Assembly: GCF_002283365.1 (NCBI RefSeq)
Contig: NZ_MQWD01000001.1
Location: forward strand, 3,483,951-3,547,950
Reading direction: 5' to 3'
Length of the DNA: 64,000 bases
DNA from: Rubrivirga marina
Lineage (GTDB): Bacteria > Bacteroidota > Rhodothermia > Rhodothermales > Rubricoccaceae
Part shown: positions 1-64,000 of the stretch, piece by piece
How positions within the stretch are numbered: position 1 is the stretch's first letter
Layout of the letters: the number at the start of each line of letters is the position of its first letter
The notes under the pieces: generated by a model
What the model saw: only the letters and a program-made list of their open reading frames with translations
The model's database searches: none
What the model was told of the DNA's origin: nothing
Position numbers and translations under genes: made by a program

Positions 1-1663
1 CGTCGATCCCCTGCTCGATCTCGACGAAGGCGCCGAAGGTCGTGATGTTCCGGACCTTGCCGCGGGTGACCGTGCCGACCGGGAACCGGTCGAGCAGGCC
101 CTCCCACGGGTCGGGCTCGAGCTGCTTCATGCCGAGCGAGATCTTCTTCGTGTCCTCGTCGACCTTGAGCACCTTCACGTTGACCGTCTGGCCCAGCTGG
201 ACCTTCTGGGTGGGGTGCTTCACGTGCTCCGTCCACGACATCTCGGAGATGTGGACGAGGCCCTCGATGCCCGGCTCGATCTCGACGAACGCGCCGTAGT
301 CGGTGATCGAGACCACGCGGCCCTCGATCTGCATGCCCTCCACGATCCGCTCCGCGAGGTTCTCCCACGGGTGCTCCTGGAGCTGCTTGTAGCCGAGCGA
401 GATCCGCTGGCGCTCCTTGTCGTAGTCGAGGACGACGACGTTGAGCTTCTGGTCGAGCTCCAGCACCTCGCTCGGGTGGCCGACCCGGCCCCACGAGATG
501 TCGGTGATGTGGAGGAGCCCGTCGACGCCGCCGAGGTCGACGAAGGCGCCGAAGTTGACGATGTTCTTGACCTGGCCCTCGAGGACCTGGCCCACCTCGA
601 GCGAGTCGAGGATGTGCTTCCGCTGCTCCTGGAGGTCCTTCTCGATGAGCGCCTTGTGGGAGATCACGACGTTCCCGTTCTGGGGGTTCGTCTTGACCAC
701 CTTGAACTCCATCGTCTTGCCGATGTAGACGTCGAAGTCCCGGACGGGCCGGACGTCGACCTGGGAGCCCGGGAGGAAGGCCTCCGAGCCGAGCAGGTTG
801 ACGATCATGCCGCCCTTGATCCGCTTGACGATCTCGCCCTCGATGACGGCGCCCGAGTCGAGCGCGCCCTCGAAGATGTTCCAGCGGAGCTTGTGGTTCG
901 CCTTCGTGTAGCTCAGCGTGAGCTGGCCGCGGCGGTCCTCCAGGCGCTCGACGTACACGTCGATCTCGTCGCCGAGCTCCGGGACCTCGCCGAACTCGTT
1001 CTTGGCGACGACGCCGTCGGACTTGAAGCCGATGTCGACGACGACCTCCTTCTCGGTCAGGCCGACGACCTTGCCGGTCACGATCTGGTCCGCCTCGACG
1101 GCGGAGAGGGAGCGGCCGTAGAGGTCGGCCATCTCGTCGGGCGCGGCGCCCTCGTCCATGACCGCGGCGTGCGCGCCGATGCCGAGCTTGCCGGCGTTCC
1201 GCTCGTCGCGCTCCTCGAGCTCGTCGATGGAGATGGTCCGGCCGAGGTTCTTGCCGGTGTAGCCGAGGTCGGCGGCGCTGTCCGCGCCGTCGCCGGAGAC
1301 GACGTGGGCCACGGCGCTCGCGGCGGACTTGGCCGCGCTGGCGACCGCGCCAGCGGCGTCGCTCACGGCGTGGGCGACGGTGTCGAGAACACCGCCGTCG
1401 CCGGACTCATCGGTGTCGTCCGAGTCGTCGTCGGACCCGTCGCCGGTGGGGTCGGGCGTGGGGCTGCTGTCGCCGTTGCCGCTGGCGTCGCTGGTCTCCT
1501 CGTCGTCGCCCTCGCCGGCCTCGGCCTCAGGGGTGTCGTCGGAGGTGGGGGTGTCGGCGGCGGCGGGCGTCGCCTCGTCCGTCGTCTCGGGGGAATCGAC
1601 CTCGAGGGTCGTCGTCTGAGCGCCCTCCTCGGGCGTCTCGGGGGTCTGCTGGTTGTCAGCCAT
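1..1663 (-). CDS. rpsA: 30S ribosomal protein S1 (3' end outside window)
   Basis: S1 binds mRNA on the 30S subunit and helps load unstructured or pyrimidine-rich leaders. The reading frame opens at ATG 1663 and stays open for 554 codons to the left edge. S1 RNA-binding repeats start near residues 195, 275, 362, 447 and 534; the last is cut. Recognisable stretches are FLPGSQVDVRPVRD, GLLHITDISWGRV and GLVHISEMSW. Residues 1-90 are an unusual Asp/Glu/Ser/Thr/Pro-rich tail and 91-125 an Ala-rich amphipathic stretch, so repeat 1 begins about 190 residues in, compared with about 20 in the E. coli protein. Gene follows cmk on the same strand with a 149-bp gap, an arrangement also common in other bacteria. 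Identity is secure; the role of the acidic tail is unknown. Confidence 0.96.
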   Translation of the reverse strand, partial: MADNQQTPETPEEGAQTTTLEVDSPETTDEATPAAADTPTSDDTPEAEAGEGDDEETSDASGNGDSSPTPDPTGDGSDDDSDDTDESGDGGVLDTVAHAVSDAAGAVASAAKSAASAVAHVVSGDGADSAADLGYTGKNLGRTISIDELEERDERNAGKLGIGAHAAVMDEGAAPDEMADLYGRSLSAVEADQIVTGKVVGLTEKEVVVDIGFKSDGVVAKNEFGEVPELGDEIDVYVERLEDRRGQLTLSYTKANHKLRWNIFEGALDSGAVIEGEIVKRIKGGMIVNLLGSEAFLPGSQVDVRPVRDFDVYIGKTMEFKVVKTNPQNGNVVISHKALIEKDLQEQRKHILDSLEVGQVLEGQVKNIVNFGAFVDLGGVDGLLHITDISWGRVGHPSEVLELDQKLNVVVLDYDKERQRISLGYKQLQEHPWENLAERIVEGMQIEGRVVSITDYGAFVEIEPGIEGLVHISEMSWTEHVKHPTQKVQLGQTVNVKVLKVDEDTKKISLGMKQLEPDPWEGLLDRFPVGTVTRGKVRNITTFGAFVEIEQGID

Positions 1664-1812
1664 AGGAAAGTGTCGGGGCCGGCCGCCCGGGTGGGCAGGA
1701 GGCATGGCAGGCGCCGAAGGGGTTTAAGCGGTGAAAAGGCGCGTCGCGCGGTGCCTCCGCCGGCCGGGGCCGGGGCGCGCGAAGCGAAACACGAGTGCGC
1801 CGGGTGGCGCGG

Positions 1813-2529
1813 TCAGGGGGTCGAGGGCTCCCGGACGCGGCGGACCGCGTCGAGGACCGACTCGACCTGCTGGTCGATGGTGAGGGCCGTCGTGTCGAGC
1901 GTGACGGCGTCGGGGGCCGCCTTCAGAGGGGCGACGTCGCGACTCTCGTCGCGCCGGTCCCGCTCGGCGAGCTCGGCCCGGACCTGATCCAACGCCGCTG
2001 CGACAGCGTCGGGTCCATCGGGGCTCGCCGGTCCGACCGCGTCGTCCGCCAGGCGGCGGCGGGCGCGGGCGTCGAGGTCGGCCACGAGAAAGAACTTGAC
2101 GTCGGCCCCGGGGAACACCACGGTGCCGATGTCGCGCCCCTCCACGACGACGCCTCCGTCGGGGTGCGCCGCCACGTAGTCGTGGGCGGCGCGCCGCTGG
2201 AGGGCCACCATGGCCGCACGGACCGGCGCGAGCGCCGACACGCGCGAGGCGTCCCGGGACGCCTCCGGCGTGCGGATCCGGTCGGTCACGTCGTCGCCGT
2301 CGAGGGCGACGCGGGTACCGCCCGGTCCGGGCTCGAGGCGGACGTCGAGGCCGGGGACGAGGCCAGACGCGGCCGCCTCGGTCACCGGGAGGCCCTGCTC
2401 GCGGAAGGCGAGCCCGACGGCCCGGTACATGGCACCGGTGTCGAGGTAGAGCCACCCGAGTCGCTCGGCGACGCGCCGTGCCGTCGTGCTCTTCCCGGAC
2501 CCGGCGGGCCCGTCAATCGCGACGATCAC
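1813..2529 (-). CDS. cmk: cytidylate kinase
   Basis: Phosphorylates CMP and dCMP with ATP in pyrimidine nucleotide salvage and recycling; cytosolic P-loop NMP kinase. The 238-residue protein opens with the P-loop GPAGSGKST (residues 7-15), followed by YLDTGAMYRA near residue 32 and the conserved VVVEGRDIGTVVFPGA near residue 127, then an Arg-rich lid region (ARARRRLAD). Length fits the family (about 225). ATG 2529 is preceded by a short leader downstream of a strong hairpin (2541-2567). It sits between the DPP-IV-like gene and rpsA on the same strand; cmk-rpsA adjacency is widely conserved. Confidence 0.97.
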   Translation of the reverse strand: MIVAIDGPAGSGKSTTARRVAERLGWLYLDTGAMYRAVGLAFREQGLPVTEAAASGLVPGLDVRLEPGPGGTRVALDGDDVTDRIRTPEASRDASRVSALAPVRAAMVALQRRAAHDYVAAHPDGGVVVEGRDIGTVVFPGADVKFFLVADLDARARRRLADDAVGPASPDGPDAVAAALDQVRAELAERDRRDESRDVAPLKAAPDAVTLDTTALTIDQQVESVLDAVRRVREPSTP

Positions 2530-2540
2530 TGTGCATGCTC

Positions 2541-2567
2541 AGGGGAGCCTATGAGTATAGGCCCCCT
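2541..2567 (-). terminator. hairpin in the cmk leader / after the peptidase gene
   Basis: AGGGGAGCCTAT (2541-2552) pairs with ATAGGCCCCCT (2557-2567) around a 4-nt loop, giving about 11 pairs with one bulged A; flanking TGC/GCA can extend it. It lies between the peptidase stop (2649) and the cmk start (2529), only 11 nt before the start codon. No T-tract follows, so it could be a leader structure as well as a terminator. Confidence 0.5.
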
Positions 2568-2648
2568 GCACCCACACGTCGATGCGGGCGGTGTGAGGAA
2601 GCGGTGAGGGAATGAGGGGACGGCGGGTCGCTCCGTCCCCTCCTCGCC

Positions 2649-4949
2649 CTACCGGATCGCCATCAGTTCCATGCCGGCCAGGTGCTCGGCGACGTACTCG
2701 GTCAGCATCGTGTAGAGGTGCCGCCGCGTGTTGCCGCCGTAGATCCCGTGGTTCCGGCCCGGGTAGATCATCAGGTCGAACTGCTTGTTCGCCGCCTGGA
2801 GCGCGTCGACCATCGCCATCGTGTTCTGGACGTGGACGTTGTCGTCAGCGCCGCCGTGGACGATGAGGAGGTCCTGCTCGTCCGTCAGGTTCCCGGCGTA
2901 GGTCGTCGGGCTGCCGAGGTCGTAGCCCTCGGCGTTCTTCTGCGGCGTCGAGAGGTAGCGCTCGGTGTAGATCGTGTCGTACTGGCGCCAGCTCGTCACG
3001 GGCGCGACGGCGATCCCGGCCGCGAACGTCTCGGGGCCGTCGCCGTAGGTCATGGCGAGGAGCGTGAGGTAGCCGCCGTAGCTCCAGCCCCAGATCCCCA
3101 TCCGGTCCTCGTCGACGTAGCCCTGCTCGCCGAACCACTGCGCGGCGGCGATCTGGTCCTCGGCCTCCAGGATGCCGAGCCGGTTCTGCGTCACGGTCTT
3201 GAACGCCTTGCCGCGGCCGCCCGTCCCCCGGTTGTCGACGCCGGCCACCAGCACGCCGTAGGTCTCGGCGAGGTAGTGGTGCCAGAGGCGCTCCTGCCCG
3301 CCCCAGCTGTTCCGGACCTCCTGGCTGCCCGGGCCGCCGTAGGTGTGGATGAGGAGCGGGTGCGCCCGGTTCGGATCGAAGTCGCGCGGCTTGACGAGGT
3401 ACGCGTTGAGCGGCGTCCCGTCGGCGCCCGGGACCGTCATGAACTCGGGCGCCGGGAGGTCGTAGCCCGCCAGCCGCTCGATGAGCGCCGCGTTGTCGAC
3501 AAGCACGCGGATCTCGTCGCCGGACGTCCGGTAGAGCGTCGTCGTGGCCGGCGTCGTGGCCGTCGAGTAGGTGTCGACGAAGTAGTCGAAGTCGCGGCTG
3601 AGATCGACGCCGTGCCAGCCGGCGCCGGTCGTGACCTTCTCGGGCGCGCCGCCGTCGAGCGGGACGCGGTAGAGGTGGCGCTCGAGCGGGCTCTCGGCCG
3701 TCGTCGTGACGTAGGCCACGCCGGCCTCCTCGTCGACGCCGTGGAAGTCGGTCACGTCCCACTCGCCGGTGGTCACCTGTCGGACAAAGTCGCCGTCGTT
3801 CTCGTAGAGGTAGAGGTGGCCGTAGCCGTCGCGGTCGCTCCGCCAGACGAAGTGGTCGCCGTCGCCGAGGTACGTGATCGTGCCCGTCGAGAGGTCCGAG
3901 AAGCCGGTCTCGACCTCGATGTAGGAGTCGTTCTCCTCCTCGAGGATCTGCGTGACCGTGCCCGCCTCCGGGTCGCCGTAGAGGAGGTCGGCGTGGTTCT
4001 GGTCGCGGTTGAGGCGGAGCATCCAGACGTCCGAGGCGCCGTCCTCCAGGGCCGGCGTCCAGCCCATCGAGGCGATGTACTCGGTCTCGTCGCCGCCCTC
4101 GAACCACGTGTCGGTGTCGAAGAACGTCGTGTCGCCCGTCGCCACCTCTATCACGCCGACGCGGACCTCCGAGTTGGCCTCGCCGGCCTTCGGGTAGCGG
4201 AACGTCGTGGTCTCGGGGTAGAGCGTCCGGTAGTCGACCATCGAGAAGTCACGGGTGCCCGTCTCGTCGAGCTGGAAGAAGGCGATGTAGCGGCCGTCGG
4301 GGCTCCAGCGGAACCCGTCGCGGAGGCCGAACTCCTCCTCATAGACCCAGTCGAACGTCCCGTTGATCACGCCGCCGTCGGCCCCGTTCGTCGTGAGCGC
4401 GCGCTCCTGGCCGGTCGCGAGGTCGACCACGAACAGGTTCCGGTCGCGGACGAAGGCGACGTGCTCGGCCGCGGGGTCGAACTTAGCGAACATCTGGAAG
4501 CCCGCCGCACGGCTGGCGACCGGTGTGACCCTGCCCGTCTCGTTGTCGAGGACGTAGTAGTAGCCCTTCGTGTTGAGCCGCCAGACCTGCTCGGAGTCGG
4601 TGTAGAGCAGCGTCTTGGTGCCGTCCGCGGACGACGCGTAGTCCTCGATCTCGATCAGGCCGTCACCGTCGGGCTTCTCGAGGTCCGACCCGTCAATGAT
4701 CGTCCGCTCCTGGTTCGTGGTCAGGTCGAGTTCGACGAGGCTGGAGGCCCCGGCGTCGTCGGTGTCGACGTAGAGGAGCTTCGCGCCGGACTCGGCCCAG
4801 CGGCCGCCCTGGAACCCGTCGCCGTAGAACTCGGGGCTGGCGAAGAGGGTCTCCAGCGTGAGCCGCTTCGGCCCGTCGGCCGTCTGCGCCTGGGCGAGCG
4901 GCGCCAACAGAAGAACGAGGACGAGGAGTGGCGAGAACCGGTGGCGCAT
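2649..4949 (-). CDS. secreted dipeptidyl-peptidase IV family serine peptidase (S9B)
   Basis: Predicted to release dipeptides from peptide N-termini, typically after Pro or Ala, in the periplasm or at the cell surface. The start ATG 4949 was chosen because it opens a signal peptide (MRHRFSPLLVLVLLLAP, cleavage near AQAQ); an upstream ATG at 5003 would put a charged stretch in front of it. The N-terminal half is a DPP-IV-type beta-propeller (FRWSPDGRYIAFFQLDE, DVTDFHGVDEEAGVAY); the C-terminal alpha/beta hydrolase carries the nucleophile motif GWSYGG, the acid in HGGADDNV and the His in NHGI. 766 residues, normal for the family. Probably first gene of the peptidase-cmk-rpsA run, but a hairpin separates it from cmk. 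Confidence 0.93.
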   Translation of the reverse strand: MRHRFSPLLVLVLLLAPLAQAQTADGPKRLTLETLFASPEFYGDGFQGGRWAESGAKLLYVDTDDAGASSLVELDLTTNQERTIIDGSDLEKPDGDGLIEIEDYASSADGTKTLLYTDSEQVWRLNTKGYYYVLDNETGRVTPVASRAAGFQMFAKFDPAAEHVAFVRDRNLFVVDLATGQERALTTNGADGGVINGTFDWVYEEEFGLRDGFRWSPDGRYIAFFQLDETGTRDFSMVDYRTLYPETTTFRYPKAGEANSEVRVGVIEVATGDTTFFDTDTWFEGGDETEYIASMGWTPALEDGASDVWMLRLNRDQNHADLLYGDPEAGTVTQILEEENDSYIEVETGFSDLSTGTITYLGDGDHFVWRSDRDGYGHLYLYENDGDFVRQVTTGEWDVTDFHGVDEEAGVAYVTTTAESPLERHLYRVPLDGGAPEKVTTGAGWHGVDLSRDFDYFVDTYSTATTPATTTLYRTSGDEIRVLVDNAALIERLAGYDLPAPEFMTVPGADGTPLNAYLVKPRDFDPNRAHPLLIHTYGGPGSQEVRNSWGGQERLWHHYLAETYGVLVAGVDNRGTGGRGKAFKTVTQNRLGILEAEDQIAAAQWFGEQGYVDEDRMGIWGWSYGGYLTLLAMTYGDGPETFAAGIAVAPVTSWRQYDTIYTERYLSTPQKNAEGYDLGSPTTYAGNLTDEQDLLIVHGGADDNVHVQNTMAMVDALQAANKQFDLMIYPGRNHGIYGGNTRRHLYTMLTEYVAEHLAGMELMAIR

Positions 4950-5092
4950 GGATGATCGGTGCGGTGGGCAGGCGGAACGGAGGCGGACACGCGGAAAGTA
5001 CACGCTCGCTGTAGGCTCCCTGCAGGTCCCGCCGTTGGGCCTTTCGGAAGCCTCGGCCGATTTCCCAGCTTGGGATCACCGCCGCCTCCCCC

Positions 5093-5479
5093 ATGCGCAC
5101 GCTCCTCCTGGCCGCCCTCGTCTCTCTCGCCGCCTGCGACACGAGCGAGTCGCTCTACCCCGGCCCCGGCGACCACCCCGAGGTCGACCTCGTCCAGCTT
5201 CTCGCCGCCGACCCCGGGCGCTACAACCTTCGCGCGGCCATCGCCGACGTCCAGCCGTGCCCCGAGGACCAGCTCATCCTGTGCGCGGCCGAGGCGACGC
5301 TCGTGCTCGTCGACCCCACCCCTGCCCCCTCCGACCCGGCCCAACGGGCCGCCTTGGTCCCGGTCGACGCGCCCGACCAGTTCCGCCTCGGGAGGCGCGG
5401 GACGTTCTCCCTCGAACTCCAGCGCTCGCCGTCCGGCACGGAGCCGACGTTCACGCTCCTGGGCTACGCGCTGGACTGA
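5093..5479 (+). CDS. hypothetical lipoprotein
   Basis: A 128-residue protein with a type II signal peptide: MRTLLLAALVSLAAC, lipobox LAAC with Cys at residue 15. The mature part has Pro/Asp-rich stretches and four further Cys residues (PCPEDQLILCAAEA), possibly disulphide-bonded. No family recognised. ATG 5093 follows the C-rich leader CGCCTCCCCC. The last 29 bases overlap the 3' end of the convergent histidine kinase gene, which is unusual but consistent with two real convergent genes. It is divergent from the peptidase gene (2649-4949). Confidence 0.75.
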   Translation: MRTLLLAALVSLAACDTSESLYPGPGDHPEVDLVQLLAADPGRYNLRAAIADVQPCPEDQLILCAAEATLVLVDPTPAPSDPAQRAALVPVDAPDQFRLGRRGTFSLELQRSPSGTEPTFTLLGYALD

Positions 5480-6956
5480 TCGGGAGCGACAGCCGGAACG
5501 TCGCGCCCTCGCCGGGCACGCTCTCGACCGCTAGTGTCCCACCGTGTGCCTCCGCAACGGCGCGGGCGATCGCGAGCCCGAGGCCAGTGCCGGTGCCGCG
5601 CGTGCGCGGGCCCTCGCCGCGGTAGTACCGCTCGAACACGTGCTCCAGCACGTCGGGCGCGATCCCCTCGCCCGTGTCGGCGACCGCCAGCACGACCCGG
5701 CCCGCCTCGGCGCCGGCCCCGAGACGGACGGAGCCACCGGACGGCGTGTGACGCCGCGCGTTGTCGAGGAGGTTCGAGAGGGCGCGGACGAGCCGGGCGC
5801 CGTCGGCCTCGACCGTCGGGAGCCCGGCGGGCGCATCGACCTCGAACGAGACGCCGTCGGCCTCGAACGCCCGCGCGTGCTGGCGCCCCACGTCGCGGAC
5901 GAGCTCGCCGACGGGGACCAGGCCGAGTCGGAGCGCCTGGTCGGGCCGGTCGAGGACCGAGAGCTCGAACAGGTCGGCCACGAGCGCGGCGGCGCCCTCC
6001 GCCTGACGACGCGCGGCGGCGACGGCGTCGGCCACGTCGTCCCTCCGGTCCTCGCCGGCGAACCGCTCGGCCTCGTCGAGCGTGACGCGGAGGGCGGCGA
6101 GCGGCGTCCGGAGGTCGTGCCCGACGTTGGCGACGAGCTCGCGGCGGAGCCGGTCGGTGTCGCGGAGCGACTGGATCGAGACCTCGACGCGCGCCGCCAT
6201 CTCGTTGACGGCGCGGGCCAGCCTCCCCAACTCGTCGTCGCCCGCCTCGGGCAGCCGGTCGGCATAGTCGCCTTCGCCGAGCCGCTCGACGCGGCGCGTG
6301 ACGTCGCGGACGGGCCGGAGCAGGCGGGACGCGAAGAGGGCGCCCAGCAACAGCGCCAGCGCGACGGCCACGAGGACCGTCACGAGCGTGGCCTGCCAGA
6401 ACGCCCGCATCGTCCCGGCCCGCTCTTCGGCGACGGTTTGGCGGAGCGGCCGAACGAGGAGCGCGCCGGCGGGCAGGCCGTCGGGCGCGAGGATCGGCGC
6501 GAGGCCCCACCCGCCGCCGGGCGCGTCGAGGTCGACGGCGACGCGGCCGGCGTCGAGCGCGTCGAGCGCGTCGAGCGGCACGTCGGGTGCCGGCGACTCG
6601 CCGAACGTCTCGACGAGCGCGCCGGACTCGTCGAGCAGCGCGAGCGGATCGGGGAAGCGCGTGCCGAGGTCCGACCGCAGCCGGCTGCCGATCTCGACGG
6701 ATCCGAACGGGCCGATGTCGGCCCGCGTCTCGACCTCCTCGGCCACGGCGTCGAGGCGGAGGCGGAGCGTGCCGGCCAGGAGCTCCGCGCTCCGGTCCTG
6801 CGCAAACACGCCGCTCAGCCCGACCGCCAGCAGCGCTGTCGCCACCTGCGCCCCCACGAGCACGCCGGCGACGCGCCAAAAAAGCGTACGGGACGACGGG
6901 CCGCGTCCCGCAGGCGACGGGCCAGCCGCGCCCTCGTGTGGTCCCTCCGCAGTCAG
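5451..6956 (-). CDS. membrane sensor histidine kinase
   Basis: Sensor of a two-component system with the OmpR-type regulator immediately upstream. Order: TM1 (LFWRVAGVLVGAQVATALLA), a periplasmic sensor of about 130 residues, TM2 (ATLVTVLVAVALALLLGALF), HAMP, HisKA with phospho-acceptor motif VGHDLRTPLAAL, and HATPase with N-box LLDNARRH, G1 DTGEGIAPD and G2 GTGLGLAI. The start is uncertain: no ATG is available in frame. CTG 6956 overlaps the regulator stop as CTGA; the next option, GTG 6863, would trim the basic residues before TM1. About 501 residues from CTG. The signal sensed cannot be told. Confidence 0.9.
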   Translation of the reverse strand: MTAEGPHEGAAGPSPAGRGPSSRTLFWRVAGVLVGAQVATALLAVGLSGVFAQDRSAELLAGTLRLRLDAVAEEVETRADIGPFGSVEIGSRLRSDLGTRFPDPLALLDESGALVETFGESPAPDVPLDALDALDAGRVAVDLDAPGGGWGLAPILAPDGLPAGALLVRPLRQTVAEERAGTMRAFWQATLVTVLVAVALALLLGALFASRLLRPVRDVTRRVERLGEGDYADRLPEAGDDELGRLARAVNEMAARVEVSIQSLRDTDRLRRELVANVGHDLRTPLAALRVTLDEAERFAGEDRRDDVADAVAAARRQAEGAAALVADLFELSVLDRPDQALRLGLVPVGELVRDVGRQHARAFEADGVSFEVDAPAGLPTVEADGARLVRALSNLLDNARRHTPSGGSVRLGAGAEAGRVVLAVADTGEGIAPDVLEHVFERYYRGEGPRTRGTGTGLGLAIARAVAEAHGGTLAVESVPGEGATFRLSLPISPARSPGA

Positions 6957-7678
6957 TGGTCGTCCCCGCGGAACTTGTACCCCACGCCCCACACGGTCCG
7001 GACGTGCTGCGGGTCGCCCGGGTCGGCCTCGATCTTCGCGCGGAGCCGCTGGACGTGGCTGTCGATGGTCCGATCGTACCCCTCGTACGAGATGTCCCAG
7101 ATCTTCTGGAGCAGCTGGCTCCGTGTGAACGGCCGGTCCGGGTGCTGGGCGAGGAACAGCAGCAGGTCGAACTCGCGGACCGTCAGGTGGACCGGCTCGC
7201 CAGCGACGGTCACCTCGCGGCGGACCGGGTCGATGGCGAGGTCGCCGGCCGTGATCGGCTCGTCGGCATCGCTGGAGGGGCCGCTTGCCATCTGCTCGCG
7301 GACGGTCCGCACGCGGCGGAGCGCGGCCCGGATGCGGGCGACGACCTCCTGCAGGCTGAACGGCTTCGTGACGTAGTCGTCCGCCCCGACCTCCAGCCCG
7401 ACGACGCGGTCGAGCTCGTCGGCGCGGGCCGTCAGCATGAGGATGTAGAGGAGCGGGTGGTCGGCGCGGAGGCGTCGGCAGACCTCGATCCCGTCGAGGC
7501 CCGGGAGCATCACGTCGAGCACCACGAGGTCGGGGACCGCCTTGGCGACCGCGTCGAGAGCGTCGGGGCCGGTGGCGGCCGTCGCGACCTCGTAGCCGGC
7601 GTCGGAGAGGCGACGGGCGAGCGTCTGGCGGAGGTCGTCGTCGTCCTCGACGACGAGGAGGGAAGCGGGAGACATCAT
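6953..7678 (-). CDS. OmpR/PhoB-family response regulator
   Basis: Receiver plus winged-helix DNA-binding regulator, 241 residues. The receiver (residues 5-120) has the acidic cluster VVEDDDDL, the phospho-acceptor Asp in LVVLDVMLPGLDG, the switch Thr in LMLTARAD and the Lys in VTKPF. The C-terminal domain has the typical REFDLLLFLAQHPDRPFTR and DSHVQRLRAKIE plus RTVWGVGYKF ending. Two consecutive ATG codons (7678, 7675) can start it. A TAGCTTCC box lies at 7694-7701. Its stop overlaps the likely kinase start, so the pair is translated together. Target genes unknown. Confidence 0.94.
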   Translation of the reverse strand: MMSPASLLVVEDDDDLRQTLARRLSDAGYEVATAATGPDALDAVAKAVPDLVVLDVMLPGLDGIEVCRRLRADHPLLYILMLTARADELDRVVGLEVGADDYVTKPFSLQEVVARIRAALRRVRTVREQMASGPSSDADEPITAGDLAIDPVRREVTVAGEPVHLTVREFDLLLFLAQHPDRPFTRSQLLQKIWDISYEGYDRTIDSHVQRLRAKIEADPGDPQHVRTVWGVGYKFRGDDH

Positions 7679-7812
7679 GGTCCGGGTGACGCCGGAAGCT
7701 AGGCTCGGGTCCCCGACCGCAGGCGGCAGCGCACAAGCGGGACGGAGTCGCCACGGTTCTGTGACACGGCCGGCGGGGCGGGTGCGTTCTTGAGCGTACC
7801 TCCCCCCTCCCC

Positions 7813-8499
7813 ATGCGGATCGCCCTCGTCCTGCTCGTCCTCGCTGCGGCCCCCGCCGTCGCCCAGCCCTCCGCGACATCGGTCGTCGAGGCGTGGCGGA
7901 CCGACTGGCGGCGATCCGCACAGGGCCTGGCCGGAATCGACGTGCGCGAGGAGGCCGAATGGACGATCGACGGGCCGAGGGGCCGGACGGTCGTCGAAGC
8001 CGACGGGCGGATCCGCTACTCCCGAGGGATACCCGAGCGCGACCTCGACCGGGTCCTCGTGAATGGGCGCGAGGTGCCGGCGGACCGCGGCCGCGGCCAG
8101 GGGCAGCGCTGGCAACGCGCGTTCGGTCCCGCCGGGCGCGAGGTCCACGCCCCACCGCTCCTCCCCCTCGCCCTGCTCGGCACGGCGGAGCCCGACCGGA
8201 TCGAGGCCGACCGCGAGGCCGGCGTCGCCGCGTGGCGCGTCGGGTTCGACTCGCCGGCCGGCCGCGCCGAGGCGTGGTTCACGCGGTCCGGCGCCCCCCA
8301 CCTGCTCCGTGTTCGGACGGAGGGCGAGCGTCCCCGTGGCGGGCGGTTCATGCGCGACGTGCGGTACGCCCGCGTCCGCGGTCTCGACCTACCCGTTCGA
8401 GCCGAGGCCACGTTCACCGTCCGCCAGCGGCGCCGGCTCCGGGACTACCTCGTGACCCTCCGCGCCGACGCGACCTACACCGGCCACACCCTCCGCTAG
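7813..8499 (+). CDS. secreted protein of unknown function
   Basis: 228 residues with a signal peptide (MRIALVLLVLAAAPAVAQ). The mature part alternates short beta-strand-like segments (AEWTIDGPRGRTVVEADGR, AEAWFTRSGAPHLLRVR, VRAEATFTVRQRRRLRDYLV), reminiscent of LolA-like or outer-membrane lipoprotein-sorting folds, but no diagnostic motif is seen, so the fold remains a guess. ATG 7813 follows the pyrimidine-rich leader CCTCCCCCCTCCCC. Stop 8499 is 3 nt before the DUF1800 gene, so the three genes to 11511 probably form one operon. Confidence 0.72.
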   Translation: MRIALVLLVLAAAPAVAQPSATSVVEAWRTDWRRSAQGLAGIDVREEAEWTIDGPRGRTVVEADGRIRYSRGIPERDLDRVLVNGREVPADRGRGQGQRWQRAFGPAGREVHAPPLLPLALLGTAEPDRIEADREAGVAAWRVGFDSPAGRAEAWFTRSGAPHLLRVRTEGERPRGGRFMRDVRYARVRGLDLPVRAEATFTVRQRRRLRDYLVTLRADATYTGHTLR

Positions 8500-8502
8500 C
8501 CC

Positions 8503-10251
8503 ATGCGCCGCGCGCCCGCCCCGCTTCCGTACGCCGAGGCCGGCCTCCCCGACGAGGCCGCCGCCGCGCACGCGCTGAACCGGCTCGCGTTCGGACCGCG
8601 GCCCGGTGAGGCCGCCGAGGTCGCCCGCCGCGGCGTCGGGGCGTGGATCGACGAGCAGTTGACCCCGCCCGCCTCGGATCCCGACTCGGACCCGCGGCTC
8701 GCCGACCTCGACCAGCTCGGGTGGACGACCGAGGAGATCACGTCGCGCTACCTCACGCCGGCGTTCGCGCTCCGCCAGGCCGTCGCCGAGGGCGCCGTCC
8801 CGGACGGCTTCGGCCCGCGCGACCCCGAGATCCGCGACCGGCTGCAGGGGTGGATGGAGCGGAACGACATCCGGAGCGTCGCCGACCTTCGGCGCGACCT
8901 GCTCCGGGCCAAGCTCACGCGCGCCGTCCACGCGCGCGCGCAGCTCCGTGAGGTCCTCACCGACTTCTGGTACAACCACTTCAACGTCGACGGCCGGGGC
9001 GGGCAGATCCTCTACGTCCCGACCTACGAGCGCGACGCGATCCGGGCGCACGTCTTCGGCCGGTTCCGCGAGCTCCTCGGGGCCACGGCCCGCCACCCGG
9101 CGATGCTGACGTACCTCGACAACTGGCAGTCGCGCGCGCCGTCGGGTACGGCCGTCACGTTCGGCCGACCGCCCGGGCGGGGCGGGATCAACGAGAACTA
9201 CGGCCGCGAACTCCTCGAGCTCCACACCCTGGGCGTCGACGGCGGCTACTCGCAGGACGACGTGATCGCCACGGCGCGCGCGTTCACGGGGTGGTCCGTC
9301 GTCCCGAATCGCAACGAGGCCTCGACCGAGCGAGTGGAGGCCGGGCTCGACCGGCTCGCGTCACGCGGGGCGCCGGTCGTCCGCGACGGCCTGTTCGTGT
9401 TCCGGCCGAACTGGCACGACGCCGAGCCCAAGACGGTCCTCGGGCGGTCCCTCCCGGGCGGGCGTGGGATCGAGGACGGCGAGGACGTGCTCGACCTGCT
9501 CGCGGCGCACGAGGCGACCGCCCGGCACGTCGCCCGCAAGCTGGCCATCCGGTTCGTCGACGACGACCCCGACGAGGGGCTCGTCGGCCGGCTGGCGGCG
9601 GTCTTCCGCCGGACCGACGGCGACCTCACTGCCGTCTTGCGGGCGCTGGTAGAAGACCGCGCCTTCTGGGACGCCGCGCGCTCCGGCCCCGACGGCGCGC
9701 CGTCGAAGGTCAAGACGCCGTTCGAGTTCGTCGCCAGCGCCGCGCGGGCAACGGCTACGCCGATCGAGGACGTCCGCGGGGTCCTCGGCCCGCTTCGCGA
9801 CATGGGCGAGCCGCCCTACCACGCCGAGCCGCCGACCGGTTTCCCGGACCACGCCGCCGCGTGGGTCAACGCCGGCCTGCTCCTGACCCGGATGAACCTC
9901 GGCCTCCGACTCGCCGACGGCCGCGTCCGCGGGGCCCGACCTGACCTGGCCGTGCTGACGGCCGGCCGCGAGCCCGAGTCCATCGACGCCGCGCTCCAGA
10001 CCTACGTCGGCGCCCTCCTCCCCGGGCGCGACCCGACCCCGACGGTCACGCTGCTCCAGCCGATCGTCCGCGAACCTGCCTTCGCCCGGCGCGTCGCCGA
10101 GGCGGCCACCCAGGCCGAGGCCGAGACGCCGGTCGCCCTTGACGACGACGGCGTGTTCGGCGAGACCCCCGAGCCACCGTTCGACCCCGACGACACGGCG
10201 GCCTTCGTCGTCGGGGTCGTCCTCGGCTCGCCCGCCTTCCAGCGGCAGTAG
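8503..10251 (+). CDS. DUF1800 family protein
   Basis: 582-residue protein recognised as DUF1800 by the N-terminal HALNRLAFGPRPGE, FWYNHFNVDG, NENYGRELLELHTLG and the YSQDDVIATARAFTGW block, and by the NWHDAEPKTVLG / ARHVARKLAIRFV region. These proteins are almost always encoded next to a DUF1501 protein, as here; their biochemical role is not established. No clear signal peptide is visible at the chosen ATG 8503, although the partner is a Tat substrate. A second, more divergent DUF1800 gene is at 61804-63450. Confidence 0.9.
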   Translation: MRRAPAPLPYAEAGLPDEAAAAHALNRLAFGPRPGEAAEVARRGVGAWIDEQLTPPASDPDSDPRLADLDQLGWTTEEITSRYLTPAFALRQAVAEGAVPDGFGPRDPEIRDRLQGWMERNDIRSVADLRRDLLRAKLTRAVHARAQLREVLTDFWYNHFNVDGRGGQILYVPTYERDAIRAHVFGRFRELLGATARHPAMLTYLDNWQSRAPSGTAVTFGRPPGRGGINENYGRELLELHTLGVDGGYSQDDVIATARAFTGWSVVPNRNEASTERVEAGLDRLASRGAPVVRDGLFVFRPNWHDAEPKTVLGRSLPGGRGIEDGEDVLDLLAAHEATARHVARKLAIRFVDDDPDEGLVGRLAAVFRRTDGDLTAVLRALVEDRAFWDAARSGPDGAPSKVKTPFEFVASAARATATPIEDVRGVLGPLRDMGEPPYHAEPPTGFPDHAAAWVNAGLLLTRMNLGLRLADGRVRGARPDLAVLTAGREPESIDAALQTYVGALLPGRDPTPTVTLLQPIVREPAFARRVAEAATQAEAETPVALDDDGVFGETPEPPFDPDDTAAFVVGVVLGSPAFQRQ

Positions 10252-10269
10252 CCCCACCACCCCGTCGCC

Positions 10270-11511
10270 ATGACCTCCCGTCGCGCCTTCCTCTCCTCGG
10301 GCGGCCTCGCCCTGCTCGCTGCCGGCGTCGGCGGCGTCCCCTCGTTCCTGACCCGGGCCGCCTCGGCGACGCCGTCCGGGTCCTTCCGCCGACGGAAGGT
10401 GCTGGTGACCGTCTTCCAGCGCGGGGCGATGGACGGCCTCGCGGCGGTCCAGCCGCTGTCGGACCCGATGCTGGCCCGGCTCCGCCCGACGCTGGCCCTC
10501 GACGCCCGCCGCCAGCTCGTCGACCTCGACGGCCGGTTCGGCCTTCACCCCTCGCTGAGACCGTTCGGAGACTATTTCCGGGAGGGGACGCTCGGCATCG
10601 TCCACGGCGTCGGCTCGCCGGTCGCGACGCGGTCGCACTTTGATGCGCAGGACTTTATGGAGACCGGCCGCCCCGGCGACAAGCGTGCCGACTCCGGCTG
10701 GCTCAACCGCGCGACGGGCCTTCTCGGCCATGAGCCGTCGACGCCGTTCCAGGCCGTCGCCCTGACGCCCGCGCTCCCGCTCTCCCTGCGGGGCGAGGCG
10801 CCGGCGCTTGCGATCGCCAACCTCGAGGACTTTGGGGTGATGGCGCCCGGCGCGATGGCGGCGACGGGCGAGAGCCTGGAGGCGCTCTACGCCCAAACCG
10901 CCGGCGACCTGCTTAGCAGCGCGGGACGAGAAGGACTCGAGGCCGCGAACGTGCTCGACCAGGCCCGGCTCGACCAATACCGCCCCGAGAACGGCGCCGA
11001 CTACCCCCGCTCGGAGCTCGGCGAGAGCCTCCGCCAGATCGCCCAGCTCATCAAGGCCGACGTCGGGCTCCAGGTCGCGTTCGCCGAGGCCGGCGGGTGG
11101 GACACGCACGCGCGCCAGGGCGCCGCGGACGGCTCGTTCGCTCGCCGCGCCGCCGACCTCGCCCAGAGCGTCGCCGCCTTCTGGACCGACCTCGAACGCT
11201 ACCAGGACGACGTCGTGGTCCTGACGATGACCGAGTTCGGCCGGACCGTCGCCGAGAACGGGACGGGCGGGACCGACCACGGCCGGGCCTCCGCCATGTT
11301 CGTCCTCGGCAACGCCGTCCGTGGCGGCGAGGTGCACGGCGCGCCCCTCGTGCTCGATCCCGACGCTCTAGAGGACGGCCGCGACCTGCCCGTCACGACC
11401 GACTTCCGGGCGCTCTTCGCCGGCGTCGCCGGCCCGCACCTCGGGATCGCGACCGGCGACGGGCTGTTCCCGGGCTGGGCCGGCCGGCCGCTCGACGTCC
11501 TGCGCAGCTAG
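10270..11511 (+). CDS. DUF1501 family protein, Tat-exported
   Basis: 413 residues with a twin-arginine signal (TSRRAFLSSGGLALLAAGVG; Ala-rich end near residue 33). DUF1501 proteins resemble the alkaline-phosphatase/sulfatase superfamily; conserved segments here are TVFQRGAMDGLAAVQPLSD, GIVHGVGSP, RSHFDAQDFMETG, GGWDTHARQG and VLTMTEFGRTVAENG with TDHG. Predicted to fold in the cytoplasm and be exported with, or after, the DUF1800 partner 18 bp upstream. Substrate unknown. A palindrome at 11515-11532 follows the stop. Confidence 0.9.
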   Translation: MTSRRAFLSSGGLALLAAGVGGVPSFLTRAASATPSGSFRRRKVLVTVFQRGAMDGLAAVQPLSDPMLARLRPTLALDARRQLVDLDGRFGLHPSLRPFGDYFREGTLGIVHGVGSPVATRSHFDAQDFMETGRPGDKRADSGWLNRATGLLGHEPSTPFQAVALTPALPLSLRGEAPALAIANLEDFGVMAPGAMAATGESLEALYAQTAGDLLSSAGREGLEAANVLDQARLDQYRPENGADYPRSELGESLRQIAQLIKADVGLQVAFAEAGGWDTHARQGAADGSFARRAADLAQSVAAFWTDLERYQDDVVVLTMTEFGRTVAENGTGGTDHGRASAMFVLGNAVRGGEVHGAPLVLDPDALEDGRDLPVTTDFRALFAGVAGPHLGIATGDGLFPGWAGRPLDVLRS

Positions 11512-11514
11512 GCG

Positions 11515-11532
11515 CGCCTCGGCGCCGAGGCG
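11515..11532. terminator. perfect palindrome between convergent genes
   Basis: CGCCTCGGCGCCGAGGCG, a perfect 18-bp palindrome 3 bp after the DUF1501 stop and before the convergent hisI stop (11564). Position fits a bidirectional terminator. No T-run follows. The same palindrome recurs at many gene ends in this window. Confidence 0.55.
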
Positions 11533-11563
11533 GGACCGGACGGCTCCCTCTGGAGGGCGCCGG

Positions 11564-11953
11564 CTACTTGTAGACCGAGTCGGCGTCGAAGACCGGCTCG
11601 CCGACCGTTTCGAGCTCGCCGTCCTCGACCTTCCGGTAGAAGCAGCTCCGGTGGCCCGTGTGGCACGCCGCCCCGCCGACCTGCTCGATCCGGAACAGGA
11701 GCGCGTCGCCGTCGCAATCCACGTAGGCCGACTTGACGCGCTGGACGTTCCCGCTCGTCTCGCCCTTGACCCAGACCTTCTGGCGCGACCGGCTCCAGTA
11801 CGTCATGACGCCGGTCTCGAGCGTCTGCTGAAGCGTCTCGCGGTTCATGTAGGCGAGCATGAGCACGTCGCCGGTGGCGTCGTCCTGGGCGATGGCGGCG
11901 ACGAGGCCGTCGTCGTTGAAGGTGGCGGCGTCGAGGAGCGGCTGGAGGTCCAT
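11564..11953 (-). CDS. hisI: phosphoribosyl-AMP cyclohydrolase
   Basis: Third step of histidine synthesis: hydrolytic opening of the adenine ring of PR-AMP; a Zn/Mg enzyme. 129 residues, the stand-alone form without a fused HisE pyrophosphatase. Family hallmarks: [33 protein letters not shown], the metal-binding [14 protein letters not shown], and the two zinc-site Cys in [15 protein letters not shown] 11953 is chosen since an upstream extension to 12160 has no family similarity and is Arg-rich antisense-like sequence. No other his gene lies nearby. Confidence 0.96.
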
Positions 11954-12080
11954 CGGAAGAGAGCGGGAGCGAATGGTGGACCCGAAGGTGCGCCGTGCGC
12001 GCCCGTTCCGGGGAGGAAAACGCGGGAAGGTCCCGTCTGGCGGCGTTCTTTCCGGGCGCCCCTGAGCTCTCCCCCACCCC

Positions 12081-12746
12081 ATGCGCGCTTCGTTCGTCTC
12101 GCTTCTCCTCGCCCTCACGGCCTGCCAATCGGACCCCGAGGTCGAGGCGCTGCCGTCCACCCCCGAGATCCCGGCCTACGCGGGCGACCTCTCTCCGATC
12201 GACGAAGGGACCGCCGTCCCGGGCTTCGCTGCGTTCCGCGACACGCTCCGCGGAGTCGTCGCCCGCCGTGACACGGCCGCGCTGCTCGGCCTCGTCGCGA
12301 CCGACGCTCGGCTCTCGTTCGGCGACGGTGCGGGCGGCCCCGACGAGTTCGACCAGACGTGGTTCGCGTCGACTCCGGAGGAGCCCGTGTGGTCGGTCCT
12401 CGAGCACGTCCTCGACCACGGGAGCGTCGAGGAGGACGGCGCGGTCGTCGTCCCCTACGTCGCGGGGTTCTGGCCGGACACGCTCGACCCCTACACCACC
12501 GTCGTCGTCCCCGGCCGCGACGTCCCGGCCTACGACCGGCCCGACGGCACGGAGGTCGCCCGGCTCACGGAGATCGCCCTCCCGACGATGGCGCCCGACG
12601 ACGACGGCTGGCGGCCCGTCACCCTGCCCGACGGGACCGGCGCGGTCGTCGAGGCGGACGCGGCCCTCAGCCCGGTCGGCTACCGCGCCACGTTCTGGGA
12701 CGACGGCGACGGCTGGCGACTCCGCTCGTTCCTCGCTGGCGACTGA
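12081..12746 (+). CDS. hypothetical lipoprotein
   Basis: 221 residues with a lipoprotein signal ([15 protein letters not shown], Cys at 15) and an acidic mature protein. The C-terminal half (residues about 120-215: [49 protein letters not shown]) resembles bacterial SH3-like envelope modules; this is a weak visual similarity. ATG 12081 follows a CTCTCCCCCACCCC leader. It is divergent from hisI with 127 bp between the starts. Followed by a palindrome at 12753-12772. Confidence 0.75.
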
Positions 12747-12752
12747 CCCCGG

Positions 12753-12772
12753 CCGCCTCGACGCCGAGGCGG
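12753..12772. terminator. palindrome after lipoprotein gene
   Basis: CCGCCTCG and CGAGGCGG (8-bp arms, loop ACGC) start 6 bp after the lipoprotein stop. Same family as the palindrome at 11515-11532. Candidate terminator without a T-run. Confidence 0.5.
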
Positions 12773-12807
12773 GCACGGCGGCATGGGGTCGGAGGCCTGT
12801 GGGCCCG

Positions 12808-12912
12808 GCCGCTCCGACGAGCGCGACGACCCGCTCGAGACCTAGACTTCCGCCTCGACCGTGTCACCCATCGTCCCGGTCTGGAGTGTTATCACTCGTC
12901 CCGGCCGCTACA
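12808..12912 (+). mobile_element. decayed right end of an IS481-family element
   Basis: This 105-bp stretch aligns with the right end of the intact element (16580-16685): it encodes GRSDERDDPLET-stop in place of GRFDERDYQLKT-stop, then keeps the double inverted-repeat motif (CACCCATCGTCCCGGTCT followed by CACTCGTCCCGGCCGCTACA). Similarity disappears to the left, so the rest of the copy has been deleted. The outer TACA end is at 12909-12912 and supplies the stop codon of the neighbouring decarboxylase gene on the minus strand. Confidence 0.85.
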
Positions 12913-14467
12913 CGACGACAACGGGTGCGGCGGCTGCGGCCGTGCCCGTCTCTCTGTCGATGTCGTGCCCGAGCCGGCGGAGGTCGTCGAACACCCGTTC
13001 GATGTCTTCCAGCCTCGTTCGGTGGGAGCAGATGGAGAGTCGAAGGACGGTGCGGCCGCGGAGCTGCGAGGTCATCACGAAGGCCAACCCGCTGGCCCGG
13101 ATCGCGTCGGTGATCGCCTGGTTGAGGCGGTCGAGGTACTCGCTGTGCGCGTCGACGTCGTCGCGGAGCCGGGCCGGGACGAACCGGAAGCAGTAGAGGT
13201 TGAGGACCGGCGCGTGGAGCGGCTCGAAGTCGGGGTCGGCGCGGACGAGGGCGTCGAGGTGCTCGGCGCAGCGGACGTTCTGACGGAGGAGCGCCCGGTA
13301 CCCCTCGGCCCCGTAGTGCTTCAGCGTCATCCACACCTTGAGCGCCCGGAACCCCCGCGACATCTGGGGGCCGAGCTCGTAGAAGTCGTGCCCGTGGTAG
13401 CCGTCGGGGAGGATCCCCTGGAGGTACGACGCCTCCATCGTGAACGCGCGCCGCTGCGTCACGGGGTCGCGGAAGAGGACGCACCCGCACTCGTACGGGA
13501 CGTAGAGCCATTTATGCGGGTCGAGCGAGACGGAGTCCGCCCGATCCAGCCCGGCGTAGAGCAGCCGTTTCTCGGGGAGCATGGCCCCGACGGCCCCGCA
13601 GGCCCCGTCGCCGTGTAACCACAGCCCGTACTCCCGGCACACGTCGGCGATCTCGTCGAGGGGGTCGATGGCGCCGACGTTGACGGAGCCGACCTGGGCG
13701 ACGACGCAGAACGGGAGGTCGCCACGAGCACGGTCCTCCTCGATCATCCCTCGGAGCGCGCCCACATCCATCGTAAAGTCGCCCCGGCTGGGGACGCGGC
13801 GGAGCGCCTCACGGCCGAGGTTCAGCATGTCCACGGCCCGGACGAGCGAGACGTGGCCCTCGTGGTCGGAGGCGTAAACGAGGAAGCGGCCGGTGCGGGC
13901 CTCGTCCTGGAGCCCGCGCGGGGTGGTGTCGTAGGGGGCCGCGTTACGGAGGGCCGTGTGGAGCGCGGTGACGTTGGCCATCGTGCCGCCGCTGACGAGG
14001 ACGCCGCCGCACGCGGGGTCGAACCCGATCAACTCAGCGAGCCACGCGAGCGTGCGCCGCTCGACCTCGGTGGCGGACGGGGCCGGCTTCCAGCCCCCGG
14101 CGTTCATGTTGACCGACGCCGCGAGGGCCTCGGCGAGGATGCCCATCGGGGTTCCGGACCCCATGACGTACCCGAAGTAGCGCGGGGAGGTGTTGTGGGT
14201 GGCGTTCGGGAGGACCTTCTCGTCCCAGTCGTCGAGGATGCGCGCGGGTTCCTGGCCGTGTTTGGGAAGAGGTTCGTCGAAGGTGCGCGCTACTTCTTCC
14301 GGTGTTCGTCCCGCGAAGACAGGCAGGTCAGGGACGTCGCGGAGGTGGTTGGCGATGGCGTCGATGACTCGGTAACCGAGCGCGCGGAAGTCTTCGGGGG
14401 CGAGGTCGCCGTCGAACCACGCTTCGGCGACGGGCTCATCTAAGGGAGGAGGCTCAGGCATGTTCAT
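12908..14467 (-). CDS. PLP-dependent (group II, aromatic-L-amino-acid type) decarboxylase
   Basis: Predicted amino-acid decarboxylase (PF00282). 519 residues with TPEEVARTFDEPLPKHG, FGYVMGSGTPMGILAEALA, the cofactor-stacking VSGGTMANVTAL, HGDGACGAVG containing the PLP-binding Asp, and the Schiff-base Lys in SLDPHKWLYVPYECGC. Substrate (Trp, Tyr, DOPA or another) cannot be read from sequence. ATG 14467 or the second ATG 14461 starts it. The tail ends in an odd Ala/Val run and the stop TAG is formed by the end of an IS remnant, so the last few codons are not original. Its start lies 24 bp from an attC site; it may be a third cassette or the adjoining chromosomal gene. Confidence 0.92.
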   Translation of the reverse strand: MNMPEPPPLDEPVAEAWFDGDLAPEDFRALGYRVIDAIANHLRDVPDLPVFAGRTPEEVARTFDEPLPKHGQEPARILDDWDEKVLPNATHNTSPRYFGYVMGSGTPMGILAEALAASVNMNAGGWKPAPSATEVERRTLAWLAELIGFDPACGGVLVSGGTMANVTALHTALRNAAPYDTTPRGLQDEARTGRFLVYASDHEGHVSLVRAVDMLNLGREALRRVPSRGDFTMDVGALRGMIEEDRARGDLPFCVVAQVGSVNVGAIDPLDEIADVCREYGLWLHGDGACGAVGAMLPEKRLLYAGLDRADSVSLDPHKWLYVPYECGCVLFRDPVTQRRAFTMEASYLQGILPDGYHGHDFYELGPQMSRGFRALKVWMTLKHYGAEGYRALLRQNVRCAEHLDALVRADPDFEPLHAPVLNLYCFRFVPARLRDDVDAHSEYLDRLNQAITDAIRASGLAFVMTSQLRGRTVLRLSICSHRTRLEDIERVFDDLRRLGHDIDRETGTAAAAAPVVVV

Positions 14468-14490
14468 GGAAGCAACAGAGAGCTTGGCCG

Positions 14491-14618
14491 CCTAGACGCT
14501 TGGCGATTCAGCCGCCGCGAGTGATGGCACGACGGTCAGACGAAGCTATGACGGCTGTGCCGCACGGACGAGCCGAGGACGCTGGCACTCGCGGTCGGCC
14601 TGCAAACGCTAGTTATGT
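14491..14618 (-). other. integron attC site downstream of the lipoprotein cassette
   Basis: Read on the minus strand: R'' box CCACATAAC (14618 side), L'' GTTTGCAGGCCGACC, a long imperfect stem, L' GGCGGCTGAATCGCC and a right end AAGCG-TCTAGGC. The arms CACTCGCGG and CCGCGAGTG are a perfect 9-bp continuation of the stem; extra G bases on the L'' arm correspond to the extrahelical bases of attC sites. R'' is complementary to the first bases of its own cassette (GTTATGTG at 15238-15245), as the cassette model demands. The core triplet is GTC, one change from GTT. Length 128 bp. Confidence 0.85.
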
Positions 14619-14625
14619 GGCCCCC

Positions 14626-15228
14626 TCAATCGGAGGGCCGCGACCGTACGCGGTCGTTCATCGAGTCGAAGTGGGAGTCCACACCGACGGCGAGTAGGCT
14701 GTCGTTGCGGAGCCAGAAGGCGATCCGCCCCCCTCCGGTCGTGTCGTCGACGAACACCTCCGTGTCGTACGGCAGGTAGGAGAGGTTGGCCGCGAGCGGC
14801 CAGTTCCGGCACCGCCACGACTCCGGGAAGGCCCGCTCGACTTTGGAAGCCGGGTCCCCGGCCTCGAACACCTGAGGACCGGCCGCCAGCGGCCCGAGGC
14901 GGAGCGGGTACCAACCGGGGTAGGCGAGCGAGTCGCGGACCGTGGTGAACCCGAGCGTGTCGGCCTCGACGGCGAAGACCATGACGCCGAACACGTCGGT
15001 CCAGACCAACTCTTGATACGACGTGTCCGGCGCTCCAAACTGAGCCCGGAGCTGCTCCGGAGTAGACCAGAGCGGCAAGTCGCCGACCGTCCACCCGTCG
15101 GTCTCCACAACGCTGTAGAAGTCCCCTCCGCTGTCGTAGACATCAGAGCAGGCGGCTCGGCGCTCGGCTTCCGACATCCCGCCGCAGCCCACGATGAGGA
15201 GGAATGGGAGGGTCAGAAGCTGCCTCAT
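14626..15228 (-). CDS. cassette-borne lipoprotein, unknown function
   Basis: 200 residues with a lipoprotein signal MRQLLTLPFLLIVGC (Cys 15). The mature protein has Tyr/Trp/Asp-rich stretches (WTVGDLPLWSTPEQLRAQFG, LPYDTEVFVDDTTGGG, FWLRNDSLLAVGVDSHFDS) and Cys pairs; no family recognised. A GTG at 15240 would add four residues but overlaps the attC site upstream, so ATG 15228 is preferred. The stop lies 8 bp before the R'' box of attC 14491-14618, and the start 11 bp after attC 15239-15363: exactly the compact layout of an integron gene cassette. No promoter is visible; cassette genes often depend on outside promoters. Confidence 0.85.
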   Translation of the reverse strand: MRQLLTLPFLLIVGCGGMSEAERRAACSDVYDSGGDFYSVVETDGWTVGDLPLWSTPEQLRAQFGAPDTSYQELVWTDVFGVMVFAVEADTLGFTTVRDSLAYPGWYPLRLGPLAAGPQVFEAGDPASKVERAFPESWRCRNWPLAANLSYLPYDTEVFVDDTTGGGRIAFWLRNDSLLAVGVDSHFDSMNDRVRSRPSD

Positions 15229-15238
15229 CGCAGGGGAC

Positions 15239-15363
15239 ACATAACGATTTGCGATTCAGCCGCCGCACGCGGCGCGGCGACGGGACGGAGCGGAGGATAC
15301 GTCGACGCTCACGCGAGGCGAGAGCGCTGGCGCGTGGGGTCGGCCTGCAAGCGCTGGTTAGCT
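15239..15363 (-). other. integron attC site between the two cassettes
   Basis: Minus-strand reading: R'' GGCAGCTAAC (15366-15357), L'' GCGCTTGCAGGCCGACC, long stem, L' GCGGCTGAATCGC, then AAATCG-TTATGTG with core GTT at 15245-15243. It matches the 14491-14618 site in both ends (GGCTGAATCGC and TTTGCAGGCCGACC / CTTGCAGGCCGACC) but not in the loop, the usual attC pattern. R'' is an exact 10-bp complement of GTTAGCTGCC at 17076-17067, the first bases of its cassette, across 1.7 kb. Overall form follows the classical 59-base-element (TAAC...TTCAAGCCGAC...GCGGCTTAAC...GTTA). Confidence 0.88.
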
Positions 15364-15371
15364 GCCCGTGC

Positions 15372-15421
15372 TGTATGGACCGGGACGAGTGGTAACAGAA
15401 TAGACCGGGACGATGGGTGAC
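15372..15421 (+). repeat. left terminal inverted repeat of the IS481 element
   Basis: TGTA end followed by two CCGGGACGA-GGTRAC motifs (from 15380 and 15405). The 42 bp from 15380 match the reverse complement of 16636-16677 with about five mismatches. Confidence 0.88.
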
Positions 15422-15470
15422 AGATCCGTTCACCCCGGCATGGCCCTCCCCGCGCTCTCGCGCTCACGCC

Positions 15471-16618
15471 GTGCCCTGGACCGTCACCGCCCCCATGCTC
15501 CAACGAGCCCACCTCGTCGCCCTCCACGCCGAGGGCCTCCACTCCGTCGCCGACCTCGCCGCCCGGTTCGGCGTCTCCCGCAAGACGGCCTACAAGTGGA
15601 TCGACCGGCACGCCGAGGGCGGCACCGACGCGCTGGGAGACCGGTCCACGTCGCACGGGGCCACCCGCACACGACCCCGCCAGAGGTCGAGGCCCTCGTC
15701 GTGGCGGCGCGGGAGAAGCACCCGACGTGGGGGGCGCGGAAGCTCATCCCCTGGATCGCTAAACGACACCCGGACGCGCCTTTGCCTGCGGCCTCGACGG
15801 TCGGCACCATCCTCAAGCGACACGGGCTCGTCGAGCCGCGACGCCGTCGGCGCGTGGCGGCCCACCCGGGGAGCCGCCCGCTCGTCGCCGACGCGCCATG
15901 TGACGTGTGGACGGCCGACTACAAGGGGCAGTTCAGGACCGGCGACGGCGAGGTGTGCTACCCGCTCACCGTCTGCGACGCGCACAGCCGGGCCATCCTC
16001 TGCTGCGAAGGCCACTCCTCCGTCGAGCAGTACGGGGCGCTCCGGGCGTTCGACCGCCTCTTCCGCGAGCACGGGCTGCCGACGGCGATCCGGACCGACA
16101 ACGGGACCCCGTTCGCGACGCAGGCGATCTGTGGCCTGTCACGACTCAGCGTGTGGTGGATCAAGCTCGGGATCACGCCCGACCGGATCGAGCCCGGGCG
16201 CCCCCAGCAGAACGGACAACACGAGCGGATGCACCGGACCCTGAAAGCGGAGACGGCACGCCCACCGGAGGCCGACATGGCCGCGCAGCAACGACGCTTC
16301 GACGCGTGGCGGGCCGAGTTCAACGACGAGCGGCCCCACGACGGCCTCGGCGGTGAGACCCCCGCCTCCCGCTACGCCCCGTCGCCGCGCCCGATGCCCG
16401 AGCGTCCGCCCGAGCCGGAGTACCCGGGGCACTTCGAGGTCCGGCGCGTCTCGCGGTGTGGGACGTTCAAGATGAAGGGCCGCCAGCGTTTCCTGAGCCA
16501 GGCCCTGTCCGACGAGACGATCGGGTTCGAGGAAGTGGCCGACGGGGTCTGGGCCGTGCTCTTCTACGAGACCGAGCTCGGCCGCTTCGACGAGCGGGAC
16601 TACCAGCTCAAGACCTAG
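15471..16618 (+). pseudogene. IS481-family transposase, frameshifted
   Basis: DDE integrase-core transposase. Frame one starts at GTG 15471 (VPWTVTAPMLQRAHLVALH) and contains the helix-turn-helix SVADLAARFGVSRKTAYKW; it loses family similarity near 15650. From about 15655-15680 the family sequence continues in the -1 frame (TTPPEVEALVVAAREKHPTW) through DVWTADYKGQF, RTDNGTPF and GRPQQNGQHERMHRTLKAE, which hold the three acidic residues, to the stop at 16618. A one-base loss or a recoding event would explain it; no clear slippery heptamer is seen, so I call it a broken gene. Restored length is about 382 residues. Confidence 0.85.
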
Positions 16619-16635
16619 ACTGCGACCTCGACCGG

Positions 16636-16685
16636 GTCACCCATCGTCCCGGTCTAAAGTGTTACCCATCGTCCCGGCCGCTACA
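16636..16685 (-). repeat. right terminal inverted repeat of the IS481 element
   Basis: Partner of 15372-15421, ending TACA at 16682-16685. On the minus strand its first bases read TGTAG, which places a TAG stop in the neighbouring cassette gene. Confidence 0.88.
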
Positions 16686-17052
16686 TGCTAGGGTCCGAGT
16701 CCTCGAACCACACGTTCCGCAGGCGCCGGGTGTACACCTCCGGCTCGTCCTCGAACAGATGCTCGCGGCCCTCGTCCGCCAACACTCCTGTCTCGAGGAG
16801 GGACTCGACGACGACGTCGGTCATGTCCGTGTATGTCGCCAACTCGTCCCGCGACCCCGAGGGGAACGGCCAGTCGTCGTACGTGTCGCTGACGAACGCG
16901 ACGGCGTCGCCCGCGTGGTCCTGGAGGTAGCGCGTCGTGATCGCCGCGGCGACCGGGTTGCCGGCCAACTCGTTCCGGGTCCCAGCGCCGATGTGGGCGA
17001 ACGAGACGACCTCGCGCTTCGAGTGGTTGACGAGTCGGTAGAGGGCGCCCAT
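16681..17052 (-). CDS. cassette-borne protein of unknown function, 3' end altered by IS
   Basis: 123 residues, no signal peptide or membrane segment, acidic, no recognised family; seen segments are SFAHIGAGTRNELAGNPV, RYLQDHAGDAVAFVSDTYD and EVYTRRLRNVWFEDSDPSM. ATG 17052 lies 15 bp after the cassette junction (GTTAGCTGCC, 17076-17067). The stop TAG belongs to the IS end. Removing the IS and one TGC copy restores ...DPSTGS and a TAA at 15360-15358, inside the R'' box of the following attC site, which is where many cassette genes stop. The original protein was therefore about 125 residues and probably remains functional. Confidence 0.75.
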   Translation of the reverse strand: MGALYRLVNHSKREVVSFAHIGAGTRNELAGNPVAAAITTRYLQDHAGDAVAFVSDTYDDWPFPSGSRDELATYTDMTDVVVESLLETGVLADEGREHLFEDEPEVYTRRLRNVWFEDSDPSM

Positions 17053-17246
17053 GGGTAGGCACGGAGGGCAGCTAACCAGGAGTTATGAGGCCGGGAAGAT
17101 GCGGCCGTCGGCCGGATAGTACGCAGACGTGAGGAGACACGACCGGGCCGTAACCCCCTCCTTCAACGCGTTCCGCCCGACAACGAAGACCACACCTCAT
17201 CGCAAATGCGGCGGCCCTTCGCATAGTACCAGTCCGAGCGCCCCGC
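17053..17246. other. cassette array boundary, no gene
   Basis: 194 bp between the first cassette gene and the glycosidase stop. It holds the recombination junction (minus strand CTG-GTTAGCTGCC at 17079-17067). Minus-strand sequence just before it, CGGCCTCATAACTCCTG, resembles the right half of an attC (L' plus spacer), but I find no matching left half with TAAC, so this may be a degenerate attC or the attI-like entry site. No integrase gene is present. Confidence 0.5.
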
Positions 17247-20057
17247 TCAGGCCGGCGCCGCGACGTGCGACAGGGTCCGGTGCAGCAGGTCCGTCCGAGA
17301 GCATATCGAGGGGGCCACCACCACGATCCTGGCCCCGGACGCCTTGTTCTGCAAGAGCGCCGCGCAGGGATACCGCTCCCGCCTCGGGCCCCTCACGAGT
17401 TGGTGCTCGCGCTCGGTGAACGCCAGCGGCGTGAACGTCCACGGCTTCCGGACCGTCCAGTCGGTGTAGACGACCTCGACGCGCTGGTCGGGGTCCACGA
17501 CGCCGCCGTCGACGTCGAACACGCCGCGGCAGTCGGTCTCGAACCCGAACAGGCCGAGGCCGTGCTCCCACGCGGCGAATAGCGGGCCGTCGCCCCAGTA
17601 GACGGTCCCCTCGGGCTCCGGGTGGTCGAGGAGGTCGCCGTCACGGGGGTCGTAGTCACGCCAGTGACCGTCGGACCACACCTTCCACCAGAACAGGCCC
17701 GCGTGGCCGCCCATCTGCGCGCCGCCATGGTAGTGGTTCTCGTAGTCGATCCGGGGGAAGCGCGGGCCGAGGAGCAGCAACGAGCCGCAGTGGTCGAGGT
17801 AGTCCTCGATCATGTCCGTCACCGACCTCCCCGGCTTCGTCCGGTACGGCAGCTCATTGCCGACGATCACGAGGAGGTCGCCCTCCCCGTCGAGGTCGCC
17901 GATCTCGCGGGCCGCCACGTGGCGGAGCCGGCCGAAGTAGCTCTCGGCTGAGCGGGCGACGCTCTGGAGGCTGTCGGCGAACAGCCGCGGCTCGTCCAGG
18001 AGGAGCGGACGAGCGACGCGGGCCGGCGGCGGAAGCGGCGGCATCGCCAACTCGCCGCTCAACACCCGCTGCGGCGCGTAGGCCACTTCCAACACGTGGC
18101 GCTTGCCCGGTGTCAGGCGGATGCGGAGGGTTGCGCTCGCGCCGTCCTCCTCCGCCTCGGGCTCGATCTCGGCCCCGTCGAGCGTCACCATCTCAACTGC
18201 CTCGCGCGGCGGCACCCGGAGCTCCAGCACCTCGACGGCACACCGGTCGAGCACGATCCGGACGCCGTCGGCCGTCTCCGCAAAACGGAGTCGGCCCGCG
18301 GCGAGATCGAGGTCGACGGACCACGTGTCCCACGAGCGCGGGACGGCCGGGGCCAGTCGGATCCGCCGCTCGCCGGGCTCGCGGATGCTGAGGCCTACCA
18401 ACCCGTACTGGACCGCGTCGAGGAGCGCGCCGGAGCCGGTGATGAACGCGTGCCCGGCCACGTCGTCCTGGGCACCGTCCTCCGGTTCGAGATACTCCTC
18501 ACAGAGCCCGGGGAGCGTCGGCCGGTGGAACGTGTCGACGATCTTCGAGAGGACGTGGAGGCCGCCGTCGGCGTCGAAATTCAGGAACCGGGCCTTCGCC
18601 TCGTGAGCCATCCACCACGGCCAGACACGCCCGTTGTGGTCGTTGTCGGCCGGGACGTACCTCATCGGAAGGTCGGTGGTCACCGTCCCGAAGGGCCGCC
18701 AGGACCGCTCGCGGATCGTATCGAGGGTCCGGAACCGCTCGTTCCGGCCCGCCACCCGCTCGACGACGGCGATCGCGTTGTCGGCCAGCATGAGCGTCGT
18801 GTCGGGGACGCCCCACTGGACGGCGTTGTTGAAGTACCCGGCGTCGTTCCAGAACGCGTCGTGGATCGACCGGCGAGACCGCGCGGCGAGATCGCGGTAT
18901 CGCCCCGCGTCGTCGTCGCGGCCCAAGGCCTCGCAGATGAACGCCATGCGCCGGAGGGCGGCGAAGTACAGGACGTTCGAGTACAGCGTCCGCTGGCCCT
19001 CGACGAGGCGGAGGAACCGGCTGTGGTCCATCCACTCCGTCACGTCGACGATGAGCCCGTCTTCGTCGGCGTCGCGGGCCACCCAGACCTCGATCCACGG
19101 CTCGAAGGCGGCCACCATCCGTTCGAGCCAGTCACGGTCGCCGGTGTGCTCGTAGACGCGCCAGACCAGCGTGAGGAGCCAGCCGAGCCCCTCCGCGGAG
19201 CCTCCCTGACTCGTGTCGTCGGAGACCTTCAGGCCCGTCGGGTCGTGGGCCGTGTGGCGCGCCGCCTCGTAGTCGAGCGTGGCGAGGACGGCGTCGAGGA
19301 GGCCCGCCGCGACGCCACCGGGGCCGAAGCCGGACCCGAAGTCGCGGCTCCAGACGTCTCGCCAGCGGAAGATGTCGCAGACCATTTTCGAGCCGTCGCC
19401 GCCGGGCCGGCCGGCGCCGTCGGGCTCCCAGGCGTAGCCGAGCCGGAGGTGCGCCTTGGCGAACTCGACGGCGCGGTCGAGCTCGGGGTACGGGGTCCGA
19501 AGGCGGAGACCACGCTCGGCCGTTTCGTCCGCCCACGCCTCGACCGCCTCGAACGGGTCATCGAGACGGGCCGCCGCGGCCCCGTCGCCGAGGAGGAACG
19601 CCGCGCGCGCGTCGGCCGCCAGCGACACGCGGAGCGTCCCCCGCGCCGCGCCCTCGTCGTCCGACGAGACGGGCTGTGGCTCAGGGGTCCAGACGGAGGC
19701 CTCCCCCCTGCTGAGGTCGACCTCGTCCGCCTCGACGTCACCGTCAGGGTCGGCGTCGGCGAATTCGAGGGCCCACTCGGCGTCTGCTTCGGACTCGACG
19801 AGCAGGACCATGAGGGCGGCATCGGGCTGGGCGGCAGCCGTGAGCGCGCCCCGCCCCGCGACCTCATAGCGCACGCGCCTGGGGAGCACGACCGTCCGCA
19901 CCTCACCGTCCGAGAGGGGCCGGCCGTCGATGAGGACGCGGTAGCCGGCCGCCGGGCCGGCGAACACGAACTCGGCAGACCCGGCGCGGACGCGGGCGAT
20001 CAGCCGGCCGTTGCCGACGACGGTTTCGACGTCGTGGTCGAAGACGAGGGGGGCCAT
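17247..20057 (-). CDS. large cytoplasmic glycosidase, (alpha/alpha)6-barrel type, with extra C-terminal domain
   Basis: 936 residues, no signal peptide. An N-terminal beta-rich domain (1-about 190) precedes an (alpha/alpha)6 barrel like amylo-alpha-1,6-glucosidase or GH15/GH63 enzymes: FRWRDVWSRDFGSGFGPGG, SDDTSQGGSAEGLGWLL, TEWMDHSRFLRL, LYSNVLYFAALRRMA and NGRVWPWWMAHEAKARFLN; acidic residues in these blocks are candidate catalysts. After a beta domain, residues about 690-936 form a separate module (DLLVIVGNELPYRT, MIEDYLDHCGSLLLLGP) resembling a Rossmann or glutamine-amidotransferase-like fold. The open frame extends upstream through sod, but ATG 20057 is preferred. Substrate unknown; glycogen or oligosaccharide turnover is a guess. 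Confidence 0.72.
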   Translation of the reverse strand: MAPLVFDHDVETVVGNGRLIARVRAGSAEFVFAGPAAGYRVLIDGRPLSDGEVRTVVLPRRVRYEVAGRGALTAAAQPDAALMVLLVESEADAEWALEFADADPDGDVEADEVDLSRGEASVWTPEPQPVSSDDEGAARGTLRVSLAADARAAFLLGDGAAAARLDDPFEAVEAWADETAERGLRLRTPYPELDRAVEFAKAHLRLGYAWEPDGAGRPGGDGSKMVCDIFRWRDVWSRDFGSGFGPGGVAAGLLDAVLATLDYEAARHTAHDPTGLKVSDDTSQGGSAEGLGWLLTLVWRVYEHTGDRDWLERMVAAFEPWIEVWVARDADEDGLIVDVTEWMDHSRFLRLVEGQRTLYSNVLYFAALRRMAFICEALGRDDDAGRYRDLAARSRRSIHDAFWNDAGYFNNAVQWGVPDTTLMLADNAIAVVERVAGRNERFRTLDTIRERSWRPFGTVTTDLPMRYVPADNDHNGRVWPWWMAHEAKARFLNFDADGGLHVLSKIVDTFHRPTLPGLCEEYLEPEDGAQDDVAGHAFITGSGALLDAVQYGLVGLSIREPGERRIRLAPAVPRSWDTWSVDLDLAAGRLRFAETADGVRIVLDRCAVEVLELRVPPREAVEMVTLDGAEIEPEAEEDGASATLRIRLTPGKRHVLEVAYAPQRVLSGELAMPPLPPPARVARPLLLDEPRLFADSLQSVARSAESYFGRLRHVAAREIGDLDGEGDLLVIVGNELPYRTKPGRSVTDMIEDYLDHCGSLLLLGPRFPRIDYENHYHGGAQMGGHAGLFWWKVWSDGHWRDYDPRDGDLLDHPEPEGTVYWGDGPLFAAWEHGLGLFGFETDCRGVFDVDGGVVDPDQRVEVVYTDWTVRKPWTFTPLAFTEREHQLVRGPRRERYPCAALLQNKASGARIVVVAPSICSRTDLLHRTLSHVAAPA

Positions 20058-20091
20058 GCGAGGGGATCCGTCGAGAGGGGCCAAAAAGCTA

Positions 20092-20125
20092 CGCGCCCCG
20101 ACCGGCGGCGGCCGGTCGGGGCGCG
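20092..20125. terminator. 15-bp perfect hairpin between sod and the glycosidase gene
   Basis: CGCGCCCCGACCGGC (20092-20106) and GCCGGTCGGGGCGCG (20111-20125) are perfect arms with a 4-nt loop. It lies 54 bp after the sod stop and 35 bp before the glycosidase ATG; a TAGCTTTT box (20084-20091) abuts it. Probably a sod terminator or a transcript insulator. Confidence 0.6.
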
Positions 20126-20144
20126 GGCCCACACGTGGGCGACT

Positions 20145-20172
20145 CCCTCCACCTCGGCGCCGAGGCGGAGGG
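20145..20172. terminator. palindrome directly after sod
   Basis: CCCTCC-A-CCTCGGCGCCGAGG-C-GGAGGG, a 28-bp stem of the recurring CCTCGGCGCCGAGG family, 7 bp after the sod stop on the minus strand. Candidate terminator, followed by the second hairpin at 20092-20125. Confidence 0.6.
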
Positions 20173-20179
20173 GGCGGGG

Positions 20180-20800
20180 CTAGCCCATCTGTGCCTTGGC
20201 CTCGCGGTACCGGCGGTCCACCTCGTCCCAGTTGACGACGTTCCACCACGCCTCGACGTAGTCGGGCCGCTTGTTCTGGTACTTGAGGTAGTAGGCGTGC
20301 TCCCAGACGTCGACGCCGAGGAGGCCGACGTGGCCGTGCATCGCCGGGCTGTCCTGGTTCGGGAGCGCGTGGATGTGGAGGCCCTGCTCGGGGCCGAAGC
20401 CGAGCCACGCCCAGCCGGAGCCGAACTGCGTCTTGGCGGCTTCGCTGAACTGCTCCTTGAAGCTCTCGAAGGAGCCGAACGCCTCGTCGATCGCGCTCGC
20501 CAGCTCGCCGGTCGGCTCGCCGCCACCGCTCGGGCTCATGACGGTCCAGAAGATGCCGTGGTTGAGGAAGCCGCCGCCGTTGTTCCGCACGGCCGTCCGC
20601 TTGTCCTCGGGCAGCGCGTCGAGGTCGGCGAGCGTCTCCTCGATCGGCTGGTCTTCCCACTGCGTGCCCTCGAGGGCCGCGTTGAGCTTGGTGGTGTAGC
20701 CGGCGTGGTGCTTGCCGTGGTGGATCCGCATCGTCTGCTCGTCGATGTGCGGCTCCAGGGCGTCGTAGTCGTAGGGGAGCGGGGGAAGCTCGAAGGCCAT
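20180..20800 (-). CDS. sodA: superoxide dismutase, Fe/Mn type
   Basis: Converts superoxide to hydrogen peroxide and oxygen; cytosolic (no signal peptide). 206 residues, full length. Metal ligands: His in [14 protein letters not shown] (residues about 27-40), His in [12 protein letters not shown], and Asp/His in [20 protein letters not shown]. The C-terminal [14 protein letters not shown] is standard. The Fe/Mn preference cannot be decided with confidence; the symbol is for the family. ATG 20800 follows the C-rich leader CCCAACCCCCATCCCC. Monocistronic by its flanking hairpins and 102-bp upstream gap. Confidence 0.96.
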
Positions 20801-20902
20801 GGGGATGGGGGTTGGGAGAGAAGGTGCCTGTTCAACCCGTCGCCGCGGGCGCCGTTTCGAGGTCCACGCGCGATTCGTACCGGCGCCCCTCCCCTGCCGC
20901 CG

Positions 20903-21466
20903 TTACCCGTCGCCGAGCGCGTCGAGCATTCGCTGGCGGTCGGCCTCGGCGAGCCGGCCGAGCGCGACGAGCCGGTCGAGCGCCTCTGCCACAGCGAGGT
21001 GATCCGTGCCACCGTCCGCCGTCGGATCCGGCGCCGGGGCCTCGGGCCGTACACCCACCGCCAACACCTGCTGGAGGAACCTTTCGACGTACTCGGCCGC
21101 GCCCGGCTGGCCCGAGAAGTCGAGCGTCTCCGTGACCGTCGCCCGCGCCCGGTTCAGGTCGATCTGGACCTCCCGCCCGCCGAGCAGCTTCCGCTTCGCC
21201 CGCACGCCCACGATGTCCTCGTAGCGGATCGTCCGGGCCGGCTGGAGGTCGTTGTTTTGGAAGACGAGCCGGTCGTCGAGAAACACGGCGCCGTCCTTGG
21301 CCGAGCCGAGGCGGGTCGCGTCGTAGAGCGCGACGACCGCGTCCGGGTCCACCTCGGGCGCGTAGTCGGCGAGGGCGGCGCGGAGCTTCGCCGCCGGGAG
21401 GTCGGGCGCGACGTAGAGCCCGAGGTCGGGGGCCGTCGGGAGGTACTCGCGGAGGAGGTCGGTCAT
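20903..21466 (-). CDS. hypothetical cytoplasmic protein, PH-like domain
   Basis: 187 residues, soluble. Residues about 65-125 (GAVFLDDRLVFQNNDLQP, IRYEDIVGVRAKRKLLGG, VQIDLNRARATVTETLDF) have the strand pattern of bacterial pleckstrin-homology-like domains. The last 35 residues (AVAEALDRLVALGRLAEADR) look like a short SHOCT-type helical tail after a Pro-rich linker. No enzyme motif. It stands 49 bp downstream of nuoN, so it may be the last gene of the complex I transcript. Function unknown. Confidence 0.65.
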   Translation of the reverse strand: MTDLLREYLPTAPDLGLYVAPDLPAAKLRAALADYAPEVDPDAVVALYDATRLGSAKDGAVFLDDRLVFQNNDLQPARTIRYEDIVGVRAKRKLLGGREVQIDLNRARATVTETLDFSGQPGAAEYVERFLQQVLAVGVRPEAPAPDPTADGGTDHLAVAEALDRLVALGRLAEADRQRMLDALGDG

Positions 21467-21515
21467 GCGCGTGGGACGAGCGACGCCCCCCGCCGGGTCC
21501 CCGAGGCGGGCCGGG

Positions 21516-22997
21516 CTAGGGCGCGACCGTCGCGACCGCGTCGACGCCGAACGCCGCCGCGGTCACGTCGATGACGCCGGCCGGGAGGACGCCGAGGGCG
21601 AGGAGCGCGACGGCGCAGACGGTCACGACGACGGCCGTCGCGCGGGCGACCGGGAACTCGAGCCGGGCGTTGTCCGGCGCCTCGTCCGGCGACGTCATCC
21701 ACATCACGACGAGCACGCGGAGGTAGTAGTAGCCCGAGACGACCGAGGCGAGGACGCCCAGGATGGCCAGCCACACGAGCCCGGCGTCGACGGCGGCGGC
21801 GAACACGAGGTACTTCCCGATAAAGCCGGCGAGGGGCGGGAAGCCCGTGAGCGCGAACATGAACACGCCCATCGCCACGCCGAGGAACGGCTTGCGGTAG
21901 CCGATGCCCGCGAGGCTGTCGAGGTCCTGGCCCGCCCCCTGCTCGTCGTCCCACTCGAGCGCGCCCATCACGCCGAAGGCGCCGACGTTCATGAGCGTGT
22001 ACGCAAGGAGGTAGAACAGCGCGGCGCCGTAGCCCCCGGCCGTCCCCGCGGCGAGGCCCGCGAGGATGTAGCCCGCGTGGGCCACCGACGAGTAGGCCAG
22101 CATCCGCTTCACGTTCGACTGCACGAGCGCGACGACGTTGCCGACGACCATCGTGATCGCGGCCACGGCGGCGAGCGTGAGCTGGACCGTCCCGTCGACG
22201 AGGTCCGGCGGGAGGGCGCGCGCGAGGACGACGGCGAGCGCGGCGAACGTGGCCGCCTTCGAGGCCGTCGACATGAACGCCGTCAGCGAGGTCGGGGCGC
22301 CCTGGTACACGTCGGGCGTCCACATGTGGAACGGGACGGCGGACACCTTGAAGAAAAACCCGACGAGGAGGAGGCCGACGCCGGCGAGGAACAGGCCGGT
22401 ACGCCCGGTCGCCTCCACGCCGGCCGCGAGCTCGGCGAGCTGCATCGTGCCGGTCGCGCCGTAGAGGAGCGCGAGGCCGTAGAGGAAGAAGCCCGTCGAG
22501 AACGCGCCCAGGAGGAAGTACTTCAGCGCGCTCTCGTTCGCCGTCGACTCCTCGCGGACAAGGCCCGTCAGGACGTAGAGGCACACCGACATCGTCTCGA
22601 GGCCGACGAAGAGCGTCACGAGGCTGCCCGCCGACGCGAGCGTCATCATGCCGGCCGTGGCGAAGAGGATCAGCCCGTGGACCTCGCCGTAGTTCCGCCC
22701 GATCCGCGAGAGGTACGGGACCGTCAGGGCCACGCTCAGGATCGCGCCGATGAGCACGATGATGTTCGCCAGCGCCGCGGCGCCGCCGACGTAGACCTGC
22801 CCCTCGAAGGCCGTCCCGACGTGGTCGACCCCGAACGCCTGCCACACGGCCGCCAGCGCCATGCCGACGCCCGCGATCCACGGGATGGACGCGTCGTCGT
22901 TCCGGAACGCGTCGAGGACGACGACGAGCACGCCGAGGCCGGCCACCAGGAGGATCGGGCCGGTCGAGGCGAGGTCAGCGAGGAAGAAGTCGTACAT
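21516..22997 (-). CDS. nuoN: NADH-quinone oxidoreductase subunit N
   Basis: Antiporter-like proton-channel subunit of the complex I membrane arm; 493 residues, about 14 transmembrane helices. Family blocks: ASAGSLVTLFVGLETMSVCL with the key Glu in TM5, FFKVSAVPFHMWTPDVYQGA carrying the channel Lys, VKRMLAYSSVAHAGYIL and FMFALTGFPPLAGFIGKYLVF. Separated from nuoM by an antiporter and a pterin dehydratase gene on the same strand. ATG 22997 follows CGCTATCCCCTCTG. Confidence 0.96.
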   Translation of the reverse strand: MYDFFLADLASTGPILLVAGLGVLVVVLDAFRNDDASIPWIAGVGMALAAVWQAFGVDHVGTAFEGQVYVGGAAALANIIVLIGAILSVALTVPYLSRIGRNYGEVHGLILFATAGMMTLASAGSLVTLFVGLETMSVCLYVLTGLVREESTANESALKYFLLGAFSTGFFLYGLALLYGATGTMQLAELAAGVEATGRTGLFLAGVGLLLVGFFFKVSAVPFHMWTPDVYQGAPTSLTAFMSTASKAATFAALAVVLARALPPDLVDGTVQLTLAAVAAITMVVGNVVALVQSNVKRMLAYSSVAHAGYILAGLAAGTAGGYGAALFYLLAYTLMNVGAFGVMGALEWDDEQGAGQDLDSLAGIGYRKPFLGVAMGVFMFALTGFPPLAGFIGKYLVFAAAVDAGLVWLAILGVLASVVSGYYYLRVLVVMWMTSPDEAPDNARLEFPVARATAVVVTVCAVALLALGVLPAGVIDVTAAAFGVDAVATVAP

Positions 22998-23037
22998 CAG
23001 AGGGGATAGCGGCGGGCGGGCCCGACGGGAAGCGGGG

Positions 23038-23355
23038 TTACGCGGCGTCGGCGCCCGGCAGCGCGTCGACTCGGGCGGCGAAGGCGAGGTCGGTCTCGGT
23101 CACGCGGTTCCCGGCGTCGTGGGTCGAGAGACCGAGCGAGACGCGGTCGTAGACGTTCGAGATCTCGGGGTGGTGGTCCATGTCCTCCGCCACGAACGCG
23201 ACGCGCACGAGGAAGGCGAAGGCCTCCTGGAAGTCGGCGAAGGCGAAGTCGCGGGCGATCCAGGTGCCGTCGTCGTCCGCCTCGGCGCGCCACCCGTCGA
23301 GGTCGGCGAGGGCGGCGGCGATCTGGTCGTCGGAGAGGGGGTCGCGGGCAGGCAT
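23038..23355 (-). CDS. pterin-4a-carbinolamine dehydratase
   Basis: Dehydrates 4a-hydroxytetrahydropterin in recycling of the pterin cofactor of aromatic amino-acid hydroxylases; some bacterial members may instead act in molybdopterin metabolism. 105 residues. The family core is present: FQEAFAFLVRVAFVAEDMDHHPEISNVY split as AEDMDHHPEISNVY, with the catalytic His pair, then VSLGLSTHDAGNRVTETD. Embedded in the complex I operon: 3 bp after the antiporter stop and 40 bp before nuoN. No aromatic hydroxylase gene is in the window. Confidence 0.93.
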   Translation of the reverse strand: MPARDPLSDDQIAAALADLDGWRAEADDDGTWIARDFAFADFQEAFAFLVRVAFVAEDMDHHPEISNVYDRVSLGLSTHDAGNRVTETDLAFAARVDALPGADAA

Positions 23356-23358
23356 GGG

Positions 23359-25176
23359 CTAGAAGCGGAGCAGGAGGCCGGGCGTCCGGACCAATGCCTC
23401 GGCCGCGGCCGCGGCCGTCTCGGCGTCGGGCGGGTGCGGGAGGACGTAGCCGCTGAAGAACACGAACCAGACCACGATGTAGATCGGGATCAGGATCGGG
23501 AGCGAGTACTTGACCATGTAGGCCACGAACGACGGCGTCTGGACGCCCGAGCTCTCGGCGATGGCCTTGACCATGAAGTTCGGCCCGTTCCCGATGTACG
23601 TCAGCGCGCCGAAGAACACGGCCGCCACCGAGATCGCCTGGAGGTAGAACGTCGTCGCGAGGGGCGTCCCGGCACCGACCACGGCGAAGTCGCTCACCAT
23701 CGACGGCACGTTGACGTCCATCCCGAACTTGCCCATCGCGGCCGAGAGGAAGGACACGTACGTCGGGGCGTTGTCGAGCACGCCCGAGAGCATGCCGGTG
23801 CCGAAGTAGAACGTCGTCACGCCGATGGAGTCGGCGTTGACCTGGGCCCACTGGCCGATGAGCGTGAGCGCCGGCTGCATCGTGAGGAAGATCCCGATGA
23901 ACAAGAAGCCGACCTCCTTGATGGGCTCGAAGTTGAAGTCGTTGCCCCGGAGCGCGGCGGGCTTGGCCGTCTTGTAGGCCGCCACGCACACGCCGAACAT
24001 GATGATCTCCCGGATCCCGAACGGGACGTGGGCGATCTCGTGGAGGTCGGGCACCCATGAGAACACGTTCGGGTCGAGGAACACGCTCGCGATCACGACG
24101 CCGAGCCAGAGGAACCCGGCCTTCCCTTCGATCTCGAACTCGCGCTTGACCGGGGCCCGGTTCGGGTGGGCCACGGCGGGGTCCGCCGCGTGGTGGTCCG
24201 AGACGTCCTCGACGCCCGGCGCCTCCGGCACGACCGGCCCGCCCGGGACCTCGCCCGGCTCGAGGTCCACCCCGTGCTCTTCGGCGTCCTCGCGGAGGCT
24301 CTCGGCCTTGTTCCGCTTGTCGATGACGTAGAAGACGGCCGTGATCGCGAGGATCGTCGGGAGCCAGATGTACCAGATGTGGGTGACCGTCCAGAAGAAC
24401 GGGACGCCGCGAAGGAAACCGAGGAACAGCGGCGGGTCGCCGATGGGCGTGAGCGCGCCGCCGACGTTCGAGACGATGAAGATGAAGAAGACGATGTGGT
24501 ACGCCTTCAGCCGCCCCGCGTTGAGCCGCATGAACGGCCGGATGAGGAGCATCGAGGCGCCGGTCGTCCCGATGAAGTTGCTCAGGACGGCCCCGCCGAG
24601 CAGGAGGACCGAGTTGTTCTTCGGGGTCCCCGGGTAGTCGGTCTTGATCAGGATCGTCCCGGAGCAGACGAAGAGCGCGCCGAGGAGCGCGATAAAGGCG
24701 AAGTACTCCTCGGCCGCATGCATGATGGGCAGCGTGTCGTGGAGCCCCAGCCAGTAGTACAGCGCGAACGCAGCGCCGAGCGCGATGGCGACGTGCGGGT
24801 AGTAGTGGTGCCAGAAGTGGGGGTAGAACAGCGGCCCCGTCGCGATCATCAGCAGCAAGACCACGAACGGGATCGTGAGCCACACCGGCGGGGGCGGGTG
24901 CTCGGCGCCGTGGCCCTCGTCGCCGGCGTGCTCCGTCGGCTCGCCGTGGACGCCCTGGCCCTCGTCGAGGGCGACCTCCCCGCTCTTGAGCGCCGTCTCC
25001 CCCTCGGGTCCGTCGCCAGGCATGGTCTCGGTCGCCTCCGGTTGCTGGATCGGGACGGCGTTCGTCTCGACCGCGTAGCCGACGGCAGGGCCATCGGCAG
25101 GGTCCGCGTCCTGACCGCTGGCGGGCAGCGCCAGCAAGACGAGAGCGAACGCGAGAAGCGAGGCGAGCCGGGACAT
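23359..25176 (-). CDS. NhaD-type Na+/H+ antiporter (ion transporter superfamily)
   Basis: 605 residues: a cleavable signal (MSRLASLLAFALVLLALPASG), an acidic, His-rich periplasmic segment, then about 12 transmembrane helices. Conserved SNFIGTTGASMLLIRP and SNVGGALTPIGDPPLFLGF are hallmarks of the NhaD/CitMHS-like carriers, and a charged loop (residues about 300-345) splits the transporter halves. ATG 25176 is chosen because it starts the signal; ATG 25200 lies upstream. Placed between nuoM and the pterin dehydratase gene, 34 bp after nuoM, which suggests coupling of Na+ balance to respiration. Substrate ion is inferred. Confidence 0.85.
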   Translation of the reverse strand: MSRLASLLAFALVLLALPASGQDADPADGPAVGYAVETNAVPIQQPEATETMPGDGPEGETALKSGEVALDEGQGVHGEPTEHAGDEGHGAEHPPPPVWLTIPFVVLLLMIATGPLFYPHFWHHYYPHVAIALGAAFALYYWLGLHDTLPIMHAAEEYFAFIALLGALFVCSGTILIKTDYPGTPKNNSVLLLGGAVLSNFIGTTGASMLLIRPFMRLNAGRLKAYHIVFFIFIVSNVGGALTPIGDPPLFLGFLRGVPFFWTVTHIWYIWLPTILAITAVFYVIDKRNKAESLREDAEEHGVDLEPGEVPGGPVVPEAPGVEDVSDHHAADPAVAHPNRAPVKREFEIEGKAGFLWLGVVIASVFLDPNVFSWVPDLHEIAHVPFGIREIIMFGVCVAAYKTAKPAALRGNDFNFEPIKEVGFLFIGIFLTMQPALTLIGQWAQVNADSIGVTTFYFGTGMLSGVLDNAPTYVSFLSAAMGKFGMDVNVPSMVSDFAVVGAGTPLATTFYLQAISVAAVFFGALTYIGNGPNFMVKAIAESSGVQTPSFVAYMVKYSLPILIPIYIVVWFVFFSGYVLPHPPDAETAAAAAEALVRTPGLLLRF

Positions 25177-25210
25177 GGGCGGGAGGGCTGGGGGGATCAC
25201 CGAGGCGGGC

Positions 25211-26830
25211 TTAGTGCGCGGGCGCGGCGGGGGCAGGCGGCGGCGTCAGCGCCACGTCGTCGGGCCACGCGACGGGCACCACGACGACTTCGTCGGGAGC
25301 GGCGTCGGCCACGGCAGCGGCCTTGAGCTCCGACGTCTCGAGGAGCGACCGGACGGCCCGCTCGCTCTGGGCGAGGAACGGCGACGGCCAGAACCCGAGG
25401 ATCAGCATGAGCGCGGCGAGCGGCACGAGGAGCCCGATCTCGCGGCCGTTGAGGTCCTTCATCGTCGTGTTGGCCTCGTTCGTGACCTCCCCGAAGAACG
25501 TCCGGTACACCATCCACAGGAGGTAGACGGCGGCGAAGATGACGCCCGTCGTCGCCACGGCGATGAGGACGGGGTTCCCGACCGTCGGCGAGTTCCACGA
25601 CCCGAGGAGGATCATGAACTCGCCCACGAACCCGTTGAGGCCCGGCAGGCCGGCCGAGGCGAACACGCTGAACAGCATGAAGAAGGTCAGGATCGGGACG
25701 GTCTGGGCGATCCCGCCGTAGTCGGCCATGGCCCGCGTGTGCCGCCGCTCGTACATCATGCCGATGATGAGGAACAGCGCGCCCGTCGAGATGCCGTGGT
25801 TGACCATCTGGATGAGCGAGCCCTGCACGGCGATCGTGTCGAAGGCGAACACGCCGAGGACCACGAATCCGAGGTGGCTCACCGACGAGTAGGCCACCAG
25901 CTTCTTGACGTCGGTCTGGGCGAACGCGACGAGCGCGCCGTACACGATGCCGATGACGGCGAGGATCGCGATCGGCATCGCCATGCGTTCGGAGGCGTTC
26001 GGGAAGAACGGGATGACGAACCGGAGCAGGCCGTACGTCCCCATCTTCAGGAGCACGCCGGCGAGCGCCACGGAGCCGCCCGTCGGGGCCTGCGTGTGCG
26101 CGTCGGGCAGCCAGGTGTGGAGCGGGAACAGCGGGACCTTGATCGCGAACGCCAGCGCGAACAGGCCGAACATGGCGTACTGCAGGCCCAGCGGCATCCC
26201 GAACTGAACCAGCTTGTACCAGTCGGTCGTGAACACGCCGCCGTTGACGGCGTCACCGGCCTCGAACCCGATCCACAGCACGCCCACGAGCATCAGCAAC
26301 GAGCCCACCAGCGTGTAGATGACGAACTTGATGGCCGCGTAGACCCGCTCCTCCCCGCCCCAGATCCCGATGATGAACACCATCGGGATCAGGGTGATCT
26401 CGAAGAAGATGTAGAACAGGAAGACGTCGAAGGCCGCGAACACGCCGAGCACGCCGGTCTCGAGAAGCAGCATGAGCGCGTAGTACCCCTTGTGCGCCTT
26501 GCCGATGTAGGTCCACGACGAGAGGACGATGATCGGCCCGAGGAGCGTCGTGAGCAGGATCAGCAGCAGGTTCAGCCCGTCGATCCCCACGAAGTACGAG
26601 ATGTCGACGGTGCCGAACCACGGGAGCCGCGTCGCGAGTTGAGGCGCTTCGGCGGTCGAGACGGCCGGGTCGAAGCCGAGCCACAGCCCGAGCGACAGGA
26701 CGAACGTGACGCCGGTCGTCGCGAGGGCCGCCCACCGGATCGACGACACCGACGGCAGCGCCAGGAGCGCCAGCGCGCCGAGCGCGGGCAGGAAGATGAC
26801 GAGCGAGAGGAGCCCGGGGATGTCAGCCAT
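25211..26830 (-). CDS. nuoM: NADH-quinone oxidoreductase subunit M
   Basis: Proton-pumping membrane subunit of complex I, 539 residues. Family blocks: LLETGVLGVFAAFDVFLFYI with FFEITLIPMVFIIGIWGG (key Glu), FALAFAIKVPLFPLHTWLPD with the TM7 Lys, APTGGSVALAGVLLKMGTYG, DVKKLVAYSSVSHLGFV and GLPGLNGFVGEFMIL. The hydrophilic C-terminal tail (about 45 residues, Ala/Pro/Val-rich) is longer than usual. It follows nuoL by 45 bp, and an unusual palindrome CTCGGCGCCGAG sits in that gap (26849-26860). Confidence 0.97.
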   Translation of the reverse strand: MADIPGLLSLVIFLPALGALALLALPSVSSIRWAALATTGVTFVLSLGLWLGFDPAVSTAEAPQLATRLPWFGTVDISYFVGIDGLNLLLILLTTLLGPIIVLSSWTYIGKAHKGYYALMLLLETGVLGVFAAFDVFLFYIFFEITLIPMVFIIGIWGGEERVYAAIKFVIYTLVGSLLMLVGVLWIGFEAGDAVNGGVFTTDWYKLVQFGMPLGLQYAMFGLFALAFAIKVPLFPLHTWLPDAHTQAPTGGSVALAGVLLKMGTYGLLRFVIPFFPNASERMAMPIAILAVIGIVYGALVAFAQTDVKKLVAYSSVSHLGFVVLGVFAFDTIAVQGSLIQMVNHGISTGALFLIIGMMYERRHTRAMADYGGIAQTVPILTFFMLFSVFASAGLPGLNGFVGEFMILLGSWNSPTVGNPVLIAVATTGVIFAAVYLLWMVYRTFFGEVTNEANTTMKDLNGREIGLLVPLAALMLILGFWPSPFLAQSERAVRSLLETSELKAAAVADAAPDEVVVVPVAWPDDVALTPPPAPAAPAH

Positions 26831-26875
26831 GGAGTCGAGAGGGTCGGCCTCGGCGCCGAGATGCGGGGAGCGGGC

Positions 26876-29017
26876 TTAGACGAACAGGACGAGCGCGACG
26901 ACGGCCACCACGCCCACCACGATGGCGAGCGCGTAGGTCTGGACCACACCGGTCTGCACGCCGCGGAGCCGCCCGGCCGCATCGCGCACGAGCCCGGCGA
27001 GCCCCATCACGCCGCCGTCGACGACGTTCTTGTCGAACGGCGCGAGCACCTTCCGGGCGCCCTCCACGGTGCCCTTGACGAACGTCGCGTTGTAGAACTG
27101 GTCCCAGCCCCAGACGTGGCTGGCGGGCGTGTAGAACAGGCCGAACACCTTCCGCGCCTTCCGGTCCGCCTCGGGACCCCGCGTGCCGAAGCGGAAGAAG
27201 TACACGGCCGCGCCGATGCCGAGGAGGGAGATGGCGGCGCCAAGCCCCAGGAGCGCCCACTCGACCGCGTGGGACGGCTTGTGCAGCTCGTACGGCGAGA
27301 CGCCCGCCCAGAGCGGGTCGAGGCTGTCCGCGACCGGCCCGAGGTGGTCGCCGTGACCGACGAGCCAACCGTGGATCCAGCTGCCCGGCAGGCCGATGTC
27401 CTCGAACACGGGCGGCAGCCCGAGGAAGCCGCCGACGACCGCGAGGGCCGCGAGCACGACGAGCGGGACGGTCATCGTCCACGGGCTCTCGTGCGGGTGC
27501 GTGTCCATCGAATCCGGCCAGCGCGGCGTGCCCTCGAACGTGAGGAGGTAGGCCCGCATCATGTAGATCGCGGTCAGCACCGCCGTCACGAGGCCCACGA
27601 TCCAGAGGACCCCGTAGCCGATGTGGGCTGACTGGCCGAACTCGAACGCCCGGAAGAGGATCTCGTCCTTCGAGAAGAAGCCGGCCAGCGGGGGGAGCCC
27701 GGCGATGGCGAGCGTCGAGATGAGAAACGTCCAGCGCGTGAGCGGCATGAACCGCTTGAGGCCGCCCATCGTCCGCATGTCCTGCGCATCGAACGGGCCG
27801 TCGTACGGCAGCGGGCTGTGGCGGAGCGGGTCCTGCGTCGCCTCCGAGTCGAGCGGCGTGTCGTGGCTGCCCGGACCGTGGTGGCTCGGGATCAGCCCCT
27901 TGTGCTCCAGCTCGTGCTCGACGTGGTGCATCGAGTGGATGACCGAGCCGGACCCGAGGAACAGGCACGCCTTGAAGAAGGCGTGGGTCATCACGTGGAA
28001 GATGGCCACGAAGAACGCCCCGACGCCGGCCGCCAGGAACATGTAGCCCAGTTGGCTCACCGTCGAGTAGGCCAGCACCTTCTTGATGTCGTTCTGCGTG
28101 ATGGCGACCGTCGCCGCCATGATGGCCGTCACGGCGCCGACGGTCGCGATGATCCAGAGCGCGCCCGAGGTGAGGACGAGCGGCGAGAGCCGGGCCAAGA
28201 GGTACAGGCCCGACGTCACCATCGTCGCAGCATGGATAAGCGCCGAGACCGGCGTCGGGCCAGCCATGGCGTCGGGGAGCCACACGAAGAGCGGGATCTG
28301 CGCGCTCTTACCGGTCGCCCCGATCAGCAGGAGGACCGTCACCCAGAACCCGGTGCCGCCGGCGAAGAGCGCGAGCGTCTCGGGCTGGAGCAGCGTCGCG
28401 AAGTCGAGCCCGAACGGCCCCTGCGTCGCGTCCGTGACCGTCTTGAAGATGATGAACATCGCCAGGAGGAAGGCGAAGTCGCCCACGCGGTTGACGATGA
28501 ACGCCTTGTTGGCCGCCGCCGAGTTCTTGAGGTCGGTGTACCAGAACCCGATGAGGAGGTAGCTGCACAGCCCGACGCCCTCCCACCCGAGGAACAGGAC
28601 CGGCAGGCTCTCCGCGAGCACCAGGTTGAGCATCGCGAAGATGAACAGGTTCAGGTACGCGAAGAACCGCCAGTACCCGGAGTCCCCGTGCATGTACCCG
28701 ATCGAGTACAGGTGGATGAGCGAGCCGACCCCCGTGACGATCATCGTCATGAGCAGCGAGAGCTCGTCGATCCGGTAGGCGAAGTCGACCCGGAGGTCGC
28801 CGGCCGTCATCCACGTGAAGTAGCGGACGACCTCGGCCCCCTCGAAGCCGAAGAACAGCATGCAGGTCACCGCGAACGGGACGGCGACGGCGGCCAGCGC
28901 CAGCCCGCCGAGCAGCCACTCCTGCTTCCGGTAGGCGGGCGAGAACAGGCCCATCATCCCGTTGAACGCCGCCACCAGGATCGGCGGGAGGAGGATGAGC
29001 CGGACGAGGAGTTCCAT
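26876..29017 (-). CDS. nuoL: NADH-quinone oxidoreductase subunit L
   Basis: Largest antiporter-like subunit of complex I with the long lateral helix; 713 residues. Motifs: LFLGWEGVGLCSYLLIGFWY, ANKAFIVNRVGDFAFLLAMF, SAQIPLFVWLPDAMAGPTPV, SALIHAATMVTSGLYLLAR, DIKKVLAYSTVSQLGYMFLA and the HAFFKACLFLGSGSVIH segment. A loop of about 45 residues after HHVEHELEHKG (residues about 365-410) is His/Asp/Pro-rich and longer than in E. coli. It is 84 bp downstream of nuoK; that gap contains a large inverted repeat. Confidence 0.97.
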   Translation of the reverse strand: MELLVRLILLPPILVAAFNGMMGLFSPAYRKQEWLLGGLALAAVAVPFAVTCMLFFGFEGAEVVRYFTWMTAGDLRVDFAYRIDELSLLMTMIVTGVGSLIHLYSIGYMHGDSGYWRFFAYLNLFIFAMLNLVLAESLPVLFLGWEGVGLCSYLLIGFWYTDLKNSAAANKAFIVNRVGDFAFLLAMFIIFKTVTDATQGPFGLDFATLLQPETLALFAGGTGFWVTVLLLIGATGKSAQIPLFVWLPDAMAGPTPVSALIHAATMVTSGLYLLARLSPLVLTSGALWIIATVGAVTAIMAATVAITQNDIKKVLAYSTVSQLGYMFLAAGVGAFFVAIFHVMTHAFFKACLFLGSGSVIHSMHHVEHELEHKGLIPSHHGPGSHDTPLDSEATQDPLRHSPLPYDGPFDAQDMRTMGGLKRFMPLTRWTFLISTLAIAGLPPLAGFFSKDEILFRAFEFGQSAHIGYGVLWIVGLVTAVLTAIYMMRAYLLTFEGTPRWPDSMDTHPHESPWTMTVPLVVLAALAVVGGFLGLPPVFEDIGLPGSWIHGWLVGHGDHLGPVADSLDPLWAGVSPYELHKPSHAVEWALLGLGAAISLLGIGAAVYFFRFGTRGPEADRKARKVFGLFYTPASHVWGWDQFYNATFVKGTVEGARKVLAPFDKNVVDGGVMGLAGLVRDAAGRLRGVQTGVVQTYALAIVVGVVAVVALVLFV

Positions 29018-29028
29018 CGGAGGGACGC

Positions 29029-29095
29029 GGGACTGGGGACTAGGGACTGGTGGGGATGCGGCGGCCGGGGTCCCTAGTCCCCAGCCGCCAGTCCC
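29029..29095. repeat. inverted repeat built on a G-rich heptamer, nuoK-nuoL gap
   Basis: GGGACTGGGGACTAGGGAC (29029-29047) pairs with GTCCCTAGTCCCCAG (29070-29084) and CAGTCCC (29089-29095). The left arm is itself three heptamers of type GGGACTR. It falls inside the nuo operon, so a read-through hairpin or an mRNA processing site is more likely than a full terminator. Confidence 0.7.
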
Positions 29096-29101
29096 GGGGC
29101 G

Positions 29102-29401
29102 CTAGCCCCTAAACAGTCGGAGCTCGTCGACGTTGATCGTGAGCTTGTTGCGGAACATGGCGATCACGATGGCGAGGCCGACGGCGGCCTCGGCCGCGGC
29201 GACACTCATCACGAAGAAGACCAGGATCTGGCCGTCGACGTCGCCGAACGCCTGGCTGAAGGCGACGAGCGTGAGGTTCACCGCGTTCAGCATGAGCTCG
29301 ATGCTCAGGAACACGACGATCACGTTCCGCCGGAGGAGCACGCCGAGCACGCCGATCGTGAAGAGCACGGCGCTCAGCGAGAGGTACCAGGTGAGATCCA
29401 T
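29102..29401 (-). CDS. nuoK: NADH-quinone oxidoreductase subunit K
   Basis: Small three-helix membrane subunit of complex I, 99 residues, full length. [39 protein letters not shown] with the conserved Glu, and [17 protein letters not shown] with the second Glu are the family signature. It starts at ATG 29401, 51 bp after nuoJ, and is followed by the inverted repeat before nuoL. Confidence 0.97.
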
Positions 29402-29452
29402 GGGGAGCGGTCGGGGTGGCCAACGACCGCCCGAGGCGGCCGGGGCAGCGCG

Positions 29453-30046
29453 TCAGACGAAGCGCTTCTTGGCGAGGAGGACGGCGCCGATGGTCGCCGC
29501 CAGCAGGAGGGCACCGACGATCTCGAGCGTGAAGGCGTGCCGCGTCAGGAGCGCGACGCCGATCTGCTCGACCGACGTCGGGTCGAGGGGCACGACGGCG
29601 ACCTCGCCCTCGTCGATCACGGCGGCGTCGCCCTCCGGCCCGACGACGACGGCCTCATCCACGGGGTCGACGACGGCCACGGGCACGTCGGTGGGCGTCG
29701 GGAAGACGTCGATCTGCTCGGCGACGGCCGTCAGCAGGAGGGCCAGGACGGCGACGCCCCCCACAAACGCCACGGCCCGCTGCCACGTGAAGGCGCTCAG
29801 CCGCGGCGTCTCCTCCAGGTTGAGGAGCATGATCACGAACAGGAACAGGACCATGATGGCCCCGGCGTAGACCAGGATCTGGACGACCCCGATGAACGTC
29901 GCGTTCAGCGTGAGGTAGAGGCACGCGATGGCGAGCATCGTCTGGACCATCCAGAGCGCGCTGGCGACCGGGCTCCGCGAGATGAGCATGCCGAGCGAGC
30001 CGGCCACCGCGAACACGGCGAACACGAAGAAGAGGAACGTCTCCAC
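29453..30046 (-). CDS. nuoJ: NADH-quinone oxidoreductase subunit J
   Basis: Membrane subunit of complex I, 197 residues, five predicted helices. VETFLFFVFAVFAVAGSLGM begins the protein at GTG 30046; an open frame continues upstream to 30259 but it is charged and unlike NuoJ. Core block: ATFIGVVQILVYAGAIMVLF followed by LFVIMLLNLEE. A Val/Asp/Glu-rich hydrophilic insertion of about 45 residues (IDVFPTPTDVPVAV through VPLDPTSVEQ) separates helices 4 and 5. It is the first gene of the operon; a TTG-N21-TATCTTGG promoter lies upstream at 30102-30133. Confidence 0.95.
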   Translation of the reverse strand: METFLFFVFAVFAVAGSLGMLISRSPVASALWMVQTMLAIACLYLTLNATFIGVVQILVYAGAIMVLFLFVIMLLNLEETPRLSAFTWQRAVAFVGGVAVLALLLTAVAEQIDVFPTPTDVPVAVVDPVDEAVVVGPEGDAAVIDEGEVAVVPLDPTSVEQIGVALLTRHAFTLEIVGALLLAATIGAVLLAKKRFV

Positions 30047-30101
30047 GGGTCGGGGTGAGAGGGAGCCTGGGTCCGGGCAGAGGGCGCCCGGTGAGGGGCC
30101 G

Positions 30102-30133
30102 CCAAGATACCGGCCCTCCTCCGACGCGGACAA
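30102..30133 (-). promoter_or_regulatory. predicted promoter of the nuoJKLM operon
   Basis: On the minus strand TTG (30133-30131), 21 nt, then TATCTTGG (30109-30102), 56 nt before the nuoJ GTG. This fits the Bacteroidota primary-sigma promoter (-33 TTG, -7 TAnnTTTG). Inferred from pattern and position only. Confidence 0.5.
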
Positions 30134-30261
30134 CCGAGCGGCGATCCCCGCGGGATCTCTCGGTGAAGAGCCGCGCCGGCCGGCCCACGCCCCCCCTTGA
30201 GGCCGCCCCGGGCGCGCCGACGCAACCGGACGCGCCTCCGCCCCGTCTATCTTCGCCACGC

Positions 30262-31377
30262 ATGGACGCCCCGGCTCCCCCCTCCTCTCCGACTCGCGGG
30301 CGGCGCGTCCGCAAGCGCGACCTCGTGATCCCGGTCGCGCTGAGCCTCACGGCCGTCGGCATCATCCTGTGGGCCACGTGGGAGCCCGGGGCCTTCGCGC
30401 TCGTCCGGTCCTCGTTCAACCCGTGGATCTTCCTGGGCGCGATCGGCGCGCTCGGCCTGCAGATCACGGCGGGCGGGCTCCGGCTCCGGCACGTCTCTCG
30501 CGGGGCCCTCACGGTGAAGGGCGGGCTCCGGGCCCAGCTCACGTGGGACTTCATGTCGGCCGTGACGCCGTCGGCGATGGGGGGCGCCCCGTTCGCGGCG
30601 TTCTTCATCGCCAAGGAGAACGGCGCGGCCTACGGCCAGGTCACGGCGCTCATGCTGTTCACGATGCTCATGGACCAGCTCTGGTTCGCGACGCTCATCG
30701 TGATCCTGTACGTGTCGGCGATCTGGCTGCCGGTCTTCCCGACGGCCCTCGGCGCGGCCGGCATCGGGACCGTGGCGGCCTACCTCGGCGGGATGCTCAT
30801 CTACATCGCGTTCTTCGCCTACGCCACGCTCGTCAAGCCCGAGATCCTGGAGCGGTTTGCCAACTGGGTCGTCAGGTTCAAGTGGCTCCGGCGCTTCGAG
30901 CCGACCGTCCGGCGCGAGACGAAGAAGCTCCGCCACCAGGCGAGGGTCCTCCGCGGGCAGCCCCTGTCGTTCTACCTCAAGGGCGCCGGCTACACGCTGA
31001 TGTACTGGCTCGGGCGATACGGCATCGTGTTCCTGGTCGCCCTCAGCTTCTGGCGCGAGTTCCGGCACGTGCTGTTCGTGATGCGGACGGCCGGCCTGTG
31101 GCTCGCCGGCCTCGCCATGCCGACGCCCGGAGGCTCGGGTGGAATCGAGGCGCTCTACGTCCTGTACCTCGCCCCCCTCCTCCCGCCCGGGTACGGCGGA
31201 CCGGCGCTGCTGGCGTGGCGGGCGGTCGCCTACTACGGGGTCCTCGCCATCGGCCTCGTCGTCGCGGGCAGTGCCGTCCGCGCCCTGCTCGCCGGCGAGA
31301 CGCCGCCCGAGCAGCCGGTGCCCGACCTCGGGGAGGCCTCGGACGCGCCGCCCCGGCCCACCTCGGTGACCGCGTGA
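30262..31377 (+). CDS. flippase-like integral membrane protein (LPG synthase TM / UPF0104 family)
   Basis: 371 residues, about 8 transmembrane helices, basic N-terminus (RGRRVRKRDLVIPVAL). Family features: FMSAVTPSAMGGAPFAAFFI near residue 105 and MPTPGGSGGIEALYVLYLAP near residue 280, matching the lysylphosphatidylglycerol synthetase transmembrane domain family, here without the synthase domain. Role probably in lipid or polyprenyl-linked precursor handling; not determined. ATG 30262 is chosen; a TATCTTCG box ends 7 bp before it, implying a very short leader. Divergent from nuoJ; overlaps the following DUF72 gene. Confidence 0.82.
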   Translation: MDAPAPPSSPTRGRRVRKRDLVIPVALSLTAVGIILWATWEPGAFALVRSSFNPWIFLGAIGALGLQITAGGLRLRHVSRGALTVKGGLRAQLTWDFMSAVTPSAMGGAPFAAFFIAKENGAAYGQVTALMLFTMLMDQLWFATLIVILYVSAIWLPVFPTALGAAGIGTVAAYLGGMLIYIAFFAYATLVKPEILERFANWVVRFKWLRRFEPTVRRETKKLRHQARVLRGQPLSFYLKGAGYTLMYWLGRYGIVFLVALSFWREFRHVLFVMRTAGLWLAGLAMPTPGGSGGIEALYVLYLAPLLPPGYGGPALLAWRAVAYYGVLAIGLVVAGSAVRALLAGETPPEQPVPDLGEASDAPPRPTSVTA

Positions 31378-32432
31378 GCGTCCCCCGCCCCGTTCCCGAC
31401 CGCCGCGCCGAGGCCGACCGGTTCGACCTCCGCAAGGTCCACCCGGTCCTCCGGTTCGGCTCCGCCTCGGACCGCTACGCGGCGTGGATCGACCAGGTCT
31501 ACCCTCGCGACGTGTGGGCCGGCGAGGTCACGACGCGCAAGAAGTCGGTCGGCGGGCAGGCCTTCGAAGAGCGGCTCCTGCCCGTGGCGTCGGTCGAGGA
31601 CTACTTCCTGCACTTCGGCGTCCTCGAGATCGACTTCACGTACTACCGGCCGCTGGTCGAGGCGACCGGCAAGCCGTCGCCCCAGCTCTTCACGCTGGAG
31701 CACTACTCGGACGCCGCGCCGCCCAACGCGCGGTTCTTGCTGAAGGCGCCGCAGCAATACGTCGCCCGCCGGCTCCGGCGGAAGGTCGACGGGCGCTGGG
31801 CCTACGTGGAGAATCCCGACTACCTCGATCCGAAGGGGTTCACGGACCAGTTCCTCGTGCCGGCGCAGAAGAAGCTGGGCGTGAAGCTCGCCGGTGTCAT
31901 CCTCGAACAATCCTACGAGCGGGCGGCCGAGAGCCCGGACCCCGACGAGTTCGTGGCGGAGTGGGACCGCTTTATCGCCGAGGTGCCCAACGACGCGGCG
32001 TACCACCTCGAGGTCCGCTCGTCGCACCTCCTGTCGCCCGCCTACCTCGAGTGGCTCGCGAACCGCGACCTCGGGTTCTGCTTCTCACACTGGCAGTGGC
32101 TCCCTCCGATCATCGACCAGTGGCGGCTCGTGAATGAGCGGTTCACCTCAGGCTCGGGCGAGGCCGTGCTCCGGCTCGTCCAGCCGCGCGACATGGACTA
32201 CGCCGAGTCCTGGCGGCGGGCCTACCCGTTCGACGGTCCGGCCGCTGGTCTCAGCGATACGCGCGACGCGAACCGGATGATCGACGAGGCGACGGCGCTG
32301 ATGTACCAGGCCGTCGAGGCCGGCGTCGTGCTCAACGTCGTCGGCAACAACCGGGCGTGGGGCAACACGCCCGACCTCTGCCGGACGCTCGCCCACCGGT
32401 TCCTGGACTTCGCAGAGCGGAAGGGGGCGTAG
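31374..32432 (+). CDS. DUF72 (YecE-like) protein
   Basis: 352 residues, cytoplasmic. DUF72 proteins have a TIM-barrel-like fold and unknown function. Recognised from LRFGSASDRYAAWIDQVYP, FHFGVLEIDFTYYRPL-type segment (HFGVLEIDFTYYRPL), NARFLLKAPQQYVARRL, HLEVRSSHLLSPAYLEWL and the C-terminal LNVVGNNRAWGNTPDLCRTL. The GTG start at 31374 overlaps the stop of the flippase-like gene as GTGA, so the two are translationally coupled. Longer than the minimal family domain (about 240). Confidence 0.85.
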   Translation: MSVPRPVPDRRAEADRFDLRKVHPVLRFGSASDRYAAWIDQVYPRDVWAGEVTTRKKSVGGQAFEERLLPVASVEDYFLHFGVLEIDFTYYRPLVEATGKPSPQLFTLEHYSDAAPPNARFLLKAPQQYVARRLRRKVDGRWAYVENPDYLDPKGFTDQFLVPAQKKLGVKLAGVILEQSYERAAESPDPDEFVAEWDRFIAEVPNDAAYHLEVRSSHLLSPAYLEWLANRDLGFCFSHWQWLPPIIDQWRLVNERFTSGSGEAVLRLVQPRDMDYAESWRRAYPFDGPAAGLSDTRDANRMIDEATALMYQAVEAGVVLNVVGNNRAWGNTPDLCRTLAHRFLDFAERKGA

Positions 32433-32508
32433 GGCTCGCCTGCGGTTCGCGGGGGCGACGAGGGGGAATATGGAACGGGCAGCGAGTGCCCGACAGATAC
32501 CGGTCCGG

Positions 32509-32541
32509 CCGCCTCGGGCGCGGGGGCGCCGAGGCAGGCGG
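32509..32541. terminator. imperfect palindrome between convergent genes
   Basis: CCGCCTCGG (left) and CCGAGGCAGGCGG (right) around a G-rich loop, between the DUF72 stop (32432) and the convergent helix-hairpin-helix gene stop (32565). Same sequence family as 11515-11532. Likely bidirectional terminator. Confidence 0.45.
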
Positions 32542-32564
32542 AGTCGGGACCCGGGGTCCGACCG

Positions 32565-33233
32565 CTAGGCGGCGGCGGGCGGGAAGAGCGAGTAGATCGT
32601 CGCGACGGGCCGCTCCTCAGGCGCGTCCGGCGTCGGCTCCGCGGCCTCGGCCTGCGCCTCCGTGGCCTGCTCGGCGGCGACCTCGGCGCGGCGCTGGACG
32701 GCGGCGAGCTGAGCGACCTGCCGACGGAGCCGGCGCGCACGGCGGCGGGCCGAGCGGTTCAGGATCGAGTTGAGCTGGAGCCGGATGGCCTCGGTCGTCC
32801 GTGGGCCGATGCCCTCCAGGTCTTGGAGACGGCCATCGTGGGCTGCCCGCTCAAGTTCGGCGAGCGACTCGATACCGAGCTCATCGACGAGCCGCCGCGC
32901 GAGCCGCTCGCTCACGCCCGGAAGCGTGGCGAGGAGCGTGGCCGGGTCGTCGGCACGGAGGAGGCGGTCACGGAGGCCGATCCGTCCGGTCTCGACGTAC
33001 TGGGCGATGTGGTGGGCAAGGCTCACGCCGATGCCGGGCAGCGACATGAGCGCGTCACGCCCGCCCTCGCCGTACAACCGCGCGACGGGCTCCTCGAGGT
33101 CGCGCACCATGGCCGCGGCCTGGAGGTAGGCCTGCACGCGGTACGGGTTCGGCTCGCCCTGGCGGACGAGGACCTCGGCCATCTGGTCGAGCGCCTCGGC
33201 GAGTTCGATGTTGGTCGGTCCGATCGGAGACAT
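32565..33233 (-). CDS. helix-hairpin-helix DNA-binding protein (PolX N-terminal-like)
   Basis: 222 residues. The first 95 residues match the N-terminal helical region of bacterial PolX / DNA polymerase beta: NIELAEALDQMAEVLVRQGE, NPYRVQAYLQAAAMVRDLEE, MSLPGIGVSLAHHIAQYVET. Two more HhH motifs follow (TLPGVSERLARRLVDELGI and DLEGIGPRTTEAIRLQLN). The rest is an Arg-rich, then Ala/Glu-rich tail; there is no polymerase or PHP domain. Likely binds structured DNA. ATG 33233 is preferred; an upstream extension to 33599 has no family similarity. Confidence 0.8.
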   Translation of the reverse strand: MSPIGPTNIELAEALDQMAEVLVRQGEPNPYRVQAYLQAAAMVRDLEEPVARLYGEGGRDALMSLPGIGVSLAHHIAQYVETGRIGLRDRLLRADDPATLLATLPGVSERLARRLVDELGIESLAELERAAHDGRLQDLEGIGPRTTEAIRLQLNSILNRSARRRARRLRRQVAQLAAVQRRAEVAAEQATEAQAEAAEPTPDAPEERPVATIYSLFPPAAA

Positions 33234-33408
33234 GGCTCTGGAGTCAATGTGGTCCAAGATCGGGAGCCCGAGTGCCACCGGTTTGTCACACGATTGACCC
33301 CGTGCGAGTGGGGCGATCCCTGGGGTCCCCGAGGTCGATCCGACCGCCATCGGAGCGCACCCGGCGGGGCCCCGCGGACGGCTCGGCGGAGCGCGAGTCG
33401 ACCTCGCC

Positions 33409-33426
33409 CGCCTCGGCGCCGAGGCG
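33409..33426. terminator. perfect palindrome CGCCTCGGCGCCGAGGCG
   Basis: Identical 18-bp palindrome to 11515-11532. It lies between yceH (stop 33526) and the helix-hairpin-helix gene (start 33233), both on the minus strand, 100 bp after yceH. Candidate terminator of the upstream operon. The remaining intergenic bases show nothing else I can name. Confidence 0.55.
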
Positions 33427-33525
33427 AGACGGGTACACCACTCGATGTCCGGTTCACGCGGTTGGGGAAAGCGGGCGGGGCGGCATGGGACGCCGACGCC
33501 GGCGGTCCACCGTCGTCCCAGCGGC

Positions 33526-34173
33526 CTACTCGAACTGCTCGCGGAACGAGTCCATCTCAGCGCGCAGACGCTCGACTTCGGCTTCCAGCACCTCGACACG
33601 CTCTGCCAACGTCAGCCCGCCCGCGACCGGAACCGCCTCCTCTTCGGCCTCAGTGCTCGTGGCCGCGGCCTCGACCTCACCGGAGAGCGTGTGCGCGTAG
33701 CGATCCGTCGACTGGCCCGGCTCCCGCGGCAGACGCACGACGAGCGGGTCGTCGCGGTCGGACAGCATCCACAGCGCCTCTTCGGCGTCCTCCACGCTGG
33801 CGAAGTCGACGAGGCGGCTCGTCCGCGTGCGGATCTCGCCGGACGTCTGCGGCCCGCGGAGCATCAGCACGGCCAGAGCCGCCAGTTCGCGGCGCGACAA
33901 GTCGAGCGAGCGGTCGAGGTTGTGCCGGAACTTCGCGACCCGGTGCCCCGCCCCAGCCGACGTTCCCGCCAACCCGCGGCGCATGAGCCGCTCGGCGGCC
34001 TCCTTCACCTCGCGCTCCCCGTAGTCCGTCACCGGCTCACGCGACGATCTCTGGTTGCACGCGGCGACGAGCGCGTTCAGCGTGAGCGGGTACGCGTCAG
34101 GCGTGGCGAGGGCCTTCTCGACGAGCGCGCCGGCCACGCGCGTTTCGATCGGGTCGAGGGTGGGACGGGACAT
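33526..34173 (-). CDS. DUF480 / YceH family protein
   Basis: 215 residues, two winged-helix domains. Signature: LDPIETRVAGALVEKALATP, YPLTLNALVAACNQRSSREP, VTDYGEREVKEAAERLMRRG and LAALAVLMLRGPQTSGEIRT. A coiled coil ends the protein (LTLAERVEVLEAEVERLRAE). Function unproven; regulatory DNA binding is suspected for the family. ATG 34173 fits the family start; an in-frame ATG at 34230 would add 19 residues encoded by the heptamer repeat 34177-34211. It follows the pseudouridine synthase by 110 bp. Confidence 0.92.
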   Translation of the reverse strand: MSRPTLDPIETRVAGALVEKALATPDAYPLTLNALVAACNQRSSREPVTDYGEREVKEAAERLMRRGLAGTSAGAGHRVAKFRHNLDRSLDLSRRELAALAVLMLRGPQTSGEIRTRTSRLVDFASVEDAEEALWMLSDRDDPLVVRLPREPGQSTDRYAHTLSGEVEAAATSTEAEEEAVPVAGGLTLAERVEVLEAEVERLRAEMDSFREQFE

Positions 34174-34176
34174 GCA

Positions 34177-34211
34177 GGGGTACGGGGTACGGGGTACGGG
34201 GTACGGGGTAC
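34177..34211. repeat. tandem heptamer (GGGGTAC)5
   Basis: Five perfect copies of GGGGTAC in the leader of yceH, ending 3 bp before its ATG. With five copies the ATG at 34230 is in frame with yceH; a change of one copy would break that. Confidence 0.95.
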
Positions 34212-34283
34212 GGAAAGTGCTCCTCCCCATCGCGGGATGCAACCGAGGCGCCAGACCGAGCGCGGCGTCCCGGTCGGCCCCGC

Positions 34284-34982
34284 TCAGGGCTCGGCGGACC
34301 CGGCCGTCTCGGCCACGGCGTCGGGGAACAGGCCGGCCCACGCCTCTGGCGGAGGGGCGACGACCGTGACGGGCTCCCGCTTCGTCGGGTGCTCGACGAC
34401 CAGCCGGTAGGCGTGGAGCGCGACACCGCGGCCGTCAGCGAACGGAGTCTGGTTGCCATAACGGAAATCACCGAGAATCGGAGCGCCCAGCTCCGCCAGT
34501 TGGGCGCGGATCTGGTGCTTCCGGCCGGTGAGGAGCTCCACCTCGACGAGGCTCCGAGCGGAGTCGCGGGCGAGCGTTCGGTATCGGAGCGCCGCGCGCT
34601 GGCCCTCCCCCACCGGCACCACGTCGACGCTCCCCCCGCCGCCCTTGTCGATCGCGTCGACCCGCTCGGTCCACGCCCCGCCGTCGCCAGGGTCCCCCTC
34701 GACCACGGCGAGGTACCGCTTTTGCGGGACGCGGCGGCGGAACTGGTCGCTGAGGCGCGACGCCGCCTTCGACGTCCGCGCGAGCATCATGACGCCGCTC
34801 GCCGGCCGATCGAGGCGGTGGACGAGGCCGACGAACACGTTGCCGGGCTTGTCGAACCGCTCCTTGAGGTACGCCTTGGCGAGCGAGACGAGGTCCGGGT
34901 CGCCGGTCCGGTCGGCCTGCGTGAGGAGGCCGGGCGGCTTCGAGACGGCGAGGAGGTGATTGTCGAGGTAGAGCGGGTTCAC
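34284..34982 (-). CDS. RluA-family pseudouridine synthase
   Basis: Isomerises uridine in rRNA or tRNA. 232 residues, without an S4 domain. Family features: YLDNHLLAVSKPPGLLTQ, catalytic Asp in HRLDRPASGVMMLARTSKAA, KRYLAVVEG, LLTGRKHQIRAQLAELGAPI and GDFRYG. The start GTG 34982 fits the family beginning; upstream open frame to 35291 is unlike it. It stands 35 bp after the preceding membrane protein gene and 110 bp before yceH, in an apparent five-gene minus-strand operon from upp. Confidence 0.92.
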   Translation of the reverse strand: MNPLYLDNHLLAVSKPPGLLTQADRTGDPDLVSLAKAYLKERFDKPGNVFVGLVHRLDRPASGVMMLARTSKAASRLSDQFRRRVPQKRYLAVVEGDPGDGGAWTERVDAIDKGGGGSVDVVPVGEGQRAALRYRTLARDSARSLVEVELLTGRKHQIRAQLAELGAPILGDFRYGNQTPFADGRGVALHAYRLVVEHPTKREPVTVVAPPPEAWAGLFPDAVAETAGSAEP

Positions 34983-35017
34983 GCCCCGGCGACGGCGCCC
35001 CACGCCGTGCGGTTCCG

Positions 35018-35485
35018 CTAGCTCCTGCGCCACTGGCGCATGCCGAGCACGGCCAACCCGACGACGCCCGTCACGACGCACGCGAGGTGGAGCAGGTCGA
35101 GGTCGACCGCTCCGAGCAGCGGGTTCGCCGCCGACACGGGCAGGAACGGCCGGAGATCCGAGTGCATGATCGCGTCGAGCCCGGTCTGCCCGAGCCCGCC
35201 GAGCACGCCCCCCACCAGTGCCGGCCCTGCCCGCCACTCCGCCGAGGCGGCCCCCCTCCTCCTCCCCACCCAGGCCACGAGCGCTCCGCACGCCGCGCCC
35301 GCGATCGTCGCCCCCGCCAGCGTGTGAAACGTCGCGTGGACCGGCGACCGGCCGGCGAGCAGGTTCACGACCGACTCCGCGTCGATCACGACGTTGGCCA
35401 GCACGAACGCCGCCAGCGACACCCGGCTCGGGGCGAGGCCCTTCAGCAACAGCCCCGGACCGAAGTGGAACGGCGTGACGGGCAC
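35018..35485 (-). CDS. small integral membrane protein
   Basis: 155 residues with 4 predicted transmembrane helices: VSLAAFVLANVVIDAESVVN, TLAGATIAGAACGALVAWVG, ALVGGVLGGLGQTGLDAIMH and LHLACVVTGVVGLAVLGMRQ. It begins TPFHFGPGLLLKG and has conserved-looking His/Asp residues (HATFHTLAG, DAIMHSDLRP), a pattern seen in membrane-bound metal-dependent hydrolase-like proteins; function not known. GTG 35485 overlaps the NhaC stop by one base (TAGTG), so it is likely translated by coupling. Confidence 0.75.
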   Translation of the reverse strand: MPVTPFHFGPGLLLKGLAPSRVSLAAFVLANVVIDAESVVNLLAGRSPVHATFHTLAGATIAGAACGALVAWVGRRRGAASAEWRAGPALVGGVLGGLGQTGLDAIMHSDLRPFLPVSAANPLLGAVDLDLLHLACVVTGVVGLAVLGMRQWRRS

Positions 35486-37605
35486 TACGCCTCGTCTACC
35501 TCGACCTCCTCAGTGTGCCCCGGGATGGGCTTGCCGAAGAACCAGAGGACCGCCAGCAGGACGCCCGCCCCGAGCAGGAGTGAGAGCCACCACGGGAAGC
35601 CGAAGCCCGTCGGGATCGTCCCCAGCCCGATCGCCACGAGGCCCACGAGGAGCGCGTACGGCAACTGGGTCCGGACGTGCTCGATGTGGTCGCAGCCCGA
35701 GGCCATCGACGACAGAATCGTCGTGTCCGAGATCGGCGAGCAGTGGTCGCCCCAGACGGCGCCGGCGAGAACGCACGACACGGCCGAGTAGAGGAGGTAG
35801 AAGTGCTCCGGATCGGCGAGGCCGTTGGCGTCCATGACGCCCCACATTAGCTGGACCACGAGCGGCATGAGGATGCCCATGGTGCCCCACGACGTGCCGG
35901 TCGCGAACGCCGTGAGCGCGGCGAGGACGAAGATGAGGGCCGGGACGATGCCGGGCGGCAGCGCCGCGCTCAACGCCGTGCCGAGGTAGTCGCCCGTGTG
36001 GAGCACGTCGGTCGTCGCCGAGAGCGACCACGCGAGGACGAGGATGATCATGGCGAAGAGCATCGACTTGAGCCCTTCGTACCAGGAGTCGAGCGTCTCG
36101 TCGAGCGTCAGGATCCGCTGCCCGACCGACAGGAGCACGGCCGTGAGCACGCCTGCCAGCGACGACCACATCAGCGCCTTGTACGAGTCGGCGCTCCCGA
36201 TGACCTCGCGGATTGTGTCGCCCTCCCCTGTGACCCACAGCCCGACGATCACCCCGAACACGAGGACGAGGACGGGCAGGATCGCGTTGAACCCGCGGTG
36301 CGGCTTGTCGGGCGGCGGCGCGAACAGCTCGCTGTCTTCCGCGGCCGCGTCGACCTTGGCGCCGGGGCCGAGGACGGCGCCGGTCGTCCGCGCGCGGTGC
36401 TCGGCGTCGTACATCGGCCCGAACTCACGGTCCGTGAACGCGATGACGAACACGAAGAAGAGGGCCAGGATCGGGTAGAACCGGTAGAGGATCGACTCGA
36501 GGAAGATGCCGTAGCCGTCGAGCGTGAGCCCCGGGATGCCGGCCACGGCCTCGTTGATGAGCCCGACCTCGAACCCGATCCACGTCGTCACGAGGGCGAG
36601 CGAGGCGACCGGCGCGCTCGTCGAGTCGACGATGTAGGCCAGCTTCTCGCGGCTGATCCGGAGCCGGTCGGTCACCGGCCGCATCGTGTTGCCGATGATG
36701 AGCGAGTTGGCGTAGTCGTCGAAGAAGATGGTGAGCCCGAGGAGGCCCGTCGCCGTCTGCCCGCGCTTCGGCGTGCTCGCCCAGCGGACGATGGCGTTCA
36801 CGACGCCCTGCGTCCCGCCGTTCTTCTGGATGATCCCCACCATCCCGCCGATCATGAGCGTGAAGATGACGATCGAGGCGTGCCCCTCGTCGGCGAGCGC
36901 GTCCAGGATGTAGACCTGGATCGTGGCGAAGAGCCCGCCGACGATCCCGCCCGGCGTGACGCCCGCGACGAGGACGGCGCCGCTCCAGATGCCGAGGAAC
37001 AGGGCGGGGATCACGCGGCGCCACACGAGCGCGACCGCGATCGCGAGGAGCGGCGGGACGATGGAGAGCCAGCCGGGCAGCGTCCGCGGCGTGGCCGTCG
37101 CCACCGCCCCGCCGCGCCACAGGACCTCCACGGTCGTCGGGCCCGAGTCGGGCGCGGTGAGGCCCGAGGCGGAAAGGGTCCCGTCGTCGGCCACCTCGAC
37201 CGGCACGGTCCGCCCGCCGGCCCGCACGAGCGCGCCGTCAGCCGTGTCGAGCCCCGTCAGCGTGACGCCGAACGGGACGCCGCGCAGCACGACGTCCGGG
37301 ACCGTGACCTGGACGGCCGAGCTCTCGGCCGGCCGCGTCGCGAGGCTGTCGCGCACGAGCGACGGCGCGGTCGGCGTCTGCGCCGCCGTGTCCGCGGGCG
37401 GCTCCTGCAGCGTGACCGGCGCCTCGAGCGGGTTGCCGATGGACGCCGTGTCCGCCCCAGGCACCGCGTCGGCCCCCTGGGCCTGCGCCCCCCCAACGGT
37501 CGCGAGCACGATCAGCAGCGCGAGCAGCCATCCACCCCGCCGAGCCCGACCGTCTCGGCCCGAGCTCCCCGTTCTCCCGGCCCTGGTCCCCAGTACCGTC
37601 ATCAT
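35485..37605 (-). CDS. NhaC-family Na+/H+ antiporter
   Basis: 706 residues. A signal-like N-terminus (LLALLIVLATVGGAQAQ) and a beta-rich periplasmic domain (residues about 80-175) precede 11-12 helices. NhaC features: IFFDDYANSLIIGNTMRPV near residue 285, WSLSATTDVL and GTSWGTMGILMPLVVQL, and GAVWGDHCSPISDTTILSSM near residue 640. Larger than Bacillus NhaC (about 450) because of the periplasmic domain. Predicted to exchange cytoplasmic Na+ for H+. Two ATG start it; the first overlaps the upp stop as ATGA. Confidence 0.9.
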   Translation of the reverse strand: MMTVLGTRAGRTGSSGRDGRARRGGWLLALLIVLATVGGAQAQGADAVPGADTASIGNPLEAPVTLQEPPADTAAQTPTAPSLVRDSLATRPAESSAVQVTVPDVVLRGVPFGVTLTGLDTADGALVRAGGRTVPVEVADDGTLSASGLTAPDSGPTTVEVLWRGGAVATATPRTLPGWLSIVPPLLAIAVALVWRRVIPALFLGIWSGAVLVAGVTPGGIVGGLFATIQVYILDALADEGHASIVIFTLMIGGMVGIIQKNGGTQGVVNAIVRWASTPKRGQTATGLLGLTIFFDDYANSLIIGNTMRPVTDRLRISREKLAYIVDSTSAPVASLALVTTWIGFEVGLINEAVAGIPGLTLDGYGIFLESILYRFYPILALFFVFVIAFTDREFGPMYDAEHRARTTGAVLGPGAKVDAAAEDSELFAPPPDKPHRGFNAILPVLVLVFGVIVGLWVTGEGDTIREVIGSADSYKALMWSSLAGVLTAVLLSVGQRILTLDETLDSWYEGLKSMLFAMIILVLAWSLSATTDVLHTGDYLGTALSAALPPGIVPALIFVLAALTAFATGTSWGTMGILMPLVVQLMWGVMDANGLADPEHFYLLYSAVSCVLAGAVWGDHCSPISDTTILSSMASGCDHIEHVRTQLPYALLVGLVAIGLGTIPTGFGFPWWLSLLLGAGVLLAVLWFFGKPIPGHTEEVEVDEA

Positions 37606-38222
37606 GTCGTCCCGAAGATGCGGTCGCCGGCGTCCCCGAGGCCGGGCCGGATGAACGCGTTCTCGTCGAGCTGGCGGTCGAGCGCCGCCGCCACGATGGG
37701 GACGTCCGGATGGTAGTCCTCGAGCCGCGCGACGCCCTCCGGCGCCGCCACGAGGCAGACGAACACGAGGTCCTTCGCGCCCCGCCGCTTGAGGTGGTTG
37801 ATGGCCCCGGCCGCGCTTCCCCCCGTCGCCAGCATCGGGTCGACGACGAACACGCGGGCGTCGCGCACCTGCGGCGGCACGTTCGAGTAGTAGTCGACCG
37901 GCTCGTGCGACTGCTCGTCGCGGTACATCCCGAGGTGCCCGACGCGCGCCTCGGGCACGTAGCGGACGAACCCGTCGACGAGCCCGAGGCCGGCGCGGAG
38001 CACGGGCACCACGACGACCTCCCGGGCCAGCAGGTAGCCCTCCGTCTCCTCGAGCGGCGTCTGGACCGGGCAGGTCGTGACGGGCAGGTCGCGGAGGGCC
38101 TCGTAGGCCAGGATCGACGAGACATCCGACAGCGTCCGCCGGAACTCCCCGTAGGGCGTGGCGGCGTCGCGGAGCGTGGTCAGCGCGCGCTTCAGGAGCG
38201 GGTGGTCGACGACGGTCAGCAT
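37602..38222 (-). CDS. upp: uracil phosphoribosyltransferase
   Basis: Salvage of uracil to UMP with PRPP. 206 residues, full length. Signature: VDHPLLKRALTTLRDAATP, VVVPVLRAGLGLVDGFVRYV, VVDPMLATGGSAAGAINHLK (PRPP loop) and VCLVAAPEGVARLEDYHPDV, ending RPGLGDAGDRIFGT. ATG 38222 follows CCCCCC. First gene of the run upp-NhaC-membrane protein-RluA-yceH. Confidence 0.96.
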   Translation of the reverse strand: MLTVVDHPLLKRALTTLRDAATPYGEFRRTLSDVSSILAYEALRDLPVTTCPVQTPLEETEGYLLAREVVVVPVLRAGLGLVDGFVRYVPEARVGHLGMYRDEQSHEPVDYYSNVPPQVRDARVFVVDPMLATGGSAAGAINHLKRRGAKDLVFVCLVAAPEGVARLEDYHPDVPIVAAALDRQLDENAFIRPGLGDAGDRIFGTT

Positions 38223-38315
38223 GGGGGGAGGGATGGGGGAGGCGGGACGGAGGGGTCCGGGTGGAGGACGAACGACGCGGTCATCCCTCCATCCCCGGCC
38301 CCTCGCTCATCCCTC

Positions 38316-40031
38316 TTACCGCTTCAGCCGGCCCTCCTGGACGGCCCGCTTGTGGTCGACCTCGTTCTGCTCCCACGGCCGGCGCTCGAAGTAGCTGTCG
38401 GTCAGCTTCTTGAGGACCGGCGACAGCAGGAGGAGCGCCAGGACGTTGGGCAGCGTGACGAGCGACAGGGCCACGTCGCCGAGGTCCCAGATCGTCGTGA
38501 CCGCGAGGACGGCGCCGACGAAGTGCATGATCACGAAGACCCCCTTGAACGGGAGGATGGCCCTCGGGCCGAACAGGTAGTTCGCGCACCGATCGCCGTA
38601 GTAGCTCCACGAGATCGAGGTCGAGACGGCGAACAGGACCACCGAGAGCAGCACGATAAACCGCCCGAGGCCGCCCAACCCGATCTGACCGAGCCCGCGC
38701 TCGAAGGCCAGCGTCGTGAGCGGGGCGCTCGTCCGGACCGTGTTGCCGTAGAGCGTCGTGAGCACGGTCCCGTCGGCGTCGAGGACCGTGCGGGTCGCGG
38801 GGTCGACGGTGCCGGTGAAGACCTGCGTCTGGGCCTCGTCGACGTAGAGCGTGTCGACGCCCACGCTGAACCGGCCGATGCGCGGGCCGTCGAGGATCTG
38901 TGGGATGCCCTCCTCATACGAGATCGGGTCCTGGCCCTGGTAGACGGTGAACCCCGACTCGCGGTCGCCCTCGACGATCGACACGTTGGAGGCGCTGAGG
39001 TCGATGGGCGCCGGCGCCGTGGCCTCGAAGGCGCCCGTCGTGACGAGGACGAGGCCGGTCATCGTGCAGATGATGATCGTGTCGATGAACGGCTCGAGGA
39101 GCGCGACGACGCCCTCCGAGACGGGCTCGTCGGTCTTGGCCGCCGAGTGAGCGATGGGGGCCGAGCCCTGGCCGGCCTCGTTCGAGAAGAGCCCCCGCTG
39201 GACGCCGTAGAGCATCGTCAGGAGGAACACGCCGGCGCCGGTGCCCGCCACGCCCGAGGTCGGGTTGAACGCCTCGCTGAAGATGCGCCCGAACGCCGCC
39301 GGGACGTCGCCGATGTTCAGGACGAGGATGGTCAACGCCCCCAGCACGTAGATCGCCGCCATCACCGGCGCGATGATGCTGGTCACCTTCCCGATCCGGC
39401 TGATCCCACCCAAGATCACGACGCCGACGATGCTGGCCGTGATGAGCCCCGTGATCCACGGGTCGACGCCGAACGAGTCGAAGACCTGGGTCGCGACCGT
39501 GTTGGCCTGGACCGCGTTGCCGGTCATGAACGACGTGATCATGAGGGCGAACGCGAAGAACATGGCCACCGGCTTCCAGTTCTTCCCGAGCCCGCGCTCG
39601 ATGTAGTACATAGGGCCGCCCGAGACGGAGCCCTCCCAGGCCTTCCCGTCCTCGTCCACGTGGACGTCGCGGTACTGCTGGGCGAGCGTGACCTCGGAGT
39701 ACTTCGTCGCCATGCCGAGGAGGGCCGTGACCCACATCCAGAACAGCGCGCCGGGCCCGCCGATGTGGATCGCCAGGGCCACGCCCGCGATGTTGCCGAC
39801 GCCGACCGTCGCCGAGAGAGCCGTCGTGAGCGCTTGGAAGTGCGAGACGTCGCCGGGCTCGTCGGGGTCGTCGTAGCGGCCGGTGGCGACGGCGAACCCG
39901 TGCCCGAGGCGGCGGAACTGGACGAACCCGAGCTTGATCGTCAGGAAGAGGCCGGTCCCAAGCAGGCCGATGACCAGGGGCCACCGGAGCACGTTGTTGA
40001 TGGCATCGATGACGGCGGAGAGGAGCTCCAT
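38316..40031 (-). CDS. alanine/glycine:cation symporter (AGCS family)
   Basis: 571 residues, about 11 helices. AGCS motifs: FQALTTALSATVGVGNIAGV, ALFWMWVTALLGMATKYSEV, GGPMYYIERGLGKNWKP, RGLFSNEAGQGSAPIAH and SISWSYYGDRCANYLFG. A soluble segment of about 100 residues (SASNVSIVEGDRESGFTVY to TVRTSAPLTTLAF) interrupts the helices near residue 375; such insertions occur in Bacteroidota members. Na+-coupled uptake of Ala/Gly is inferred. ATG 40031 is preferred over upstream open frame; a TATCTTCG box lies at 40065-40072. Confidence 0.93.
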   Translation of the reverse strand: MELLSAVIDAINNVLRWPLVIGLLGTGLFLTIKLGFVQFRRLGHGFAVATGRYDDPDEPGDVSHFQALTTALSATVGVGNIAGVALAIHIGGPGALFWMWVTALLGMATKYSEVTLAQQYRDVHVDEDGKAWEGSVSGGPMYYIERGLGKNWKPVAMFFAFALMITSFMTGNAVQANTVATQVFDSFGVDPWITGLITASIVGVVILGGISRIGKVTSIIAPVMAAIYVLGALTILVLNIGDVPAAFGRIFSEAFNPTSGVAGTGAGVFLLTMLYGVQRGLFSNEAGQGSAPIAHSAAKTDEPVSEGVVALLEPFIDTIIICTMTGLVLVTTGAFEATAPAPIDLSASNVSIVEGDRESGFTVYQGQDPISYEEGIPQILDGPRIGRFSVGVDTLYVDEAQTQVFTGTVDPATRTVLDADGTVLTTLYGNTVRTSAPLTTLAFERGLGQIGLGGLGRFIVLLSVVLFAVSTSISWSYYGDRCANYLFGPRAILPFKGVFVIMHFVGAVLAVTTIWDLGDVALSLVTLPNVLALLLLSPVLKKLTDSYFERRPWEQNEVDHKRAVQEGRLKR

Positions 40032-40214
40032 GTGGCGATGAGCGCGGAGTGGATGGGGAAGCCGCGAAGATAGGGCCGATCCCCAGCCCTGGGAGGTCAC
40101 CTCCCCCACCCGCCTCGTGCGCGCCCGCGCGTACGGCCGCGCCTGCGCCCCGGAGTTCACGCGGTCGTCCCGGAGTCCTCGCGAGGGCTCACCGAGGCCG
40201 CCGGCCTCGACGCG

Positions 40215-40877
40215 TCAGGGGACCGGGTCTGAATCTCCGTCGAGGTCTGCGAGGAGCGACTCGACCACCGACCGTTGGGCGGAGCTCGGGGGCTCCCGGT
40301 CCCGGGCCTCGGCCGAGTCGGCGAGGGCGAGGTACTGGCGGAGATCGCGGCGCGCGGCGACGCTGTCGCCGGCGTAGGAGTGGACGACGCCCCGGTCGAG
40401 GACGTGGCGCGGCTCCTCGGGCGCGAGCGCGACGGCCCGGTCCAGGTCTTCGAGGGTCCGCACCCAGCCGTCGTCGAGGGCCTGGGCCACGAACGCCCGG
40501 TGGCTGTAGATGTCGGCGAGGGGCGTCCCGCGCGCCTCGCCCCCCCGCTCGACGGCCTCAATGGCCGCCGTGAGGTCGGTGTAGGCAGCGCGGACCTGCT
40601 CGGGATCCCCACCGTCGTCGTCCCACCCGGCCCAGCGGCAGAGCCCACGGGCCACGAGCGCGTCCGGCGCCCCGGGCGACGCGGCGAGGACGGAGTCGAG
40701 CCGGGCGACGCCGTCGGTCACGTCGCCCGCGAGGCACTGGTCGAACGACGCCTGCACTGCCCCCAGGTCCACCGAGGCGGGCGGACCCGGCGGGGCGACC
40801 GGGGCCGGGGTGGGCGCGTCGTCGCCGCACGCGCCGAGCGCGAGCGCGGCCAGGAGGACCGGCAACCGGCGGCGCAC
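40215..40877 (-). CDS. TPR-type lipoprotein
   Basis: 220 residues. Lipobox LALGAC (Cys about 17) after a short signal, then a Pro/Ala linker and helical repeats of tetratricopeptide type (QASFDQCLAGDVTDGVARLD, DALVARGLCRWAGWDDDGGD, DIYSHRAFVAQALDDGWVRT, HVLDRGVVHSYAGDSVAARR). Likely an envelope scaffold; partner unknown. GTG 40877 overlaps the ftsE stop by one base (TAGTG), so expression follows ftsE. Confidence 0.78.
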   Translation of the reverse strand: MRRRLPVLLAALALGACGDDAPTPAPVAPPGPPASVDLGAVQASFDQCLAGDVTDGVARLDSVLAASPGAPDALVARGLCRWAGWDDDGGDPEQVRAAYTDLTAAIEAVERGGEARGTPLADIYSHRAFVAQALDDGWVRTLEDLDRAVALAPEEPRHVLDRGVVHSYAGDSVAARRDLRQYLALADSAEARDREPPSSAQRSVVESLLADLDGDSDPVP

Positions 40878-41641
40878 TAGAGCGAGGCCGGGTCGACCTC
40901 GATGAGCCGCCCGCGCACGAGCGCGAGCGTCCGCGCCGGGAAGGCCTTGACGAGCCGGTAGTCATGCGTCGCCATGAGGAGCGCGGTCCCCTGGCGGTTG
41001 ACCTTGACCAGCAGCTTCTGGATCTCGTCGGCCACACGCGGGTCGAGGTTGCCCGTCGGCTCGTCGGCCAGGAGCAGGCGGGGGTGGTTGACGAGCGCGC
41101 GCGCGATGCACGCCCGCTGCTGCTCGCCGCCCGACAGTTCGCTCGGCCGGGCCTTCGCCCGGTGTCCCAATCCGACCTGAGCGAGCGCGCTGAGTGCCCG
41201 CTCCTTTACCTCCTTCCCCCGCACGCCGGTCGCGTAGAGCGCGAACGCCACGTTGTCGTAGGCGCTCCGGTCGGGGAGCAGCTGGAAGTCCTGGAACACG
41301 ATGCCGAGCATCCGCCGGAGAAGTGGGATGTCCTTCGGCTTCGTCGAGTCCGACTGGTACGGCCCCACACGGACGAGCCCGTACTCGGGCTGGACGTCCA
41401 TGTAGAGCAGCTTCATGATGGTCGACTTGCCGCTCCCGGTCGGGCCGATGAGGTAGACCATCTCGCCCGGCCGCATGGTCAGGTTGAGGTCCGAGGCGAC
41501 GTCGACGCGGGCACCCGATGGGTCGACGTAGCTCGCAGCGACGTTGCGGAGCTCGACGAGCGGGCGCTCTCGGGGCGCGCCCGCCGAGGGCGGCGCGGCG
41601 TAGTCAGAAACGCGGTCGACGGCGGGGTCCACAGGCGGCAT
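40877..41641 (-). CDS. ftsE: FtsE-like ABC transporter ATPase
   Basis: 254 residues with Walker [16 protein letters not shown]-loop [20 protein letters not shown], signature [17 protein letters not shown], Walker [14 protein letters not shown] and switch MATHDYRLV. The [12 protein letters not shown] start and the Q-loop text are FtsE-like, so a role with FtsX in activating cell-wall hydrolases at division is likely; no ftsX gene is adjacent, so LolD or another MacB-like partner is possible. ATG 41641 is favoured over a TTG at 41656. 16 bp after the methyltransferase stop. Confidence 0.85.
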
Positions 41642-41657
41642 CGGGGGGGTCCCCAAG

Positions 41658-42434
41658 CTACGCCGGCCGGCCGTGGGGCGTCGCCCGACGCAGGACCCAG
41701 TGGACCCGCTCGGAGTCGTCGGTCGCGGGCTCGCCCTCGAACCCGTCGTAGGCCGCGATCGCGACGAGGCCGGCCGCCTCGATGGCCTCGGCGACCTCCT
41801 CGCGGGTGTAGGCGCGCTGGACGTGGCGCTCCACGACCGTCCTCCCGTCGGGCAGCGTGAGGTCGAACGTCGTCGTGTGGAGGCGGCGGTCGGGGTCGTA
41901 CTCGCTCGTGCGGAGGTACGAGAACGCGTCGGTCTCGCCCGCGTCGTCGAACCCGCCGGCCGCGTGCGTCTCCGAGTTCACCGGCGTCGACTGGTCGATG
42001 ACGGCGATCCCCCCCGGCGCGAGGGCGTCGCGGATCGTGCGGAGGAGGTCGGTGACGGCGCCGAGGTCGAGGAGGTAGTTCAGGCCGTCGTACAGGAGCA
42101 CAACGACGTCGGCCGGGTCGCCGGGCACGGGCTCGCCGAACGGCAGCACGTCGAACGCGATCGGCCGGCCGGCGCGGCGCGCGGTCTCGCGGGCGACCTC
42201 GACCATCGCCTCGGAGCCGTCATAGGCGCGGTACCCGTAGCCCCCGGGCGGCGGGCCGAACGGCTGGAGCGCGACGGCGAACGTGCCGGTCCCACAGCCG
42301 AGTTCGACCACCGAACGAGCGCCGGGGCGGTGCTTTCGAATGAGGCCTTGGGCGTAGGCGGCCCACACCGGGTAGTCGACGTGGGCCATCACGGCGTCGT
42401 AGCCGGCGGCGAGGGCGGAGTACGGGTCGGTCAC
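41658..42434 (-). CDS. class I SAM-dependent methyltransferase
   Basis: 258 residues. SAM-binding motif I VVELGCGTGTFAVAL near residue 41, motif II YDGSEAMVEVAR, and DPADVVVLLYDGLNYLLDL in place of motif IV; then LLRTIRDALAPGGIAVIDQ. Start begins TDPYSALAAGYDAVMAHVDY at GTG 42434 (another GTG at 42452 adds six residues). Substrate unknown; the C-terminal half resembles glycine/sarcosine or small-molecule methyltransferase layouts only loosely. Same strand as pdxA upstream and ftsE downstream. Confidence 0.88.
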   Translation of the reverse strand: MTDPYSALAAGYDAVMAHVDYPVWAAYAQGLIRKHRPGARSVVELGCGTGTFAVALQPFGPPPGGYGYRAYDGSEAMVEVARETARRAGRPIAFDVLPFGEPVPGDPADVVVLLYDGLNYLLDLGAVTDLLRTIRDALAPGGIAVIDQSTPVNSETHAAGGFDDAGETDAFSYLRTSEYDPDRRLHTTTFDLTLPDGRTVVERHVQRAYTREEVAEAIEAAGLVAIAAYDGFEGEPATDDSERVHWVLRRATPHGRPA

Positions 42435-42562
42435 GGGCGGGAGGTCACGCACGACGGAAAGGTCGGGCCGCGGGTCCGGGGCCGCCACCCGAAGACGGCG
42501 TGATCCTCGGTCGGCGCGATCGACGGGATGGCTCCCTCCACCTCGGCACCGAGGGGACGGAG

Positions 42563-43555
42563 TCAGCGGGCGCGGCGGGCGGCCATGGCGGCGGCCATCC
42601 GGATCGCCGCGCGTATCGACGACGGGTCGGCCACACCCTGCCCCGCCACGTCGAACGCCGTCCCGTGGTCCGGGCTCGTGCGGACGATGGGGAGCCCGAG
42701 CGTGACGTTCACGCCGGCCCCCTGCGCGAGCGCCTTGAACGGGGCTAGTCCCTGGTCGTGGTACATCGCGACGACGGCGTCGGCGTGTCGCCATGCGCCG
42801 CGCCCGAAAAACGCGTCGGCCGGGTGCGGGCCGGTCACGTCGAGCCCGTCGGCCCGGAGCGCGTCGAGGGCCGGGCGGATCGTGTCGATCTCCTCGGTCC
42901 CGATCACGCCGCCGTCGCCCGCGTGCGGGTTGAGGCCGAGGACGGCCAGGCGCGGCGCGTCGATGCCGAGGTCGCGGCGGAGCGCCGCGGCGAGGGTCCG
43001 GCACGTGTCGCCGATCCGCTCCTCGGAGATCAGATCCGGCACGGCCGCGACGGGCACGTGGATCGTGACGAGCGCCACGCGGAGCGGCCCGGCGTCGAGG
43101 TCGGCCGCGAGGACCATCACGACGGTCGGGGCGCCGCACCGCTGCTGCAAGAACTCGGTGTGGCCGGGGACGGTGTAGCCGGCCTTCTGGATGGCCTCCT
43201 TCGAGATCGGCGCCGTGACGATGCCGTCCACGTCGCCCGCCAGCGCGAGGTCGACGGCGCAGGCGACGGCCTCCATCGCCCGCCGCCCGCCGGTGGCGGT
43301 CGTCTGTCCCCAGTCGATGTGTGTCTCCGTCCCCGGGTCCGGGTCGAGGACCGCGAGCCCCTCCCCTGCCCGCTCCGCCGCGCCGGCCACCTCGACGACC
43401 GGCCCGAGGCCGAGGCGCTCGGCGTGCTGGCGGAGCGCCTCGGCGCTGCCGACGGCGAGGAGGTCGGCCTCGGCCGCGTCGGCGGCCTTCAGCACGACCT
43501 CGGGCCCGATCCCGTTCGGGTCGCCGATGGAGACGGCGAGGCGCGGGCGGCTCAT
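42563..43555 (-). CDS. pdxA: 4-hydroxythreonine-4-phosphate dehydrogenase
   Basis: NAD-dependent oxidation of 4-phosphohydroxy-threonine in pyridoxal-phosphate synthesis (DXP-dependent route). 330 residues. Motifs: SIGDPNGIGPEVVLKA, TAPISKEAIQKAGYTVPGHT, LGLNPHAGDGGVIGTEE and AMYHDQGLAPFKAL with metal-ligand His, and RTSPDHGTAFDVAG. ATG 43555 overlaps the small lipoprotein stop as ATGA. Note that the product PLP is the cofactor of the decarboxylase at 12908, and Dxr at 51102 uses the same DXP precursor. Confidence 0.95.
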   Translation of the reverse strand: MSRPRLAVSIGDPNGIGPEVVLKAADAAEADLLAVGSAEALRQHAERLGLGPVVEVAGAAERAGEGLAVLDPDPGTETHIDWGQTTATGGRRAMEAVACAVDLALAGDVDGIVTAPISKEAIQKAGYTVPGHTEFLQQRCGAPTVVMVLAADLDAGPLRVALVTIHVPVAAVPDLISEERIGDTCRTLAAALRRDLGIDAPRLAVLGLNPHAGDGGVIGTEEIDTIRPALDALRADGLDVTGPHPADAFFGRGAWRHADAVVAMYHDQGLAPFKALAQGAGVNVTLGLPIVRTSPDHGTAFDVAGQGVADPSSIRAAIRMAAAMAARRAR

Positions 43556-43713
43556 TCGGCCTCGGACAGGGTGTCGGCCGGGGCGTCTTGGCCGAGGGAC
43601 GGCGGGACCTCGGCGGGCGTCGTGACCTCGGGGTTGGAGGTCCCGGCGGCGTCCTCGTCGGTCGCGCACGCGGCGAGCGGGAGCGTCAGCAGGAGCAGCA
43701 GGAGGAGTCGCAT
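43552..43713 (-). CDS. small lipoprotein
   Basis: 53 residues: MRLLLLLLLTLPLAAC with lipobox LAAC (Cys 16), then a short acidic, Pro-rich tail (DEDAAGTSNPEVTTP). Its stop overlaps the pdxA start (ATGA), so it is probably translated ahead of pdxA. No family; such peptides are easily missed by gene callers. Confidence 0.65.
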   Translation of the reverse strand: MRLLLLLLLTLPLAACATDEDAAGTSNPEVTTPAEVPPSLGQDAPADTLSEAE

Positions 43714-43822
43714 GGGGCGCCAATCGGGTGGGCGGGTTGTACCTCCACCCCGCCTCCGTGGTCCGCCCCCCTCCGCCTGACTGCGCGACCTCCGGTTCAG
43801 CGCCGAGGCGGGCAGGGTCGGC

Positions 43823-45265
43823 TTATCCGTCGGCGTCCTCCCCCAGCAGGTCGAGCAGCAGACGGACGCCGAACCCGCTCGCCCCCTTCGGCCGGTAGCC
43901 GTACGCGCTATCCAAAAATGCCGGACGCGCGAGGTCGACGTGTGCCCACGGGTAGGCCGGCTCCCCGTCGTCGTCGCGCGTGAAGTGCTCCAGGAAGGCG
44001 CCGGCCGTGATCGTCCCGGCCATCCGGCCCCCGATGTTGGAGAGGTCGGCGACGTCGCTCTCGAGCTGGTCGGCGTAATGAGGGTAGAGCGGGAGCGGCC
44101 AGCAGAGGTCGCCCGTCCGCTCGCCCGCCCGGCGGACGCGCCCGGCGAACGCCTCCTCGTCGGGCCGCGCGATGACGGCCGCGACGCGCTCGCCGAGGGC
44201 GATGCCCTGCGCGCCCGTGAGCGTCGCGGCGTCGAGGACCCAGCGGGGGCCGAGGCTTCGGGCATGGCTGAGCGCGTCGGCGAGGAGCAGGCGCCCCTCG
44301 GCGTCCGTGTTCATCACCTCGACCGTCGTTCCCGAGTGCATCGTGAGCACGTCGCCCGGGGCGAAGGCCCGGCCGCCGGGCCGGTTGTCCGACATCGGCA
44401 GGAGGCCGACCACCCGCACCGGCAGCCCGAGGCGGGCGGCGCCGACGAGGGCCCCGGCCACGGCCGCCCCTCCCGCCATGTCGGCCTTCATCTTGTCCAT
44501 CGAGTCCTTCGTCGGCTTGAGCGACAGCCCGCCCGTGTCGTACGTGACGGTCTTCCCGACGAGGACCACGGGTGCGTCCGCCTCGGTGCCCTCCGGCGCC
44601 CACTCGAGCGTCACGAACCGCGGCGGGTCGAGGCTGCCCCGGTTCACGCCGAGCAGCCCGCCCATCCCCTCCGCCTCGATCCGGCCCTCGTCCCAGACCT
44701 CAACGCGGAGCCCGGCGGCCTCGGCCGCCTCGGCGATCCGGTCGGCGAGAGCAGCCGGCATCTTCGCGTCCGGCGGCGTGTTGACGAGGTCCCGGGTCCA
44801 GTTCGTCACGTCGGCCCGGACGTCGGCGGCCTCGATGGCACCGCGAAGCGAATCGGTCGCGTCGGGATCGGAAACGAAGAGCCGGATCTCCGCCGCGTCG
44901 GCGCCGGATTTGTAGTCGAGGTAGCGGTAGGCGCCGAGGCGGAAGCCCTCGACCAACGCGGCGGCGACCTCGGGCGGGGCCTCCTCGGGGAGACGGAGCG
45001 TGGCCTCCTCCGCCTCCAGCGACGCGACCAGGCCGGCAGCGGACGCCGCGGCCCACCGCCAGCGCTCCAGGCCCGGCTCGTCCCCGAGGCGGACGAAGAC
45101 GATCGGCGACCGCCCGGCGGCCGGGCTGATCACCGGCGCCTTCGTCTTCTCCGCGATGGCGAGTGCCGACGCGGCCTCCGGGACGTCCGGCAGCGGCCCC
45201 TCGTCAGCGAGGACCACCACCTCGACGCCGCGCACGTCCGAGTCGAGAAACGACGTGGATGTCAT
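43823..45265 (-). CDS. pepA: leucyl aminopeptidase (M17)
   Basis: Removes N-terminal amino acids, two-metal cytosolic enzyme. 480 residues. Metal and catalytic residues: Lys and Asp in VGKTVTYDTGGLSLKPTKD, Lys/Asp in MKADMAGGAAVAGAL, the hallmark NTDAEGRLLLADAL, and VLDAATLTGAQGIALG. N-terminal domain VLADEGPLPDVPEAASAL is variable as in the family; C-terminus GASGFGVRLLLDLL is typical. Starts (ATG 45265) directly after the nrnA-like stop (TAGATG), so the two are co-translated. Confidence 0.95.
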   Translation of the reverse strand: MTSTSFLDSDVRGVEVVVLADEGPLPDVPEAASALAIAEKTKAPVISPAAGRSPIVFVRLGDEPGLERWRWAAASAAGLVASLEAEEATLRLPEEAPPEVAAALVEGFRLGAYRYLDYKSGADAAEIRLFVSDPDATDSLRGAIEAADVRADVTNWTRDLVNTPPDAKMPAALADRIAEAAEAAGLRVEVWDEGRIEAEGMGGLLGVNRGSLDPPRFVTLEWAPEGTEADAPVVLVGKTVTYDTGGLSLKPTKDSMDKMKADMAGGAAVAGALVGAARLGLPVRVVGLLPMSDNRPGGRAFAPGDVLTMHSGTTVEVMNTDAEGRLLLADALSHARSLGPRWVLDAATLTGAQGIALGERVAAVIARPDEEAFAGRVRRAGERTGDLCWPLPLYPHYADQLESDVADLSNIGGRMAGTITAGAFLEHFTRDDDGEPAYPWAHVDLARPAFLDSAYGYRPKGASGFGVRLLLDLLGEDADG

Positions 45266-46378
45266 CTAGCGCGAGCCGCCGAATTGGGCGAGGAGGGCGA
45301 GGTCGGAGTCCGAGAGCTCGCGGTCGCCGTCCTCCTCGTTCGCCAGCACGTGCGGGTCGACGGCCACGTGCCGCGGCGCGGCGTCGATGACCTGCTTCAT
45401 CGTCCGCGCGAGTTGACCGTCCTTGACGAAGGCGCCCGACGCGTTCGGGTGGCCTCCGCCGCCAAACTTGGTCGCCCAGCCGTTGATCGGGCAGTCGCCC
45501 TTGGAGCGGAACGAGAGCTTGACGCCCGACGGGAGTTCGAGGAAGATGACCGCCGCGAGGACGCCGTCGAGCGCGAGGCCGTAGTTGATCAGGCCCTCCG
45601 TCTCGTCGAAGAAGGCGCCGGAGCTCCGGATCATGTCCTGCGTCACGAAGAGCGTCGCCAGTCGGCCGTCGTAGTGCGTCGTGATCGTGCCGAGCGCGGA
45701 CGACAGCAGCGCGAGCCCCTCGCGGCTCCGGCCGTCGAAGATCGAGACGTGAATCGGCTCCGGCCGGAGGTCGCCGCGGTCCAGGATGTCGGCGACGACG
45801 GCGTGCGTGCGCGGCGTCGTGGCGCTGTAGCGGAACGAGCCCGTGTCGGTCATGATGCCGACGTAGAGCGCCGTCGCCACGGCCCGGCCGATGAGCTCGG
45901 GGTCGATGCCCGCGATGAGGTCGTAGGCGATCTCCGCCGCCGCCGCCGCGTCGGTCCGCACGCAGGCCGCGTCGAACCACGTCTCGGGGTCGGGGTGGTG
46001 GTCGAGCAGGAGGACGGGCTTCCCGGACTTCCGGAACACCCCCCCCACGTCGCCGAGACGGTGCTGGGCGTTGGCGTCGACCACAAGGAGCGCGTCGGCG
46101 CGGGCGACGGCCTCGGCCTGGGTGAGGTCGCCGGACTCGTAGACGTGGAGGAACCCGTCGGGCTGCTCCTCGGCCAGCCAGTCCTGGTTGCGCGGGACGC
46201 GGTCGGCGTTGAGGATCATCACCGACTTGCCGAGCGCCCTGAGGGCACGCCCGATCGCGATCTCAGTGCCGAGGGCGTCGCCGTCGGGCCGGAGGTGCGT
46301 CGTGATCACGACGCGGTCGGCGGCGACGAGGGCGTCGCGGACGGCGGCGAGGTCGGGCGAGTCGCGGACGGGGATCAT
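45266..46378 (-). CDS. nrnA: DHH/DHHA1 phosphoesterase, NrnA-type (nanoRNase / pAp phosphatase)
   Basis: Degrades short RNA oligomers and may dephosphorylate pAp. 370 residues. DHH domain: TTHLRPDGDALGTEIAIGRA, VVDANAQHRLGD, LLLDHHPDPETWFD and TALYVGIMTDTGSFRYSATT; DHHA1 domain: FGGGGHPNASGAFVKDG. Distinct from RecJ by length. ATG 46378 is preferred over upstream open frame. Directly precedes pepA. The symbol follows family assignment, not proof of substrate. Confidence 0.9.
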   Translation of the reverse strand: MIPVRDSPDLAAVRDALVAADRVVITTHLRPDGDALGTEIAIGRALRALGKSVMILNADRVPRNQDWLAEEQPDGFLHVYESGDLTQAEAVARADALLVVDANAQHRLGDVGGVFRKSGKPVLLLDHHPDPETWFDAACVRTDAAAAAEIAYDLIAGIDPELIGRAVATALYVGIMTDTGSFRYSATTPRTHAVVADILDRGDLRPEPIHVSIFDGRSREGLALLSSALGTITTHYDGRLATLFVTQDMIRSSGAFFDETEGLINYGLALDGVLAAVIFLELPSGVKLSFRSKGDCPINGWATKFGGGGHPNASGAFVKDGQLARTMKQVIDAAPRHVAVDPHVLANEEDGDRELSDSDLALLAQFGGSR

Positions 46379-46404
46379 GGGAGGCGGGCAGGCAGCGGGG
46401 CAAG

Positions 46405-47847
46405 CTACGGGTGACTCGGCGCGGGCTCCGGCCTCTCCGCCTCGGTAGGCTCCTCGGCACAATCGGAGGCGTCGTCGGCCGGGCCCGGCGTGTCGTCGAG
46501 GCGGGGGTCGTGGGACCCACCGCCGCGGCCGTGCTCGGTCGGCGCCGTCGCGAGGAGCGGCTGGCGGACACGCTCGCCGCGGTCGGTCGTCAGGATGATC
46601 CGCGGGCCGCGGTCGTACGTCACGTAGTTGTAGAGCCAGTTGACGAAGACCGAGATCCGGTTCCGGAAGCCGACGAGCTTGACGAGGTGGACGAGCAGCC
46701 AGCCCATCCACGCGAGGAAGCCGGTCAGTTTGAGCCCGCCCGGCGTCTGGAGCACGGCCGCATTCCGCCCGATCGTCGCCATCATCCCGAGGTCGTGGTA
46801 CACGAAGGGCTCGTCGGCGGTCTGCCCGGAGGTCATCCGTTCGATCAGCCGGGCGGCGTGGCGGCCCTGCTGGATCGCGACCTGGGCCACCTGAGGGTAG
46901 AGCTCGCCGTCGGGGTCGCTCGCACCGGACGCGTCGCCGACGACGAACACGCGGTCCTGACCCGGCACCCGAAGCGTGGCGTCGACCACGACGCGCCCGC
47001 CCTTCGTCTGCTCCAACCCAAGCGCGTCCGCCAGCGGGTTGGCCTGGACGCCGGCGGCCCAGACGACCGTCGCGGCATCGATCCGGCTCCCGTCGGTCAG
47101 TTCCACGCCGTCGGCGTCGACGCGGGCCACGTTCTCGCCGAATCGCAACTCGGCGCCCTTCTTCTCGAGCGCCTCGCGCGTGTACTGGCGGAGGTCGGCG
47201 TCGTACCCGGCGAGCGGCTGGCGGAGGCCGTCGACCAGCACGACGCGCGCCCGCTCCACGTCGACCGTCGGGAAGTCCTCGGCGAGCACGTGGAAGAGCT
47301 CGCGGAGCGCGCCGGCCATCTCGACGCCCGTCGGCCCGCCCCCGACCACGACCGTCGTCAACGCGCCCTCGTCGATCCGCCCCGGGTCGCGGGCGACGGC
47401 CTCGAACTGGCTAAGCACGTGACCCCGGAGGGCGATCGCGTCCGGCACGTTCTTAATCGGGAAGGCGTGCTCGAACGCGCCCTCGACGCCGTAGAACGCC
47501 GTCGACGCGCCGGGCGCGAGGACGAGCACGTCGTAGGGGACGGCCTCGCCGGTGTCGAGGTGGAGCGTCCGGGCCTCGAGGTCCGCGCCCGTCACGAGCC
47601 CGAGGCGGACGTCGGCGTTCCGCTGGTCGCGGACGATGTGCCGGATCGGCTGCGTGATGTCCGACGTGTCGAGGCCGGCCGTCGCGACCTGGTACAGCAG
47701 CGGCTGGAACTTGTGGTAGTTGTTCCGATCCACGAGGAGCACGTCGACGGCCGCCGTCTTGAGGGCGAGGACGCATTCGAGCCCGCCGTGCCCGGCGCCG
47801 ACGACGACGACGCGGGGGCGGGTGCCCGGGGGGAGGTCGAGGGCCAT
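46405..47847 (-). CDS. ndh: type II NADH dehydrogenase (NDH-2)
   Basis: Non-pumping NADH:quinone oxidoreductase on the inner face of the membrane. 480 residues. FAD site VVVVGAGHGGLECVLALK, NNYHKFQPLLYQVATAGLD (family mark), TTVVVGGGPTGVEMAGAL NAD site, VFVVGDASGASDPDGELYPQ, VAIQQGRHAARLI. C-terminal hydrophobic helices (LTGFLAWMGWLLVHLVKLV) anchor it; a Pro/Glu-rich tail of about 40 residues is extra. ATG 47847 starts at the family N-terminus. Complex I also occurs in this genome, so NADH entry is branched. Confidence 0.95.
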   Translation of the reverse strand: MALDLPPGTRPRVVVVGAGHGGLECVLALKTAAVDVLLVDRNNYHKFQPLLYQVATAGLDTSDITQPIRHIVRDQRNADVRLGLVTGADLEARTLHLDTGEAVPYDVLVLAPGASTAFYGVEGAFEHAFPIKNVPDAIALRGHVLSQFEAVARDPGRIDEGALTTVVVGGGPTGVEMAGALRELFHVLAEDFPTVDVERARVVLVDGLRQPLAGYDADLRQYTREALEKKGAELRFGENVARVDADGVELTDGSRIDAATVVWAAGVQANPLADALGLEQTKGGRVVVDATLRVPGQDRVFVVGDASGASDPDGELYPQVAQVAIQQGRHAARLIERMTSGQTADEPFVYHDLGMMATIGRNAAVLQTPGGLKLTGFLAWMGWLLVHLVKLVGFRNRISVFVNWLYNYVTYDRGPRIILTTDRGERVRQPLLATAPTEHGRGGGSHDPRLDDTPGPADDASDCAEEPTEAERPEPAPSHP

Positions 47848-48019
47848 GGTCGCATCGGGGGTGTCCGGTGCGTACGGTCGGGAGGCGCCGGGGTTGGCCC
47901 CCCGGAGTGAAGGCTCGGGGGACATCCCGGTAGCGCTTCGGGCATCGCCGGAACCGCCGAATTGCACTGGCGGAATTCTCTTGGATCCCTCACCTTGCGG
48001 TCCTCACACGATTGGTCGC

Positions 48020-48154
48020 ATGTCCCCCCGTTTCTGGATCCCCGCCGCCGTGTCGGCGGCCACCGTCCCCCTCACCCTCGGCGCCCTCCTGTGGCGCGGG
48101 CGCGTCCTCGCCCGCCGCTTCCGGACGGCCGACCCGTTCACGCCAGGCCGCTAG
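48020..48154 (+). CDS. possible small membrane protein
   Basis: 44 residues: MSPRFWIPAAVSAATVPLTL then GALLWRGRVLARRF, one transmembrane helix and a basic tail. It lies in the 310-bp gap between the NDH-2 start and the secreted protein at 48158-49198, beginning 172 bp from the NDH-2 start. No homologue recognised and the leader is weak, so it could be chance. Confidence 0.35.
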   Translation: MSPRFWIPAAVSAATVPLTLGALLWRGRVLARRFRTADPFTPGR

Positions 48155-48157
48155 GGC

Positions 48158-49198
48158 TCAGAAGCCCTGCGCGTCGGTGAGCAGCACCCGCCACCGCCCC
48201 GCGTCGTCGCGGCGGACGGTCACGACGCTGAGCACCGACATCCCGCCGACTGGGGCCGCCCCACGCAGCACGACGTGCGTGAGTTCGCCATCGTCGACGC
48301 GCCCGACGACGGTCCGCTCGGAGTCCGGCGGCCCCCACACGCCGAGCGCGTCGAGGCCCGCGAAGTGGAGCGACGCGAGGTCCGGCGGTGCGAGCCCCTC
48401 GAGATCGTCCGGGACACGCCCGAGCACGTCAGCCGCGGTGAACGACGCCTCTTGGATCCCGTCCCGCACCCACACCGTGGGGCCGTCGAGGCGGAGGATC
48501 CCGAGGGCGTCCGGCCGGAGGGCGTCGAGCGCGTCAGGGTGCAGCGCCTCGACCGCGGCGCCCCACTGGCGGGCCGCGACGGCGCGGACGAACGCGAGGG
48601 CGGCCGCCTGTGCGGTGCCGTCGGCGGAGAGCGGCGTGACGGTCGGTGACGGCACCGCCGGCTCCATCGGCAAGCGCTCCGCGGGGGGCAGGGTCGACGT
48701 CCGGCCGCCCCCGGTCCCTGTCTGGATCGGCGGGGACGCGAGGCCGGTGGACTCGCCCCGGAGGTCGGCGGCGAGGCGGGCGGCCTCGGCCGCGGCGAGG
48801 CCCGGCAGAAGAATGAGGCCGTTCGCCACGGCGCCTTCCACCCTGGGGACCCCGACCACTCGCCCCTCATGCACCACGGCGAGCGCCTGTCCTCTCGCGT
48901 CCTCGGTGGTGCGTGCGAGCTCAAGCGCCGCGACCGGATCGAGCCACACGGACACGACGGCGGTCCCGTCTTCGTCCTCCTCGAGCCCCACCGTCTGGAT
49001 CGCGTCGAGGGGCACCTCCAGCACGGGCGCCCCGAGATGGACCACCCCGCCGGCGGCGGTCGCCAGCGGAGCACGGTGGACGCCCGTCGTGTCCCCCGAC
49101 GCGGTCGAAGACACAACGGCGTGGAGGCGGAGACCCGCCTGAGCGTGGAGTGGGAACGCCCACAGAGCGAGGCCGAGAGCGAGGAGCGGACGGGTCAT
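48158..49198 (-). CDS. secreted protein of unknown function
   Basis: 346 residues. Signal peptide MTRPLLALGLALWAFPLHAQ (ATG 49198). The mature part alternates beta-rich segments (GTAVVSVWLDPVAALELART, LAVVHEGRVVGVPRVEGA) and a C-terminal domain of about 130 residues that begins AAALAFVRAVAARQWGAAVE and ends VSVVTVRRDDAGRWRVLLTD-like, resembling SnoaL/NTF2-type accessory folds. No motif for an enzyme. Stop is 3 bp from the convergent small ORF's stop. Confidence 0.7.
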   Translation of the reverse strand: MTRPLLALGLALWAFPLHAQAGLRLHAVVSSTASGDTTGVHRAPLATAAGGVVHLGAPVLEVPLDAIQTVGLEEDEDGTAVVSVWLDPVAALELARTTEDARGQALAVVHEGRVVGVPRVEGAVANGLILLPGLAAAEAARLAADLRGESTGLASPPIQTGTGGGRTSTLPPAERLPMEPAVPSPTVTPLSADGTAQAAALAFVRAVAARQWGAAVEALHPDALDALRPDALGILRLDGPTVWVRDGIQEASFTAADVLGRVPDDLEGLAPPDLASLHFAGLDALGVWGPPDSERTVVGRVDDGELTHVVLRGAAPVGGMSVLSVVTVRRDDAGRWRVLLTDAQGF

Positions 49199-49247
49199 GG
49201 GCGAGCAAAGGCCATGCTCCCAACGGCCGCGCCGCTCGCTTCGCACG

Positions 49248-49553
49248 TCACTCCTCGGGATCCGCCCGCGGCGGTGCGGCGCGCTCGCCCGTGTCCTTCG
49301 GCCCCTCGATGGGGTGGTGGCCGTGGTGGTCGCCGTGCTGCTTGACGTAGCGCCGGTTGTACTCGCGCTCGTACTCCTCGTCAACGTCCTTCCCCTCCTG
49401 CACGCGGTCGAACGCCGGGTGGTCGGGGTCGAGGCGGACGTCGGCCTCGTCGGGCTCGTTGAAGAGCCGCATGGCCTGAGGCTGCTCGCCGTCAGAGACC
49501 TCGGGGTCGCGGTCCTCCTCCGGGTCGAGGGGCGTGTCGGGCTCGGTGCTCAT
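49248..49553 (-). CDS. acidic hypothetical protein, His-rich tail
   Basis: 101 residues, mostly disordered by composition: Asp/Glu/Pro-rich (STEPDTPLDPEEDRDPEVSD), then RLFNEPDEADVRLDPDHPAF, then KQHGDHHGHHPIEG with five His in a short run, possibly metal-binding. No family. ATG 49553 follows GGACCCCC. It stands alone between the secreted protein and rseP, with 49 bp before the former. Confidence 0.6.
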   Translation of the reverse strand: MSTEPDTPLDPEEDRDPEVSDGEQPQAMRLFNEPDEADVRLDPDHPAFDRVQEGKDVDEEYEREYNRRYVKQHGDHHGHHPIEGPKDTGERAAPPRADPEE

Positions 49554-49643
49554 GGGGGTCCGGGAGTGGCGGGCGTCTGCTACGCCCGGCCCCCGCCAAC
49601 GTTCGCCCGAGGCGGGAGGCCCGGGATCGTCCGCCTCGGCGCG

Positions 49644-51077
49644 CTATCCGAAGATGCGGACGGCGTCGTTGAAGATCACGAACACCATGAGCGCCAGGAT
49701 CAGCGCGACACCCAACTGCTGGACCACCATCCGCACCTTCAGCGACGGCTCGCGGCGGACGATGCCCTCGTAGGCGAGGAACACCAGGTGGCCGCCGTCA
49801 AGGGCCGGGATCGGGAGGATGTTGAACACGGCGAGTGCGATCGAGAGGTACGCCACGAACCGCCAGAAGGCGCGGAGCCCCAGGTCGGCGGCCTCCTTGG
49901 ACTGCTTGGCGATCATGATCGGCCCGCCGACGTTGTCGCGGACGCTCTCGCGACCCGTGACCAGCTTGCCGATGAACGCGAACGTGGCCGTCACGTTGCC
50001 GACGGTCTGGTCGACGCCCGCCGCCACCGACTCGCCGAGGCCGAGCCGCTCGATCCGCTGGCCCACCGCCGTCTGGTCGACGCCGACCCCGAGCAGGTAG
50101 CCGTCGCCGGCCGCCCGGGGCGCGACCTCGGCGCGGTAGATGGCCGCCGCGCCGCGCTGCTCGACGAGCGTGGCGCCCTCGCCGGCCGGGCCGAGCGAGT
50201 CGGGGCGGGCCCACGTGATCTCGACGGTCCGGCCCTCGCTCGCCGCGACCTGCTCCGTGAGCCGGTTCCACGACGGCGTCGGCTCGCCGCCGATCGAGAG
50301 GACCCGGTCGCCCTTGCGGATGCCCGCGCCGTCGGCCGGGGAGCCCGGGGCGACGGACGCGAGGACGGGGGGGAACCGGGGCCCCGCGCCGAACAGGGCC
50401 TCGAACGAGGGCTCCGCGCCCGCCCGCTCCATCTCCGTCGCCCGGCGGGACAGCCGCGAGGCGAGGCCGTCCGGCCCCGTGAGTTCCACCTCGCCCCCCT
50501 CACGGCGGACCGTGAGCGAGAACGGGTCGCCCGAGAGGGTCTCCGGCGTGAAGACGGCCTCGAACCGCTCGATCGGCTCGCCGTTGACGCCGACGATCCG
50601 GTCGCCCGTCCGCAGGCCCATCTCGGAGGCGATCGTCCCGTCCGTCACCTCGACCGGCACGTTCTCGGCTGGGGTGTACGACTGGCCGTACACGAACGCG
50701 AGCGCCCCGAACAGGACCACCGCGAACACGAGGTTGAAGATGACGCCAGCCGAGATCACGATGCTCCGCTGCCAGACCGGCTTCGACCGGAACTCGTCGG
50801 GCTGGGGCTCGCTCTCGAGGCCCTCGGCGTCGAGGCTCTCGTCGACCATCCCCGCGATCTTGACGTAGCCGCCGAGCGGGACGGCGCCGACCCGGTACTC
50901 CGTGTCGCCCACCTTCTTGTAGAACAGGTTCGGCGGGAAGCCGAGCGAGAACGCGTCGACGCGCATCCCGAAAAGGCGGGCGGCCAGGAAGTGGCCGAGT
51001 TCGTGGACGAACACGAGCACCCCCAGGGCCAGCGCGACCCAGAGGAAGTACGAGAACGAGTTGAGCAGGGCCTCCAT
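49644..51077 (-). CDS. rseP: site-2 intramembrane metalloprotease RseP
   Basis: Regulated intramembrane proteolysis, e.g. anti-sigma factor cleavage. 477 residues. Zinc motif HELGH in VFVHELGHFLAARLFGM near residue 25, C-terminal LDGGHLVFLAYEG, two PDZ domains (SEMGLRTGDRIVGVNGEPIE and GSPADGAGIRKGDRVLSIGG), and GNVTATFAFIGKLVTG. ATG 51077 at the conserved N-terminus. 24 bp after dxr, the usual arrangement dxr-rseP. Confidence 0.95.
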   Translation of the reverse strand: MEALLNSFSYFLWVALALGVLVFVHELGHFLAARLFGMRVDAFSLGFPPNLFYKKVGDTEYRVGAVPLGGYVKIAGMVDESLDAEGLESEPQPDEFRSKPVWQRSIVISAGVIFNLVFAVVLFGALAFVYGQSYTPAENVPVEVTDGTIASEMGLRTGDRIVGVNGEPIERFEAVFTPETLSGDPFSLTVRREGGEVELTGPDGLASRLSRRATEMERAGAEPSFEALFGAGPRFPPVLASVAPGSPADGAGIRKGDRVLSIGGEPTPSWNRLTEQVAASEGRTVEITWARPDSLGPAGEGATLVEQRGAAAIYRAEVAPRAAGDGYLLGVGVDQTAVGQRIERLGLGESVAAGVDQTVGNVTATFAFIGKLVTGRESVRDNVGGPIMIAKQSKEAADLGLRAFWRFVAYLSIALAVFNILPIPALDGGHLVFLAYEGIVRREPSLKVRMVVQQLGVALILALMVFVIFNDAVRIFG

Positions 51078-51101
51078 GAGATCGGGGTGACGGAGGGTCC
51101 G

Positions 51102-52298
51102 TCAGGCGGTGGTGAGCGCGCGGGCGTCGGCGGCGGCGCGGCGGGCGGCAGCGTCAACGGCGAGGAGGCCGTCGAGCGTGCCCGCGGGCCGGGCCGTCGC
51201 GAGGCCGACCTCGACGAGGCGGGGGACGTCGGTAAAACGTACGTCGCCGGTCAAGAATCGCGCCACGGCGACCTCGTTGGCGGCGTTGAGCGCGGCCGGG
51301 GCAGAGCCCCCCGCACGGAGCGCGTCGTAGGCGAGGCCGAGGCAGGGGAATCGGTCGGCGTCGACGGGTTCAAACGTCAGCGGGCCCGTCCGGGTCCAGT
51401 CGAGGCGAGGGTGCGGCGCGGCCCAGCGGTCGGGGAAGGCGAGGGCCACCTGGATCGGGACCCTCATGTCGGGCGGCCCGACCTGCGCCTTGGACGACCC
51501 GTCCACGAACTCGACGACCGAGTGGACGACCGATTGGGGGTGGACCACGACCTCGATCTGGTCGGCGTGGACCCCGAACAGCCAGCGGGCCTCGATCACC
51601 TCGAGGCCCTTGTTCATCATCGTCGCCGAGTCGACCGAGATCTTGGCGCCCATCGACCAGTTCGGGTGGGCGACGGCCTCCTCCGGCGAGATCGCGTCGA
51701 ACGTCTCCGCCGGACGCAGGCGGAACGGGCCGCCGGAGGCCGTGAGGATCAGCCGCTCGACCGAGCCGGCCGGCTCGCCGACGAGGCACTGGAAGAGCGC
51801 GGAGTGCTCCGAATCGACCGGGACGACCACGGCGCCGGACCGCGCCGCGGCGGCCTCGACGAGCGCGCCGGCCACGACGAGCGACTCCTTGTTGGCGAGC
51901 GCGACCGTCTTGCCGGCCTCGACGGCCGCGAGCGTCGGCCGGAGCCCCGCGGCCCCAACGATGGCGGCGACCACGACGTCAACCTCGGCCTCCTCGGCGA
52001 GCTCGCGGACGGCGTCGGTGCCGGCGGCGACCTCGACGCCGGTGCCGGCGAGGGCGTCGCGGAGGGCGCCGAGGTGGGCCTCATCGGCGATCACGACGTG
52101 ATCGGGGCGGACACGGCGGGCCTGCTCGGCGAGCTCCTGCCAGCGCGTCCCAGCCGCGAGTGCGGTGATCCGAAGCCGGTCTGGAAAGAGCGCGGCGACC
52201 TCGAGCGTCTGGACGCCGATCGAGCCCGTCGAGCCGAGCACGGCCACGGAGCGGGGGGCGTCCCCGCGTGGCGCGGGCGGTCGGAGGTCGGGGAGCAT
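51102..52298 (-). CDS. dxr: 1-deoxy-D-xylulose 5-phosphate reductoisomerase
   Basis: Second step of the MEP isoprenoid pathway. 398 residues. NADPH site VAVLGSTGSIGVQTLEV; KTVALANKESLVVAGAL; active site VPVDSEHSALFQCL, ILTASGGPFR, HPNWSMGAKISVDSATMMNK and GLEVIEARWLFGV; SVVHSVVEFVDGSSKAQ. ATG 52298 is chosen; an in-frame extension to 52406 has no similarity. A TATCTTGG box lies at 52347-52354 on the minus strand, 49 bp upstream. Divergent from the TPR gene. Confidence 0.96.
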   Translation of the reverse strand: MLPDLRPPAPRGDAPRSVAVLGSTGSIGVQTLEVAALFPDRLRITALAAGTRWQELAEQARRVRPDHVVIADEAHLGALRDALAGTGVEVAAGTDAVRELAEEAEVDVVVAAIVGAAGLRPTLAAVEAGKTVALANKESLVVAGALVEAAAARSGAVVVPVDSEHSALFQCLVGEPAGSVERLILTASGGPFRLRPAETFDAISPEEAVAHPNWSMGAKISVDSATMMNKGLEVIEARWLFGVHADQIEVVVHPQSVVHSVVEFVDGSSKAQVGPPDMRVPIQVALAFPDRWAAPHPRLDWTRTGPLTFEPVDADRFPCLGLAYDALRAGGSAPAALNAANEVAVARFLTGDVRFTDVPRLVEVGLATARPAGTLDGLLAVDAAARRAAADARALTTA

Positions 52299-52399
52299 AG
52301 GCGACGCCGCACGAACGGCGCGTCCGGGTCGTTGACGGCGAGCCCCCCAAGATAGCGGCTGCCGTCGCCTACCTTGGCCCTGCCTGCCCCCGCCTGCCC

Positions 52400-54367
52400 G
52401 TGCCACGCCTCCTCCCCGTCCTGCTGGTCTGCCTCGTGGGATCCGCCCCGCTCGCGCAGACGCCGTCGGAACAGGGAGTTCCGCGCATCCAACGCGACAC
52501 GATCGACGGGCAGGAAGTCCTCCGCATCACCGGACCCGTGCGGATCGGCAGCGGCGGCCAGGTCGTGGTCGAGAGCGAGTCGGGCTCCCAGAGCTACCGG
52601 CTCGCCTCGACGCTCCTCGACAACGGCCGGGTCGACGAGGCGACGGCCCTGCTCGAGGACATTGTCGCTGAGGACCCGACGGACCTCGCGGCGTGGATCA
52701 AGCTGGAGGAGGCCTACGAGACGGCCCGCCGGTTCGACGACCTCGTGGCGCTCGTCGATCGGCGGATCGCACGCGAGGGGCGGACCGTCGCCCTGCTCGC
52801 CAGCCGCGGCGCCGCGCTCTGGCGCGCCGAGCGGCCCGACGAGGCCCGCCGCGCCTGGACCGAGGCCGCCGACCTCGCCCCCGACGACGCGCAGACGTAC
52901 CGGATCGTCGCCAACGAGATCGGTGCGCTCCGGCTGTTCGACGAGGCCGCCGCCGTGCTCGCCCAGGGCCGCGAGCGCCTCGGCACGGGCATCTCGCCGC
53001 TCGAGCTGGCCCACCTTTACGGCCTCTCGCTCGACTATGAGCGGGCCGTTGTCCTCTATCTCGAGGCCCTCGCCGGCGACCCCGCGCTCCTCGGGACGGT
53101 CCAGGCCCGGCTCGCGCGGCTCATCGAGGGCCAGGGCGCGCCCGAGACGTTTGCCGCCGCCCTCCAACGAGCGGCCGCGCTCGACCCGCTCGACCGTAGC
53201 GTCCGCGAGCTCCAGGGATGGCTGGCGCTGGAACGGGGCGACTTTGACGGGGCGCTCGACGCGGTCCGCGCGCTCGACCGGCTGGAAGGAGAGCGGGGCC
53301 AGTCGCTGCTCGCGTTCGCCGAGCGGGCCTGGGCCGCCGGGGCGCCCGAGGCTGCCGCCGCCGCGCTCGACGAGGTCCTCCAGCGCCACGCCGACGGCCC
53401 GGCCGCGCCGGCGGCCCGCCTCGGGCGCGCCCGCCTCTGGGACGCCCAGGCCCGCGACGCCCACGAACGCGCCGGCCTCGGCCCGACGCCCGCTGCCGAT
53501 TCGGCCCGCGCCGGCTATGTCGCCTTCCTCGAGCAGAACCCGACGAGCGACCAGCGCCCCCGAACCACGCTCGCGCTCGCCGACCTGCTCCGCGATGTCT
53601 ACCGCGACTACGAGGCCTCCGAGGCCCGGCTCCGCGAGGCCGCGAACGGCCGCGACGTGGGGATCGCCTCACGGGCCCGCCTCACGCTGGGCGAGGTCGC
53701 CCTCCGCCGCGGTGACCTCGACGCCGCCCGCCAGCGGTTCCAGGACGTCGACGAGTCGATCCGGATCGGGCCGCTCGCCGAGCAGGCCCGCTACGAGCTC
53801 GCGCTCATCGACTTCTACGAGGGCTTCATGTACTCGGCCCTCGCCCGCGCCGAAGCGCTCGACGAGAACACGGCCGCCGACGCGGCCAACGACGCCATCG
53901 CCCTCCGCGTGACGCTGGGCGACGCGCTCGACCCCGACGTCCTCCCCGGCCCGGATGTGGACCTCACGAACGACCCGCTCCACATCTACGGCCGCGCCGC
54001 GCTCCGCCACCGCCGGGGGCTCACCGAGGCGGCCCTGGCCACGCTCGACTCCCTCGACGCCGCCCTCGGCGCCCAGCCGGCCCTGGCCGACGAGTCGCTC
54101 TACCTCCGTGCCTCCGTGCTCCTCGATGCGGGCCAGCCGGCCGAGGCCGTTGCCGCGCTCGACGGCCTCATCGAGCGGTTCCCGACGTCGTACTTCGTCG
54201 ACCGCGCGCTCCGCCTCCAGGCACGGACGTACGAGGGCGAGCTCGACGACCCGGCGTCCGCCGCCGAGCGGTACGACCGTTTGCTGGAGGGATTTCCCGG
54301 GTCCCCGCTGGCGCCTGAGGCCCGGCAGGAGCTTCGCCGCCTCCGGACCGTGCTTCAATCTTCCTGA
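52400..54367 (+). CDS. large periplasmic TPR-repeat protein
   Basis: 655 residues from GTG 52400, with a signal peptide (RLLPVLLVCLVGSAPLAQ). The rest is mostly helical repeats of tetratricopeptide type; examples DEATALLEDIVAEDPTDLAA, DEARRAWTEAADLAPDDAQT, GDLDAARQRFQDVDESIRIG and PAEAVAALDGLIERFPTSYF. The C-terminus (SAAERYDRLLEGFPGSPLAP) resembles YbgF/BamD-like repeats. Likely an envelope scaffold; partner unknown. A TACCTTGG box is at 52370-52377. Confidence 0.82.
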   Translation: MPRLLPVLLVCLVGSAPLAQTPSEQGVPRIQRDTIDGQEVLRITGPVRIGSGGQVVVESESGSQSYRLASTLLDNGRVDEATALLEDIVAEDPTDLAAWIKLEEAYETARRFDDLVALVDRRIAREGRTVALLASRGAALWRAERPDEARRAWTEAADLAPDDAQTYRIVANEIGALRLFDEAAAVLAQGRERLGTGISPLELAHLYGLSLDYERAVVLYLEALAGDPALLGTVQARLARLIEGQGAPETFAAALQRAAALDPLDRSVRELQGWLALERGDFDGALDAVRALDRLEGERGQSLLAFAERAWAAGAPEAAAAALDEVLQRHADGPAAPAARLGRARLWDAQARDAHERAGLGPTPAADSARAGYVAFLEQNPTSDQRPRTTLALADLLRDVYRDYEASEARLREAANGRDVGIASRARLTLGEVALRRGDLDAARQRFQDVDESIRIGPLAEQARYELALIDFYEGFMYSALARAEALDENTAADAANDAIALRVTLGDALDPDVLPGPDVDLTNDPLHIYGRAALRHRRGLTEAALATLDSLDAALGAQPALADESLYLRASVLLDAGQPAEAVAALDGLIERFPTSYFVDRALRLQARTYEGELDDPASAAERYDRLLEGFPGSPLAPEARQELRRLRTVLQSS

Positions 54368-54385
54368 CGGCATGTTCGCCTCCCT

Positions 54386-54513
54386 GTCCCACTGAGCGAG
54401 CGTAGCGAGTCGACGGACCTCCGGCGAGAGACGTCGCTCGGTCGAACCCCGCGACGCCGTGCCGTACGGACCTCCTTCGACTCCGCGGCTCCGCGGCTCC
54501 ACTCAGGATGACA
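54386..54513. repeat. intergenic inverted-repeat element, copy 1
   Basis: Begins ACTGAGCGAGCGTAGCGAGT and ends CCTTCGACTCCGCGGCTCCG ... CTCAGGATGACA. The two ends are inverted repeats of each other. The same ends recur at 59613-59746 with a different middle. The element lies just upstream of the 54549 gene and may contribute its leader. Confidence 0.85.
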
Positions 54514-54548
54514 TCGCGATGCGCTCTTCCCATCCCCCACGGCTCCTC

Positions 54549-55802
54549 ATGAGACTCCTCCTCGCCCTGCTCACGCTCGCGCTGGCGACGCCCGCCGGCG
54601 CGCAGGACCTCCTGATCCCGATGGACGAGTCTCAGAGCGACCACCTCCGGGCCTACGGTGCCGTCTACGTGGCGCTCGACCGAGGGTACGACGTCGACTG
54701 GCTCCTCAACGTCCGCGGCGGCTCGTTCGTCGTCCCGTCCGACGCCGACCTCGAGACGGAGCTCCGAGCGCGCGGCGTGTCGTTCGAGCCCACGAACGGT
54801 GCCCAGGCCGTCGCCGACGCGGAGTCGCCCGCGGCCAACACGTCGGTCGTCCGGCTGGAGAAGGCGCCGACCATCGCCGTGTACGCCCCGCAGCAAACGC
54901 TGCCGTGGGACGACGCCGTCCTCCTCGCGTTGACCTACGCCGAAGTCCCCTACGAGCAGATCTACGACGAGGACGTGCTCGCTGGGCGGCTCTCCGAGTT
55001 CGACTGGGTCCACCTCCACCACGAGGACTTCTCGGGCCAGTACGGCAAGTTCTACGCGGCCTACCACGGGCAGGCGTGGTACCAGCAGCAGCAACAAGAG
55101 GCCGAGGCCTCAGCCCGGGCCTTCGGCTACAGCAAGGTGAGCGCGCTCAAGCTGGACATCGCCCGGACCATCCGCGAGTACGTCGTCGAGGGCGGATTCC
55201 TGTTCGCCATGTGCTCCGGGGCCGACACGTTCGACCTCGCGCTCGCCGCCGGGGCCGCCGGCCTCGACATCGTCCCGGCAGAGATCGACGGCGACGGGCA
55301 GACGCCGGGCGCCCGCGACGGGCTCGACTTCGCCGGCACGCTGGCCTTCGAGGACTTCCACCCGGAGCTCAACGTGATGGAGTACGAGCACGCCGACATC
55401 GACGCCCCGCCGCCGCCGTCGCTCCGCAACCCGCTCACGGACTACTTCACGCTGTTCGAGTTCTCGGCCCGCTGGGACCCCGTCCCGACGATGCTCACGC
55501 AGAACCACGTCGCCAGCGTCCGCGGGTTTATGGGGCAGACGACGGCGTTCCGCGAGGACGCCATCAAGCCAGGTGTCGTGATCCTGGCCAAGAGCCCGAC
55601 GACGGGATCGGTCCGCTACCTCTACGGCCCGGCCGGGCAGGGCTTCTTCGCGTTCTACGGCGGCCACGACCCCGAGGACTACCAGCACTTCGTGGGCGAC
55701 CCGCCGACGGACCTCTCGCTCCACCGGAACTCGCCGGGCTACCGGCTGATCCTCAACAACGTCCTGTTCCCGGCGGCCAAGAAGCAGCCGCAGAAGACCT
55801 GA
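54549..55802 (+). CDS. secreted protein, glutamine-amidotransferase-like fold (function unknown)
   Basis: 417 residues. Signal peptide MRLLLALLTLALATPAGAQ at ATG 54549 (in-frame ATGs at 54519 and 54459 are upstream). Core: LLIPMDESQSDHLRAYGAVY near residue 20, VDWLLNVRGGSFVVPSD, the beta-alpha segment TIAVYAPQQTLPWDDAVLLA, EYVVEGGFLFAMCSGADTFD with a Cys that could be nucleophile-like, and GFFAFYGGHDPEDYQHFVGD. Similar Bacteroidota proteins are sometimes labelled asparagine synthetase B, which this sequence does not support. Fold assignment is by pattern only. Confidence 0.65.
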   Translation: MRLLLALLTLALATPAGAQDLLIPMDESQSDHLRAYGAVYVALDRGYDVDWLLNVRGGSFVVPSDADLETELRARGVSFEPTNGAQAVADAESPAANTSVVRLEKAPTIAVYAPQQTLPWDDAVLLALTYAEVPYEQIYDEDVLAGRLSEFDWVHLHHEDFSGQYGKFYAAYHGQAWYQQQQQEAEASARAFGYSKVSALKLDIARTIREYVVEGGFLFAMCSGADTFDLALAAGAAGLDIVPAEIDGDGQTPGARDGLDFAGTLAFEDFHPELNVMEYEHADIDAPPPPSLRNPLTDYFTLFEFSARWDPVPTMLTQNHVASVRGFMGQTTAFREDAIKPGVVILAKSPTTGSVRYLYGPAGQGFFAFYGGHDPEDYQHFVGDPPTDLSLHRNSPGYRLILNNVLFPAAKKQPQKT

Positions 55803-55807
55803 GCGCG

Positions 55808-56102
55808 ATGCGTGGCCTCGCGGTTCGACTCCTCGCCGTGTCCGCCTCGGTCGCGTCCGCGCAAGGGCCGTGCGCCGCCGCTGAGATCATGGTCTACGCC
55901 ACGTCTCCGCTACCGCGGCGTCGCTGACGAGCGGGGCCTCTACCGCGCTCCCACGCCCGACGTCGGGGCGTACGTCGTCCGGGCGGCAGACGCTGCCGGG
56001 AAGCAGGCCGAGGCACGGGTTTTCTGCCCCTCGGCAGCGGTCAACCGGATCCACCTTCTGCTGCGCGGTCCCGAGGGGGCCGACGACCTACGCAGCCTCT
56101 AG
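55808..56102 (+). pseudogene. small secreted protein, frameshifted
   Basis: Frame one gives a good signal peptide (RGLAVRLLAVSASVASAQ) from ATG 55808 and stops at about 55927. Frame two (+1) continues RLRYRGVADERGLYRAPTPD VGAY-type beta sequence to a stop at 56102, with no signal of its own. A one-base shift near 55905 would join them into about 97 residues. The joined body (GVADERGLYRAPTPDVGAYV) looks like a carboxypeptidase-regulatory-type beta domain. Ends inside the convergent acyltransferase gene. Could also be a sequencing error. Confidence 0.5.
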
Positions 56103-57020
56103 CCGACCCGCCACGGGCGACGGCCCCGCCGAGGCGGGCGAGGTCGCGGCGGCCGGGGCATCGGTGAACTCCCTCCACAACGTCCATGCCCAGGGCTCGG
56201 CGCGGATCTGGCGGTCGATCCGGTCGAGGAGCGCCTGCTCGTCATCATCGTGCGGACCGTCGAGGTCGGCCCAGAGCTCGCCGTCGCGGAACGACACGGA
56301 CAGCGTGTAGAGGGGGACGCGGGCGGCGCGCGCCAGCCGGACGGCGCCGACAGGGAGCGACCGCTCGACGCCCGCGAGCGTCCGCCTCGGCGCCTCGCCC
56401 GACAGGTCCGGCACGTCCTGGAGGACGATGAGGCTCTTGCCGCTCCGGAGCGCGCGGAGGTAGGCGATCGGGCGCTCGCTCGGGAGGATCTGGTACGGCC
56501 CGATAAGGCGGTGCCGCACCGACGCCTGGTGGGCCTCCCACCGACGCCACGGCTCGGCGACGTCCTCGGGCTCAGGCCCGCCCTCGCCCCCGTAGGGGAG
56601 CCGGATCACGCGGTCGTCCCGCTCGCCCGCCAGCTTCGACGCGCCGACGACGCCGAACGCGCTCCACCCGACGATCACGGCCGCCTCGCCGCACGCCTCG
56701 AACCGCTCGACGCCCGGCCCTTTGCGGACGGGCGCGTCGGGACGCAGGTAGACGTACTCGCCGCGGATCCGCGCGAGGGCCTTGCGATAGGCGTACCGAA
56801 GACGACCCCGGAGTCCGGACGGGTGGCCGAGTTGGCGGAGGTAGGCCTGCGTCTGCCCCGGCGACGTCGCGAGCGCGAACAGGGTGGCGGGGACCGCGGC
56901 GAGCCGCGCCAGCCGGTCGAGCGTCCGCGGGCTCACCCGCGCCGCGAGCGGACGGACCCGTTCGTACATGATCCGGTCCGCCCAGCGGGCGATGAGGGGA
57001 GGCGGCGCGTCGGTCGACAT
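56088..57020 (-). CDS. lysophospholipid/lipid A acyltransferase-like protein
   Basis: 310 residues, with one weak hydrophobic segment. Segments similar to the LpxL/HtrB-like lipid acyltransferase group: [60 protein letters not shown] do not find the canonical His-x4-Asp/Glu catalytic motif, so activity is uncertain; it may act by another site or be a divergent relative. ATG 57020. Convergent with the frameshifted gene, overlapping by 15 bp. Confidence 0.6.
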
Positions 57021-57137
57021 GCGATGGGGGCGGGATCCGGACCGGAGAGGCCCCGTCCAGAGTCGGTCCGCGACGGACCTCCGCGCGACAAGCGCCTAGC
57101 TTGTCGCCCTCCTGTTCCCCCCGCCCCGCCGAATCCC

Positions 57138-57689
57138 GTGACACCCAAGCCGCCCTCCGCCAGCACCTGCCGCATGAACGAGCTCGTGCTCCCCAACGAC
57201 ACGAACACGCTGGGCAATCTCATGGGCGGGCGGCTCCTCCACTTCATGGACATTTGTGCTGCCATCGCCGCGCAGCGACACTCGCACCGGACCGTCGTGA
57301 CGGCGAGCGTCGACTCGGTCGACTTCCGGGCGGCCGTCCGCCTGGGCGAGGTCGTCGTGCTGGAGGCGACGGTCACGCGGGCGTTCACGACGTCCATGGA
57401 GGTGTGGATCGAGGTGTGGGCCGAGGACAACGCGACGGGCGAGCGGCGCCACTGCAACCGGGCGTACTACACGTTCGTGGCCGTCGACCAGAGCGGCCGG
57501 CCGATCCCGGTGCCCCCCCTCGAGCCGGAGACCGAGGCGGAGCGGGAGCGGTTCGAGGCCGCGGCCCGCCGCCGCGAACTCCGCCTCGTCCTCGCCGGCC
57601 GGCTCCGGCTGGAGGACGCCGCCGACCTCAGGCAGCACCTCGACGCCCTCGCGCTGGCCCCGCCTCGGGAGGACGGCGGAAGGGGCTGA
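57138..57689 (+). CDS. acyl-CoA thioesterase, hot-dog fold
   Basis: Hydrolyses acyl-CoA. 183 residues from GTG 57138; ATG 57174 is a shorter start at MNELVLPND. Family signature: [20 protein letters not shown] followed by [60 protein letters not shown]. This is the BACH/YciA-like single-domain group. A C-terminal helix ([20 protein letters not shown]) follows. A TAGCTTGT box lies at 57097-57104. Confidence 0.9.
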
Positions 57690-57743
57690 GGGAGCCCCAC
57701 GCGTCGCCGCGCGTTGACGCCTCCCCCACCACCCCTCTCCCCC

Positions 57744-58166
57744 ATGCGCCCCCTCTTCTGCGCCCTCCTCGTCCTCGTGTGTGCCGCGCCCGCGTCGGCC
57801 CAGTTCGCCATCGGCGGGCAGGTCGGCGACCCGACCGGCCTCTCGCTCAAGTTCGGCGACGGCAGCGGCTCGGCGATCCTCGCCATCGGCTGGGACCTCG
57901 ACGAGTCGGTCTCGGCGGAGGGCCACTACCTCCTCCGCCAGCGCCGTCTCCAGGGCTCCCGCACCGCCTCGCTGTTCTACGGACCCGGCCTGTTCGTCCG
58001 CACCGGCGGCCCGCGCGACGACTTCGGCGTGAGCCTCGGCGTCGGGCTCGAGGCCGACATCGCGCCCGAGATCGAGATCTACGGGCTCGTCTCCCCGCGC
58101 CTCCAGATCGTCGAGGAGACCGACTTCGACCTGGGCGCCGGGCTCGGCCTCCGGCTGAAGCTGTAG
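57744..58166 (+). CDS. outer-membrane beta-barrel-like protein
   Basis: 140 residues with a signal peptide ([23 protein letters not shown] 57744). The mature part alternates Gly/aromatic strands ([79 protein letters not shown]) and ends LGLRLKL; an even number of strands for an eight-strand barrel is plausible. No family assigned. Its TAG stop is 8 bp before the B12-domain gene. Confidence 0.72.
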
Positions 58167-58174
58167 CTTGGGGC

Positions 58175-58597
58175 ATGCCCGAGACGCTCTCCCGCCCGAT
58201 CCGCGTGCTCATCGCGAAGGTCGGCCTCGACGGTCACGACCGCGGGGCCAAGGTCGTCGCGGCCGCCCTCCGCGACGCCGGCATGGAGGTCGTCTACACG
58301 GGCCTCCGCAAGACGCCCGAGGTGGTCGTCCGCGCCGCCGAGGAGGAGGACGTCGACGTCGTCGGCGTGTCGATCCTCTCGGGCGCGCACGGGACCGTCC
58401 TCCCCCGCCTCCGGTCGCTCCTCGACGACGCCGGCCTCGGCGACGTGCTCCTCGTCGCCGGCGGGACGATCCCGGCCGACGACGCCGCCGACCTCCGCGA
58501 GCGCGGCGTCGTGAGCCACGTGTTCACGCCCGGCGCCCCGCTCGCCGACATCACCGGCGCGCTCGAAGCGGCCGTCCGGGCCCGGAGGGGCGAATAG
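58175..58597 (+). CDS. B12-binding domain protein of the methylmalonyl-CoA mutase type
   Basis: 140 residues, the small cobalamin-binding subunit/C-terminal domain. Cobalamin ligand motif [20 protein letters not shown] (Asp-x-His-x-x-Gly) at residues about 14-33, [38 protein letters not shown]. Works with a separate mutase catalytic subunit that is not in the window. The TAG of the previous gene overlaps a TAGCTTGG box; ATG 58175 follows it by 1 bp gap of 8. Confidence 0.92.
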
Positions 58598-58598
58598 G

Positions 58599-59522
58599 AT
58601 GCTGCCGCCCCGCATCCTGGTGACGGGGGCGAACGGGCTGGTCGGGCAGGCGCTGACGCGCGCCGCCGCCCGCTGGCCCGGCGCCGACGTCCTCGCGACG
58701 GGCCGCGGCCCGGCCGCCGCCCACGACCGCGGCGGCTACGCTCGCCTCGACGTGCTCGACGGGGACGCGGTGGACCGCGCGTTCCAGGACTTCGCGCCCG
58801 ACGTCGTGCTCCACGCCGCCGGCCTGGCCCAAGTCGAGCCCTGCGAGGCCGACCGCGAGGCCTGCTGGGCCCTCAACGTCGACGCCGTCGGCACGATGGC
58901 CAGCGCCTGCCACCGCCACGGCGCCCGCCTCGTCCTGCCGTCGACGGACTTCGTGTTCGACGGCAAGGGCGGGCCGTATGCCGAGGACGACCGCCCCGCG
59001 CCGATCAACGCCTACGGCCGGTCGAAGCTGGCGGCCGAGAACGCGATGAAGGCCTCGCGCCTTCTCGACTGGGCCGTCGCCCGGACCACGATGGTGTTCG
59101 GCGCGCCGGCCGGCCCCGAGCCCCGGCTCGACTTCGTCCGGTGGCTCGTCCGCGAGCTGTCCGCCGGCCGGCCCGTCCGCGTCCCCGCCGACCAGCTCCG
59201 CACGCCGACCTACGACGACGACCTCGCCGACGGCATCCTCCGGATCGTCCGCTTCAAGCGCACGGGCGTGTTCCACGTCTCGGGCCGGGAGCAGCTGTCG
59301 GTCCTCGACTTCGCCCGCCGCGTCGCCGAGGCGTTCGACCTCGACATAGGGCTGATCTCGCCCGCGACGACAGAAGACCTCCACCCGGGCGCCCCACGAC
59401 CGCTCCACGCCGGCCTGCTGATCCTCCGGGCCGAGAGTGAACTCGGCTACCACCCGCGCCCGCTCGACGTGGCGCTGGGCGCCGTCCGCGACCGCCTCGG
59501 GCTGGGGGTGAGCGAGGCGTAG
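58599..59522 (+). CDS. NAD-dependent sugar reductase / SDR (RmlD-like)
   Basis: 307 residues. Rossmann GxxGxxG in ILVTGANGLVGQALTRAAAR, active-site Ser-Thr-x3-Tyr-x3-Lys present as PSTDFVFDGKGGPYAEDDRP and INAYGRSKLAAENAMKASRL. Overall order and the VVLHAAGLAQVEPCEADREA segment are those of dTDP-4-dehydrorhamnose reductase (RmlD). Other rml genes are absent here, so the substrate is open. ATG 58599 is one base after the previous stop's codon; co-transcribed with 57138-58597. Confidence 0.85.
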   Translation: MLPPRILVTGANGLVGQALTRAAARWPGADVLATGRGPAAAHDRGGYARLDVLDGDAVDRAFQDFAPDVVLHAAGLAQVEPCEADREACWALNVDAVGTMASACHRHGARLVLPSTDFVFDGKGGPYAEDDRPAPINAYGRSKLAAENAMKASRLLDWAVARTTMVFGAPAGPEPRLDFVRWLVRELSAGRPVRVPADQLRTPTYDDDLADGILRIVRFKRTGVFHVSGREQLSVLDFARRVAEAFDLDIGLISPATTEDLHPGAPRPLHAGLLILRAESELGYHPRPLDVALGAVRDRLGLGVSEA

Positions 59523-59557
59523 GGACTGGTGACGGACTGCGTGCGGAACCGGGCCCA

Positions 59558-59587
59558 CTGACTCTGCCCGCCTCGACGCCGAGTCAG
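59558..59587. terminator. palindrome after the SDR gene
   Basis: CTGACTC (59558-59564) pairs with GAGTCAG (59581-59587) across a GC-rich loop that contains a short copy of the GCCTCGACGCCGAG motif. Located 35 bp after the SDR stop. Candidate terminator. Confidence 0.4.
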
Positions 59588-59612
59588 AAAGACCTGCGCA
59601 GCGCCTCAGAGT

Positions 59613-59746
59613 GTCGCCCTGAGCGAGCGAAGCGAGTCGGAGATCTCTGGGGCGACGAGACGCTGGCGCCGGGAGCGTCGGACGGAACGCGGTGCTCGCC
59701 AGAGATCCTTCGACTCCGCCGCTACGCAGCTCCGCTCAGGATGACA
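59613..59746. repeat. intergenic inverted-repeat element, copy 2
   Basis: Starts CCTGAGCGAGCGAAGCGAGT and ends CCTTCGACTCCGCCGCTACG ... GCTCAGGATGACA; ends are inverted relative to one another and match copy 1 at 54386-54513, while the interior differs. It lies in the 282-bp gap between the SDR stop and the convergent META lipoprotein stop, which holds no other feature I can support apart from the palindrome at 59558. Confidence 0.85.
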
Positions 59747-59804
59747 CGAGGAGACGCCCAAACGCTTTCTGCCGACCTCCAGGCTCCCGCCTCCGCCTTC
59801 GTCC

Positions 59805-60215
59805 CTACGGCTCGGCCGGGACGAACAGGATCTGCTCCGCGAGGCTGTCCGGCTCGATGATGAGGTAGGCGCCGTCGCGGCGGAGGGTCGACGTGCCGTC
59901 GAGGTGCCGCTCCAGCTCGACCGTGCCGGGCGTGCAGGCACGGCGCGTGCAGGCGAGCGGCCCGTTGATGGTCAGGACGCTGTCGTCGAGCGCGTAGCGG
60001 CCGGAGCAGAGGTTGCACGACGCGATCGAGAGCGAGCCCTCGGGGCCGAACGAGACCTGCTCGCCCTGGCCGCGGCGGACCTCGCCGTCATCCAAGACGA
60101 TCCGTTCGAGGGACCATGTGCTCCCGGGCACGTCGGACTCGACCCCGACGGCAGGAGCCGGCTGGCAGGCGGCGAGGGCGAGGAGGGCGGCGAACGAGGC
60201 GAGGGCAGCGCGCAC
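59805..60215 (-). CDS. META-domain lipoprotein
   Basis: 136 residues. Lipobox LALAAC (Cys about 17) after a short signal. The mature part fits a META/HslJ-like beta fold: VPGSTWSLERIVLDDGEVR, FGPEGSLSIASCNLCSGRY, LACTRRACTPGTVELERHLD, and an ending VEPDSLAEQILF-type strand. Several Cys may form disulphides. Envelope role unknown. ATG 60215; a TAGCTTGG box is at 60237-60244, 22 bp upstream. Confidence 0.8.
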   Translation of the reverse strand: MRAALASFAALLALAACQPAPAVGVESDVPGSTWSLERIVLDDGEVRRGQGEQVSFGPEGSLSIASCNLCSGRYALDDSVLTINGPLACTRRACTPGTVELERHLDGTSTLRRDGAYLIIEPDSLAEQILFVPAEP

Positions 60216-60376
60216 GGCGGACTCTGGGGGGACGCTCCAAGCTACGCGATCCCCCGCCTGCCTCGGCGCTTCCGTGGGGACGGGCGGAAACCGCGCGAAG
60301 GACGGCGGGCGGCCCCAGAGGCTGCGCCGGCCGGACTAGCTTCTCCACGCCCCGTGTCACGCCCTCTCCCCTCTCG

Positions 60377-61651
60377 ATGATCGACCTCGACCTGCTCCGC
60401 GACGACCCCGACCGCGTCCGCGCCTCGATGGAGGCCAAGCGGATCGGCGACCCGTCCGCCGTCGACCGCGCGCTCGACGCGGACCGGCGGCGTCGCGAGG
60501 CCGTGACGGAGCTCAACGGGCTCCAGCAGCGGCAGGGCGAGCTGGGCCGCGAGATCGGCCCGCTCATGAAAGCCGGCAAGCGCGACGAGGCGGCGCCGCT
60601 CCTCGACGAGTCGAACCGTGTCAAGGCCCAGGTCAAGGAGCTGGAGGAGTCGGTGCGCGAGCTCGACTCCACCCTGCGCGACGCGATGCTCGCCATCCCC
60701 AATCCGATCCACGAGAGCGTGCCGGTCGGCGGCGAGGACGCGAACCAGCTCGACGCCGAGTGGGGCGTGAAGCCTTCTTTCGACTTCGAGCCGCTCCCCC
60801 ACTGGGAGCTGGCCGAGAAGCACGGCCTCGTCGACTTCGAGCGCGGGGCGAAGGTGACCGGCGCCGGCTTCCCGTTCTACGTTGGGAAGGGCGCGCGCCT
60901 CCAGCGGGCGCTCGTCACGCTCTTCCTCGACCTCGCCACCGAGGCGGGCTACACCGAGGTCCAGGCACCGATTCTGGTGAACGAGGACTCGGGCATCGGG
61001 ACGGGCCAACTCCCCGACAAGGAGGGCCAGATGTACCACGTCGCCGGCGACGACCTCTACCTCGTCCCGACCGCCGAGGTCCCGCTCACCAACTACCTCC
61101 GCGACGAGATCCTCGCACCCGACGCCCTCCCGATCCGGTTCTGCGGCTACACGCCGTGCTTCCGCCGCGAGGCCGGGAGCTACGGGAAGGACGTCCGCGG
61201 CCTCAACCGGCTCCACCAGTTCGACAAGGTCGAGCTCGTCCGCTTCGTCCGACCAGAGGAGAGCTACGACCACCTCGAGGAGCTCCGCGAGGACGCCGAG
61301 CGGGCCGTTCAGGCCCTCGGTCTCCCCTACCGCCGGCTCACGCTGGCCTCGGGCGACCTCGGCGTGACGCAGGCCAAGACGTACGACCTCGAGGTCTGGA
61401 GCGCCGGCCAGGGCCGCTGGCTCGAGGTCTCGTCGGTCTCGAACTTCGAGGCGTATCAGGCGCGGCGCGCGAACGTCCGCTACCGGCCGGCGGAGGGCGA
61501 GAAGCCGCAGTTCGTCCACACCCTCAACGGGTCGGGGCTGGCGCTCCCGCGGATCGTGTCGGCGCTCCTAGAGAACGGCCAGCAGGCCGACGGGACGGTC
61601 GTCCTGCCGGAGCGCCTCGCCGCCGTCGCCGGGTTCGATCGGATCGGATAG
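60377..61651 (+). CDS. serS: seryl-tRNA synthetase
   Basis: Charges tRNA-Ser with serine; class II. 424 residues. N-terminal coiled coil (LDADRRRREAVTELNGLQQR, LLDESNRVKAQVKELEESVR), class II motif 2 CFRREAGSYGKDVRGLNRLH, motif 3 LNGSGLALPRIVSALLENGQ, and the serine site region YLVPTAEVPLTNYLRDE. ATG 60377 begins at the family N-terminus; a TAGCTTCT box is at 60337-60344. The 61666-61693 hairpin follows the stop. Confidence 0.97.
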   Translation: MIDLDLLRDDPDRVRASMEAKRIGDPSAVDRALDADRRRREAVTELNGLQQRQGELGREIGPLMKAGKRDEAAPLLDESNRVKAQVKELEESVRELDSTLRDAMLAIPNPIHESVPVGGEDANQLDAEWGVKPSFDFEPLPHWELAEKHGLVDFERGAKVTGAGFPFYVGKGARLQRALVTLFLDLATEAGYTEVQAPILVNEDSGIGTGQLPDKEGQMYHVAGDDLYLVPTAEVPLTNYLRDEILAPDALPIRFCGYTPCFRREAGSYGKDVRGLNRLHQFDKVELVRFVRPEESYDHLEELREDAERAVQALGLPYRRLTLASGDLGVTQAKTYDLEVWSAGQGRWLEVSSVSNFEAYQARRANVRYRPAEGEKPQFVHTLNGSGLALPRIVSALLENGQQADGTVVLPERLAAVAGFDRIG

Positions 61652-61665
61652 AGCGGGATCGAGTC

Positions 61666-61693
61666 CGCCCGCCTCGACGCCGAGGCGGGCGGG
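61666..61693. terminator. 12-bp hairpin after serS
   Basis: CCGCCCGCCTCG (61666-61677) and CGAGGCGGGCGG (61682-61693) with loop ACGC, 14 bp after the serS stop. Best terminator candidate of the recurring palindrome family, though no T-run follows. Confidence 0.65.
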
Positions 61694-61803
61694 GTTGCGC
61701 AGCAGCCCCAGCGCTTCTTCGGCGGCAACGGGGGGTACAAATCGCAGCGGCGCTTGCGTCGGGGCTACACTGGCCGATGCCCTGGCCGACCGCCCCGACC
61801 CCG

Positions 61804-63450
61804 ATGGACCGCCGCGCCTTCTTTCGACCGAGCCGCCGCTCCGGCGCGCCTCCCCTTTTCGAGGTCCTCCCCGGCGTGTTCGCCGACGGGTCCCGCGTCC
61901 GGTGGGACTACGCCGCCGCGCGACCGGCCCCGTTGGCCTCGGCACGGACCGCGAGCCGGTCGCCCCTCCCTGCCGCGGCCGACCTCTCGCCGTACGCCCC
62001 GTCCGACGCCGCGCCGTGGGACGCGCGGCGCGCACGGCACCTCCTCCGGCGCACCGGCGTCGCCGCGATGCCCGTGAGCGTCGAGTGGGCGCTGTCGGGC
62101 TCCCCCACTGAGACCGTCGACGCCATCCTCGACGGGGCCCTCGCGCTCGGCCCGACGCCCAGGCCCCTGTGGTACAACCGCGTTCCGCCGCACTGGTCGG
62201 AACCCAGCCCCATCCAGGACGCCTTCTGGGACGAGAACTGGCAGTGGCACGACGTGTGGCGCGATGACGTCCTGCGCGACCTCATGGGCGTCGATGACCC
62301 GGAGCCGGGGGCCGAGGCCGCGCGGGCGTTCCGCCACCGGCTCACGGTCATGTGGCACAACCACTTCGTCACCCACTTCGAGAGCTACAATCTCGCGCCG
62401 TGGCTCGCCCGCTACTGGCGCACGCTTGAGCGCCACGCCCTCGGTGACATCCGGGCGTTCGTCCACGAAGTTGGACTGAGCCCGGCCATGCTCGTCTACC
62501 TCAACGGGGCCGACAACCGCGCCGAGGCGCCCAACGAGAACTACGCACGGGAGCTCCTGGAGCTGTTCACGACGGGAATCACGGGCCCCGACGGCGCGCC
62601 GAACTACACGCAGGCTGACATCACCGAGATCTCCCGCGCGCTCACCGGCTACGGCGTCGACTTCTACGGCCAGACGCCTACGCCACTCGAAGCCGTCTTC
62701 GTCCCGGACTGGCACGACGACGGCGAGAAGACGATCCTCGGCCAGACCGGGCCGTGGGGCTACGACGACGTGGTCCGCATCGTGTTCGAGGAGCGGGCGC
62801 CGCAGATCGCCCACCGCGTCGCCGCGCTCCTGTACCGCGAGTTCGTCTACGACGTGCCGCACCCCGAGGTCGTGAGCGCCCTCGCCGGGACGATCCTGGC
62901 CGACGACTTCGTGGTCGAGGGGGCCGTCCGCCAGCTGCTCCGGAGCGCCCACTTCTTCGACGCCGCCACGCTCGGCGCACGCGTCCGGAGCCCCCTCGAG
63001 CACAACGTGGGCGCCTACCGCGAGGTCGGCGCGCGGCCGTCGCCGGACGACGACTTCCTCGGGGCGGTGTGGTGGATGATGCACCTCGAAGGCCAGTCCC
63101 TCTTCAAGCCGCCGACGGTCGCGGGCTGGCCCGGCGGGCGCGACTGGCTCGACACGGGCCGCCTCGCCACGCGCTGGGAGTACACGTCGTGGGTCCAATG
63201 GTGGAACGTCGACTACCGCGCCCTCGCCCTCACCATGCCTGAGCCCTGGAACGCCGCCGCGCTCGCGGCGGACCTTGCCGACGCGCTCCTCGGCGTCCCG
63301 CTCCCCCAGGACGAGAAAGCGGCGCTCACCGAACTGCTCCTCAACGGGCTGCCGCCCTACGAGTGGAGCCCGATCACGCCGGGCGCCGAGAGCCGGATCC
63401 GCGGGCTCGTCGCCCACCTCTTCCGTCTTCCTGAGTTCCAGCTGAGCTAG
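61804..63450 (+). CDS. DUF1800 family protein
   Basis: 548 residues from ATG 61804; in-frame ATG 61777 adds nine. N-terminus MDRRAFFRPSRR is Tat-like but lacks a good hydrophobic core. Family segments: ARHLLRRTGVAAM, FWDENWQWHDVWRDD, LTVMWHNHFVTHFESYNLAP, NENYARELLELFTTG, NYTQADITEISRALTGYG, FVPDWHDDGEKTILG. Divergent from the 8503-10251 paralogue. Its DUF1501 partner starts 2 bp after the stop. Confidence 0.9.
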   Translation: MDRRAFFRPSRRSGAPPLFEVLPGVFADGSRVRWDYAAARPAPLASARTASRSPLPAAADLSPYAPSDAAPWDARRARHLLRRTGVAAMPVSVEWALSGSPTETVDAILDGALALGPTPRPLWYNRVPPHWSEPSPIQDAFWDENWQWHDVWRDDVLRDLMGVDDPEPGAEAARAFRHRLTVMWHNHFVTHFESYNLAPWLARYWRTLERHALGDIRAFVHEVGLSPAMLVYLNGADNRAEAPNENYARELLELFTTGITGPDGAPNYTQADITEISRALTGYGVDFYGQTPTPLEAVFVPDWHDDGEKTILGQTGPWGYDDVVRIVFEERAPQIAHRVAALLYREFVYDVPHPEVVSALAGTILADDFVVEGAVRQLLRSAHFFDAATLGARVRSPLEHNVGAYREVGARPSPDDDFLGAVWWMMHLEGQSLFKPPTVAGWPGGRDWLDTGRLATRWEYTSWVQWWNVDYRALALTMPEPWNAAALAADLADALLGVPLPQDEKAALTELLLNGLPPYEWSPITPGAESRIRGLVAHLFRLPEFQLS

Positions 63451-63452
63451 CG

Positions 63453-64000
63453 ATGTGCCACCACCCGACCGGCCGCGCCATCGCGCTCCAGCACGGCGCC
63501 GCGCACGACCACGACCACGCCGCCTGGACCCGGCGCGACTTCCTCGTCCGCTCCGGGCTCGCGGCGGTCGGCAGCGCCGTCGCCGTCGGGGGTGCCCCGG
63601 CCCGTGCCCTCGCGCCGACGTCACTGGTGTCCGCGCTCGGACGCGTCGAGACCGACCGGGTGCTCGTCCTGATCCAGCTCCAGGGCGGCAACGACGGGCT
63701 CAACACCATCGTGCCGTACCGGAACGACCTCTACGGTGCCGCCCGCCCGACGCTCCGGCTCCGCGCCGCCGACGTGCTCGACCTCGACGGCGACCACGGG
63801 CTCCACGCGTCGCTCGCCCCGCTCCGCCGGTTCTGGGACGAGGGCCACCTCGGCATCGTCCGGAGCGTGGGCTACCCCGACCAGGACCTCTCGCACTTCC
63901 GAGGGACCGACGTCTGGCTCTCCGGCTCCCCCGCCGACGAGGTCTGGCAGACGGGCTGGGCCGGCCGGACGCTCGCGCCCTCGTTCCCCGACTTCGCCAC
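63453..64000 (+). CDS. DUF1501 family protein, Tat-exported (3' end outside window)
   Basis: At least 182 residues, cut by the right edge. The N-terminus has a His-rich start (CHHPTGRAIALQHGAAHDHD), then the Tat motif TRRDFLVRSGLAAVGSAVAV; family segments LVLIQLQGGNDGLNTIVPY, HASLAPLRRFWDEGHLGIVR and YPDQDLSHFRGTDVWLSG. Partner of the preceding DUF1800 gene. The early Cys-His-His run before the Tat signal is unusual. Confidence 0.9.
   Translation, partial: MCHHPTGRAIALQHGAAHDHDHAAWTRRDFLVRSGLAAVGSAVAVGGAPARALAPTSLVSALGRVETDRVLVLIQLQGGNDGLNTIVPYRNDLYGAARPTLRLRAADVLDLDGDHGLHASLAPLRRFWDEGHLGIVRSVGYPDQDLSHFRGTDVWLSGSPADEVWQTGWAGRTLAPSFPDFA

Follow-up and report, generated by a model that had tools for sequence, protein, structure and literature searches.

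How does a chromosomal gene come to end in the terminal bases of an insertion sequence (IS), and what became of the rest of that element? The question is raised by a decarboxylase gene of Rubrivirga marina, contained in a 64,000-nucleotide stretch of the genome (the window; contig NZ_MQWD01000001.1, positions 3,483,951 to 3,547,950). Window coordinates are used below unless genome positions are indicated. That IS insertions supply stop codons to genes is common knowledge and the mechanism is ordinary, but the setting is unusually clear: the occupied and the empty version of one cassette in a single genome constitute a natural experiment on how an IS rewrites the stop of a gene.

The IS right end at the decarboxylase stop codon

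The gene (12908–14467, minus strand) is the last of a cassette block and encodes a PLP-dependent (group II) decarboxylase of 519 aa, which matches Pyridoxal_deC (Pfam PF00282, E=4.9e-70). In a BLASTN search with window 12700–12912 (minus strand), 110 bases align with 86.4% identity (E=2e-35) to the right end of a full-length IS481-family element located at 15372–16685. This solo right end, remnant A (12803–12912, plus strand), is recovered independently by a whole-genome search (G000:C1:3496753–3496862, E=1.2e-30). Both searches bear out the initial annotation, which had placed a remnant of an IS481 right end against the decarboxylase, oriented in the same way as the full copy at its own cassette gene. 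The position given for it was right within a few bases, the alignment beginning at about 12803 rather than at 12808.

On the minus strand the open reading frame ends with GTT GTC GTC G|TG TAG, in which the bar marks the junction (G|TGTAG). Reading of the sequence places the TAG at 12910–12908, where it is formed by bases 3–5 of the IS end (TGTAGCGG...), as had been claimed. The IS contributes only the last two bases (TG) of the final Val codon. The Ala/Val codons of the protein tail, which had been described as left by the IS end, precede the junction; derivation of the tail from the element is ruled out, and the tail is host DNA. Terminator function of remnant A was considered and rejected, its structure being no better than that of shuffled sequences and no terminator match being present. 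An Rfam scan of the window at the gathering threshold returned no match.

The full-length copy and its empty site

The full-length element (15372–16685, plus strand) measures 1314 bp, as delimited by its ends and by the empty site described below, and carries terminal inverted repeats of the TGT...ACA type (TGTATGGACCGGGACGA... and ...TCGTCCCGGCCGCTACA). Its transposase (15417–16618, plus strand) is of the IS481 type: NF033577 matches both the DDE part (E=1.5e-52) and the HTH part (E=9.9e-11), each match falling below the full-length cutoff because the transposase is frameshifted. A relative in genome G075 (49% identity) has a single unbroken frame, and its tblastn alignment to the window needs two frames, one for the HTH part and another for the DDE part, with the switch near 15650–15665. 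The copy had been described as intact; its structure is complete from 15372 to 16685, but the transposase frame is interrupted. Barring a programmed frameshift, which is considered unlikely, this copy is probably inactive.

The element interrupts a cassette, having inserted upstream of the attC, between the gene (16681–17052, minus strand; 123 aa) and the attC itself (15236–15364, minus strand; 129.8 bits with attC covariance model R1, in whose training set it is included). An IS-free paralogue of the gene (G000:C1:3018149–3018514, 94% nucleotide identity) provides the empty site. The paralogue ends with GAC CCG AGC ACG GGC AGC TAA CC (protein ...SDPSTGS*), its TAA forming part of the GCTAAC attC core; by the same comparison, the native TAA of the interrupted gene (native length 126 aa) is held by the outer core of the attC beyond the IS. 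The interrupted gene instead ends with GAC CCT AGC A|TG TAG (...SDPSM*), the stop coming from the IS end, and on the other side of the element the sequence resumes as ATAC|AGCACGGGCAGCTAACC. Where the paralogue has one AGCA, the full copy shows AGCA|TGTAG...ATAC|AGCA. The target duplication is either AGCA (4 bp, with the IS one base shorter at its left end) or GCA (3 bp, with the IS reading TGTA...TACA), and both fit equally well. The pair proves that the full IS removed the native TAA from the frame, created a TAG and duplicated AGCA or GCA, at a net cost of three residues to the gene product. Upstream of the 123-aa gene, at about 17050–17080, lies a collapsed attC whose outer cores, CATAAC and GTTAGCTG (minus strand), are five bases apart.

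The DDE transposase matching NF033577 and the TGT...ACA ends place the element in the IS481 family. Target duplications of about 4, 15 or 25 bp are typical of this family; the AGCA reading would fit the reported cases of ~4 bp (PMC10045372), and the equally good GCA reading gives 3 bp. The differences from the family are the frameshifted transposase and the concentration of copies in cassette arrays. In the IS481 members ISLxc2 and ISLxx4, the stop codon of the transposase lies in an NCTAGN target (PMC2516522), so that the target terminates the transposase, whereas in the present copies a host gene is the one stopped by the IS end; the NCTAGN motif is absent at the junctions of these copies.

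The cassette block and the decarboxylase C-terminus

A setting missed by the initial annotation is that both IS-terminated genes are integron cassettes. They belong to a 4.5-kb attC-bounded block without an integrase (CALIN), whose edge is marked by remnant A. The block (12775–17242) is absent from the syntenic locus of the congener (genome G002), in which the flanking genes are neighbours separated by about 650 bp of other DNA; homology with the congener ends at 12774, about 30 bp outside remnant A, and resumes at 17243. As a CALIN contains at least two neighbouring attC sites, so this block contains the site at 15236–15364 and one directly upstream of the decarboxylase (14488–14619, minus strand; 119 bits with R1, likewise in the training set). 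The gene between them (14626–15240, minus strand) encodes a 204-aa lipoprotein of no family. The covariance model, built from eight attC sites and reported at E<=0.01, finds 36 sites in the genome with those eight included. They form three clusters and one single site (3658 kb): one cluster is in the window, and those at 213–223 kb and 3004–3021 kb each lie beside a complete integron integrase (G000:C1:223689–224648 and 3023011–3023988). No other integrase exceeds the cutoff, and none lies near the window block. Each integrase stands at the head of an array in which about a dozen attC sites or more were detected, and the array at 3018 kb holds the 94% identical copy of the 123-aa cassette. The block resembles a CALIN or chromosomal integron in its attC-bounded genes of one direction and in sharing a paralogous cassette with an array of this genome that has an integrase; it differs in that the distal cassette has no attC and an IS relict in its place. 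Judged from these sequence boundaries, remnant A is the outermost recognisable piece on the distal side of the inserted block, where the attC of the decarboxylase would be expected.

The nearest homologues of the decarboxylase (59–64% identical) occur in Haloferax, Cesiribacter, Anaerolineae, Gemmatimonadetes and others, and the genomes of the same genus and family that were searched give no match above about 42% identity. This spread over archaea and several bacterial phyla, with nothing close in those genomes, points to acquisition by horizontal transfer. Near the homologues no attC was detected, and the decarboxylase cassette is consequently not traceable through them. The homologues all align as far as about residue 505, beyond which they diverge. 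The alignment had been proposed as a check on the claim of an IS-supplied stop: the last ~11 residues of the decarboxylase match no homologue, and none of those compared shares its last 10 residues and stop. The gene was likely shortened by the insertion, although its original end is not reconstructable because the C-termini of the homologues are naturally variable. The earlier claim that both copies created stops with the same terminal bases thus holds for the cassette gene, by its IS-free paralogue. The decarboxylase is consistent with it, no empty version of its site having been found.

It is a real possibility, if somewhat short of an even one, that the IS landed where the decarboxylase natively ended, or just behind that point, exchanging its stop for an equivalent nearby TAG with no material change to the protein. 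The decarboxylase has 38 residues after the conserved HRT motif, within the range of 24–45 seen in close homologues, and the insertion of the full copy cost only three residues net; against this stand the unmatched last ~11 residues, and with no empty site at hand the proposal is inseparable from the account favoured here. That account, in which we place good confidence, is that IS481 insertion at the 3′ ends of cassette genes supplies their stop, and that at the decarboxylase an older insertion was followed by a deletion leaving a solo end. The element would insert in integron-derived arrays with its right end facing the gene. In one reading phase of three, its first bases would form the new stop (TG|TAG), and in the other phases translation would end at the TAA (22–24) or TGA (47–49) of the IS. 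What happened at the full copy, where TAG replaces the TAA within the attC, would have happened earlier at the decarboxylase. A later deletion would then have taken the left ~92% of the IS together with the distal part of the cassette, attC included, so that the surviving right end would both supply the stop codon and mark where the cassette block meets the chromosome.

Other right ends and the distribution of the lineage

The whole-genome search finds four right ends in the genome, of which A is the remnant and C the full copy. Right end B (genome positions 212402–212499) lies behind the final cassette gene of the first integron array, on the distal side of the last attC detected there (213046). 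Here the IS is read in another frame, which adds a CSGRDDG tail to the gene product and ends it at a TAA instead of a TAG. Right end D (3790871–3790920) borders an ORF of 57 codons (junction TTTAG) and lies in no array. The arrangement recurs in G007, which represents a different genus of the family: a short array is followed, about 75 bp beyond its last attC, by a right end in the same orientation that falls within the start of a lipoprotein-like gene. At L069:2137–3222 in G007 the IS end has lost its third-frame stop (TGA to AGA), and the lipoprotein start consequently continues in frame into an extended read-through ORF that overlies an antisense gene. The right end of G006 is situated about 42 bp past a gene's stop, with no attC detected there. 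Three of the four right ends in the genome fall within cassette arrays, which make up 0.64% of it (P about 1e-6 if independent, a value that overstates the strength somewhat because A and C share one block, 2.5 kb apart). Among 114 genomes of the order, matches to the IS occur only in G002, G006 and G007 and, weakly, in G034; among 245 genomes of the class, the IS end is seen only in this family (Rubricoccaceae). No close copy covering most of the element was found in plasmids, and viral contigs gave no close copy.

The intact right end contains, by computation, one stop in each frame (TAG at 3–5, TAA at 22–24 and TGA at 47–49), a feature missed by the initial annotation, and the left ends likewise hold three-frame stops. 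One in three insertions into a coding frame should therefore yield a TAG junction, so that such a junction is not special; the three among four junctions observed in the genome do not depart significantly from this expectation (binomial about 0.11). All five solo ends (A, B, D and those of G006 and G007) are right ends that face the 3′ end of a gene; the same searches turned up no solo left end. Under the insertion and deletion account, right ends alone would survive, as deletions sparing the upstream gene and its stop would persist and those in the opposite direction would damage the gene. The same uniformity, together with the stops in all three frames, could also be expected if selection had kept the solo ends as gene-end modules (stop or terminator), as opposed to neutral leftovers. 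We regard this as improbable: left ends carry three-frame stops too, no terminator-like signal was found in the remnant region, fold energies equal those of shuffles (z from -0.31 to 0.17) and the third-frame stop of the G007 copy has been lost by mutation and is now read through. Chance resemblance of GC-rich DNA to an IS end, which has nothing but high GC content in its favour, is refuted by the genome-wide E-value of remnant A (1.2e-30) and by a reversed control pattern, which matched nowhere in searches of 20 and 245 genomes.

A broader and more doubtful proposal is that this IS481 lineage may insert preferentially into integron cassettes, always with its right end toward the gene, and may decay repeatedly to array-capping solo right ends that fix cassettes in the chromosome by removal of the distal attC. 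Elements of the IS1111-attC subgroup occur with integron cassettes in a single orientation; their transposase is of the DEDD type, and they insert at a fixed position within the attC. The present lineage shares the tie to cassettes in one orientation but is of the DDE/IS481 type, with junctions in gene 3′ ends or within genes and no common target visible. Membership of the subgroup (named in PMC11187229) is ruled out by the IS481 transposase and the insertion upstream of the attC. As far as titles and the beginnings of abstracts reveal, the literature found on IS481, integrons and attC contains no apparent description of an IS481 lineage at integron array ends, and the repeated association may be new, if mildly so. 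It is worth recording, as is the clean empty-site pair. The arrangement suggests a route by which cassettes could become permanent chromosomal genes: an IS would land between gene and attC and supply the stop, and a later deletion would remove the attC, leaving a cassette that is no longer excisable.

No IS relict was found at the distal end of the second array (array II). By eye, that end (L171, G000:C1:3001500–3004600) contains a RelBE-type toxin-antitoxin-like pair beside degenerate attC-like stretches. Two attC sites, L153:3829–3958 and L152:1775–1904, are nearly identical across the two integron arrays and have the same model score, a similarity that suggests exchange of cassettes between the arrays.

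Follow-up and report, generated by a model that had tools for sequence, protein, structure and literature searches.

The window, by which we mean the whole 64,000-nucleotide stretch of Rubrivirga marina DNA that was analyzed, carries on its minus strand a short array of gene cassettes with two attC sites. The DNA ahead of the first cassette resembles an attI site, and on this sequence likeness the array is apparently more than a CALIN. A cassette enters an integron as a circle: the integron integrase recombines its attC with attI, and the newest cassette lies next to attI. We consider it moderately probable that the array is an orphan attI platform whose cassettes were put in place by an integrase from another locus. 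An attI-like docking site (approximately positions 17077 to 17122, minus strand) would head an array without an integrase gene (intI), made up of two cassettes with attC sites and a probable third that lost its attC; the site would work, or would once have worked, as attI; the integrase would act on it in trans from another locus; and such platforms would be copied as units.

attC sites, cassettes and insertion sequences

We constructed a covariance model, R2, from 26 attC sites of the genome's two integrons, SCI-1 (C1:213-223 kb) and SCI-2 (C1:3003-3021 kb); the attC sites of the window and the homologous source site were left out, and the model is not that of IntegronFinder. The original prediction had proposed two attC sites and called for a covariance-model check, and with R2 both sites match: the attC of cassette 1 (15236-15366, minus strand; R'' CAGCTAAC) at 99.0 bits (E 2.8e-24) and that of cassette 2 (14487-14621, minus strand; R'' ACATAAC) at 100.5 bits (E 1.1e-24). 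No third attC was found in the window at E < 0.1, the third-best R2 match reaching 11.9 bits (E 0.26). The attC pair is far above chance.

All four boxes quoted earlier are present on the minus strand at the positions given for them, and the proposal that each R'' box is the complement of its own cassette start holds in both cases. The R'' box at 15357-15366 pairs with the cassette start at 17067-17076 over 10 bases, the longest length tried, and the R'' box at 14612-14620 pairs with the start at 15238-15245 over 8 bases. The GTTA end ascribed to both sites is present in the proximal site (R' GTTATGT) and absent from the distal one, whose R' (GTCTAGG) is slightly degenerate. In the proximal attC, loop included, 108 of 131 positions are identical to those of the homologous SCI-2 cassette's attC. 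Single-strand folds were no better than those of shuffled sequences (z 0.31 for 15236-15366 and z -1.06 for 14491-14623), so it is the profile and the box pairing, rather than fold energy, that support the attC sites.

Each attC is accompanied by a small gene on its own strand, as had been predicted. Cassette 1 (15246-17076, minus strand) starts with GTTAGCTGCC, the complement of its own R'', and is interrupted by an insertion sequence; the last codons of its gene (16681-17052, minus strand; 123 amino acids) are replaced by the end of that element, and the product has no match in Pfam, NCBIfam or PADLOC. The gene of cassette 2 (14626-15240, minus strand) encodes 204 amino acids with a lipoprotein-like N terminus, as judged by eye, and no family match in the same three collections. 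Farther along the strand is a gene for a pyridoxal phosphate (PLP)-dependent decarboxylase (12908-14467, minus strand; Pfam PF00282, E 4.9e-70), whose ATG lies about 20 bp past the distal attC and whose stop codon lies inside an insertion sequence end. No ortholog was found in the other three genomes of the genus (best match, 40%; one of these genomes is 81% complete). This gene is probably a third, truncated cassette that lost its 3' end and any attC at the insertion sequence end, and so the array probably reaches left of the limit set in the original prediction. With Rfam, nothing in the window or in loci L050, L104, L108, L009 and L011 reached the gathering score, and ARAGORN found no tRNA in the window.

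The array is damaged by an IS481-like element and by an insertion sequence remnant. The element inside cassette 1 (15372-16685, plus strand) has the ends TGTA...TACA and, by eye, a 3- to 4-bp target duplication (GCA/AGCA); it is the sole full copy found in the genome, and the best NCBIfam match of its transposase is NF033577 (IS481) at 178.9 bits, below the cut-off of 224. The remnant, a 110-bp right end of the same type (86%), lies near the left border of the insert (12803-12912, plus strand), and the same type occurs again at the far end of SCI-1 (C1:212402-212499). These three occurrences would suit a rearrangement in which part of an array was separated from its integrase and carried to this locus when insertion sequence copies recombined. 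However, the right border has an attI-like head of its own, unlike the heads of SCI-1 and SCI-2, and the SCI-2 copy of cassette 1 remains at its position and has diverged by 6%. We consider such a rearrangement very improbable.

The attI-like head of the array

The attI-like site with which the array begins (17077-17122, minus strand) is tentatively of type C and has the form GTACTATCCGG...ATAACTCCTG|G. Compared with nine attI sites adjacent to intI, it reached a modest score of 10, and 4 of 2,500 background sites scored as high. None of 1,000 background sites, drawn as a separate sample, aligned as well as the window head with the C14 head of the relative G004. The corresponding counts were 0 of 1,000 for the attI of relative G007, 5 of 1,000 for G003_C13 and 2 of 1,000 for the type B attI G003_C7. 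Over its last 10 bases the window head is identical to two array heads of relative G001. A search of 114 genomes with a pattern made from these heads returned four matches, all at array heads, and none in the control. The likeness of the leader to attI is confined to its last 46 bases; the whole leader has only short, weak matches in G000 to G003, which indicates that it is not a recent copy of another attI in those genomes.

The relative G002, the only one with both flanks, does not have positions 12775 to 17242 (about 4.5 kb) and carries another stretch in their place; because of that different stretch, it does not give an exact G|TT junction. Besides a missing covariance-model hit, the original prediction had named as a refutation close relatives carrying the same genes with unrelated flanks and no sites. 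Both checks turned out in favor of the prediction, G002 being without the whole insert and not without the sites alone. Our first hypothesis, insertion at an attG site with a predicted empty site, was set back by the replacement stretch in G002 and by the attI-like heads. Off-target insertion in general, in which cassettes of the genome's own integrons were placed at an attG site downstream of the glycosidase gene, we regard as improbable. The homologous copy of cassette 1 in SCI-2 and the missing insert in G002 accord with it, and an attG route is described in the cited portions of PMC12901181 and PMC12444791 (citing Loot 2024). However, the window head does not seem random, sharing its final bases with two G001 heads, and the background samples yielded no site as close to the G007 attI or to the G004 C14 head. 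In addition, attG sites diverge from attI and attC according to the cited portion of PMC12901181, whereas the window head resembles attI in the sequence test.

We tentatively assign the attI-like site, on sequence, to the C/D clade of IntI, which it fits best, although it is also similar to the type B attI G003_C7. Integrases of this clade are absent from the genome and are known from the relatives G007 and G003, so the site may be a relic. The absence of the best-matching clade, together with the insertion sequence in cassette 1 and the degenerate last R', suggests that the platform is probably close to inactive now.

Integrases and array heads in the genome and its relatives

No integrase is present at the locus, and the array is therefore not a complete integron. 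No IntI remnant was detected in the window (E 1e-3) or within 5 kb upstream of the window head. The original prediction of an array without integrase thus stands for the locus and fails for the genome, which holds two full-length intI genes. Both exceed the TIGR02249 cut-off (434 and 380 bits) and cover the whole profile; in 14 control genomes there were matches but none over that cut-off. The nearest IntI over the cut-off (C1:3023011-3023988) lies about 475 kb from the array, and the other lies about 3.3 Mb away along the contig. A search for further attC sites, also called for by the prediction, brought 37 beyond the window pair: the 39 sites found genome-wide (E <= 1e-6) comprise SCI-1, SCI-2, the window pair and two single sites. 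When the contigs of relatives were searched for IntI, the best matches among the 80 of 580 relatives listed had about 47 to 64% identity and came from many phyla.

Over 392 bp, cassette 1 shares 94.1% identity with a cassette of SCI-2 located about 480 kb from it, and SCI-1 and SCI-2 have in common a 908-bp stretch at 99.9% and an 867-bp stretch at 95.3%. Stretches common to the arrays at 94 to 99.9% suggest that cassettes have been exchanged between the platforms of the genome. They speak for exchange at some time and carry no information on its direction, route or present activity.

We examined the heads of integrase-less arrays in four genomes. Twelve of the 15 readable heads match attI sites adjacent to intI, with at most 4 of 2,500 background sites equaling them; the other three score worse (35, 68 and 102 of 2,500). 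The same test recovers six of nine true intI-adjacent attI sites. The background was sampled from 4,641 GTT sites, counted before heads were removed, in 16 loci, some of which carry arrays. Of 22 integrase-less loci, 8 had unreadable heads (L050, L114, L115, L112, L111, L116, L042 and L140), and the head counts leave out L105, L106, L109, L117, L118, L147, L148 and L149 (contig ends or short contigs) and the arrays of G005 to G008. The L104 head (68 of 2,500) was located by motif instead of by R'' and is thus not independent, and for L119 and L113 the pairing that places the head spans 7 and 8 bases. Four of the 12 attI-like heads are copies of one attI.

In G004, one 117-bp attI occurs five times, each copy starting an array and one lying beside intI; the copies are 95 to 97% identical to the query copy. 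The G004 orphans include two pairs with a common leader of about 250 bp (95% and 84%), and in G001 two orphan arrays have a common leader of 366 bp at 81%. The multiplied attI in G004 opens the idea that one integrase may feed several sites to direct testing, and it prompts one to ask by what means attI is copied.

The window array could instead be the remains of an integron whose own integrase was deleted, perhaps with the help of insertion sequences, leaving attI and cassettes as a fossil and not as a platform served in trans. This is a less likely reading, although several observations accord with it: the best-matching C/D clade is found in G007 and G003 and not here, an insertion sequence lies inside the array and a remnant at its left border, the last R' is degenerate, and CALINs are read as degradation in the cited portion of PMC9024848. 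Moreover, in the five-copy G004 alignment, nine columns (CGAGTGCGG) lying about 250 bp upstream are the same in every copy and, in the intI-bearing copy, fall inside the intI reading frame, so the G004 orphans may retain a tiny piece of intI. These columns, and the tentative nature of the C/D assignment, moved our weighting somewhat toward loss of a resident integrase. In contrast, no IntI remnant was found in the 4.6 to 5 kb upstream of the 14 orphan heads searched, the window included, although very short ones would escape this search, and none was found in 16 loci. The four G004 orphans, with their two leader-sharing pairs, also fit copying better than four separate integrase losses.

Extending the reading of an orphan platform served in trans, attI may multiply over the chromosomes of the family without intI, so that one or two integrases would fill many arrays in trans. 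We hold this broader idea of a distributed integron as a possibility, at less than even probability. If it is true, CALINs would be working outposts of one system, and a fourth origin would stand beside the three listed for CALINs in PMC8618304 (off-target insertion, loss of intI and rearrangement).

Comparison with known systems

Like CALINs, the window array is small (two to three cassettes), with at least two attC sites and no intI nearby; it differs from them in its attI-like head. CALINs and complete integrons are about equally common (2,961 and 2,760) in the survey reported in the cited portion of PMC9024848. The same portion states that IntegronFinder detects no attI outside class 1 integrons, and CALINs found with that program are consequently not sorted by whether they have an attI head. 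Should attI prove to be retained by many CALINs, a single integrase could feed several sites, and cassette capture would not be tied to one locus.

With sedentary chromosomal integrons the array has in common an attI-like head, the attC family of the genome's two arrays, a shared cassette and strand order, but it has few cassettes and no intI at the locus, the integrases lying at the distances given above. The cited portion of PMC9024848 describes a complete integron in Salinibacter ruber M1, one of few known in Bacteroidetes; we liken it to the window array by description and not by sequence. With attG-inserted cassettes the array shares a position away from an integron in a genome with IntI, but its insertion point is attI-like and not nonclassical. 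The Xanthomonas CALINs at conserved loci other than ilvD are likewise small integrase-less arrays at few chromosomal places, with intI perhaps elsewhere (PMC12444791, in the portion cited). No attI copies are described for them in that portion, whereas among the relatives studied here the attI of G004 has itself been multiplied.

Cassettes and attC sites of the window array

The original prediction placed two attC sites with classical ends on the minus strand of the window, each with an R'' box complementary to the start of its own cassette. The quoted boxes are present in the window sequence at the predicted positions, and the complementarity extends over 10 bases (the longest length tried) and 8 bases. 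A covariance model, R2, was built from 26 aligned attC sites of the genome's two intI-bearing integron arrays, SCI-1 and SCI-2, with the R''-R' and L''-L' base pairs encoded. The window sites were left out because a non-circular test was wanted, together with the one homologous source site. In the 64-kb window, R2 recovered both sites, at 14487-14621(-) (100.5 bits, E 1.1e-24) and 15236-15366(-) (99.0 bits, E 2.8e-24), far above the third-best match (11.9 bits, E 0.26). The distal site (14487-14621) was upheld as an attC, but its R' box is a degenerate GTCTAGG, so the classical end was not. Fold energies of the two sites were no better than those of shuffles. These observations leave almost no doubt that the feature consists of gene cassettes and a CALIN, a cluster of attC sites lacking an integron integrase.

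SCI-2 contains a counterpart of cassette 1 (94.1% identity across 392 bp), and the attC sites of the two agree at 108 of 131 positions. SCI-1 and SCI-2 also have cassette stretches in common, one of 908 bp at 99.9% identity and one of 867 bp at 95.3%; the genome's platforms therefore exchanged cassettes at some time. A 1.57-kb repeat adjoining attC sites of SCI-1 and SCI-2 (L009:6226-7792 and L011:12985-14553, 97.7% alike; third copy at L009:9946-11439, 79%) looks like a transposase element.

In the window, an IS481-like element at 15372-16685 (ends TGTA...TACA; target duplication of 3-4 bp, by eye) separates cassette 1 from its attC, and the SCI-2 copy, without the element, represents the uninterrupted state. 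The element is the sole full copy found in the genome; shorter matches also exist, among them a remnant at 12803-12912 and another, on the same strand, at the far end of SCI-1 (C1:212402-212499). The decarboxylase gene at 12908-14467 starts about 20 bp past the distal attC, terminates within the IS remnant and lacks orthologs in the three remaining genomes of the genus (best 40%; one genome is 81% complete). On these grounds the gene probably represents a third cassette that has lost its attC.

Integrases and arrays in the genome and its relatives

Two integron integrases (TIGR02249), covering the whole profile without stops, exceeded the cut-off in the genome, at C1:223689-224648 (434 bits) and C1:3023011-3023988 (380 bits); the nearest lies about 475 kb from the window array (window, G000:C1:3483951-3547950). 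The same profile gave weaker matches in all 14 control genomes and none over the cut-off. Genome-wide, R2 detected 39 sites at E <= 1e-6, plus one at 0.064, and these matches include the window pair and the arrays of SCI-1 (C1:213046-222894) and SCI-2 (C1:3003526-3021119), to which its 26 training sites belong. Two lone attC-like sites lie away from any array, at C1:3658290-3658419 (57.4 bits, ends degenerate) and C1:1537749-1537878 (46.1 bits).

Arrays are present at a given place in some species and not in others. The glycosidase gene beside the window array (17247-20000) has orthologs in 4 of the 60 genomes searched, namely the four of the genus, R. marina included. In relative G002 both flanks are retained (8000-12774 and 17243-22000; 86-88%), but 12775-17242 is missing, and about 610 bp of different sequence without an attC match stand in its place. 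Beside the glycosidase gene, G003 gave no attC match and G001 gave four; the G001 cassettes differ from those of the window, and the contig begins within that array. Conversely, at another place a two-attC array of G001 corresponds to about 94 bp in R. marina between the same two conserved stretches. IntI exceeded the cut-off in 6 of the 9 family genomes examined, R. marina included, and R2 sites at E <= 1e-6 occurred in 7 of the 8 others, many as small clusters distant from IntI matches.

Heads of integrase-less arrays compared with attI

First-cassette starts were sought in 22 integrase-less loci of R. marina, G001, G003 and G004; 14 loci yielded 15 readable heads (the DNA directly before the first cassette; that of L104 was located by motif), and the other 8 yielded none. 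Heads were scored against the nine attI docking sites adjoining intI, with 2500 GTT sites as background. For 12 of the 15, the score was equalled by at most 4/2500 background sites (4 for the window head, L107 and L141; 1 for L102; 0 for L103, L113, L119, L120a, L120b, L136, L137 and L139), four of these heads (L119, L120b, L136, L137) being copies of one attI. L143 (35/2500), L104 (68/2500) and L110 (102/2500) fell short. In a leave-one-out check, six of the nine true attI reached the 4/2500 level, and the test is therefore insensitive for rare types.

The nine attI were sorted into types A, B and C/D, of which A is clear and B and C/D were assigned partly by eye. Groups in the IntI tree agree with these types (A, 94/94, four proteins; B, 100/100, three; C/D, 94/90, two), and the integrases of R. 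marina are one A and one B. The window head, which had its top score with the G007 attI, fits C/D attI best (background sites as good: G007, 0/1000; G003_C13, 5/1000) and also resembles one type B attI (G003_C7, 2/1000). The head may be served by one of these two integrases, A or B, or may have lost an integrase of its own. Compared with the head of L143, on contig C14 of G004, 0/1000 background sites were as good. A pattern from window-type heads had four matches in 114 genomes of the order (reversed control, 0), all of them heads of integrase-less arrays; since the pattern was derived from these same heads, this shows specificity and is no independent discovery.

Proposed copying of platforms and action in trans

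The case for a copied attI is stronger in G004 than in the window. The 117 bp that precede the first cassette of its array with intI (C1:1900738-1900854) are present in five copies, which belong to loci L119, L120, L136, L137 and L138. They are spread over a single 3.95-Mb contig, at 165, 241, 1424, 1901 and 2153 kb; the 165-kb copy served as query, and the remaining four match it at 95-97% identity. In the eight remaining family genomes, one 21-bp match in G008 was all that turned up. A cassette with a matching R'' directly follows each copy, and intI stands beside just one of the five. Farther upstream the copies are mostly unlike, apart from two orphan pairs with leaders in common (251 bp, 95%; 248 bp, 84%); in G001, two orphan arrays have 366 bp of leader in common (81%).

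Repeated loss of intI would be the alternative. Some 250 bp upstream, all five G004 copies agree in nine columns of the alignment, which lie in the intI frame of the intI-bearing copy; this counts against orphan copying there. When ten IntI proteins were compared by tblastn with the 4.6-5 kb preceding each of 14 orphan heads, no match was better than E 1e-4 and the matches lay in scattered places and frames, whereas three intI-bearing controls gave the expected scores. Sixteen loci searched under a stricter criterion had no match. The leader-sharing pairs are better accounted for by orphan platforms being copied than by intI being lost repeatedly, although very short remnants would escape these searches.

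In G001, arrays L107 and L104 have tandem repeats with a 21-bp unit (TCGGAGGTCTCCGATGCCATG-like) within their duplicated leader, in the stretch of about 365 bp before the head, and short hairpin repeat variants (CCTCTGGCGCCAGAGG-like) recur upstream of G004 heads at L119, L120 and L136.

Two G001 sites, one of type A with intI (C4) and one of type C lacking an integrase (C3, L104), are 94% alike over the roughly 97-115 bp that immediately follow attI. The same piece recurs at 95% in the array next to the glycosidase gene, where the head is unreadable; overall it lies at or near the array heads of L104, L050 and L108 (94-95% alike), and it has no Rfam match. Its occurrence across G001 platforms may hint at action in trans, that is, by an integrase from another locus. 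We modestly favor the window array being an attI-headed platform, putatively filled in trans.

No paper on dispersed or orphan attI was found by title or abstract start in the open-licence literature. In the excerpted text of PMC9024848, IntegronFinder detects attI in class 1 only, and survey totals are 2760 complete integrons and 2961 CALINs. Off-target insertion, intI loss and rearrangement are the three CALIN origins proposed in the portion of PMC8618304 consulted, and attG sites (Loot 2024) are cited in passages of PMC12901181 and PMC12444791. A CALIN is known from a genome without intI (PMC7923331, in part). Xanthomonas CALINs, in the corresponding extract of PMC12444791, sit at conserved loci, and mobilization of CALINs in trans is described there as possible.
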